NCBI GenBank assembly: GCA_014800815.1
Contig: JAAVFI010000004.1
Location: 10,719-46,611 of the forward strand
DNA length: 35,893 bases
Direction of reading: 5' to 3'
From: Bacteroidales bacterium
GTDB taxonomy: Bacteria > Bacteroidota > Bacteroidia > Bacteroidales > Muribaculaceae
The notes under the pieces are model-generated. The model had not been told where the DNA came from, made no database searches, and saw only the letters and a program-made list of their open reading frames with translations. The stretch's first letter is position 1. Each line of letters begins with the position of its first letter. Of the stretch, positions 1 to 35,893 are shown one piece after another. A program made the translations under genes and the position numbers.

Positions 1-917
1 TCGGAGTAGAGTCGGTGATTGGCGTTAATAAAGCCGGGATCTACCCACTGTGCCGTGGGTGCGGAAGCCCAGGGTGTTTCGAGATTGCCAATGGCGTAAA
101 CCATTACATCTTCGTACTTACTGCTGTTGTAGTCCTCGTCGGAGGTGTAGAGGATTCGGTTTTCACCCTCTCCGTAGAGAGCTATATCCTGCACGGAGCC
201 GTGCACCTTGACACCGTCGACGGTGAGAAGGCCGGCACTGTTTTTAGTTCCTGCTGCGAATACGTCGGACCAATCACCGGCGAGATTTTCGGGCGAAGTC
301 CAGAAAACGCCTGCGTTAGCGTCGTCGGCCCATCCGCATATAAAGATGTCACCATTGTCACTGACAGCGATATTGTTGGGTGTCGAAGTTGAAGAACCCC
401 AGCTTATACCGCCCGTGTATGCGTTTTGATTTATAGGCTCAAGAGCCGCATTAAAGGCATATACACCTGTCTGAATACGGGCACCTGCCTGAGCGTGGCT
501 TGAAGGAGTAACGGTGTAGACAGTACCGAAAGCGGGGCTCTGCTGATGATTGTCTACGGCAATACCGCGAGCCGACGATGTCTGGAGATTGGTGTCGGTA
601 CCGTCGGTAAGGGGTGTTACTGCGGTGACGGGAGCAGCCGATACAGTCAGAGACCAGTTGTACGCAGAGCTTTCGGTGATAGCAATGTCAGGCAAATCTA
701 CGATGTTTAGGCCTTTTGACCCACTACCGAGGTCTGTAGTATTTACTACTTTTCCGTCTTTATAGATATTGATGACTACCTTGTCGGCATTATCGTTAAG
801 GATGAAATGAATTTTTCCATCTTCAACCTTCAGTCCGGAGGCATATACATTGGCACCGGCCATGGCGGGCAGTGCTCCGACCATTAACAATGCTGCAGGA
901 AGTAAAAATTTCTTCAT
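1..917 (-). CDS. Secreted beta-propeller-like protein, 3' end outside the window
   Basis: The ATG is at 917-915 and the frame stays open to the window edge, so about 305 residues of the N-terminal part are visible. Residues 1-20 form a signal peptide (MKKFLLPAALLMVG, then a small-residue cleavage region). The mature part resembles the C-terminal half of the amidase gene encoded just upstream. It has a short beta-sandwich segment (IYKDGKVVNTTDLG against LIKDGKTVKSIDFG) followed by propeller-like repeats containing SARGIAVDN, which matches NARGMAIDN. It lacks the amidase domain. The terminator at 963-1000 separates it from the SusC/D operon, so it may be transcribed separately or by read-through. 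I infer an exported binding or structural protein. A T9SS tail cannot be checked because the C-terminus is missing. Confidence 0.85.
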   Translation of the reverse strand, partial: MKKFLLPAALLMVGALPAMAGANVYASGLKVEDGKIHFILNDNADKVVINIYKDGKVVNTTDLGSGSKGLNIVDLPDIAITESSAYNWSLTVSAAPVTAVTPLTDGTDTNLQTSSARGIAVDNHQQSPAFGTVYTVTPSSHAQAGARIQTGVYAFNAALEPINQNAYTGGISWGSSTSTPNNIAVSDNGDIFICGWADDANAGVFWTSPENLAGDWSDVFAAGTKNSAGLLTVDGVKVHGSVQDIALYGEGENRILYTSDEDYNSSKYEDVMVYAIGNLETPWASAPTAQWVDPGFINANHRLYS

Positions 918-962
918 GGTTAGAAAAAAAGATTTATGTATGATTGAATGTTGAGAGTAATG

Positions 963-1000
963 AAAAGCAGCGGAGGGCCGGAGGTCGGTCCTCCGCTGCT
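963..1000 (-). terminator. Terminator hairpin after the amidase gene
   Basis: Positions 966-980 pair with 986-1000 as a 15-bp stem with one G-U pair and a 5-base loop (981-985). On the minus strand a run of four T follows (963-966). It starts about 20 bases after the amidase stop codon and probably ends the sigma-controlled operon. The short T-run means termination may be partial. Confidence 0.7.
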
Positions 1001-1020
1001 TTCAAAAGTTTTATAGATAA

Positions 1021-3684
1021 TTACTTAACTACTTTGATAGTCTGCTTGCCTGCGCGTGCGATGTAGACACCTGCAGCGAGCTTGGTACCGTCGATAGTGT
1101 AGCCTTCGGCAACCTTCACGCCGGAAGCGGTGAAGAGTTCGATAAGCTCACCCTGAGCAGAGAATGTAGTGCCGTCGAAGAAAATCTTGTGGTCGGCAAC
1201 TTCGCTTGCGAATACGCCTGCAGCAACCTTGACGGGCTGGAGAGATGTGGTAGTGTACTCGTTGTTCTCTTTGGGAAGAGCCCATGCTGATACACCTCCA
1301 CCCTCGGCGTTGTAGACAACGTAGAGGTTGTCGGCAGCGTCGAATGCAGCTGCGAAGGGACGAGAGCCGTAGGTAGAACCCATAGCATATTTGAGCTTGA
1401 GGGTGGGCTTGCCGTCGGCATCGTATGTAGCTTCGGCTACGCGGATGTCGGTCTTGCCGGCAATTGCTACGAGCGAACCGTCACGGTTAACAGCAATTGC
1501 GCCACCGATAGGACCTGAGGTCTTGAAGATAGTGCCGTCGCCGCAGTAGTAGTCCCATTCGCCCTTGGCGTTGAGGTGGAGAGCGCAGGGATACTGGTCG
1601 GAGTTGGTGTCGCGATACTGACATACCCAGATACCGCCGTGACCGTCAGAAGCCATAGACTGGCTCATGTTGGCGAGGTGAGCGCCGAAGTTACCGTAGG
1701 TCTGATCGGGGCCTTTGGTATAGTTCTCACGGGCAGAACCGATTTCGTAGCGGAGGAGATAGCCTTCGGTCTTGGAAGTGCCAACAGCATTTGCGGTGAA
1801 GTCTTCGTCGAGAGTCCAGAGGGTGGTGTTGTCGCCTGTACCTGTCACGATAAGGTCGGTGCAAGAACCGTGGATGAATTCGCCGCCGTTCTTATAGATA
1901 CCGTCAGCACCGGTATATTCACCGCCGAAGAGGGGGTGGCAAGAGGTTGCGGGGTTGGCAGGATCCATTACGTGAACGCCTGCAAGGTCATGGTCGTTCC
2001 AGTCGCCGATAAACAGGGTACCGTCTTCAGCAACAGTGAGGTGGTAGGGCGATGAGTTGCCCGACCAAGCCACACCACCGGTGTGAGCCTTTGTGCCCTG
2101 ACCTGTGGGGTCGCCGAACGCGGGGTCGAGGATGTAAATACCTGTGCCTGTGCGAGCGCCTTTATAACCGTTTGCTGCTACAGAGGAAACGTAGATGCGG
2201 CCGAAGTAGGGGCTCTCGGGGTTGTTGTCGATAGCCATACCGCGGGCGTTAGCGATGTCGAGAGCGGGATCGCCGTTCTGAGAGATCTGCTTGGGCTCTT
2301 CGTCGAGGAAAGCTTCTGCACGAGCAGTTACAGACCAGTCGTAGTCGCCTTCGGCAACTTCATCGCCGGGGAGAGTGAGGGTGACATGACCCATAGCCTG
2401 AGGACCGAAGTCGATAGACTTCACGGTCTTGCCGTCCTTGATGAGGTTGATAGTCACCGAAGTAGCGTCGGCATTGAGGAGGAAGCTCACCTGGTTGCCG
2501 TCGAACGACTTGAGCTCGGAAGCGAAGATTGCGGGCTGAGCGAAGTCGCTTGAGGGGTCGTAGGTGGGGTCGTTGAGCAGGGCAATAGCACCGCGGCACT
2601 TTGCAGCCTCGCATACAACGTCTTCTTCGTAGGGATCGTAGCCTTCAGCATCTACCTTGAGGTGGTAGGTACCGGGGGTGAGGCCGGGGAAATAGTAGAA
2701 GCCGTTGTAGTAGTTGTCGGTCTCGTAAGTGAGGTTCACGCCGTTGCCGGTGAGGGTAACGGTAGCACCGTTTACGGGCTTGTACTGGTCGTGATCGCCG
2801 GCTGTAGCGCCAAGGAAGAGGGGGTCGCGGAATATGCGCTTGCCGTCTTTCACGGCACCGCATACGATACCTACTTTGGGCTGCTCAGCGCCGAGCGACT
2901 CACATGTAGCTGTGAAGAGCTGGAATGCAACCATCTTGCTGTAGTCTTCGCTGAGCATACGGTGGGTTTCGGGCTTGTAGTCGTGGAAAGCGGTCTCTGC
3001 GAGGTAGCCGGGAATCCAGAGGTTACGGAACACGCCTAAGTGGTAACCGTCGCCCCAGCCTGAGTAGAAAGCAGAGTCGGCTACAGCGTAGGGGCTGTTG
3101 GGGCTCTTGAGCGACTGCCAGCAGGTGACGGGATTGTCGTGGAGATGCTTCCATGCTGTCACAGCCATTTCCTTTGACTCGGGGAGGTCGGGGTCGTTGA
3201 TGTTGAAGGGCTGGCCGGGACGTGGGTCGGCACCACGGAAGAGGGTAAGGAGGTAGTTGGCACCGTTGCCGTTGGAGTGGATAGAGATGAACATATCCGC
3301 TCCCGTAGATGTGGCTTCCTTACCGATTTCGGTGAGGATGCGGTCGTCTTCGATGCGGTTCTGAGTACGTGACATGATTACTTCTGCGCCTGCCTCTTCG
3401 AGAAGACGCTGAAGCTCTAACGCACGCCAGAGGTTGTGCTTCGACTCCCAGCAACCCTCCTCACACACGGTGGGGAAGGGAATTGAGGGATTCCAACGGT
3501 CGGTAGATACCGAACCGTCGGGGCGATAGCCGTTGCCGAACTCGCCGGCGATGCGAGTGCCGGTAGTTGCCTCGAAACCACCGTGACCGGGGTTGAGATA
3601 TACTTTCTTGCCGGAGAGGTCCTGCGCTGATGCCGAAGCGAAAAGCGAGGCTGCCGAAAGAACTGCAATTACAAGTTTTTTCAT
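1021..3684 (-). CDS. Secreted N-acetylmuramoyl-L-alanine amidase (Amidase_3) with propeller-like half and T9SS-like tail
   Basis: Hydrolyses the MurNAc-L-Ala bond of peptidoglycan if the family assignment holds. Order in 887 residues: signal peptide (1-20); Amidase_3 domain (about 26-260) with zinc ligands H34 (in NPGHGG), E80 and H136 (in SIHSNG) and catalytic E230; a carboxypeptidase-regulatory-like beta-sandwich (about 275-365); a short sandwich plus propeller-like repeats (about 390-800); and a C-terminal segment ending KLAAGVYIARAGKQTIKVVK that resembles the type A T9SS sorting domain. All four catalytic positions are kept, so an active enzyme is expected. It is the last gene of the SusC-SusD-lipoprotein operon, 24 bases after the preceding stop. 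Export outside the cell fits digestion of foreign or released peptidoglycan and not remodelling of its own wall. The C-terminal half is paralogous to the next gene downstream (1-917). Confidence 0.92.
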   Translation of the reverse strand: MKKLVIAVLSAASLFASASAQDLSGKKVYLNPGHGGFEATTGTRIAGEFGNGYRPDGSVSTDRWNPSIPFPTVCEEGCWESKHNLWRALELQRLLEEAGAEVIMSRTQNRIEDDRILTEIGKEATSTGADMFISIHSNGNGANYLLTLFRGADPRPGQPFNINDPDLPESKEMAVTAWKHLHDNPVTCWQSLKSPNSPYAVADSAFYSGWGDGYHLGVFRNLWIPGYLAETAFHDYKPETHRMLSEDYSKMVAFQLFTATCESLGAEQPKVGIVCGAVKDGKRIFRDPLFLGATAGDHDQYKPVNGATVTLTGNGVNLTYETDNYYNGFYYFPGLTPGTYHLKVDAEGYDPYEEDVVCEAAKCRGAIALLNDPTYDPSSDFAQPAIFASELKSFDGNQVSFLLNADATSVTINLIKDGKTVKSIDFGPQAMGHVTLTLPGDEVAEGDYDWSVTARAEAFLDEEPKQISQNGDPALDIANARGMAIDNNPESPYFGRIYVSSVAANGYKGARTGTGIYILDPAFGDPTGQGTKAHTGGVAWSGNSSPYHLTVAEDGTLFIGDWNDHDLAGVHVMDPANPATSCHPLFGGEYTGADGIYKNGGEFIHGSCTDLIVTGTGDNTTLWTLDEDFTANAVGTSKTEGYLLRYEIGSARENYTKGPDQTYGNFGAHLANMSQSMASDGHGGIWVCQYRDTNSDQYPCALHLNAKGEWDYYCGDGTIFKTSGPIGGAIAVNRDGSLVAIAGKTDIRVAEATYDADGKPTLKLKYAMGSTYGSRPFAAAFDAADNLYVVYNAEGGGVSAWALPKENNEYTTTSLQPVKVAAGVFASEVADHKIFFDGTTFSAQGELIELFTASGVKVAEGYTIDGTKLAAGVYIARAGKQTIKVVK

Positions 3685-3708
3685 TGTGATATGTATGGTA
3701 TTGATTTA

Positions 3709-5370
3709 TTATTTGTTCTTGTCAACTTCCACGAGGATGAAACCTGAGCGGGGAGCGGCCGCCATGAGACGGAGCTTGCCGTCGGGACCGATAGCGGCAC
3801 CGGTGTTGGCCGACCAAGCCGAGCAGTTGCCGCCGCTGAGGCTGTAGCTCCAGAGCACGTCGTGGTTGCCCTCGCTGAAGTCGGAGAATGCCATAGTGGT
3901 GTTCATGCCGGAAGAGAGGTCGTAGACACGGAGAGTCTGGTTGCCGGAGTAGCTCCATGAGTGGCTGCTGGTGGTGAGCATGTAGCGCTCGCCGTTGAAG
4001 TTGATTACGCGGGCGTCGTTTTCGGCAGTGACGGGGAACTCACAGCCTTCCTTGGGGTCGATGCGGTTGAGGAGGTTGAGGTCGATATCGACGAGGAGGA
4101 TAGTACGCTGATAGGTAGAAGTGAGGGTGTAGATACCTTCTTCGCCGACAACGGGGTTGATGCTGCCGTAGTAAGCCACGCTGTAGGGCGGGATTACCTT
4201 TTCGGGTTCCTGAGCCACGGTGGTGAAGTTTTCCACCTTGAAGCGGAGAGCTTCGTCGCCTGCCACGTGAGCGAAGAACCAGAGGTAGCCGTTACCGTTT
4301 TCGTCGAGTGTCACGCTCATGTTGTCGCCCCAGCGGCCTTTGACGTTGGTGTCGTCGGTCATGTTCACGAGGGTTTCGCATGTAGCGTTGGCATCGGCCC
4401 AGTGGTAAATTTTCAGAGGCTGGGTAGCACCGAGGGCTGTGGTAAGGTTACATGCATAGAAGTGACCGTGAGCAATGCCGCCGGCGCTGACAGTGAATGT
4501 ACCGCCTTCGATACCGGTGGTGTCGAGCTTGCGTGCTACGGGCGAACCGCTTGCTACGTCGTCCCACTTGATAATCGAGGGGTTTGTACCGCCTTCGCGT
4601 GAGAGGAAGAAGAAGTTTTCGCCGTCGAACTGAGCCCAGCGGGTGTTCTCAGCCTCGAAGTCGGCCCAGATCTTGGTCGTAGCAGAGTTGTCGAATACGA
4701 GAGCATCGGCAAAGTCGGCGCCGTAGGTGGGAACACCGGCGAATGAGATGTCGTATTCGGCAGTTTTGCCGAGGAAGTCGAGCTCTATTTTGCCGGGGTT
4801 GGCAGCATAGAGCTTGCCGTCGGTGCTCTCGGTGAAAGAGTACTTCGTACGGCGGGGAAGGAGGCTCACTGTAGTGATGCTTGCAGAGGCCGAATTTTCG
4901 CAGTTGAGGTACACTGTGCGTGTAACGTCGCTCACGAAGCCCGTGCAGGTATTACCGGCATCGTCGATACACTGGATTGTGCGCACGATAGGTGTTGCCA
5001 CAGGGTCGAGGATATCGAATGATGCGTGATATACGGTAGAGTTCTGATTGTTTACCACGGTGATATCGGCAGCGCCGGTGCTCACGTCGTAGCTCTCTTT
5101 GTCGAGAGAAGCACCGAGCGAGAGCTTGGTGGCGAAGCGTACGGCCTCGATATCTGTCTCGGCAGGGATAGTGAACTCAATAGTCTTGGAGTCCTCGTCG
5201 AGGATACCGTTGATAGTCTCGGCACCGGTAAAACCACCGTTGCTCACTGCGATAGTGAAGATGTAGGTCTCGCCCGACGGATTGTCGTACTTGGTGTCGT
5301 CGCTGCAGGAAGTGAGGCCTGCAAGAAGCGCTGTGCACCCGAGAAGTACTGATTTATGGTGTAGTTTCAT
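3709..5370 (-). CDS. SusD-adjacent surface lipoprotein, DUF5018/DUF4623-like
   Basis: A 553-residue lipoprotein. The lipobox LTSC places the acylated cysteine at C22, and the residues after it (SDDT) fit the Bacteroidetes signal for export of lipoproteins to the outer face. The N-terminal part (about 30-125) reads as a beta-sandwich; the rest has propeller-like strands with no catalytic motif I recognise. It lies between susD and the amidase gene with gaps of about 24 bases on both sides, so it belongs to the same transcript. Proteins in this position in polysaccharide-utilisation-like loci are usually surface ligand-binding proteins (SusE/F or SGBP role). The link to DUF5018/DUF4623 is from memory of such proteins and is tentative; the lipoprotein and operon calls are firm. 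Confidence 0.75.
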   Translation of the reverse strand: MKLHHKSVLLGCTALLAGLTSCSDDTKYDNPSGETYIFTIAVSNGGFTGAETINGILDEDSKTIEFTIPAETDIEAVRFATKLSLGASLDKESYDVSTGAADITVVNNQNSTVYHASFDILDPVATPIVRTIQCIDDAGNTCTGFVSDVTRTVYLNCENSASASITTVSLLPRRTKYSFTESTDGKLYAANPGKIELDFLGKTAEYDISFAGVPTYGADFADALVFDNSATTKIWADFEAENTRWAQFDGENFFFLSREGGTNPSIIKWDDVASGSPVARKLDTTGIEGGTFTVSAGGIAHGHFYACNLTTALGATQPLKIYHWADANATCETLVNMTDDTNVKGRWGDNMSVTLDENGNGYLWFFAHVAGDEALRFKVENFTTVAQEPEKVIPPYSVAYYGSINPVVGEEGIYTLTSTYQRTILLVDIDLNLLNRIDPKEGCEFPVTAENDARVINFNGERYMLTTSSHSWSYSGNQTLRVYDLSSGMNTTMAFSDFSEGNHDVLWSYSLSGGNCSAWSANTGAAIGPDGKLRLMAAAPRSGFILVEVDKNK

Positions 5371-5394
5371 TGTATTGGTCTTTTTGATTGGTTA

Positions 5395-7104
5395 TCACTT
5401 CCACTCGGGATTCTGCTCGAGAACGTAGCCGTTCTGCTTGAAGAGCTGGATCTGGTCGGTAGGAATGGGACGGATGTAGTCGCGTGCCTGAGGAGCGGGA
5501 CGACGATTGGCAACGGGAGTCACCACGAGGTAGCCCTCGGTTTCGCCTGCGGGAAGCACAGCCTTGGTAAGGTCGGCCTTGGGGAAGTCTTCAAGTTTGA
5601 TCCAGGCACCTACTTCGATAGCAGGATTGTATTCGCTCCAGCAGTAGATGAGCTTCTTCCAGCGCTTGAGGTCGTCGAGACGCGAACCCTCGAATGCGAG
5701 TTCGACACGACGCTCGCGGCGTATTTCCCAGAGGATAGCGGGAACGTCGCTGTCGCGGTTGGGGTCGTCGTAAACGGCACCGTCGACTGCGGGCTGGCCG
5801 CCGATAATCTGGAGCGCGGGCATATCTACGCCCTTACGTGCGCGGAGTACGTTGATAGACTTGTCGAGGTCGGCCTGAGAGAGTGTTCCGAGTTCATAGC
5901 AGATTTCTGCGTATGACACGAGGATTTCGCCCAGACGGTACTGCGGGCAGTCGGTCACGTTCTTTGCGTTGGCAGTATAGAGGGGGTCGGTTGTGCCTTC
6001 GAGCTCGCGGTCCATGTATTTGCACATAGAGAAGCCTGAGCGTGAGTAAGCGGCACCTTCTACGTCTTCACCGGCGATATAGTATTTGTCGGGGCGGATA
6101 ATCATAGAGAGGCGGGGGTCACGGTCGGTGAAGTATTCTTCGGCTGTCTCGGGGCAGTAGAAGAGGTCTTTCTCGTACACGGGATGTCCGTCGGAGGCGA
6201 GGAACGAATCGGCGAAATCGCGGTTGGGACCTGCCTGGGGCTGGAGGTAGTTGTAGTTGAGTACGCTATGACCGTTCTTGGTGTCGATGTAGCGCTTGTA
6301 GAGGATTACCTCGGGGTTGCCGGCGAGGTCGTCGGAAACGAAGAGGCTTGTGTAGTCGGGAGCGAGAGAGTACACGTTGGAGTTCATCACGGTGAGACAA
6401 GCGTCCTTGGCGAGTTCGAGGCACTTGCGTGCGAGCTCGGCGTCGCGGCCGTGATATTTCTGGAATGTACCTTCGCGGAGCATAGCGCGGCAAATCATCG
6501 CAGCTGCCACATATTTATTTACGAGGAGCTCGCCGTCGTTCTCACGGATGTTTTCGAGAGCGTAGCGGAGGTCGGCGAGGACGTTGGGCATCACCACTTT
6601 CTCGCGGCTGTCGCGGGGCTTGTAGAGCGAGTCGGTCTCGGTGCTGTTGATACGAGTGGTGTACCACTGTGTATCACCGTAGTTGAACGAGAGATTGGCG
6701 TACTCGATACCGCGGAAGAGGCGGCCGATGCCTACCCAGTGAGCACGCGAAGCTTCGTCGAGCGAAGTCACGCGGTCGACACCCGAGAGGTAGTAGTTGG
6801 CGCGGAGCACGTTGGCGTAGGTGTACGAGCCGTCGGTACCGCTTACTACGAGGTATGGCCAGTTGGTCTGGGTTACGTCGGAGAAGTTGTCGGTAAGTTT
6901 TTCGTTATAGCCGTAGTTGCCGGAGTAACCCGAGAAATAGAGAGGGTAGAAACCGTTGGCGTAGATGCGGATGTGGTCTTCGGTCTTCCAGTACTCAGAG
7001 TCTTCGATCTCGTCGACGGGAGCGACATCGAGGAAGTCGTTGCACGAAGTCAGTCCGAAGCCGAAGAGCAAGAGCGCTGCCGGAAGTATTTTATGGATAC
7101 TCAT
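5395..7104 (-). CDS. SusD/RagB-family nutrient-binding outer membrane lipoprotein
   Basis: A 569-residue surface lipoprotein that forms the lid over the SusC transporter and binds the ligand. The signal peptide ends at LTSC (C21), followed by NDFLDVAPVDEI, a typical SusD start. The C-terminal part carries hallmark SusD text: ILWEIRRERRVELAFEGSRL and DLKRWKK, and it ends with RPIPTDQIQLFKQNGY. The length is normal for the family. It begins 21 bases after the susC stop and is co-transcribed with it. The ligand cannot be read from the sequence; the downstream amidase suggests peptidoglycan-derived material, which is inference. Confidence 0.96.
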   Translation of the reverse strand: MSIHKILPAALLLFGFGLTSCNDFLDVAPVDEIEDSEYWKTEDHIRIYANGFYPLYFSGYSGNYGYNEKLTDNFSDVTQTNWPYLVVSGTDGSYTYANVLRANYYLSGVDRVTSLDEASRAHWVGIGRLFRGIEYANLSFNYGDTQWYTTRINSTETDSLYKPRDSREKVVMPNVLADLRYALENIRENDGELLVNKYVAAAMICRAMLREGTFQKYHGRDAELARKCLELAKDACLTVMNSNVYSLAPDYTSLFVSDDLAGNPEVILYKRYIDTKNGHSVLNYNYLQPQAGPNRDFADSFLASDGHPVYEKDLFYCPETAEEYFTDRDPRLSMIIRPDKYYIAGEDVEGAAYSRSGFSMCKYMDRELEGTTDPLYTANAKNVTDCPQYRLGEILVSYAEICYELGTLSQADLDKSINVLRARKGVDMPALQIIGGQPAVDGAVYDDPNRDSDVPAILWEIRRERRVELAFEGSRLDDLKRWKKLIYCWSEYNPAIEVGAWIKLEDFPKADLTKAVLPAGETEGYLVVTPVANRRPAPQARDYIRPIPTDQIQLFKQNGYVLEQNPEWK

Positions 7105-7125
7105 ATCGTGTTTGATGATTGAGGG

Positions 7126-10100
7126 TTAGAAAGTGATTTGGAGACCGAAAGAGTATTCCTTAGAGAAAGGATAGCTTCGGCCGATATAGCCGCCGTCGCC
7201 GGTTGCTACTGTAGTCTCGGGGTCGATGGGCACACCGTTGAGATGATCCCATGTAGCGAGGTTCTCGAGAGATACGTAGAGGCGGACACGCTGCATGTAA
7301 AGTTTGCGAACAACGTTCTGGGGCAGAGAGTAGCCTACGGTCACGTTCTTCAGACGGCAGTATGCCATGTTGAGGAGGTAGCGGCTCTGCTTCTTGAAGT
7401 TGGGGTTGGCGCTCTGGTAGTTGAGGGCCCAGGGACGGGGATAGAAAGCGTCGAGGTTTTCGGGAGTCCAGTAGTCCATGTGGTGCTGGTAGTAAGCCTC
7501 ACCGAAGTGCCAGCCGGGAATTACGAGCTGACCTGTACCCCAGAGGTCGCGTTTGCCAACGCCCTGGAAGAAGATACCGGCGTCGAATCCTTTATATGTA
7601 AGGTCGAGACGGGCACCGTACTGGTAGCGGGGAGTAGAGTTACCGATTACCTTCATGTCGCCGTGGTTGTCGAGGGTGGGCACGCCGTTGGTCTTGCCGT
7701 CGTCGATTTCACCGTCGCCGTTGAGGTCGACATATTTCACGTCGCCTACACCGAACTTGAATGACTGGCCGTACTGGTCTTCGAGGTATTTCTGAGAAGC
7801 TACGCCTTCGGCGAGGCCGGTGATATTGCCGGCTGCATCGTAGGTGAAGTCGTCGGCAACGAAGAGACGGTCGGTCTCATAGCCCCAGATTTCGCCGTAT
7901 GTCTTGCCGTTGTACACATAGTCGCAGCGGCGCTCGGTAGGATTGACGTTGCTGTAGGTACCCTTGGCATCGCTGAGGTTGGCCGAAACGTTCACGCCGA
8001 GGCCAAAAGCGAAGTTGTGGTGGAAGTCAAGCGAGAGTTCCCAGCCCTTGGTGTTGATGTAGCCGTAGTTGGTCATAGGAGCGGCCTGACCGAAAGTAGA
8101 GGGCATGGAGGCACCGGTGTTGATAAGGTCGGTGGTCTTGCGGTTGAACCAGTCGAAGCTCAAGCCGAGGCGGTTGTTGAAGAAGCGGAGGTCGACACCC
8201 ACGTCGGTGGTAGTAACCTTTTCCCATGTGAAGCCGTTTGCAAGAGCTTTGGGAAGGCTGAGGGTGTAGAGACCGTTTTCATCCATAATCCATGCAGTCT
8301 CGCTCATCGACATGATAGCGCGGAAGAGGTTGTTGGAGATACGGTCGGAACCGATCTGACCCCACGAAGCGCGGATTTTGAAGAAATTCCATGTGGGGCT
8401 GAGCGACTCCATGAATTTTTCGTTGCTTACAATCCAGCCTGCGGAGAACGAGGGAAGTGCTGCCCAACGCTGGTCGCTCGGGAATTTCGAAGAACCGTCG
8501 TAGCGGAAGTTTGCCTCGAGGAGGTAGCGGCTCTGGTAGTCGTAGTTTACACGGGCGAAGAAACCTGCGAGGGTATTCTTGTTATTGTAGCTGTCGGCAT
8601 ACATTTCGCCTGTAGCGAGCGAGATTTCGGGTTTGTCGTTGATGAGGAGGTCGAGCTTGCGTGCTACGTTGCCGTAGGTGTGGTTGCTCTCGATGTTGGT
8701 ACCGACGAAAGCGCCGATATTACCATACTTTTCGCTCTCCCATTTGTAGCGGAGAAGGGCGTTGATCACGTGGTAGTCGCCGAAGTCGGTAGACTTGACC
8801 GAGCGGCTTGCCGATGCTGCTGTCCAGGTCTGCTCCTTGAAGTCGTTGAGGTTCCAGAAGTCCATACCTGTCACCTGACCGCCGTTGGTCTGGGTGTAGC
8901 GGCCAACGTGAGTGAAGTTGTAGTCGGCTTCGAGGGTAAGGCCTTTGTAGAGGTCGAGGGTGAAGCCGAGGGCGAGGCGCATCCAGTTGTTGTTGATTTT
9001 GTTGCGGTTTGCCTGATCACGCTCTGTGACAGAGCTGCGGATAGGCTTGCCGTCGACAGTACCGTAAGGATAGGTTGCGGGCCAACGGTAGAGGTAGTAG
9101 AATTCGTCGTAAGAAGAGTTGAATTCGTAGGGGTTCTCTGTGTCGGTGCGGGTGTAGAGAAGCTTGGTGTGGAACTCAAACCAGTCTTTGAGCTGGCTGC
9201 GTGTACCGAAGTTCACGTTGTAGCGCTGCTGCTTGTCGTTGTTCACCTTGATCATACCGCTATTGCCGGTGTAGCCGAGGCTTACATTATAAGATGTAGC
9301 GCCCGAGGTGCCGTTGATAGCGAAGTTGTGGTTCTGCATGAACGATGTCTTTTTCATCATCGTGTCATAGGGGTCCCATGAGCGGTAGAACTGGAGGTTG
9401 CCGTTAAGTTTTTCGTAGTCACGGCCATACACGAGTTCGGGCGAAAGATTGTAGTCGCCGTATACGCGCTCCCACTCTTTCATGCGCTCGATAGTGTTCC
9501 AGTCCCAGTACATGCCTATATCGTTCGTTACCGACGAGGTGCCCTTTGAACGCTCAACACCGAGGAGGGCGAGAGTGGCACCTTCAGAACCTACAGCGAG
9601 TTCGGGCTTTACCGTGGGGCTCTTCCATGCGAAGTTATCGGAGTAGCTTACGGTAAACTTCTCGCCTGCTTTGGCTTTCTTGGTGGTGATAAGGATTACA
9701 CCGAAGGCACCACGCACACCGTAGATAGAAGCCGAAGCCGCATCCTTGAGCACGGAGATGCTCTCGATATCGTCGGGGTTGATGAGGCTGAGGTCGTTGA
9801 TTTCCACCTGGTCTACAAGGATAAGAGGCTCGGTAGAACCGTTGATAGAGCCGAGTGCGTTACGGATTTTCATCGACGACTTGTTGCCGGGTTTGCCGTT
9901 GGCGTTGGATACGGTAAGACCGGGGACCGAACCCTGGAGGGCGCTTGTAACGTCGGTCACGGGACGGCTGTCGAGAGTCTTGCCTACGTCTACGGTAGAA
10001 ACGGCACCGGTAAGGTTGACGCGCTTCTGAGTGCCGTAACCTACGGCTACAACTTCGTTGAGCACGTTGGCGTCGGACTGGAGGTGTATCACGAGGTCTT

Positions 10101-10695
10101 TGCCTTCACCCACGCGCACGGTCATAGGTTTTGTACCTACATACGAAACTTCGAGCTCGGTATTGGGCTTGAAATCACCGCGGAGAGTAAAGCGACCGTC
10201 GATGTCGGTAGGGGCACCGGTAGCGGCACCTTTTACACGCACACTTGCGCCGATAGCGGGCTCGCCTTCTTCGTCGAGCACGGTACCGGAGATTTCATGC
10301 AACGCCTTCGACGAGGTCTCGGCCTTCATGGCACGGTTGCTCGAAAGGACAATCGAAGAACCCTCGATAGCATAATAGATATTGTGGCCTGCGAAAAGGC
10401 GGTCGAGCACCTTGGTGACAGCCTCGTTTTCAGCCTTGATGTTTACTTTTACTTTTGCATCAACGTTGCTGTTGACTACAAAGAGATAACCTGTCTGAGC
10501 CTCGATCTGCGAGAGAACCGAATTCAGAGGTTGGTCGCTGACGGATAGGGTCACGGTCTGCGACTTGATTTTACCTGCAGCTTCTGCATTGAAACCCGTA
10601 GAGCCTGCTATAAGCATGAGCAGAACTACCACGAGGCTCTTGAGAAAACCGCCGGAAAGGGCCGGCAGATAGCCGGACGTCTGTCTGTGATTCAT
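7126..10695 (-). CDS. SusC/RagA-family TonB-dependent outer membrane transporter with STN domain
   Basis: A 1189-residue TonB-linked transporter that imports the SusD-bound ligand. Order: basic N-terminus and signal segment (about 18-40); STN domain (about 46-116, TVTLSVSDQPLNSVLSQIEA); carboxypeptidase-regulatory-like domain (about 133-210, SGTVLDEEGEPAIGASVRVK); plug (about 213-340, with VVAVGYGTQKRVNLTGAVS); then the beta-barrel, ending in phenylalanine as outer membrane barrels do. An STN domain on a SusC protein usually means it signals to a FecR anti-sigma factor. Here a FecR gene lies 156 bases upstream and a sigma gene before that, giving the full trans-envelope signalling set. The 10696-10851 leader holds a GC-rich hairpin but no promoter I can define. 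Confidence 0.97.
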   Translation of the reverse strand: MNHRQTSGYLPALSGGFLKSLVVVLLMLIAGSTGFNAEAAGKIKSQTVTLSVSDQPLNSVLSQIEAQTGYLFVVNSNVDAKVKVNIKAENEAVTKVLDRLFAGHNIYYAIEGSSIVLSSNRAMKAETSSKALHEISGTVLDEEGEPAIGASVRVKGAATGAPTDIDGRFTLRGDFKPNTELEVSYVGTKPMTVRVGEGKDLVIHLQSDANVLNEVVAVGYGTQKRVNLTGAVSTVDVGKTLDSRPVTDVTSALQGSVPGLTVSNANGKPGNKSSMKIRNALGSINGSTEPLILVDQVEINDLSLINPDDIESISVLKDAASASIYGVRGAFGVILITTKKAKAGEKFTVSYSDNFAWKSPTVKPELAVGSEGATLALLGVERSKGTSSVTNDIGMYWDWNTIERMKEWERVYGDYNLSPELVYGRDYEKLNGNLQFYRSWDPYDTMMKKTSFMQNHNFAINGTSGATSYNVSLGYTGNSGMIKVNNDKQQRYNVNFGTRSQLKDWFEFHTKLLYTRTDTENPYEFNSSYDEFYYLYRWPATYPYGTVDGKPIRSSVTERDQANRNKINNNWMRLALGFTLDLYKGLTLEADYNFTHVGRYTQTNGGQVTGMDFWNLNDFKEQTWTAASASRSVKSTDFGDYHVINALLRYKWESEKYGNIGAFVGTNIESNHTYGNVARKLDLLINDKPEISLATGEMYADSYNNKNTLAGFFARVNYDYQSRYLLEANFRYDGSSKFPSDQRWAALPSFSAGWIVSNEKFMESLSPTWNFFKIRASWGQIGSDRISNNLFRAIMSMSETAWIMDENGLYTLSLPKALANGFTWEKVTTTDVGVDLRFFNNRLGLSFDWFNRKTTDLINTGASMPSTFGQAAPMTNYGYINTKGWELSLDFHHNFAFGLGVNVSANLSDAKGTYSNVNPTERRCDYVYNGKTYGEIWGYETDRLFVADDFTYDAAGNITGLAEGVASQKYLEDQYGQSFKFGVGDVKYVDLNGDGEIDDGKTNGVPTLDNHGDMKVIGNSTPRYQYGARLDLTYKGFDAGIFFQGVGKRDLWGTGQLVIPGWHFGEAYYQHHMDYWTPENLDAFYPRPWALNYQSANPNFKKQSRYLLNMAYCRLKNVTVGYSLPQNVVRKLYMQRVRLYVSLENLATWDHLNGVPIDPETTVATGDGGYIGRSYPFSKEYSFGLQITF

Positions 10696-10748
10696 AAGAA
10701 ATGATTGGTTTCCGATAATTGTTTAGGATTAAATTTATGGTGCGCCCG

Positions 10749-10764
10749 GCTCCGGCTGCGGAGC
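10749..10764 (-). other. GC-rich hairpin in the leader between fecR and susC
   Basis: GCTCCG and CGGAGC form a perfect 6-bp stem around a 4-base loop. It stands in the otherwise A+T-rich 156-base gap before susC. It could shape mRNA stability or tune SusC relative to FecR. No T-run follows, so it is not a standard terminator. Function is unknown. Confidence 0.35.
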
Positions 10765-10851
10765 GGTGTTGCGCTGTTCTGTTTAGGTTAATTGTGTATC
10801 AAATAATCTGTTTCTCCGTGGTTTAGATAAGGTTAATAATTGGGGTTATTT

Positions 10852-11790
10852 CTATTTAATTGTGATTAATCTGAAGTCTTTATCCGCCTCGTAGCTGAAT
10901 CCTACATCGTGGCGTATGGTATTGAGGGCGTGTTCGATACCGTCTTCGAGGTAGAACTTACCGCTGAACCTCACGTCGGCAATATCTGCTCGGCAGAAGT
11001 CGACGTCCACGCCGTAGTATTTCTCGAAGCGCGCTATGATATCACGCAAGGCCATATCGCTGAAGCTCACTATGCCGTGCACCCACTCGAGGTCTTCGGT
11101 GGAGAGGCGTCCTTTGGTGACCACGCCGTCGCTTACGGTGATATTCTCGCCGGGCACGAGCATATAGCAACCTTCGGGGGCTTCGTACTTCACGCCTCCG
11201 TCAACGAGGCTGAGCGAGAATGTGGCGCCTTCTTTATACGCATCAACATTGAATTCAGTGCCGGTCACCTCCACGCTGCCATAAGCGGTGCCTACGGTAA
11301 ACGGACGGGCGGAATCCTTGGCAACAGAGAAGTAGGCCTCCCCGTCGATTTCAACATGGCGGCTGTCGCATGCGAATACCCCGGGAAAACGCATCGTAGT
11401 ATTGGAATTGAGCCATACCGAGCTGCCGTCGCCGAGGTCGACTTTGAGTCGCTGCCCCGCCGGAACGGTCAGTGTGGTATACGGAACTTCGGTCATAGCC
11501 TCGGTGGTATGGAGCGAATGGTCCAAGGCAACCGATGCCACCCCCACGGCAAGACACGCTGCTATACCCGCCACGCGGCTCAGTATCCGGCTCGAACGGC
11601 GCACGGGAGCTGCGGCGGATTTTTTCTCATCCATGATGTCGCCGATGATTGTGGCTGCATCGAAAAACCGACGCTCCGCCAGAAATGTCTCATAGTTTTC
11701 AGGCGACGATTCTACCCAGCGGCGAATTTCGCTGCGCTCGGCATCGTTGGCTTGTGATGAAAAAAATTTGTAAAGTCGTGCTTTATCCAT
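10852..11790 (-). CDS. FecR-family anti-sigma factor
   Basis: An inner membrane anti-sigma factor of 312 residues that holds the sigma factor until the transporter signals. Cytoplasmic N-terminal part (1-70) with MDKARLYKFFSSQANDAERS; one transmembrane segment near 75-95; periplasmic FecR domain (about 110-205, PAGQRLKVDLGDGSSVWLNS and GEAYFSVAKD); C-terminal DUF4974 domain (about 235-312, SFSDMALRDIIARF) ending ITIK. I start it at the ATG at 11790-11788; an in-frame GTG at 11817 would add nine residues that do not look like the family. The gap to the sigma gene (11791-11920) has a TAAATTTG box on the minus strand (11905-11898) but no -33 match, so an extra internal promoter is possible but unproven. 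Confidence 0.93.
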   Translation of the reverse strand: MDKARLYKFFSSQANDAERSEIRRWVESSPENYETFLAERRFFDAATIIGDIMDEKKSAAAPVRRSSRILSRVAGIAACLAVGVASVALDHSLHTTEAMTEVPYTTLTVPAGQRLKVDLGDGSSVWLNSNTTMRFPGVFACDSRHVEIDGEAYFSVAKDSARPFTVGTAYGSVEVTGTEFNVDAYKEGATFSLSLVDGGVKYEAPEGCYMLVPGENITVSDGVVTKGRLSTEDLEWVHGIVSFSDMALRDIIARFEKYYGVDVDFCRADIADVRFSGKFYLEDGIEHALNTIRHDVGFSYEADKDFRLITIK

Positions 11791-11920
11791 GGGGATTAAG
11801 ATAAGGTGAACAGGCACATTTTTTGTGCCCCTTATCTGTTAAGCGTTTCGCAACGCCTATACCCTATGTAAAGTCAGCACTTTTTTTCAGAAAATTTCAA
11901 ATTTATTTAGATAATAACAC

Positions 11921-12505
11921 TTACGCGCGCAGGTCGATATTTCCCGTAGCAAGGAGAATAACGAGTACCATGAAGTAGTCGCCGAGCGACACGCGCAGCG
12001 TCTTGAGCGCCTTGGATATGTGAGCCTCTACGGTCTTAACCGATATGCCCATGCTGTCGGCAATCTCGCGGTAAGTCATGCCCTCTACCCTGCTCATAAG
12101 GAATATGCGGCGGGTATTTTCGGGGAGCGCCGCTATAGCCTGATTGGTACGCTCCTGCACCTCCTTATCATATATCCAGTGGGGGTCGAAAGCGCGGAGG
12201 GTGGTTATGCTCATATCGAGCTCCCACTGCGCATCGCTCGTGAGCTGCTCCTCCACACCCTGACGGCGGCTCTGGTGCGTGAGATAGTCGAGACACTTGT
12301 GCTTGAGCATTGTAAACATATAGGCCTCGACATTGCCCGTGAGGTCGAGTTCGCCCCTGTGTTCCCACACATAGGCGTAGCACTCCATGAGTATATCCTG
12401 CACCGCATGTACATCGCGTACATATAGTAATGCGAACCGTTCGAACCGCTTACGCGCTCCAAACAGACGCTCTATTACTGATAGTGGTGTGGATGAGTCT
12501 GACAT
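11921..12505 (-). CDS. ECF RNA polymerase sigma factor, Bacteroides expansion type
   Basis: A 194-residue sigma factor that recruits RNA polymerase to target promoters, probably those of the following FecR-SusC-SusD operon. Region 2 is near residues 20-85 (RDVHAVQDILMECYAYVWEH) and region 4 near 125-180 (ALPENTRRIFLMSRVEGMTY and GISVKTVEAHISKALKTLR). It ends with a short hydrophobic tail, common in the Bacteroides expansion family of sigma-70 factors. The start is the ATG at 12505-12503. A longer frame reaching 12676 would run over the promoter region and into tgt on the other strand and looks non-coding. The promoter at 12543-12573 has the housekeeping form, so basal expression does not need the ECF factor itself. 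Confidence 0.93.
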   Translation of the reverse strand: MSDSSTPLSVIERLFGARKRFERFALLYVRDVHAVQDILMECYAYVWEHRGELDLTGNVEAYMFTMLKHKCLDYLTHQSRRQGVEEQLTSDAQWELDMSITTLRAFDPHWIYDKEVQERTNQAIAALPENTRRIFLMSRVEGMTYREIADSMGISVKTVEAHISKALKTLRVSLGDYFMVLVILLATGNIDLRA

Positions 12506-12542
12506 GGTTTTCGGGTGCTCCGACGAGCAAGGTTTACAATTG

Positions 12543-12573
12543 CAAAAGTAACAACAATCTTTTATTTGCCAAA
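12543..12573 (-). promoter_or_regulatory. Bacteroidetes-type promoter of the ECF sigma gene
   Basis: On the minus strand TTTG (12573-12570) is followed, after exactly 19 bases, by TACTTTTG (12550-12543). This matches the -33/-7 pattern TTTG-N19-TAnnTTTG of the Bacteroidetes primary sigma factor. It lies 38 bases before the sigma start codon and shares the intergenic region with the divergent tgt promoter. Confidence 0.75.
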
Positions 12574-12601
12574 AAAAATCAGATTTTTTTTCGTAATTTT
12601 G
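12565..12601 (+). promoter_or_regulatory. Probable tgt promoter, divergent from the sigma promoter
   Basis: TAATTTTG at 12594-12601 fits the -7 pattern TAnnTTTG and is 20 bases before the tgt ATG. The nearest TTTG (12565-12568) is 25 bases upstream, longer than the usual 19-21, so the -33 part is weak. The two divergent promoters overlap, so they could compete for polymerase. Confidence 0.5.
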
Positions 12602-12620
12602 CGCTCTCCAATCACCTGTT

Positions 12621-13751
12621 ATGAAATTTACTCTACAGCATACATGCCCCGGTTCGCAGGCAAGAGCCGGGCTCATCGAGACTGACCACGGACCTATTCA
12701 GACTCCTATTTTCATGCCCGTCGGCACCGTCGGGTCTGTCAAAGGCGTGCACTTCCACGAGCTGCGCGACGACATCAAGGCTCAGATAATTCTCGGCAAC
12801 ACCTACCACCTCTACCTCCGCCCCGGCATGGATATAATCCGGAAGGCCGGCGGCCTCCACCGCTTCAACGGCTGGGAGAAACCTATCCTCACCGACAGCG
12901 GCGGCTTCCAGGTGTTCTCGCTCAGCTCCAACCGCAAGCTCACCGAGCAGGGCGCCGAATTCCGCAGCCACATCGACGGCTCGAAGCACCTCTTCACACC
13001 CGAAAACGTGGTGGACATACAGCGCATAATCGGCTCCGACATAATGATGGCCCTCGACGAATGCGCTCCCGGCACCTCCGATCGCGCATACACCCGCAAG
13101 AGCCTCGACATGACCAAGCGCTGGCTCGAACGCGGCTGGAAGCACTATAAGGAGACCGAACCCGTCTACGGCCACTACCAATCGTATTTCCCCATAGTCC
13201 AGGGCTGTACGTACCCCGACATGCGCCGCGAGGCCGCCGAGCATGCTGCATCGCTCGGTGCCGACGGCTACGCTATCGGAGGTCTTGCCGTGGGCGAACC
13301 CGCCGAAGTGATGTACGAGATGATAGAAGTGGTCAACGACGTGCTCCCCACCGACCGTCCGCGCTACCTCATGGGCGTAGGCACTCCTATAAATATCCTC
13401 GAAGCCATAGACCGCGGCGTGGATATGATGGACTGCGTGATGCCCACGCGCAACGGCCGCAACGGTATGCTCTTCACCCCCGAAGGCACCATGAACATGC
13501 GCAACCAGAAGTGGGCCGACGACTTCTCGCCACTCTGGCCCGACGGACCCTCGTATGTCGACCGCGTGTATACCAAGGCCTACGTCCGTCACCTTTTCGT
13601 GGCCAACGAGCTGCTTGCCATGCAGATAGCCTCTATCCACAACCTTGCCTTCTACCTCTGGCTCGTAGGCGAAGCCCGCCGACACATCATCGAAGGCGAC
13701 TTCAGCACATGGAAAGCCGAAATGGTGCAGAAACTCTCACGCCGTCTCTGA
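12621..13751 (+). CDS. tgt: Queuine/preQ1 tRNA-ribosyltransferase
   Basis: Exchanges guanine 34 of GUN-anticodon tRNAs for a queuosine precursor. The 376 residues show the TIM-barrel motifs in order: DSGGFQVFS with D92; MALDECAP near 143-150; GGLAVGEP near 220-227; and DCVMPTRNGRNG with D271 at the position of the catalytic nucleophile. The structural zinc site is altered. Most bacterial enzymes have CxCxxC just before the AYxRHL motif; here the aligned residues are G309, S311 and D314, while the histidine (H340, in ASIHN) remains. The substrate-binding parts are intact, so I expect an active enzyme. The next gene starts 22 bases downstream, so tgt and the permease form an operon. Confidence 0.96.
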   Translation: MKFTLQHTCPGSQARAGLIETDHGPIQTPIFMPVGTVGSVKGVHFHELRDDIKAQIILGNTYHLYLRPGMDIIRKAGGLHRFNGWEKPILTDSGGFQVFSLSSNRKLTEQGAEFRSHIDGSKHLFTPENVVDIQRIIGSDIMMALDECAPGTSDRAYTRKSLDMTKRWLERGWKHYKETEPVYGHYQSYFPIVQGCTYPDMRREAAEHAASLGADGYAIGGLAVGEPAEVMYEMIEVVNDVLPTDRPRYLMGVGTPINILEAIDRGVDMMDCVMPTRNGRNGMLFTPEGTMNMRNQKWADDFSPLWPDGPSYVDRVYTKAYVRHLFVANELLAMQIASIHNLAFYLWLVGEARRHIIEGDFSTWKAEMVQKLSRRL

Positions 13752-13773
13752 TTTAAGCCCCCGACCCACGGAA

Positions 13774-14850
13774 GTGTTCAAGATTATCGACCGCTACATA
13801 CTGCGCAAGTTCCTCGGAACGTACGTATTCGCCATAGTCCTGCTGCTGGCGATAGTCGTCATGTTCGACGTCAACGAAAAGTTCGACTCTTTCGTCAAGG
13901 CGCCGCTGCATGCCACAATCTTCGACTACTTCCTCAACTTCCTGCCCTACTTCGCCAACCAGTTCTCGCCGCTCTTCACCTTCATCGCCGTAATATTTTT
14001 CACCTCGAAGCTCGCCGGCAACAGCGAGATTATAGCCATGCTCTCTACCGGCATGAGTTTCAAGAGATTGCTGCGACCATACCTCGTGGGCGCGGCCATT
14101 ATAGCGGCGGCTACATACATACTGAGCGCCTACATAATCCCGCCCGCCAACCGCGAGCGAATCGACTACACCAACACTTACGTCAAGAACAAGCGCGTAG
14201 ACTACGGCTCAAACATCATGCTCATGGTAGCCCCGGGCCAGATAGCCTACATGAGCCGCTACGACAATCTCTCGAAGACAGGCCACCGCTTCTCCCTCGA
14301 GTCCTTCGACAGCGCCAAGGTGCTCACCTCGCGTCTCACCGCCACTTCCATCAAATGGGATACCCTATATCGCTGGACAGTACGCGACTACGTGAAGCGC
14401 GACTTCACCGCCGAGCGCGAGTACATAGAGAGCGGCCGCTCCCTCGACACCACAATAGCTTTCGAGCCGCGCGACTTCCTCATATCCGTCAACGATCACG
14501 AGATGATGACCACCCCCGAACTCCGGGAGTACATCCGGCGCCAGAAACTGCGCGGCGTGGGCAACATCAAATCGTTCGAGGTGGAGAACGAGCGCCGCTA
14601 TGCCATGACGGCAGCAGCATTTATCCTCACCGTCATAGGCATGACACTCTCGGTCAAGAAGCAGAAAGGCGGCATGGGCCTCAACATCGGCATAGGCCTC
14701 GTGCTCAGCTTCAGCTACATCCTGTTCATGACCATTACCCAGACTTTCGCTCTGAGCGGCCTCACCTCGCCCGCCGTAGCCATGTGGATACCCAACGTCA
14801 TCTACTTCTTCATAGCCGTCATTCTCTACCGCCGCGCCTCGCGAGGATAG
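13774..14850 (+). CDS. LptF/LptG-family (YjgP/YjgQ) LPS export permease
   Basis: A 358-residue inner membrane protein of the LptB2FG-type transporter that extracts lipopolysaccharide for transport to the outer membrane. The start is a GTG (13774-13776) giving MFKIIDRYILRKFLGTY, the typical start of this family; no ATG is available before it. Transmembrane segments cluster near residues 13-32, 52-80 and 98-118 and again near 280-355, with a soluble periplasmic beta-rich part between. It follows tgt closely. LptF cannot be separated from LptG on this sequence alone, so no symbol is given. After it, 14851-15014 holds only the ychF promoter. Confidence 0.9.
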   Translation: MFKIIDRYILRKFLGTYVFAIVLLLAIVVMFDVNEKFDSFVKAPLHATIFDYFLNFLPYFANQFSPLFTFIAVIFFTSKLAGNSEIIAMLSTGMSFKRLLRPYLVGAAIIAAATYILSAYIIPPANRERIDYTNTYVKNKRVDYGSNIMLMVAPGQIAYMSRYDNLSKTGHRFSLESFDSAKVLTSRLTATSIKWDTLYRWTVRDYVKRDFTAEREYIESGRSLDTTIAFEPRDFLISVNDHEMMTTPELREYIRRQKLRGVGNIKSFEVENERRYAMTAAAFILTVIGMTLSVKKQKGGMGLNIGIGLVLSFSYILFMTITQTFALSGLTSPAVAMWIPNVIYFFIAVILYRRASRG

Positions 14851-14941
14851 CGCCGCGCGACTTTAACCCTCCTCAAAAACACAAAATGAAGACAAAGGAT
14901 AAAAAGTAGCGGCAAAATTTCATATTTTAACCATTATTTAG

Positions 14942-14949
14942 TAACTTTG
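14942..14949 (+). promoter_or_regulatory. -7 promoter box upstream of ychF
   Basis: TAACTTTG fits TAnnTTTG. No TTTG lies at the expected -33 distance, so only the -7 part is supported. The site is 66 bases before the ychF ATG and is the only promoter-like sequence between the LptF/G gene and ychF. Confidence 0.5.
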
Positions 14950-15014
14950 CGCTCATCAAGCACTCTCCCGAGGGTGTCCATTATTACAATTTCAGATCCA
15001 ACTCACTATAATAT

Positions 15015-16118
15015 ATGGCTTTACAATGCGGAATTGTTGGTTTGCCCAACGTAGGTAAATCTACTCTTTTCAACTGCCTTTCAAATGCTAAGGCTCAATC
15101 TGCCAACTTCCCCTTCTGCACCATCGAACCCAACGTAGGCGTAATCACGGTGCCCGACGACCGGCTCACCAAGCTCGTCGAGATGTGTCAGCCCCGCTCG
15201 GTAGTTCCTGCGACGGTAGAAATCGTCGACATCGCCGGCCTCGTAAAAGGCGCCTCAAAAGGCGAAGGCCTCGGCAACAAATTCCTTGCAAACATCCGCG
15301 AAACCGACGCTATTCTCCACGTGCTCCGCTGCTTCGACGACGACAACATCACGCACGTCGACGGCTCCGTTGACCCCGTGAGAGACAAGGAGATAATCGA
15401 CTTCGAGCTCCAAATCAAAGACCTCGAGACCGTAGACGCACGTCTGGCCAAGACCCAGAAGCAGGCCGCTACCGGCGACAAAACCGCCAAGATGCAGGCC
15501 GCAGTGCTCACGGCCATTAAAGAAGCCCTCGAGAAAGGCCTGCCCGCACGCTCGGTGACTTTCGACACCGTAGACGAGCAGAAGTTTGCCCGCGAGCTTT
15601 TCCTCCTCACCTCCAAGCCCGTACTCTACGTCTGCAACGTCGACGACGAATCGGCGGCCGCAGGCTCCAATAAATACGTCGAAGCCGTCCGCGAAGCTAT
15701 CAAGGACGAAGGCGCCGGCCTCCTCGTGGTGGCAGCGCGCACCGAAAGCGAAATCGCCGAGCTCGACACCTACGAAGAGCGTCAGGAATTCCTCGCCGAG
15801 ATAGGCCTCGAAGAATCCGGTGTAGCCCGCCTCATCCGCGCCGCATACGCCCTCCTCGACCTCCAGACATACTTCACCGCCGGCCCCGACGAGGTGCGCG
15901 CATGGACATTCCGCCGCGGCTCCAAGGCTCCACGCTGCGCAGGTATCATCCACACCGACTTCGAGAAAGGATTTATCCGCGCAGAAGTAATCAAGTACGA
16001 CGACTACGTGACTCTCGGCGGCGAGACTGCCGTACGCGAAGCGGGCAAAATGGCTGTTGAAGGCAAAGAATACGTAGTCTGCGACGGCGATATCATGCAC
16101 TTCCGCTTCAACGTCTGA
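15015..16118 (+). CDS. ychF: Redox-regulated ATPase/GTPase YchF (Obg family)
   Basis: A 367-residue P-loop NTPase of the OLA1/YchF group, which binds ribosomes and prefers ATP. The P-loop is GLPNVGKS at residues 7-14, followed by the switch region with FPFCTIEPNVGV. DIAGLVKGASKGEGLGNKFL is the G3 region with the YchF signature, and a coiled-coil insert lies near 130-190. The C-terminal TGS domain includes LQTYFTAGPDEVRAWTFRRG and ends DIMHFRFNV. Length and end match the family. It is the first gene of a likely three-gene operon with the rhomboid protease (28-base gap) and the EEP-family protein (14-base gap). Confidence 0.97.
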   Translation: MALQCGIVGLPNVGKSTLFNCLSNAKAQSANFPFCTIEPNVGVITVPDDRLTKLVEMCQPRSVVPATVEIVDIAGLVKGASKGEGLGNKFLANIRETDAILHVLRCFDDDNITHVDGSVDPVRDKEIIDFELQIKDLETVDARLAKTQKQAATGDKTAKMQAAVLTAIKEALEKGLPARSVTFDTVDEQKFARELFLLTSKPVLYVCNVDDESAAAGSNKYVEAVREAIKDEGAGLLVVAARTESEIAELDTYEERQEFLAEIGLEESGVARLIRAAYALLDLQTYFTAGPDEVRAWTFRRGSKAPRCAGIIHTDFEKGFIRAEVIKYDDYVTLGGETAVREAGKMAVEGKEYVVCDGDIMHFRFNV

Positions 16119-16146
16119 TCCAACCCTCTAATCCTCTGTCGGCACA

Positions 16147-16893
16147 ATGTTCCGCAACTTCTTCAGCACACTACCGCCCGTTGTCAAGAACCTGCTCATC
16201 ATCAACGTCTTGATATGGCTCGTTATGGGTTTCGTGCCCGTACTCGACCGTGTGTTCAACAATAATCTCGCCCTCTACTACTTCTCCTCGCCTGCGTTCC
16301 GCCCCTACCAGATAATAAGCTACATGTTCCTGCACGGCGGGTTTACCCACCTGCTGTTCAACATGTTCGCACTCGCAATGTTCGGCCGCACTATCGAAAT
16401 GGTCATGGGCTCGCAGCGCTTCCTCTTCTACTACATCACCTGCGGTATATGCGCCGCACTCGTGCAGCTCGGAGTCTTCGCCATATACATCGACCAGATA
16501 CAGGCGCTCCTCCCCGACGATGTATGCCGCCAGGTGGCCGACGAGGGCCTCTCGCTCCTCCGCCGCGGCTACAACTACTCCGACCCCGACTGCGCCCGCC
16601 TCAACGCCTTCATCAATACCCCCATGGTAGGTGCCTCGGGCGCTATCTACGGCGTGCTGCTCGCATTCGGCTTCCTCTTCCCCAACATGCCCGTCTACAT
16701 CTTCTTCGTGCCCTTCCCCATAAAAGCCAAGTGGCTCATTATAGGATACTTCGTGCTCGAACTCGTCTACGGCATCACAGGCTCTGCCGACGGCGTGGCA
16801 CACTTCGCGCACCTCGGCGGCATGATATTCGGATTTATACTCCTGCTCTACTGGCGCAAAAAGGGAGTATTCTCAAATCACTGGTTCTTCTAA
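16147..16893 (+). CDS. Rhomboid-family intramembrane serine protease
   Basis: A 248-residue polytopic membrane protein predicted to cleave transmembrane helices within the bilayer. The catalytic serine is S164 in GASGAIYG and the partner histidine is H222 in AHLGG. HGGFTHLLFNMF (63-74) is the conserved oxyanion/L1 region, and about six hydrophobic segments are visible. A hydrophilic insertion of about 40 residues (about 115-155) lies between helices before the active-site helix. It sits between ychF and an EEP-family gene with short gaps. The natural substrate cannot be inferred. Confidence 0.94.
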   Translation: MFRNFFSTLPPVVKNLLIINVLIWLVMGFVPVLDRVFNNNLALYYFSSPAFRPYQIISYMFLHGGFTHLLFNMFALAMFGRTIEMVMGSQRFLFYYITCGICAALVQLGVFAIYIDQIQALLPDDVCRQVADEGLSLLRRGYNYSDPDCARLNAFINTPMVGASGAIYGVLLAFGFLFPNMPVYIFFVPFPIKAKWLIIGYFVLELVYGITGSADGVAHFAHLGGMIFGFILLLYWRKKGVFSNHWFF

Positions 16894-16907
16894 GCACAAA
16901 TTACTGA

Positions 16908-18041
16908 ATGGCAGTACGCAAGACTCCGAAACCCGACACCAAACCTCGCCGCAGCACCCTGCAGCGCATTCTGCGCGGACTGGCAATAAGTGTCGATGTG
17001 CTGCTCGGAGCCGCCCTCTGCCTCACGGCCTACGCCGGCAACATATCGCCGCTGCAGCATGGCGGCATATGGGGCATATTCCCCCTCTGCTTCCCCTTCT
17101 GCCTCGTTGCGGCAGTGATTATCCTCATCCTCCAGCTCTTTTGGAACCGCATAGGCGCACTCATCATGGCCCTTGCGATGCTCATCTGCGCAGGGCCGAT
17201 ATGGGATTACTGCCCCCTGCACTTCGGCACCCCCTCCGTGCCCGACGACGCCACAAAGTTTACCCTCCTCTCCTACAACGTACACAACTTCCTGCGCCCC
17301 GGAGAGAAAGAATACGACACCTCCGACGACTCTGCCGTAGCATACATCCTCAACACCGACGCCGATATAGTATGCCTGCAGGAAGCATCGTTCCTCGCCT
17401 TAGCCAACTGCCTGCCCGCCAAGTTGGTTTACGACATCCACAACCACTACCCCAACGTGCTCATCAACGACGAGGTGGCTCTGCTATCGCGCTTCCCCGT
17501 TCAGGCCGTTCATCTCGACCCCGCACCCGACATCTTCAAAGGTGCCGATGTAGCCTGCTGGCGTGTGACTCTCCCCTCAGGACGGTTCATCACCGTATTT
17601 AATGTCCACCTCGAGTCCATGCGCATGAAGGACGACGACCGCGAGATGTACCGCAACCTCACGGAATTTCATCGTGAAAGCATTCACGACGTCAAGGAGC
17701 GCATCCTCAGCAAGTTGTCGTTCTCGGCAGTGAACCGCGCACGACAGGTACAACAGCTTCTGCGTTACATCCGGCTATACGGAGGCCCCGATGTAATCAT
17801 CACCGGCGACTTCAACGACGTGCCCGGCTGCTACGCCATCCACGCTCTCGCCGATGCCGGATTCCGCAGCGCATACGCCGACCGGGCTCTCGGCCCCGCC
17901 ATTACCTTCAACCAGAGCAGACTTTACTTCCGCATAGATCACACCCTGTATCGAGGCGAGCTCAAGCCTCTGGCAATATCCCGCGGAAGCACCGGGGCCT
18001 CCGACCACTACCCGCTCGTATCATCCTGGGCCCTTTGGTAA
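16908..18041 (+). CDS. Membrane-anchored endonuclease/exonuclease/phosphatase-family protein
   Basis: A 377-residue protein with three hydrophobic N-terminal segments (about 25-44, 53-77 and 82-97), then an EEP fold whose catalytic part should lie in the periplasm. Active-site motifs: SYNVHN with N124; CLQEAS with metal-binding E159; FNVHLES; TGDFND; and the terminal SDHYPL with D366 and H367. The family covers nucleases, phosphodiesterases and lipid phosphatases, and the sequence does not decide the substrate. It is the third gene of the ychF-rhomboid operon, 14 bases after the rhomboid stop. Confidence 0.92.
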   Translation: MAVRKTPKPDTKPRRSTLQRILRGLAISVDVLLGAALCLTAYAGNISPLQHGGIWGIFPLCFPFCLVAAVIILILQLFWNRIGALIMALAMLICAGPIWDYCPLHFGTPSVPDDATKFTLLSYNVHNFLRPGEKEYDTSDDSAVAYILNTDADIVCLQEASFLALANCLPAKLVYDIHNHYPNVLINDEVALLSRFPVQAVHLDPAPDIFKGADVACWRVTLPSGRFITVFNVHLESMRMKDDDREMYRNLTEFHRESIHDVKERILSKLSFSAVNRARQVQQLLRYIRLYGGPDVIITGDFNDVPGCYAIHALADAGFRSAYADRALGPAITFNQSRLYFRIDHTLYRGELKPLAISRGSTGASDHYPLVSSWALW

Positions 18042-18122
18042 ACCTCTAATACTAAACATTCTATTCCTATAAAGATAAGAACGTATTATTTCAATCATTT
18101 TATTCACTAAAAAAAGAGCAGT

Positions 18123-20906
18123 ATGAACAAGATCATTACTACACTCTGCATTGCAGGAGCATCGCTCTTCAGCACAGCCACAGCGGCCGAGCTTACCAAC
18201 TACACGCTCGACCCCGCCGCAGGCTCTACAGTTGAGTCTCTCTCTGAAATCAAAATCTCTTTCCCCGACCGCGACTCCGCTTCCGGTTACTTCTTCACCT
18301 TCGACGAAACCAAAGGTTACATAACCAATGGTACCGACACCATTCCCACAGGTCAGATATCTGTAAGATTGACAGAGAACTACAAGATCATCACCTTTGT
18401 TAAGAAAGATACAGGTGCTGATATAACTATCTCTACTCCCGGCGAATGGTCTCTCTACCTCGCACCCGGTGCATTCTTCCTCTGGGACTACGACAACGAC
18501 GACGATGACGCACACATCGAAGACTCACCCGCAATCTCTGTAACCTACACTATAGGCGAAGTAGGCGGTGGAGACGACACAACTCCCTCTCCCACTAATC
18601 TCTCAGGCTGGATCACAGACCCCGAGAACGGTGCTGTAATCTCCTCTTTCAACCGTCTTAACGTATGCTTCCCCAACTATGATACTCCCGACAACGGTGG
18701 TTTCCTGAAAGCAAACGCTGATAAAATCTCTGTAACCGACGGCACTAACACCTACGAAGTATTCTACGGCAACAACACCGCAGGCTACACCAACTGGCAG
18801 AGCAAGGGCTTCTACGCTATCAACGAAGATGGCGAAGAAATCAAACTCGAAAACGGCACTTACACCTGGACTTTCGAAGAAGGTGCATTCCAGTCGCTCG
18901 AGTGGGGTGACGACGACGATATCGTCCTCGCAGAAAGCGCAGCCTTCTCTATCACCATCACTATCGGCGAAGCTCCCGTTGAGAAGTCGCCCTACAACCT
19001 CTCAAAGTGGATTTCCGTCCCCCAAAACGATGCTGTTCTCGACGAACTCGGTCGTATAACCGTAAGCTTCCCCGACTTCGAACCCGCAGACTGGGGCTTC
19101 CTCAAAGTCAACAAAAGCAAAGTAAGCCTCTCCGACGGCAAAAAGGACTATGACTTCTTCTACGGCATGCCGGCTACAGGCTATAATGCTCAAAACAGCA
19201 AGGGTTTCTTTGCTCAGAACGAAGACGGCGAAGAAATCACACTCACCGCTCCCAGCACCTACACCTGGGCTTTCGAAGCCGGTGCATTCCAGTCGCTCGA
19301 CGAAGACGACAATGTACTTGCTGAAAGCGAAGCATTCGCTATCACCTACACTGTAGCAGGTGCAAATCCCCTCGAATACACAGTTGACCCCGCAAGCGGC
19401 TCTACTGTAGACTTCCCCGCAGGCAACCTCACTGTTACCTACACATTCGCCAACGCTACAAGCGTTTCTCCCGAAGCATTCGAAGTTGACTCAAACGTAG
19501 GTGGTGGCGCCGATTCTCGCGGCATCCGCGTAACTTACGGTACCGAACCCCTTCCCCGCCTTGACGCCCTCACCGGCGACGCCCGCGGCTACACCCTTAC
19601 TGCCGACGGCAACAAACTCGTGTACACCTTCAGCCACAATATCTTCGCAGCCAACGGCGTCCTCAAGATTTCTGCCGACGAAGGCACCTACGGTGTTGAT
19701 GGCCAGCACGGTCCCGCTCTCGAATACACCCTCACAGTAGGTCAGGCAAAAGACTACACCTACACTATCACCCCCGAAAGCGGCGCTGAAGGTACCGAAT
19801 TCGCCACATTCACTATCACCTTCCCCGGAGCTACTACAGCTACATTCACCGAAGGTTCTTACGTTGTACTCAACGGCCCCCGCATGCTCACCCAGTACAG
19901 CTGCACACAGGTAGAAGGTGCAGAGCACCCCACTTTCGAACTCACATTCGATCCCGCGCCCTACATGTGGGGCACATACTCACTCTCTGTTGAGGAAGGC
20001 GCGTTCACACTCGACGGCAAGTTTGCAAGCCCCGCTATCCGCGGTTCTTACACACTCCTCCGCACTACCGACGTAGACACCACAATCCTCCCGTCGCCCC
20101 TCGGCTCCAAGGTAGTAGCTACTGAATACGGCACATACGTAGGCTTCGTATTCGCCGAAGACGAAAGCGTTACCTACGACCGCGCAACCTACGAAAGCAA
20201 TATTGAAGTTAAGTTCGACGGCACCACCCTCAAAATGGGCAGCGACTACATCTTCAAGCTCAGCAGCGACGATGCAGGCCAGTACAAAATTGAAATCTAC
20301 ATGGAAGGCTCAAGCCCCTATGTAGGCAAGACCGGCACTCTCTCTGTTTCTTTTGCCGAAGGCACATTCACTATCAGCGGCGAACCTTCTCCCGCTATCA
20401 ACAAAACATGGCAGGTGATCGCTCCCCGCACATACGACTGGACCTCAAATCCCGCCGACGGTTCAACTACTGCAAGCCTCGCAGAAATCACTATCACATT
20501 CCTCGAAGCTGAAGAAGCTGAAGTTTACCTCAACTCATTCGTAAACCTCCGCGATACCGAATATCTCTACTACGGTACCCTCACCGAATCTTACTCCAAG
20601 ACTACCGAAGAAGGTGCAGCAGTAACCCTCGTATTCAACCCCGCTCCCACCGAAGACGGTGAATATGTACTCTCTTGCGACTACAGCGCATTCGTTATCG
20701 ACGACGGTATCGAGACTCCCAACATGGACCTCCACTTCTTCCTTGACAAGAACGCCGGCCTCGGCAAGATCGAGCTCACCAACGGTCTCTACACCGTTTA
20801 CTCTATCGACGGTCGCCTCGTTCTCGACAAAGCAGAGTACGCCGCTCTCAAGACTCTCGAACCCGGCTTCTACATCATCAACGGCAAGAAAACCGCTATC
20901 AAATAA
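18123..20906 (+). CDS. Large secreted tandem-repeat protein with T9SS-like C-terminal domain
   Basis: 927 residues: a signal peptide (1-21), then about seven related beta-sandwich modules of 90-130 residues, then a tail. Modules open with variants of DPAAGSTVESLSEIKISFPD, such as DPENGAVISSFNRLNVCFPN and NPADGSTTASLAEITITF. Modules 2 and 3 are closest, sharing EDGEEI and GAFQSL. The final segment (VYSIDGRLVLDKAEY to GFYIINGKKTAIK) resembles a T9SS type A sorting tail, so the protein may be exported and attached at the surface. It is acidic throughout and has no enzyme motif. It is probably a surface or adhesin-like structural protein; I do not recognise a named family. A strong terminator follows; no canonical promoter was found in 18042-18122. 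Confidence 0.85.
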   Translation: MNKIITTLCIAGASLFSTATAAELTNYTLDPAAGSTVESLSEIKISFPDRDSASGYFFTFDETKGYITNGTDTIPTGQISVRLTENYKIITFVKKDTGADITISTPGEWSLYLAPGAFFLWDYDNDDDDAHIEDSPAISVTYTIGEVGGGDDTTPSPTNLSGWITDPENGAVISSFNRLNVCFPNYDTPDNGGFLKANADKISVTDGTNTYEVFYGNNTAGYTNWQSKGFYAINEDGEEIKLENGTYTWTFEEGAFQSLEWGDDDDIVLAESAAFSITITIGEAPVEKSPYNLSKWISVPQNDAVLDELGRITVSFPDFEPADWGFLKVNKSKVSLSDGKKDYDFFYGMPATGYNAQNSKGFFAQNEDGEEITLTAPSTYTWAFEAGAFQSLDEDDNVLAESEAFAITYTVAGANPLEYTVDPASGSTVDFPAGNLTVTYTFANATSVSPEAFEVDSNVGGGADSRGIRVTYGTEPLPRLDALTGDARGYTLTADGNKLVYTFSHNIFAANGVLKISADEGTYGVDGQHGPALEYTLTVGQAKDYTYTITPESGAEGTEFATFTITFPGATTATFTEGSYVVLNGPRMLTQYSCTQVEGAEHPTFELTFDPAPYMWGTYSLSVEEGAFTLDGKFASPAIRGSYTLLRTTDVDTTILPSPLGSKVVATEYGTYVGFVFAEDESVTYDRATYESNIEVKFDGTTLKMGSDYIFKLSSDDAGQYKIEIYMEGSSPYVGKTGTLSVSFAEGTFTISGEPSPAINKTWQVIAPRTYDWTSNPADGSTTASLAEITITFLEAEEAEVYLNSFVNLRDTEYLYYGTLTESYSKTTEEGAAVTLVFNPAPTEDGEYVLSCDYSAFVIDDGIETPNMDLHFFLDKNAGLGKIELTNGLYTVYSIDGRLVLDKAEYAALKTLEPGFYIINGKKTAIK

Positions 20907-20930
20907 GATTCCCCCAACCCTACCATAGAA

Positions 20931-20956
20931 AAGGCTGCCTCCGGGCAGCCTTTTTT
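20931..20956 (+). terminator. Rho-independent terminator after the repeat protein gene
   Basis: AAGGCTGCC (20931-20939) pairs perfectly with GGCAGCCTT (20944-20952) around the loop TCCG, and six T follow (20951-20956). It isolates the Abi_2 gene from upstream transcription. Confidence 0.92.
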
Positions 20957-21018
20957 CGTGTAAGTAAGTCATAAAGCTCCCATTTTCAAGAAATTTTGGC
21001 ACCTAACCCATTGAGAAC

Positions 21019-21049
21019 TTTGTTATATGGGAAAATTTGCTTACCTTTG
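21019..21049 (+). promoter_or_regulatory. Perfect Bacteroidetes promoter of the Abi_2 locus
   Basis: TTTG (21019-21022), 19 bases, then TACCTTTG (21042-21049): an exact match to TTTG-N19-TAnnTTTG. Transcription should begin near 21054. That is downstream of an in-frame TTG at 21037, which rules that codon out as the start and leaves a leader of about 64 bases before the ATG at 21118. Confidence 0.85.
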
Positions 21050-21053
21050 CGAC

Positions 21054-21109
21054 AATAGTTCCCACCACGCCTCTCAACGATGCGTACCACGGTGGGACTT
21101 CGGTTTTTT
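21054..21109 (+). ncRNA. Candidate leader RNA/attenuator hairpin before the Abi_2 gene
   Basis: Between the promoter and the ATG, 21060-21066 (TCCCACC) pairs with 21091-21097 (GGTGGGA). An inner stem, 21067-21070 with 21082-21085, stacks on it, leaving a loop of 11 bases and a 5-base bulge. Six T follow at 21104-21109, only eight bases before the ORF. This looks like a terminator inside the leader, so the main transcript could be an RNA of about 55 bases with the Abi protein made by read-through. Weak pairing of the loop (21076-21080) with 21100-21105 could form a pseudoknot. Abi_2 genes are known to have associated structured RNAs (the abiF motif); whether this is one is not shown here. Confidence 0.5.
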
Positions 21110-21117
21110 ATATACGT

Positions 21118-22011
21118 ATGTATTACAATAAGCAACCTATAGATTTTGCCAACCAGATTACCCTACTTAAAGGGAGAGGAATGACATTTGCAAATGAGGA
21201 TATTGCTCTTGACGGTCTGTATTCCATAAGCTTTTTTCGACTCGCGAGCTACTGGAGACATTTAGAATCACGAAACACCGGCAAGTTCAAGGAAAACAGC
21301 AAATTTGAGGATATACTTTCATTATATATATTTGATCAGTATCTCCGAAATATAATCTTTGCATCAATTCAAAGCATTGAGGTTGCTTTTCGCACAAGAG
21401 TAAGTCATTACCTCTCAATGAAGCACGGTGCATTCTGGTTCCTCAATCCTGCGCTTTTCAAAGATGAGGAAATCCATAAATCATGCATCGATAAATTAAG
21501 GGAAGAATTATGCAGGTCTCACGAAGACTTCATCAAGGAACATTGTGATAAATATGATGAGCCGGATTGTCCGCCCTCTTGGAAGACTATGGAAGTGGCC
21601 TCATTCGGAACGTTATCTAAGCTCTATAGCAATTTAGCTGATAATGATATTAAGAGAGTAATCTCCCGAAGTTTTCAATTACCCTCTTATACATTTCTGG
21701 AGAATTGGATGAAATGCGCAGCCGTTTTGCGCAACTGCTGTGCTCACCATGCACGACTATGGAACAGGCGTTTTTCTGTAATACCCAAATACCCGGCAAA
21801 TCTGCCAGGGAAGTGGATTTCCTTGCCCCTTCGGAGACCTGAAAAATTATACGGACAGTTGTGTTGTCTTGCATACCTGGAACAATCAATAAATCCCAAT
21901 AGTAAATTAAAAGACAACTTCCTTGTACTATTGTCCGAGCATCCGGAGATTGATACTAAAGCAATGGGGCTTCAAGAGAATTGGCTGGAGCAACCTTTGT
22001 GGAATAGATAA
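21118..22011 (+). CDS. Abi_2 (AbiD/AbiF-like) abortive infection protein
   Basis: A 297-residue HEPN-superfamily protein of the Abi_2 group, whose members abort phage infection, probably as RNases. The N-terminal part has KQPIDFANQITLLKGRGM, a typical Abi_2 opening, then YSISFFRLASYWRHLE and SIEVAFRTRVSHYLS. The putative catalytic HEPN motif is R205-x4-H210 in LRNCCAHHARLWNR, intact. The start is the ATG at 21118 because the promoter covers earlier in-frame codons. Codon use and base composition are A+T-richer than the flanking genes, which suggests horizontal transfer. It is monocistronic, behind a hairpin leader. I see no protein antitoxin partner. Confidence 0.88.
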   Translation: MYYNKQPIDFANQITLLKGRGMTFANEDIALDGLYSISFFRLASYWRHLESRNTGKFKENSKFEDILSLYIFDQYLRNIIFASIQSIEVAFRTRVSHYLSMKHGAFWFLNPALFKDEEIHKSCIDKLREELCRSHEDFIKEHCDKYDEPDCPPSWKTMEVASFGTLSKLYSNLADNDIKRVISRSFQLPSYTFLENWMKCAAVLRNCCAHHARLWNRRFSVIPKYPANLPGKWISLPLRRPEKLYGQLCCLAYLEQSINPNSKLKDNFLVLLSEHPEIDTKAMGLQENWLEQPLWNR

Positions 22012-22067
22012 TCATACAAATCAATTTTTGACTAAGAGGATAGTATCATCGAACAGCAATAATTCAC

Positions 22068-22075
22068 TACCTTTG
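22068..22075 (+). promoter_or_regulatory. -7 promoter box upstream of the deacylase gene
   Basis: TACCTTTG fits TAnnTTTG and lies 20 bases before the ATG at 22096. No TTTG is present at the expected -33 spacing. Confidence 0.5.
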
Positions 22076-22095
22076 CACTATAAATACGATACGCT

Positions 22096-22662
22096 ATGAT
22101 CGACGAAAAACCTTTCTATACAAGCGAGATAAAGACGGGAGCACCCGCAGAATTCACCACCGACACCCAGCGCCTGATCTACACATCACTCGAAGCCGCA
22201 GGTATACCCTACACACGCATCGAGAGCGACCCCGGCATATCTATGGACGACTGCCTGAACATCGACCGCGCATTCGGCATCGACACCGTCAAGACCATAC
22301 TCCTCACCAACCGTAAAAAGACTCAATACTGGCTCTACGTGACCCACGCACGCAAGCCTTTCATCACCAAAGAATTCGGCGCCGCTCTCGGCATACCCCG
22401 CGTATCTTTCGCCGACGAAGAACTCATGCTCAGTCTCCTCGGCACTCCTCACGGAGCCGCTACCCCCTTCGCCCTACTCCGTCCCGAAGCCGCCCCCGTG
22501 ACCTTCGTAATGGACCGTGACGTTGCCGCACGCCCCAAAATCGTAATCACCGACGGCGACCCCTGCGGCTTCATCGCAATAGCCAACACCGACCTCTTCT
22601 CCCTCCTCGGTCGCACCCCCATACTCATCGAAAATCCCGCCGAAATAGTGCTGCCTGAGTAG
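22096..22662 (+). CDS. YbaK/ProX-type aminoacyl-tRNA editing deacylase
   Basis: A 188-residue single-domain protein of the YbaK/ProX superfamily, which hydrolyses mischarged tRNA (typically Ala- or Cys-tRNA-Pro) in trans. Family features: IDTVKTILLTNRKKTQYWLY near the centre with the conserved lysine, the LGIPRVSFADEE segment, and LGTPHGAATPFALL, the glycine-rich substrate loop of ProX-like proteins. It ends with a strand containing GFIAIANTDLFSLL. It is free-standing and not fused to prolyl-tRNA synthetase. It faces the alpha-2-macroglobulin-like gene tail to tail, with an inverted repeat between them. Confidence 0.9.
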   Translation: MIDEKPFYTSEIKTGAPAEFTTDTQRLIYTSLEAAGIPYTRIESDPGISMDDCLNIDRAFGIDTVKTILLTNRKKTQYWLYVTHARKPFITKEFGAALGIPRVSFADEELMLSLLGTPHGAATPFALLRPEAAPVTFVMDRDVAARPKIVITDGDPCGFIAIANTDLFSLLGRTPILIENPAEIVLPE

Positions 22663-22697
22663 CGCTGACTATGCCGTAAAGAGCTTGTGTAAAAAAT

Positions 22698-22744
22698 TGA
22701 ACTGCACCCCAAAAGTTAGACATAAACTTATGGGGTGCAGTTCA
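22698..22744. repeat. IS3-like inverted repeat between convergent genes, terminator on the minus side
   Basis: TGAACTGCACCCCAAAAGTT on the left is mirrored on the right, differing at one position in the first 20 bases. The sequence TGAACTGCACCCC-AAGTT resembles the terminal inverted repeats of IS3-group elements, so this may be two IS ends abutted with nothing between. On the minus strand the GC-rich stem is followed by six T (22692-22697), making it a good terminator for the macroglobulin-like gene. On the plus strand no T-run follows. Confidence 0.6.
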
Positions 22745-22767
22745 TTATTACGACTTTTCGTCGGTGC

Positions 22768-25700
22768 TTATTTCACCACTATCATGCTACCTGCGCTATG
22801 CGCGGTGAGTTCGGGCGCATACTGGCTCTGCAGAGTTGCTATGCCGGATACGAAGGTGCCGACGGATGCGGCAGTCATATCGTAGGTAACCATGTAGGTA
22901 CCCTTGGGCAACCATGATACAAAGAGGCGGGTCGAGGCATCGGAATTCTCGCGGTAGAAGGCGAGGGCGCCGTCGTAGACGTAGCCGGGGAGCTGGTCGA
23001 CAGGTTCGAACGAGGCGGGACGCTCGTCGTCGATGCTAACGTACTCGAGATTGCGGTTGGCCTTTATGGTGAGCTGTACGCGTACTCGCTCGCCAAGCGC
23101 AAATTCATCGGTCTGCACCCACTTGCCGTCGCGTTCTACGAGGCATCGCTTATCTATGGAGAGGTCGCGGCCGGGGCGTGCCTTGACACTCTTGGCGGGC
23201 GACTTGCTTACGCTCACCACCGAGCCGTAGGAGGGTGTCACACCATTGGGTTTCACACTTATGCGGAGGGTCTTGCCGTCGGAGGGAAGTGTGCGGGCGA
23301 AGTAGCCCGTCATGCTTTCTACCCGGCCGGGATTGAAAGGCTTGCCATTGACAGTGACGGCTTCGGCGACGGGTACAGAAGTCCAGTCGGAACCCGTAAG
23401 CATCACGGCGGCTATCACATAGTCGGGATTCCATGCGCCGAGGTTGTCGAGCGCCTGAGCCTGCACTATCACCCACTGACGCAGAGCGTCGAGCTCGGCG
23501 GCGCTCGCTCCCATTGCAGCATATGCCTGAATGATAGTGGCGTAGGAGCGGATGTCACTTACATTGGGGAAGCATACGCCCTGACCGGGCTTGGCGACGC
23601 CAAACTGTCGGATTGAGGCGAGCACGGCCTCTGCCTCTACCTTGCGGCCATTGGCTTTAAGGATGAGGACGTCGTAGGCCTTGTCGCCGGTATGGTCTTT
23701 CTTCCAGTTGCGGGCAACCTCGGCCACGGTATTGCGGATTATGGCGCTTCCGCCTACTGTCTGCTTGAGCTCGGGGAAGAACGACGCTATCAGGGCAAGC
23801 TCGTGGTCGGTCTTCACTCCTTTCATAGCGGAAAGTGTGGACTGGAGGTAGGCGAAGGCCTTGGAGAGAGCGGTGTTGAACGACTCGTCGAGCATGCCGA
23901 GCGAGCGGGCAATACCCAAGGTCATAAGCACACTTTCAGTGCTCCAGAGCGAAGACTCCGAAGCCCAGCCGCCCCACTTGAAGCCACCGTCGGGCATCTG
24001 CATCTTGGCGAGAGCTTCGGTGAGATCGCCTATCGCTTTTGCGTTTGCCTCGGGGTCGAGCAGCGAGGTGAGCATCTCCATGCGCTGAGTCTGCGAAGCG
24101 GCAGCCTGCACCCATGGAGTGCTGTCGAGCATCAGTTGCTTGAGATTTTCATTCTTCGACAGCATCGACACCAGGGCGTCCTCCGACGGATTTTCTTTCC
24201 ATACCCGGAGAGCTTGGGCGATATCGGGATTGGTAGATACGAGGTGACGGGCGGCGAGAGCCGAGAAGAGGCGTGAAACGAGGCCTGTCGAGGTGAGCGA
24301 CTCTCCGACAGATATTCCACGCATGGCCTTGACGATAGTCCACACGGGATTCTGGCAGTAGCTTAGGGTAAGAGTTGCATCGGCAGAGGCATCTACCGTG
24401 AATTCAAAAGGCTTGGTATCGCCGGGATTGAGGTAGAATTCGGTGCTCTCAATCACGGTAGCGGCAGATGTAAGAACGGGTATGGCTGCCTGCTCGCCGT
24501 CGGCAAAACCTCCGGCCATGCTGCGCACTCTATATCCTATTGCCGAAGCATCGGTAGGCGCAACTACGTCGATGCCGACTACCGCCGACGCCTTTGATGC
24601 AAGGGTATCGGTCTGCTGAACGGTGGCAATCACGGCTCCGCTCTCGATGTCGAAAATCTCGGCAACGGTGGTAACGGCAAGGCTGTCGTCCGAATTATTG
24701 AAGACGGTAGCGGCTACGCGGGCCTCGTCGCCCTGGCGGAGGAAGCGCGGCAGATTGGCCTGCACCATTACAGGCTTGGAGGCGACGGCCTCGGCGGCAA
24801 AGGATGCCGACTCCAGCGCTTTGGTCCAGCCGAATGTACGGAGCTGCCAGGTGGTATTGGCATTGGGCACTGTAAAGACTACATCCACATTGCCCTCGGC
24901 ATCAGTCACAAGCGAGGGTCGCCAGAATGCGAGCGCAACCTCGGTATCGCGGTATTCGGGAACATCAGCTGTGCCAGCATCGGCAGCGCCCTCAGCTGTA
25001 AGAGCAACTACTTCAGCCATTGGCGCCGCAAGGTCCATTTCATATTCCTCTACCATATCATTTTCTACACTCGCGCTTTCGGCTTTAGCCATCTTGAAGC
25101 TTGCATAGCGCCTCATCATCACACCGGCGGAATTATAGTCGCCGTAGTAGCGGAATGACGGCAGCACGAGCTCGATGCCCTCTACACTCTTGAACGGCAG
25201 CGCGTAATAGTCGCTGAACGGGTAGACGTTGAGTCCGCTTATATCCATTCGATGTATAAAGCGGTAGAAGTTGAACGACGTGGGCATGTCGTTGTGGAGC
25301 AATGCATCCAGAGCCTTGTCGTAGAGTGTTGCAATCATTCCGGCGTCGGCAAGCGCGTTGTCGCCCTTGGAAAGGCGGAATCGCCAGGTCTCAAGGCCGC
25401 CGGGCACCAGCTTGTCGCGGAAGGTCTCGGCCACGATATCTACTTTCTCCTCTTTTGGCAGTTCGATCGAAACTTCACTCTGATACATATTGCCGTCGAG
25501 GACTGACACGAGTACTATCTGGCCGTCTTCGGCATCGAAGCCGTCGGGCAGCTCGATATTCAGGGTGGTGAAACCGCTCTTAATCCTGTGATTCTTAACG
25601 GGTGCCAGGGTCTTTCCATTTCTCACGAATGAGAATATGTAAAGCTCTCCGGCGGTCGTTCCGGCTGTAACGCTGACTTTCCGTCCGGCAAGTTTCACCT

Positions 25701-28224
25701 TAGCATCGGGGACAAATAGTATGGGAAGCGAGGCCGAAATCGTGCCTTTGCGGAGGCTGTAGAACGCCATATCGGCACTCACAAAATCATCGGCAAGAGC
25801 ACTGTCGGCAGGCTGCAGGCGCAGCTTGTAGTCGCTCGCGGGGAGTGCTGCCACGTCTATGGCGAGACTCTTCCCGGCCTCGGCAGTTCCTGAGAGGACT
25901 ACACTCGAATCGGCGGCAGCAATCACCTCCCAGCGCAGAGCTATCGGGGTGGAAACGCCGTCGCTGTTCAGAGCTTCGGGGCGTATGTTCAGAGTTTTGT
26001 CGCTATTCACAGCCGAGGGCACGGCCGCACTGAGCACGTAGGGTTTGCCGGTGGTAAATCTACGCGAAGTTGAAGCCGTCTCGGCAGTCTTGGAAGTCAC
26101 TGTGATATCGGCTACGAAATCGGTAAACTTCACATTTTCAATGCCGCTGTCGAAAGTCTCAGCAGGAATCACTACGGTAAATCCGCCTGAGGCATCGGTC
26201 TTTACATTAAAATCGGCGAGGTGTGTATCGGGCGCAAACCAGCGTTGGCGGTAGCCGCCCTTAAGCGATAAAAGCACATCGGCGTCTGCCACGGGCATTC
26301 CCGAGTATGTACGGGCACGCCCCTCGACAGTCACGCATCCGGGCGAGGGGATGTCGCGGCGGACGGATGTCACTTCGGCCTCGAAGACGGGAGCCTTGTA
26401 GTCCGACACCATTACATCTTTCGATGTGGATATGCCGTCACCGTCAATGACGATTGAGTAATATCCTGTGAGTCGGCCCTTTGGAGCTACGAATTTACCG
26501 CTTATACGGCCAAGCTCATCCGACTCAACGGTAACGCTGTCGACTTCTTCGTCATTTGCATCAAGCCAAGTCACATCGAAGCGTCGGCGGGCGAGGACTT
26601 CGGGATTTTTGCCGTCGTCGCGTCGCTGAGCGGCTACCACGGCCCAGCACACGGTGTCGCCGGGATGATAGAGCGGACGGTCGGTGAAGACGAGGAGCGA
26701 ATTCTGAACGGAGCTGCCGCGCTCGTCGTCCATTCCGTTGACCCACAGGCTCGAGAGGAAGTCGTAGTTGAGTCCTTTATAATCAATCACGAGTCGGTCG
26801 TTACGCCAACGCTTTGAGAGCGGAGCATCGAACTGTACGAGGCCCTGACGGTCGGTTTTCCCGACGAATATGTTCTTCGCATTTTTCTCGCCGGAGTTCA
26901 GGCTGAACGAGACGCCGGCAAGAGGTGCTCCCGTTGTGAAGTCAACGGCTCCCGCCACAGCCTTCGAGCATCCGTTAACTACGAACGGGAAGAGCGGCGT
27001 AACCTCAACAGTCTGGCAATAGCTGTTGTCGGTGGTACCGTCGATAGTGATTACCATTGCATAGCGTCCGGGGGCATCGAACTTGAAGGGAAATTCGGTA
27101 GTTCCGCGCACAGAGTCCGTTTTCAGGCTGCCGAAAGCGACTTCTCTGTACTGCTTGGCAATCTTCTGACCCGATGATACCGAAACGCCTGCGGGGATTT
27201 TATAAGCTCCTACACGGATTTCGCGGGCATATCTCCACTTGGCCGCAATGCTGAAAGACTCTCCGGGGGCAACCACCGATGTGGCCTCAATGGTCACGGT
27301 AGGCTGGGAGAGTAGGTTCAGTTTATTTTTAAGCTCGCCGTTGCCGTACCAATCAGGGAACTTCTTCAGTGAAGCCGTGAGCATGTCTATCACTTCGGCA
27401 CTCTCCTCCGCCTCCGAAGAAATGTTGATTTCAGATAGTACGTAGCGCGCGGCCTTGACCGTTTCAAAGCGTTTGTAGAGCTTTATAAGGGTGTCGGGAT
27501 TGCTGTCGCGGCGCACCGACCAATAGAAATACGGTGCTGACGCCTCGGCCGATGCCGCTACGGCTTCGTCGAGTACGGCCTTTAATTTCACGTCGTAGTC
27601 GTTGCCGGGGCGACGGAAATAATTGTAGGCATCGGCTTTCTTTAGCCGGATAAACGAGGCTACGTCAGGGATATACAGAAGCGCCTCGGGCGAATATTCA
27701 ACGGCGGCCTCGAAACGGCTGAGCGAAGTATTGCCGGCGAGACTCTGAGCGCTGTCGAGGAGCTCGATGATGCGGGTGCGGAATTGTTGACCGCTCCATG
27801 TGGCAATATCGGCGGGATAGGGCTCGAGAGGGGCATCGACATTGTCGTAGACATATCGTCTCCGGGAATAAATTTTGTAGAAAACTTCCGCTTCAAGAGC
27901 AAGCAGCATGGCTTTTGAAGCATCGTCGAGACCGGCCTGTTTCAGCTGATTCTCGATGAGGGCAGGTTGAGAAAAGATTGTATCGTTGTCGATATTCCGC
28001 TGCGCCGTGAGGAGTTCTACGAGCGCACGCAGACGCACGGGGCCGCTGTCGGGCGTTTTGTCGGCGGCTGCGAGGACTTTCCCGGCATCCTCTATCACCT
28101 GACGAGGATAAGCGAAATCGGGAACTTTGAACTCGGGCTTGTCGGCTCCGAAGCATTTAAAACTTATAGACATAAGAAAAAGTAGGATAACGGCAACAAT
28201 GTGGTGGGAGTGTTGAATCTTCAT
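22768..28224 (-). CDS. Bacterial alpha-2-macroglobulin-family protein without the thioester motif
   Basis: 1818 residues with a signal peptide (1-26), predicted to be periplasmic or surface exposed. A helical N-terminal part (about 35-300) is followed by macroglobulin domains; VFTDRPLYHPGDTV near residue 500 is the MG2 signature. FWRPSLVTDAEGNVDVVF with TTWQLRTFGWTKAL (about 1095-1125) is the A2M core motif, followed by a helical thioester-type domain (about 1290-1560). At the position of the usual CxEQ thioester the sequence reads GISVGESLTST, so no covalent trap can form. Bacterial members are thought to inhibit proteases at the envelope; here any trapping would be non-covalent. It follows fumarase on the same strand but after a terminator hairpin. 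No partner PBP1c gene is present in this window. Confidence 0.9.
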   Translation of the reverse strand: MKIQHSHHIVAVILLFLMSISFKCFGADKPEFKVPDFAYPRQVIEDAGKVLAAADKTPDSGPVRLRALVELLTAQRNIDNDTIFSQPALIENQLKQAGLDDASKAMLLALEAEVFYKIYSRRRYVYDNVDAPLEPYPADIATWSGQQFRTRIIELLDSAQSLAGNTSLSRFEAAVEYSPEALLYIPDVASFIRLKKADAYNYFRRPGNDYDVKLKAVLDEAVAASAEASAPYFYWSVRRDSNPDTLIKLYKRFETVKAARYVLSEINISSEAEESAEVIDMLTASLKKFPDWYGNGELKNKLNLLSQPTVTIEATSVVAPGESFSIAAKWRYAREIRVGAYKIPAGVSVSSGQKIAKQYREVAFGSLKTDSVRGTTEFPFKFDAPGRYAMVITIDGTTDNSYCQTVEVTPLFPFVVNGCSKAVAGAVDFTTGAPLAGVSFSLNSGEKNAKNIFVGKTDRQGLVQFDAPLSKRWRNDRLVIDYKGLNYDFLSSLWVNGMDDERGSSVQNSLLVFTDRPLYHPGDTVCWAVVAAQRRDDGKNPEVLARRRFDVTWLDANDEEVDSVTVESDELGRISGKFVAPKGRLTGYYSIVIDGDGISTSKDVMVSDYKAPVFEAEVTSVRRDIPSPGCVTVEGRARTYSGMPVADADVLLSLKGGYRQRWFAPDTHLADFNVKTDASGGFTVVIPAETFDSGIENVKFTDFVADITVTSKTAETASTSRRFTTGKPYVLSAAVPSAVNSDKTLNIRPEALNSDGVSTPIALRWEVIAAADSSVVLSGTAEAGKSLAIDVAALPASDYKLRLQPADSALADDFVSADMAFYSLRKGTISASLPILFVPDAKVKLAGRKVSVTAGTTAGELYIFSFVRNGKTLAPVKNHRIKSGFTTLNIELPDGFDAEDGQIVLVSVLDGNMYQSEVSIELPKEEKVDIVAETFRDKLVPGGLETWRFRLSKGDNALADAGMIATLYDKALDALLHNDMPTSFNFYRFIHRMDISGLNVYPFSDYYALPFKSVEGIELVLPSFRYYGDYNSAGVMMRRYASFKMAKAESASVENDMVEEYEMDLAAPMAEVVALTAEGAADAGTADVPEYRDTEVALAFWRPSLVTDAEGNVDVVFTVPNANTTWQLRTFGWTKALESASFAAEAVASKPVMVQANLPRFLRQGDEARVAATVFNNSDDSLAVTTVAEIFDIESGAVIATVQQTDTLASKASAVVGIDVVAPTDASAIGYRVRSMAGGFADGEQAAIPVLTSAATVIESTEFYLNPGDTKPFEFTVDASADATLTLSYCQNPVWTIVKAMRGISVGESLTSTGLVSRLFSALAARHLVSTNPDIAQALRVWKENPSEDALVSMLSKNENLKQLMLDSTPWVQAAASQTQRMEMLTSLLDPEANAKAIGDLTEALAKMQMPDGGFKWGGWASESSLWSTESVLMTLGIARSLGMLDESFNTALSKAFAYLQSTLSAMKGVKTDHELALIASFFPELKQTVGGSAIIRNTVAEVARNWKKDHTGDKAYDVLILKANGRKVEAEAVLASIRQFGVAKPGQGVCFPNVSDIRSYATIIQAYAAMGASAAELDALRQWVIVQAQALDNLGAWNPDYVIAAVMLTGSDWTSVPVAEAVTVNGKPFNPGRVESMTGYFARTLPSDGKTLRISVKPNGVTPSYGSVVSVSKSPAKSVKARPGRDLSIDKRCLVERDGKWVQTDEFALGERVRVQLTIKANRNLEYVSIDDERPASFEPVDQLPGYVYDGALAFYRENSDASTRLFVSWLPKGTYMVTYDMTAASVGTFVSGIATLQSQYAPELTAHSAGSMIVVK

Positions 28225-28243
28225 ACGTGGTGGAATTGAATAG

Positions 28244-28281
28244 AAAAAATGGCGGCGGGTTCTGAATCAGTTCCCGCCGCC
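28244..28281 (-). terminator. Terminator between fumarase and the macroglobulin-like gene
   Basis: GGCGGCGGG (28251-28259) pairs perfectly with CCCGCCGCC (28273-28281) around a 13-base loop. Six T follow on the minus strand (28249-28244). It lies about 22 bases after the fumarase stop and 20 before the next ATG, so the macroglobulin-like gene depends on read-through or an undetected promoter. Confidence 0.85.
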
Positions 28282-28303
28282 CTCTATAGATTACGTCTGA
28301 GAC

Positions 28304-29956
28304 TTACTTCTTGTTCAGTCCGCAGTTCTTACACTTCTCGTTGATCTGAGTGAAGAAGTCGTTGCCCTTGTCGTCCACGAGGATGAATGCGGGGAAGTCT
28401 TCCACTTCAATCTTCCAGATTGCTTCCATGCCGAGTTCGGGATACTCGAGGAGTTCTACTTTCTTGATAGAATTCTGTGCGAGGACTGCAGCAGGACCAC
28501 CGATAGAGCCGAGGTAGAAGCCTCCGTGCTTGTGGCAAGCGTCGGTCACGGCCTGGCTGCGGTTGCCCTTGGCAATCATTATCATAGAGCCGCCGGCGCT
28601 CTGGAACTGGTCTACGTAGCTGTCCATACGGCCTGCTGTTGTCGGGCCGAACGAGCCTGAAGGCATGCCTTCGGGAGTCTTGGCAGGACCTGCGTAGTAG
28701 ATAGGATGATCCTTGAGGTACTGGGGCATGGGCTCGCCGCGGTCGAGGCGCTCCTTGATCTTGGCGTGAGCGATATCGCGACCTACGATGATTGTGCCTT
28801 TGAGCGACAGACGGGTAGATACGGGATATTTAGAGAGCTCGGCAAGAATTTCGGGCATGGGACGGTTGAGGTCGATTTTTACAACTTCGCCTTCGCCGGC
28901 CTTGCGGTATTCTTCGGGGATAAGTTCGCCGGGATTCGAATCGAGTTTCTCGATCCAGAGACCTTCTCGGTTGATTTTAGCCTTGATGTTGCGGTCGGCA
29001 GAGCAGCTTACGCCCATACCGATGGGGCAGGAAGCACCGTGGCGGGGGAGACGGATCACGCGGATATCGTGAGCGAAATATTTACCGCCGAACTGTGCGC
29101 CGAGGCCGAGTTCTTCAGCAGCCTTCTTGAGAGTGGCTTCGAGTTCGAGGTCGCGGAATGCATGGCCGTATTCATTACCCTTGGTGGGGAGTTCATCGAG
29201 ATATTTTACAGACGCTTTCTTCACAACCTCGAGATTCTTCTCGGCAGAAGTGCCGCCGATAACGAATGCGATGTGGTAGGGAGGACAAGCGGCAGTACCG
29301 AGCGAACGCATCTTTTCGATGAGGAAGGGCACGAGCTTATCGGGGTTGATAGTAGCCTTGGTCTCCTGATAGAGATATGTCTTGTTGGCCGAGCCGCCGC
29401 CCTTGGCAACGAAGAGGAAGTGATACTCGCCACCCTCGGTTGCGTGGATGTCGATCTGCGCGGGGAGGTTGCAGCCGGTATTTACTTCGTCGTACATAGT
29501 CAGAGGTGCGTTCTGGCTATAGCGGAGATTGTCGGTAGTGTATGTGAGGTAAACGCCTTCGGAGATGCGCTCTTCGTCGTTGCAGCCTGTGAATACAAAC
29601 TGACCCTTTTCTGCGTGGCAGATAGCAGTACCTGTATCCTGGCAGAAAGGAAGTTGACCTTTAGCAGCCACTTCGGCATTGCGAAGCATTGTAAGGGCAA
29701 CAAACTTATCGTTCTGGCTTGCTTCAGGGTCTGCAAGGATTTTAGCCACCATTGCATTGTGCTCGCGACGAAGCATGAATGCGTTGTCGTGAGTAGCCTG
29801 ACGAGTAAGCACGGTAAGCGCTTTAGGATCAATTACGAGGAATTCGTGTCCGCCCCAGTTTTCTGTGTGGACATAATCAGAAGTGAGGTGATAGTACTCG
29901 GTTTTGTCCGGGCCGAGCGGGAACATCTCCTGATAGTGGAAGGGTTTAGTTGCCAT
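28304..29956 (-). CDS. Class I fumarate hydratase (4Fe-4S)
   Basis: Interconverts fumarate and malate in the cytoplasm; in gut Bacteroidales it serves the reductive branch that leads to succinate and propionate. The 550 residues carry the iron-sulphur ligands C105 (LPFCQDTG), C224 (TAACPPYH) and C318 (GVSCSADR) at the same positions as E. coli FumA. The N-terminal half has [18 protein letters not shown], and the C-terminal swivelling domain has [20 protein letters not shown] and [15 protein letters not shown]. Length and spacing match the family. It has its own promoter at 29994-30024 and a terminator at 28244-28281, so it is monocistronic. The enzyme is oxygen sensitive, fitting an anaerobe. 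Confidence 0.97.
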
Positions 29957-29993
29957 ATAAACGATTGAATTGTTTGTCGTATAGGATGATGTG

Positions 29994-30024
29994 CAAATTT
30001 AAGAAAAAAGCACGGAACAACAAT
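29994..30024 (-). promoter_or_regulatory. Promoter of the fumarase gene
   Basis: On the minus strand ATTG (30024-30021) is followed, after 19 bases, by TAAATTTG (30001-29994), close to TTTG-N19-TAnnTTTG. It lies about 38 bases before the start codon. The rest of 29957-30099 shows nothing further. Confidence 0.65.
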
Positions 30025-30099
30025 TCAACCAAGCAAAAAAAGTGCATCGGGGCAGAGGTGGGGGAATCGCCTGCTATACTTTGATAAGTCAGAAAAATG

Positions 30100-32649
30100 T
30101 TATGATAATGCACGTATTTTACGTCCGCCTCCTATAACTTTTACTTTGTCATCAAACCCGGAATTGACCAGAGACATCTCATATAATATTCGAGATGTCT
30201 GGCGAATGACTTTTATGTCAGCCACATAGAAAAAGCCATATCCTGAACGATATGAATAGTTATCGTTGTGATTTACGAAATCTACTTCTCTTATAGTTGA
30301 AACATCTGTTCTATGATTGCAGAATAGATTATACTCTGAAAGAGTCTTTTCTATCAGTGCCATAGATTCCGGTCTGGCAGGGATATTTGATTCGTCGATC
30401 TTTTTTTTGAAAAGTTCTGTTATCTCATCAATATTAATATCTTCGGTTTCATGGCAGCTATCAAGCAAGTTGGTTAGAATCAGTTTAATATGTATAACTT
30501 CAGTACCATACCATACTTGTGTGGCAATTATCAAGAAACAAAATACGATTAGTTCTTTGTGAAATTCCACACATTTATGCCATGAATAATCGTTGGTTTT
30601 GAGATATCCTTTTCGGGCGAGAATCAGAAATTTACCCATATTCCTGATGAAGTCGTGCGGAATACTTCCGTGTTGCTTCTCAAAGTTTGTTTCCAATTCT
30701 CTCCACATCAAAACTATATTTATCAGAATTCGGGAGTAATCTCTGACATCCACATGGCAAGCTGCATTTGCATAATCCGGTTTGAATATATCCGCGCCAA
30801 ATTTATATGCCTTTGAGTATAAGTCGGACAAACGAGTATCATAATGATCTCTTAATCGTCTGCTATATCTGTCGATACATTCAATAAACTGAATATCACG
30901 ACTACGCTTGTCGGAGATGCTCTCGTTGTAGTTGTATTCATTGCTTCCCTCATCAATATCTGTCAGGGAGTCTGTATCGTCTGATATTTCGGCCTCATTA
31001 GCATCTCTCTGCTTCTTATCAGAAGACAACAGGAAATCGACAATACGTACATCAGGTAATGCCAGGACAGACTTGCGAGAACCAATATGAATGTTATCGA
31101 ATTCTTCGCTTGACACTGATTTTGCCGGGACATCTACTTTTATCATATCTCGAGCCCCTTTTGTATCGGATAATTTGACCTCCGTATTATTATCGCACCA
31201 TAAGTATGATAGAATTCCGTCAAGATTGTCTTTCCAGTCTATGTTCGAGTCAAGAAGCGAATCAAGCTTTCGATATGTTTTGTTAGGATTAAACCTCGCT
31301 ACGTCATCTTCGCTTATAATGAAGATACGATTTGATATTTCATTGCTATCGGAATCTATGACTACTGCACTACAGCCGGTCAATGTAAAATCTTCAACAA
31401 CTATTTTGCAGCTGGCGTCAGGCATTTCAAATATTTGTAATTCCTCGCCGTTAGAATCAAGGATAGATAACCGGCTATTCTGTAAACATTCGTTATTCAG
31501 GAGTACCGTAAGGGTATCATCAATAACTTCCGCTGAAGTTATCTGCACGCTTTTGGCGATATAATCCGAAGATATTCTCTCAGGTCTCGTAAGTATCTGA
31601 AGTTTTGTCGGACTAATCTGAGATTTTTGATTTATGGTTATGCCTAAATTCCGAACATAGTCTTCCGGATTTGCAGAAATTATTGCGATGCAAGCTTCAT
31701 CTCCGGCACCACTGAAAGCCGCATTAGTTACATTGGCACTCCCGGACAATATAATTGTACGAGATAATAATGTAAATTGTATAATCTTTGCATGAAGTTT
31801 ATGTACATTAGACCTTTTTGATGAAAACACATCATCCCATGAATAAAGATTCAACCATTGCGGCTTCTCCTTCATCAAGTCATAGGGATAAATGCCATAT
31901 TCAGAGTATACGCAATTTACCTGATCCGGATTAAAAATACGCTTAAGAGTTCTGAGAGTTTGCCCTGATGTATCGTAAAAAGGAGAAATGGTTGTTATAG
32001 ATATTATTCTTTCATCACCTATAATTTCCCGGAGCTTGGTGTGTATATTCCCTTCCGAATCATTTGAAATAAATCGGATCTGCTCATCATTTATAATAAC
32101 TTTATCTGAAGTGTTCAGATGCTCTTCGGTCATCCAGTTAGTATTATCCCTCATCCAGCGCAGCTGTTGCTTCAACAATATAGAATCGGGAAGATCTAAA
32201 TTATTCAGATATTTCCATACCGTTTTAAACAGCGGAAGATAAACACTATCGTTACCTTTCAGACTAAAGGTATTCCAGACTTCCTCATTCAGAGCTTGGC
32301 CATTATATGTAAGATTGCCGGAGCCGACAACGAGCATTCCGGCATTTTCACCAAAGAACATCGATATCTTGGGATGAAATACACCGGTGTTTGTCGGGAT
32401 TTGCCTTACCAAAGTATAATGTCTATGGGCAGAGTCAATGCCAAACGTGGGATATCTTAAAATAATTTGATCATAGTTTGATGCGTCCAGCAACACTACA
32501 ATATTACTAACTCCACATTGTCTCAGTTTCGGAAGATAGAACGACTCGAAAAATATCGGGTCGAAAGTATAACTTGTCAAGATTGCTGAATGATATACGT
32601 TCTGCCGTTTACCAATCAAATCAAATATATTATATCGCACTAATTCCAT
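30100..32649 (-). CDS. Large protein with two phospholipase-D-type (HxK/GSxN) motifs, putative nuclease
   Basis: 849 residues with no signal peptide. Two PLD-superfamily half-sites are visible: H92-x-K94 with G109-S110-x-N112 (FHPKISMFFG to GSGNLT), and H286-x-K288 with G303-S304-x-N306 (LHAKIIQF to GSANVT). The pair would form one active site, as in PLD-fold nucleases such as BfiI-type enzymes. The remaining 530 residues are of unknown function: a beta-rich stretch near 370-450, then an acidic linker (about 555-590), then a long helical C-terminal part. The gene overlaps the end of its partner by 20 bases, so the two are translationally coupled. Both are clearly A+T-richer than neighbouring genes. 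I infer a nuclease acting on nucleic acid, probably in phage defence; lipid hydrolysis is less likely given the missing signal peptide. Confidence 0.75.
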   Translation of the reverse strand: MELVRYNIFDLIGKRQNVYHSAILTSYTFDPIFFESFYLPKLRQCGVSNIVVLLDASNYDQIILRYPTFGIDSAHRHYTLVRQIPTNTGVFHPKISMFFGENAGMLVVGSGNLTYNGQALNEEVWNTFSLKGNDSVYLPLFKTVWKYLNNLDLPDSILLKQQLRWMRDNTNWMTEEHLNTSDKVIINDEQIRFISNDSEGNIHTKLREIIGDERIISITTISPFYDTSGQTLRTLKRIFNPDQVNCVYSEYGIYPYDLMKEKPQWLNLYSWDDVFSSKRSNVHKLHAKIIQFTLLSRTIILSGSANVTNAAFSGAGDEACIAIISANPEDYVRNLGITINQKSQISPTKLQILTRPERISSDYIAKSVQITSAEVIDDTLTVLLNNECLQNSRLSILDSNGEELQIFEMPDASCKIVVEDFTLTGCSAVVIDSDSNEISNRIFIISEDDVARFNPNKTYRKLDSLLDSNIDWKDNLDGILSYLWCDNNTEVKLSDTKGARDMIKVDVPAKSVSSEEFDNIHIGSRKSVLALPDVRIVDFLLSSDKKQRDANEAEISDDTDSLTDIDEGSNEYNYNESISDKRSRDIQFIECIDRYSRRLRDHYDTRLSDLYSKAYKFGADIFKPDYANAACHVDVRDYSRILINIVLMWRELETNFEKQHGSIPHDFIRNMGKFLILARKGYLKTNDYSWHKCVEFHKELIVFCFLIIATQVWYGTEVIHIKLILTNLLDSCHETEDINIDEITELFKKKIDESNIPARPESMALIEKTLSEYNLFCNHRTDVSTIREVDFVNHNDNYSYRSGYGFFYVADIKVIRQTSRILYEMSLVNSGFDDKVKVIGGGRKIRALS

Positions 32650-34153
32650 TGCTCAATTCGCTTAGGAGTTTAAGACCCGATTCCGTCAAAACATCAATGC
32701 CGTCCTTCGGCTGTATGATACTCAAATCAATGAGGAAATTCCGCATGGTATCAATTCGAGGCGATGTATCCGTGGCATCCCAATTGTCAATAAACCGCAG
32801 ACATCCATTCTCAAAAACGAACTTCTGAGTTGCCTTTTGTGTCTGCAACATTTTGCGGAAAGATACCCTATAATGTCGATAGATAATATTGACAATGAGT
32901 CGTTTTATATAGGCAAAAACTTTTGATTCTAAATTTGACTTGACGTCATTCATATAGTTACAAAAATTCTCGGCTATGATACATTGTCTCTGATAATATA
33001 TCTCCGACTTCTCGCAGTTGGATATGTTGTCGCGATAAAACGACAACAGGTTTCTTATAGCTTCTGCTACAGGATATCTTCTCTGTTTGTCATCAAGTGA
33101 TTGAATTAATTCCTTGATTGTAACCTCCGGACTTATCTGAAAATCCGATAAAACATTATTTGCAATTTCATCTGATATCTTATCAACTGCAATCCATTGT
33201 TTATCATCATTCTCCAACACACTAAGGATCTCGTGGAAAATTTGTGTATACTGATACTGCCAATTATTATCAAGATAATAAGCATACCACCCCCATGCAG
33301 TAATATCATCGCTATCATGGTAGTTATCATACATATAACGCGCAAAATCGCCACCCCTCAGCTGACACTTGGATTTAGAGACAAACTCGAGTATGAACTT
33401 TATTGTTTGCCGTCGATGTAGGGAGTAGTCGGATGAGAGAGGATTGTCCGGCTGCAAAAGCATGTGCAGAAGATTATCCCTCTCATTATTAAGCGGCATC
33501 AATTTCATGCAAAATGCCTGGTTCAAAGATACTAATTCGATATCAGTAGCATAACCTCTTTGCAGAATACTTAAAAATAAGTATCCTGCATCTCCAACCG
33601 ATTCCGCAAAATCGTTGGCCAACATCAAGCCATTTACATACCCCTCGGTTTTGGTAATATTATATATAGATGCATACTTTTTATTTTGTGCGACCAAATT
33701 CAGTTCTTCAAGCGATGCAATATAGTACTGTCGAAGCACACCACCCGGATTAGCCCAATATGTACTTTTTCCCGGTCCAATATCAGCTCCTTCCTCCAAA
33801 GAGAAAATTTTAGTACTTTTATTACACTGTGCTGTAGCAAAATTTATCCCCGGGATACCGGCATGATCGTCAAGGGTTGCATTTATAAGAGCGACTAATA
33901 ATTCTGCCCTTCTGATAAATGGAAAGAAATCTTTGTCAATAATTGCCTGCTTTCCCTCATAGAACTGCTTGATAACCCAGCAGTAGAAACTATAATAACG
34001 TATTCTTATAGATACGTTGTTCAGTCCCGGCAACATCGTTGTAAAAAGTTGCTCCGCAACGTTTCGAATTCCAAGTTGATTCAGTCCCGGAGTCAATGAT
34101 GGTTCTTCGCCCCAATAAGGTGCGATATGCCGATTAGTATTAGATATCACCAT
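32630..34153 (-). CDS. Unrecognised protein, first gene of the PLD two-gene operon
   Basis: 507 residues from the ATG at 34153-34151 (a TTG four codons earlier is possible). I do not recognise a family. It is mainly helical, cytoplasmic, and has no Walker motif or nuclease signature I can see. The best-looking block is N-terminal: APYWGEEPSLTPGLNQLG, then NVAEQLFTTMLPGLNN and RIRYYSFYCWVIKQFYEG. The last 50 residues (MRNFLIDLSIIQPKDG to LTESGLKLLSELSNG) could be a winged-helix-like fold, suggesting DNA binding, which is speculative. It precedes and overlaps the PLD-type gene, so the products probably act together. A palindrome covers its -7 box, so the operon may be repressed by a regulator or by itself. 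Confidence 0.75.
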   Translation of the reverse strand: MVISNTNRHIAPYWGEEPSLTPGLNQLGIRNVAEQLFTTMLPGLNNVSIRIRYYSFYCWVIKQFYEGKQAIIDKDFFPFIRRAELLVALINATLDDHAGIPGINFATAQCNKSTKIFSLEEGADIGPGKSTYWANPGGVLRQYYIASLEELNLVAQNKKYASIYNITKTEGYVNGLMLANDFAESVGDAGYLFLSILQRGYATDIELVSLNQAFCMKLMPLNNERDNLLHMLLQPDNPLSSDYSLHRRQTIKFILEFVSKSKCQLRGGDFARYMYDNYHDSDDITAWGWYAYYLDNNWQYQYTQIFHEILSVLENDDKQWIAVDKISDEIANNVLSDFQISPEVTIKELIQSLDDKQRRYPVAEAIRNLLSFYRDNISNCEKSEIYYQRQCIIAENFCNYMNDVKSNLESKVFAYIKRLIVNIIYRHYRVSFRKMLQTQKATQKFVFENGCLRFIDNWDATDTSPRIDTMRNFLIDLSIIQPKDGIDVLTESGLKLLSELSNGISAI

Positions 34154-34240
34154 GGAATTATACAAATTATGCTACAGACATTATCCCGGTATGGATACTT
34201 AAAGTTTAAATTCTATTGACTATCATAATCATCAGAAAGT

Positions 34241-34282
34241 GTATACTTTGCAAATATACAGAATATTTGCTATCCCTACAAG
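34241..34282 (-). promoter_or_regulatory. Promoter and palindromic operator-like site of the PLD operon
   Basis: On the minus strand CTTG (34282-34279), 20 bases, then TATATTTG (34258-34251) form a Bacteroidetes promoter. The -7 box lies inside a 19-base near-palindrome (34241-34259, GTATACTTTGCAAATATAC), symmetric about TTTGCAAA apart from one mismatched pair. A dimeric repressor could bind there and block initiation. The leader to the ATG is about 90 bases, with no other clear structure. Confidence 0.55.
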
Positions 34283-34304
34283 TGTATAATCGGGGACAAT
34301 GGAC

Positions 34305-34346
34305 AAGAGGCGTACTCACCCGCAGATCCGGGTGAGTACGCCTCTT
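34305..34346 (-). terminator. Long perfect hairpin after the sigma/anti-sigma operon
   Basis: Positions 34305-34322 pair with 34329-34346 in a perfect 18-bp stem around a 6-base loop. It begins about 29 bases after the stop of the last gene of the second sigma operon. No T-run follows on the minus strand, so it may be a processing or stability element and not a classic terminator. It shields the PLD operon promoter from upstream transcription. Confidence 0.55.
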
Positions 34347-34374
34347 AGTTTGTGTATCAGTATATGAATACCTG

Positions 34375-34764
34375 TTATTTGAAGGCTTCGGGGTCGGCCT
34401 GGATGAAGAGGCGAACGTAGCCTTGCTCTGTCCAATAGCAGCCGATGCTGATTATGCAGCCGTTGTTCTCTATATTCAGGATTACGTGGTCTTCGTTGTC
34501 GTCGCCATTGTAGCGCTCAACGATGTTGCAGGATTTTTTCTTATCCTGCTCGATAGCCGCGAGGATGTCTTTCTGAAGTTTTTTGTCGTTTTCGGCTGTT
34601 ACTGAGCGGAAATAGTTACTCGGCTGGGTGATTTTCACGAGGTCGCGACCTTCGGCTCGAAGGTCTTTTCTCTCGAAGATTTTTTCGCAGGCGAGATTGG
34701 GCGATGCGGCACGGCACACTATGGTGGCTACGACCAGCAAAGTAAGGGCAAGGATTCGCTTCAT
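34375..34764 (-). CDS. Small exported protein of unknown function
   Basis: 129 residues with a signal peptide (MKRILALTLLVVATIVCRA, cleavage near residue 19-20). The mature part is about 110 residues with a lysine-rich helix (DKKLQKDILAAIEQDKKKS) followed by beta strands (HVILNIENNGCIISIGCY). No family is recognised with confidence. It is the last gene of the sigma / anti-sigma operon, ten bases after the anti-sigma stop, and may be a product or modulator of that response. Confidence 0.75.
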   Translation of the reverse strand: MKRILALTLLVVATIVCRAASPNLACEKIFERKDLRAEGRDLVKITQPSNYFRSVTAENDKKLQKDILAAIEQDKKKSCNIVERYNGDDNEDHVILNIENNGCIISIGCYWTEQGYVRLFIQADPEAFK

Positions 34765-34774
34765 AGTAAATATA

Positions 34775-35245
34775 TTAGTTTAATGATTTAGTACTCTCTA
34801 ATTGTACTTGACGTGCTTCGGCCATTGTCTTTTTGAGCTGCATCATGCACATGGCCTGGGTTTCTGCGGCTTTCTTGGCGGCGAGGTCGGCGCTCAGTCG
34901 CTTTCCGTCTTCAAATACTATTATGATAGATGAATCGGTATGAGTATTTGCGATGTGGCGGACGCCGAAGCCTGCCACTACGGCAATGCATGCGGCCGCG
35001 GCAATCCACTTGAAGAGTCGTGGCCGACGGCGGGCAGCTGCTTGCACCGGCTTTGACGACGATGCGAGTGCTGTGGTTAAGGCCAGAGTTTCCCTTGCCT
35101 CATCTATAATCGGTGAGGATACGTCGCTCGACAGGAGGATGAACTCAAGTTCTTTCTCCTGCAGCTTCGAGAGCCGGCACTCGAGGCAGGCCTTCGAGAG
35201 GGATTCGAGCTCTTCTACTGTGAGTCGGGTATTCAGGTGATTCAT
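34775..35245 (-). CDS. Single-pass membrane anti-sigma-like protein
   Basis: 156 residues with an N-terminal cytoplasmic helical part (1-70), a basic stretch RRRPRLFKW and one transmembrane segment (about 79-97, IAAAACIAVVAGFG). A short periplasmic domain with a coiled-coil-like end (about 118-156) follows. Its start overlaps the sigma stop by four bases (ATGA), the usual arrangement for an ECF sigma factor and its anti-sigma. It has no FecR domain, so the signal differs from that of the SusC locus. The role is inferred from topology and position. Confidence 0.8.
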   Translation of the reverse strand: MNHLNTRLTVEELESLSKACLECRLSKLQEKELEFILLSSDVSSPIIDEARETLALTTALASSSKPVQAAARRRPRLFKWIAAAACIAVVAGFGVRHIANTHTDSSIIIVFEDGKRLSADLAAKKAAETQAMCMMQLKKTMAEARQVQLESTKSLN

Positions 35246-35709
35246 AGTGTGAGTTTTTTGTATTGGTCTCTGAGAATCTTGCGTGCGCGGTACATATTTG
35301 TTCTCACGGCTTCGACACTCATATCGAGCTTTGCGGCTATCTCTTCGTATTCAAGGTCGTCGTATGCCGAGAGTGTGAATATTTGAGTCTGGAGAGGTGT
35401 GAGGTGTCGCATCAGCTCGAGTTTCAGCCGTTCGGCATCGGATTCGTCGGGTTGATCCACTGCGATGTCTAGAGTGTCGAGGGTCGAAAAGGAGCGTTTA
35501 CGTCGCAGTTTATTCAGGCACACGTTTTTCAGAACGGCAAAGAGCTGAAATCTGACCTCGGCATCAGATAGTCCTGCGGCCCATAGATTGCAGAATGTAT
35601 CTTGCACGGCGTCCTGGGCCTCCATTTCGTCTCGGAGCATGCGCGATGCCACGAGGTGAAGCTTTGACTGCAGTCGGCTGAACGATTCTATGAGTGTTTC
35701 TTTTGCCAT
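35242..35709 (-). CDS. ECF-type RNA polymerase sigma factor
   Basis: 155 residues. Region 2 lies near 10-70 (SKLHLVASRMLRDEMEAQDA, then VQDTFCNLWAAG and QLFAVLKNVCLNKLRR), and region 4 near 100-150 (HLTPLQTQIFTLSAYDDLEY, EEIAAKLDMSVEAVRTNMYR). I start it at the ATG at 35709-35707; a GTG at 35724 would add five residues. It is translationally coupled to the anti-sigma gene. The upstream region lacks a clear TTTG/TAnnTTTG promoter but has a 9-base direct repeat, which could be its own recognition or operator site. Confidence 0.93.
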   Translation of the reverse strand: MAKETLIESFSRLQSKLHLVASRMLRDEMEAQDAVQDTFCNLWAAGLSDAEVRFQLFAVLKNVCLNKLRRKRSFSTLDTLDIAVDQPDESDAERLKLELMRHLTPLQTQIFTLSAYDDLEYEEIAAKLDMSVEAVRTNMYRARKILRDQYKKLTL

Positions 35710-35730
35710 ACACTCATAAGACACACCAAA

Positions 35731-35753
35731 AGCGAAAACATAACAGCGAAAAC
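35731..35753 (-). promoter_or_regulatory. Direct repeat upstream of the second sigma gene
   Basis: The 9-base sequence AGCGAAAAC occurs at 35731-35739 and 35745-35753 (plus-strand reading), separated by five bases, 22 bases before the sigma ATG. It lies where a promoter would be expected. It may be a regulator site or an ECF promoter element. Confidence 0.35.
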
Positions 35754-35787
35754 GAAATAATAATGCGTTTGCTCGGGGTATATAGCT

Positions 35788-35822
35788 AAAAAAAGCCCTC
35801 CCGGAGTTGTCCGGAAGGGCTT
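35788..35822 (-). terminator. rRNA operon terminator
   Basis: On the minus strand 35822-35810 pairs with 35805-35793 in a 13-bp stem with one G-U pair and a 4-base loop, followed by seven T (35794-35788). It directly follows the 5S rRNA gene. Confidence 0.92.
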
Positions 35823-35828
35823 GAGAGG

Positions 35829-35893
35829 GGGCGGTTACCTACTTTTCCACTTTCGCAGTATCATCGGCGTAGCAAGGTTTAACTTCTCTGTTC
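35829..35893 (-). rRNA. rrf: 5S ribosomal RNA, 3' part only
   Basis: Read on the minus strand the window edge begins with GAACAGAGAAGTTAAACC, the conserved loop B/helix III region of 5S rRNA. It continues through CGCCGATGATACTGC and GAAAAGTAGGTAACCGCC to the 3' end. About half of the molecule is present; the rest, and probably 23S and 16S, lie beyond the window. The 3' boundary is approximate to a few bases. Confidence 0.92.

Follow-up and report, generated by a model that had tools for sequence, protein, structure and literature searches.

Organization of the locus

The analysed stretch of 35,893 nucleotides, referred to as the window, carries two overlapping genes, A and B, followed by a fumarase gene; their features are collected in Table 1. 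Gene A is read from the ATG at 34153 to a stop ending at 32630, and a TTG located upstream, at 34165, would extend its product to 511 aa; gene B runs from the ATG at 32649 to a stop ending at 30100. An earlier note, made from the sequence alone, had described an overlap of 20 bases and an A+T-rich island: both are confirmed, the overlap falling at 32630-32649 and the GC content being 38%, against 52% in 330 kb of the genome.

Table 1. Position of the features of the two-gene island within the window
Feature	Position	Strand	Basis or remark
Gene A	32630..34153	-	ORF, 507 aa; ZacA-like N-terminal region, possible C-terminal winged helix
A residues 20-108, region aligning with ZacA/DUF6361	33830..34096	-	profile-profile comparison, probability 85.7, E 5.4e-6
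A residues 472-502, weak winged helix (HTH_45)	32648..32740	-	E 0.0095, below Pfam's cut-off
A/B overlap, 20 bases	32630..32649	-	
Gene B	30100..32649	-	ORF, 849 aa; candidate PLD nuclease with double half-site, ZacB-like
B residues 15-334, region aligning with ZacB	31648..32607	-	profile-profile comparison, probability 98.8, E 1.3e-16
B first half-site, H92-P-K94...G109-S110-x-N112	32314..32376	-	sequence and conservation
B second half-site, H286-A-K288...G303-S304-x-N306	31732..31794	-	sequence and conservation
B residues 335-849	30103..31647	-	no trusted family or solved-structure match
Promoter-like site, CTTG-N20-TATATTTG	34251..34282	-	pattern search of the window
Perfect 18-bp inverted repeat	34305..34346	.	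possible terminator of upstream operon

GC content per kilobase ranges from 0.373 to 0.388 within the island, vs 0.520-0.538 in the two preceding kilobases. The overall value, 0.381, lies 3.1 s.d. below the genome mean (0.521, s.d. 0.045), as calculated on 276 overlapping 4-kb windows out of 329,762 bp from the same genome; 2.2% of these are as poor in GC, and the eight lowest listed all belong to one other stretch, L227.

Transcription of the pair from its own promoter, as proposed in the earlier note, is plausible from the sequence: a promoter-like site that agrees with the Bacteroidetes consensus is found at 34282-34251. The pattern occurs once in the window, where 0.11 matches are expected, and at least once in 11 out of 100 shuffled sequences. 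The site lies downstream of the inverted repeat, which shows a fold z of -7.9, is not followed by a clear T-run, and could mark the end of the upstream operon.

Relation to Azaca

Relatives came from a genome scan based on a single conserved peptide, which retained the best 80 out of 154 found in 190 stretches. Out of 84 loci, 80 contain A in full, and 71 have next to it a full B longer than 700 aa. Reducing redundancy to 80% identity gave 53 A, of which 47 are accompanied by such a B; these 47 loci are the set used for neighbourhood counts and for the ZacC search.

One of the closest known systems is Azaca, a bacterial system against viruses formed by three genes, ZacA-ZacB-ZacC, where ZacC is a helicase and ZacA corresponds to Pfam DUF6361 (PF19888). 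Judging from sequence profiles, B is clearly a distant homologue of ZacB: the ZacB profile matches window B at 1.5e-8 and all of the 48 B relatives. Window B also matches PLDc_2 above cut-off. The two intact HxK/GSxN half-sites already reported for this protein hold across 48 B, window included: H92 is found in 47, K94 in 48, S110 in 43 (T in the other 5) and N112 in 48, while in the second half-site H286 is found in 48, K288 in 47, S304 in 48 and N306 in 48. The pair of HxK...(G/S)xN half-sites that would be expected of an active PLD nuclease is thus present in B. Searched against solved structures, the B profile comes closest to a tyrosyl-DNA phosphodiesterase (E 0.0011), the match falling on the second half-site; a match to Mediator subunit 7 (E 0.036) was taken as chance, and searches of solved structures with the single proteins A and B returned nothing credible.

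Protein A, left unrecognised in the earlier note, appears as a remote homologue of ZacA, more distant from it than B is from ZacB. The ZacA profile is matched by 36 of the 54 A relatives (best 6.9e-7); window A matches it at 0.033 with the longer start, and not at E 0.01 in its 507-aa form. The alignment of ZacA covers 9 of the 10 Azaca loci, the broken zacA of L101 being left out. DUF6361 matches are found in 6 out of 54 A at E up to 0.1. Comparison of A with one single ZacA sequence gave a probability of only 2.5%, and the A profile matched, among solved structures, just a designed protein (E 0.16). HTH_45 is matched by 9 out of 54 A at E up to 0.1, with a best value of 4.1e-6.

Pairs and Azaca share the order of genes, A being followed by B, which is also the arrangement of the 10 Azaca loci inspected, and both may be flanked by hsdS and hsdR (Azaca L099; pairs L001 and L019). 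They differ in size: A has 500-540 aa in most relatives, vs 388-422 aa for ZacA, and B, in the 71 loci that have it in full and above 700 aa, measures 791-939 aa, vs 486-662 aa for ZacB. Moreover, A does not match DUF6361 at E 0.001. The pairs also stand on a long separate branch: in an unrooted tree of the PLD region (n=64), where several rows have unusual composition, 10 ZacB are split from 54 pair B by a branch supported 100/100. ZacC was not found in the genome of the window, nor near any of the 47 related pairs, by a search that recovered 5 out of 5 held-out Azaca loci. Recent decay of an Azaca locus is ruled out, since the pairs stand apart from Azaca in the tree and both half-sites of B are intact. 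Because B is a ZacB homologue and A a remote ZacA homologue, the pair is, as far as sequence comparison tells, a helicase-less variant of a named system, rather than the wholly undescribed module suggested at first.

Comparison with other known systems

DISARM had been set aside in the earlier note, and this holds. One DrmC profile is matched by 36 of the 48 B, but window B scores only 0.12 against the NCBIfam DrmC, far below cut-off. No DrmB-type DUF1998/MZB protein was matched in its own genome, by a search that was positive in 8 out of 14 control genomes. Membership in DISARM is ruled out on these two grounds. In DISARM itself, according to PMC9142583, the PLD protein DrmC is dispensable, a point against the explanation proposed below.

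The PADLOC candidate PDC-M27 resembles the pair through its B component, PDC-M27B being matched by 36 out of 48 B; PDC-M27A, in contrast, is matched by 0 out of 54 A at E up to 0.01. PDC-M27 was found in 0 of 8 genomes searched, the controls likewise being without any match. Identity of the pair with PDC-M27 is unsupported, as no A matches PDC-M27A, with the same proviso on the controls.

The endonucleases Aba4572I and CbaI, likened here by description only, combine a PLD nuclease and a winged helix in a single chain, while the pair has two proteins and only a weak winged-helix match. They bring in a modification-dependent, type IV-like reading, where the winged-helix end of A would read a modified base, e.g. 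N6-methyladenine, and B would cut nearby, as a two-protein version of such enzymes. A weak winged helix next to a PLD protein in 9 out of 54 A would suit it, as would the precedent of the fusions, which, according to PMC11037411, show lower toxicity in Dam- cells and lie near type I methyltransferases in 17 cases. However, the winged-helix match of window A is below cut-off, and two of the fusion proteins have, in the same source, different catalytic patterns, HxDx(4)K and HxEx(4)K. This reading is considered unlikely.

Genomic neighbourhood

Type I restriction-modification genes are present within 8 kb in 16 of the 47 related loci, vs 3 of 36 random regions; for HsdS/HsdR alone, the contrast is weaker, at 13 out of 47 and 3 out of 36 (p 0.024). 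The control is a small, unmatched set of regions drawn from 16 of the genomes sampled across the phylum. The remaining 31 loci have no type I gene within 8 kb. Related pairs are often close to other defence genes, but the window copy has no restriction genes alongside: its nearest defence-like gene is an Abi_2, about 8 kb off.

In 11 of the 47 loci, the pair and type I restriction genes form a single run on one strand. The order is hsdS-A-B-hsdR in L019 and the Myroides plasmid L001, and hsdR-A-B in L015-L018 and L085; several copies adjoin HsdR, a type III Res protein or another helicase. An effector gene inside a type I operon has a precedent in prrC, embedded in EcoprrI (PMC3874165), although PrrC is an unrelated anticodon nuclease and the likeness concerns position only. 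Just as PrrC guards EcoprrI, the pair might be a guard or add-on of restriction enzymes, kept inactive by the restriction complex and freed when a phage blocks it. The runs and gene orders listed above, and the similar position of prrC, speak for such a role. The other 36 loci and the window copy, however, lie outside such a run, the placement relative to the hsd genes varies, and the sole HSDR_N match of the window's genome is on a different contig; a guarding role is distinctly unlikely.

Distribution and mobility

In a sample of the phylum, A and full-length B are present in the same 6 out of 395 genomes. Distances among A and among B are correlated (0.949; none of 999 permutations as high). 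Within the genus, the pair is found in 1 of 37 genomes: of the other 36, 34 have the fumarase and none has A. No clean insertion joint was seen: in the relatives compared, no DNA similarity was found beyond the fumarase start, and the three proteins encoded ahead of the pair gave a weak sigma-factor match only. The sigma factor search returned mainly paralogues.

A segment of 12.9-14.7 kb, at 96.9-98.3% identity, is common to genera that belong to two orders; the pair has, by this comparison of sequences, moved between bacterial orders. Some relatives have plasmid and mobile locations, the Myroides plasmid L001 among them. A phage origin of the genes was considered and rejected, as neither A nor B matched in 50,697 phage records. 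Four relatives are found among IMG/VR contigs. The pair is patchy and mobile, and agrees with its first description as coupled, apparently acquired, and including a PLD-type nuclease candidate.

A role outside defence, for instance in lipid chemistry or, as a Tdp1-like enzyme, in the repair or processing of DNA ends, might be suggested by the tyrosyl-DNA phosphodiesterase match of the B profile and by the diversity of PLD-fold proteins. It is made very unlikely by the rare, patchy and mobile occurrence, and by restriction genes lying nearby more often than for random regions. A toxin-antitoxin or addiction pair, with B as toxic nuclease and A as inhibitor and repressor, retained for the stability of mobile elements, is scarcely credible: the overlapping genes, the possible DNA-binding end of A and the plasmid or mobile locations would fit, but both proteins are large, and the homologues nearest to them work in defence alongside a helicase.

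Proposed explanation

The pair is probably a mobile two-gene module directed against phages or plasmids, related to the ZacA-ZacB part of Azaca as a sister lineage that lacks the helicase; its role in defence is what we infer from these relationships. Most likely, A and B would act as a sensor-nuclease complex, cutting foreign DNA. The two proteins would join in one complex, where A, which seems to have a winged-helix end, would recognise foreign DNA by some property and hold B silent at other times. In B, the two half-sites may fold together into one metal-independent PLD active site, cutting DNA via a covalent histidine intermediate. Azaca would be such a core with a helicase of its own, while the pair would either need no DNA motor or borrow one. 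This would account for the helicase genes, for HsdR, a type III Res protein or others, found next to several copies.

A broader and more tentative proposal sees A and B as a portable, autonomous sensor-nuclease core, of which Azaca would be one product, equipped with a dedicated helicase; elsewhere, serving restriction enzymes as an extra nuclease or as a guard, the core might couple to whichever DNA motor is available (HsdR, type III Res, SF1 or DEAD-box helicases).

In the open-access literature searched, no description of the stand-alone pair and no mention of DUF6361 or PDC-M27 was found. Azaca is not mentioned in PMC12458937, and is listed, in a 2026 review (PMC12926258), among the systems whose mechanism is still unknown. 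In a natural version free of the helicase, the ZacA-ZacB core stands by itself, so that the role of each part can be examined; detection tools requiring ZacC would probably overlook such pairs. Their repeated siting in type I restriction operons, in a PrrC-like position, points to a connection, open to experiment, of this unstudied nuclease pair with restriction enzymes.

Organization of the island

Genes A and B, the latter coding for a PLD-type nuclease candidate, lie on the same strand and overlap by 20 bases, as the earlier note had it; its description of the island as A+T-rich also holds. GC content is 38%, against a mean of 52.1% (s.d. 4.5) for 276 overlapping 4-kb windows (329,762 bp sampled out of the 2.77-Mb genome), 2.2% of which are as low. 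Counted at third codon positions, GC is 39% for A and 36% for B; the fumarase gene has 62%, and the long gene at 22768-28224 has 65%. As to the pair having its own promoter, a predicted promoter-like site is present and, together with an inverted repeat, sets the pair off from the small upstream genes.

Features of the window: positions, strands and properties
Feature	Position	Strand	Property
Gene A	34153-32630	minus	507 aa
Gene B	32649-30100	minus	849 aa
Promoter-like site before the pair	34282-34251	minus	sequence match
Perfect 18-bp inverted repeat	34305-34346		promoter-like site lies downstream
Abi_2 family protein gene	21037-22011	plus	E 1.0e-54
TTTG-N19..21-TAnnTTTG site	12543-12573	minus	promoter candidate
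TTTG-N19..21-TAnnTTTG site	21019-21049	plus	promoter candidate
TTTG-N19..21-TAnnTTTG site	21304-21334	plus	promoter candidate

The three TTTG-N19..21-TAnnTTTG sites (0.14 expected in the window) are candidate promoters of Bacteroidetes type. The Abi_2 gene, about 8 kb from the pair, is A+T-rich too (GC 0.41 in its kilobase), and its product shares 48.7% identity with an "Abi family protein" on a Bacteroides fragilis plasmid. Elsewhere in the same genome, 4-kb windows of 36-39% GC mark another A+T-rich stretch, possibly a further acquired island (L227, contig C5, about 6000-17000).

Conservation and distribution of the pair

The pair is a unit. Related loci number 84, four from a viral scan and 80 from a genome scan (the best 80 of 154 relatives): in 80 of the 84, a same-strand ORF of at least 100 aa lies no more than 100 bp from where A ends, while three stop at a contig edge and one (L069) has no such ORF. 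Where a plus-strand ORF follows (81 loci), it overlaps A in 67, starts at 0-20 bp in 13 and further away in one; it is short in L013 (353 aa), L045 (206 aa) and L051 (122 aa), and further open frame follows it there. Co-occurrence, which the earlier note had proposed to count, is complete for full-length B: among 395 genomes of the phylum, A is present in six and B is matched in nine, full-length B being found in the same six, adjoining A; two of the three further genomes contain short PLD-like matches only. For 48 pairs, distances within A and within B correlate at 0.949, a value reached by none of 999 permutations, to which shared ancestry contributes.

In genome G062 of this sample, the C-terminal half of B stands alone (L250:7671-12116), along with one short PLD-like match in the genome; no trace of A is present within the 19 kb read, and the neighbours are presumably, from their motifs, a transposase-like and an ATPase-TOPRIM-like gene.

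The pair is mobile and patchy. A is found in one of 37 genomes of the genus, the present one, and in one of 24 others of the order. Pair-bearing segments of 12.9-14.7 kb are 96.9-98.3% identical across Empedobacter (L032), Halpernia (L033), Pedobacter antarcticus (L034) and Sphingobacterium (L056, L066). Out of 72,556 plasmid records, 12 match A and 19 match B; A adjoins B in all six plasmid regions opened.

Relationship to Azaca

Azaca is a defence system of three genes, ZacA (DUF6361), ZacB and the helicase ZacC. Profile searches of both proteins, also proposed earlier, gave a clear match for B and a weak one for A. B of the window matches the PADLOC ZacB profile at 1.5e-8 and exceeds the Pfam PLDc_2 cut-off; in 48 B proteins (the window and 47 relatives, thinned at 80% identity) the HxK/GSxN half-sites are nearly invariant. 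At sequence level the assignment as a PLD-type nuclease candidate stands. With E up to 0.01, ZacB is matched by all 48, PDC-M27B and one DrmC profile by 36 each; residues 15-334 align with a profile built from ten true ZacB (E 1.3e-16, profile-profile comparison). The best solved-structure match of the B profile, over 36 positions, is tyrosyl-DNA phosphodiesterase, which carries both half-sites in a single chain, as does B. The B of L058 (11600-14137), with no HxK at either usual place and a single one elsewhere, is possibly an inactive variant.

For A, no curated cut-off is reached by the window protein, which scores 0.033 with ZacA and 0.0095 with the winged-helix family HTH_45; relatives score better, and the putative ZacA link rests on the family. 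Out of 54 A proteins, 36 match ZacA (E up to 0.01, best 6.9e-7), nine HTH_45 (best 4.1e-6) and six DUF6361 (best 0.0022), the latter two at E up to 0.1. Residues 20-108 align with a profile of nine true ZacA (E 5.4e-6, probability 85.7), and with one single ZacA sequence at a probability of just 2.5. The two true ZacA scanned, at the same E up to 0.1, both contain DUF6361 and no winged helix.

A ZacA search in 296 genomes of the phylum gave three matches: Azaca loci L096 and L097 and, weakest (1.3e-4), the A-B pair of genome G164. Eight Azaca regions were opened among the 37 plasmid records that match ZacA, and each has DUF6361, a PLD protein (annotated as hypothetical in L100) and a helicase-type gene, in that order; the zacA of L101 is fragmented. 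The A-B pairs, in contrast, lack the third gene: four ZacC queries, which recover five out of five held-out Azaca loci, found none in the window or beside any of the 47 pairs, within up to 8 kb per side, as far as contigs reach. ZacC has no match in the whole genome either, whereas the same search is positive in 6 of 14 control genomes. Because this defining gene was searched for and not found, the pair is not filed as Azaca. An unrooted tree built from 64 PLD regions has a 100/100 branch of length 2.66, with ten ZacB on one side of it and 54 pair B on the other. No description of the stand-alone pair was found in the open-access literature searched; one may exist beyond it.

In four of the eight Azaca plasmid regions (L103, L104, L105, L106), genes for a PD-(D/E)XK nuclease and a UvrD helicase stand immediately ahead of zacA, a possible larger system.

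Neighbouring genes and proposed mechanism

Three of the six plasmid regions contain type I restriction genes (L001, L003, L004); L006 contains a Zorya gene, L005 an AbiEii-type gene, and in L002 no obvious defence neighbour is present in the region read. A link to defence islands, which the earlier note had proposed to count, is seen in part: type I genes, detected by phmmer with annotated Hsd proteins, lie within 8 kb of 16 of 47 related loci and in 3 of 36 regions of 20 kb chosen at random, a small and unmatched control (Fisher p 0.005; flanks of 552,716 against 720,000 bases), while 31 of the 47 have none at that distance. With HsdS/HsdR alone, the same small, unmatched control gives 13/47 against 3/36 (p 0.024). 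The 230 neighbours tallied with PADLOC and Pfam give the same picture: among the first 25 families listed, the methylase, specificity and R subunits of type I systems rank highest.

Pair and type I genes form one same-strand run in 11 of 47 loci. Among the gene orders seen are hsdS-A-B-hsdR (L019; Myroides L001), hsdR-A-B (L015-L018, L085) and A-B-hsdM-hsdS (L086). The position between hsdS and hsdR, held by the helicase-less pair in L001 and L019, is shared by a true Azaca operon on a Haliscomenobacter plasmid (L099:3513-15245). Nine chosen large neighbours were checked for motors: B is followed by a DEAD-box protein in L046 and an EcoEI-type R subunit in L079, a type III Res protein precedes A in L090, and SF1-type helicases lie a few genes away in L010 and L021. 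Two of the nine neighbours, in L009 and L082, have no relation to helicases.

In the proposed mechanism, A would act as the sensor and keep B silent, and B would be the cutting part. PLD endonucleases are described in PMC11037411 as metal-independent and believed to use a covalent intermediate; in Druantia III, according to PMC13192584, the PLD domains of DruE serve cutting. The trigger may be read in two ways. By analogy with PLD-wH, it could be a modified base that the winged helix recognises: 17 PLD-wH fusions close to type I methyltransferases are reported in PMC11037411. By analogy with PrrC, whose gene sits inside a type I operon (PMC3874165), it could be the failure of a restriction enzyme. 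The pair would most likely be a sensor-nuclease with a defence role, and may work like Azaca.
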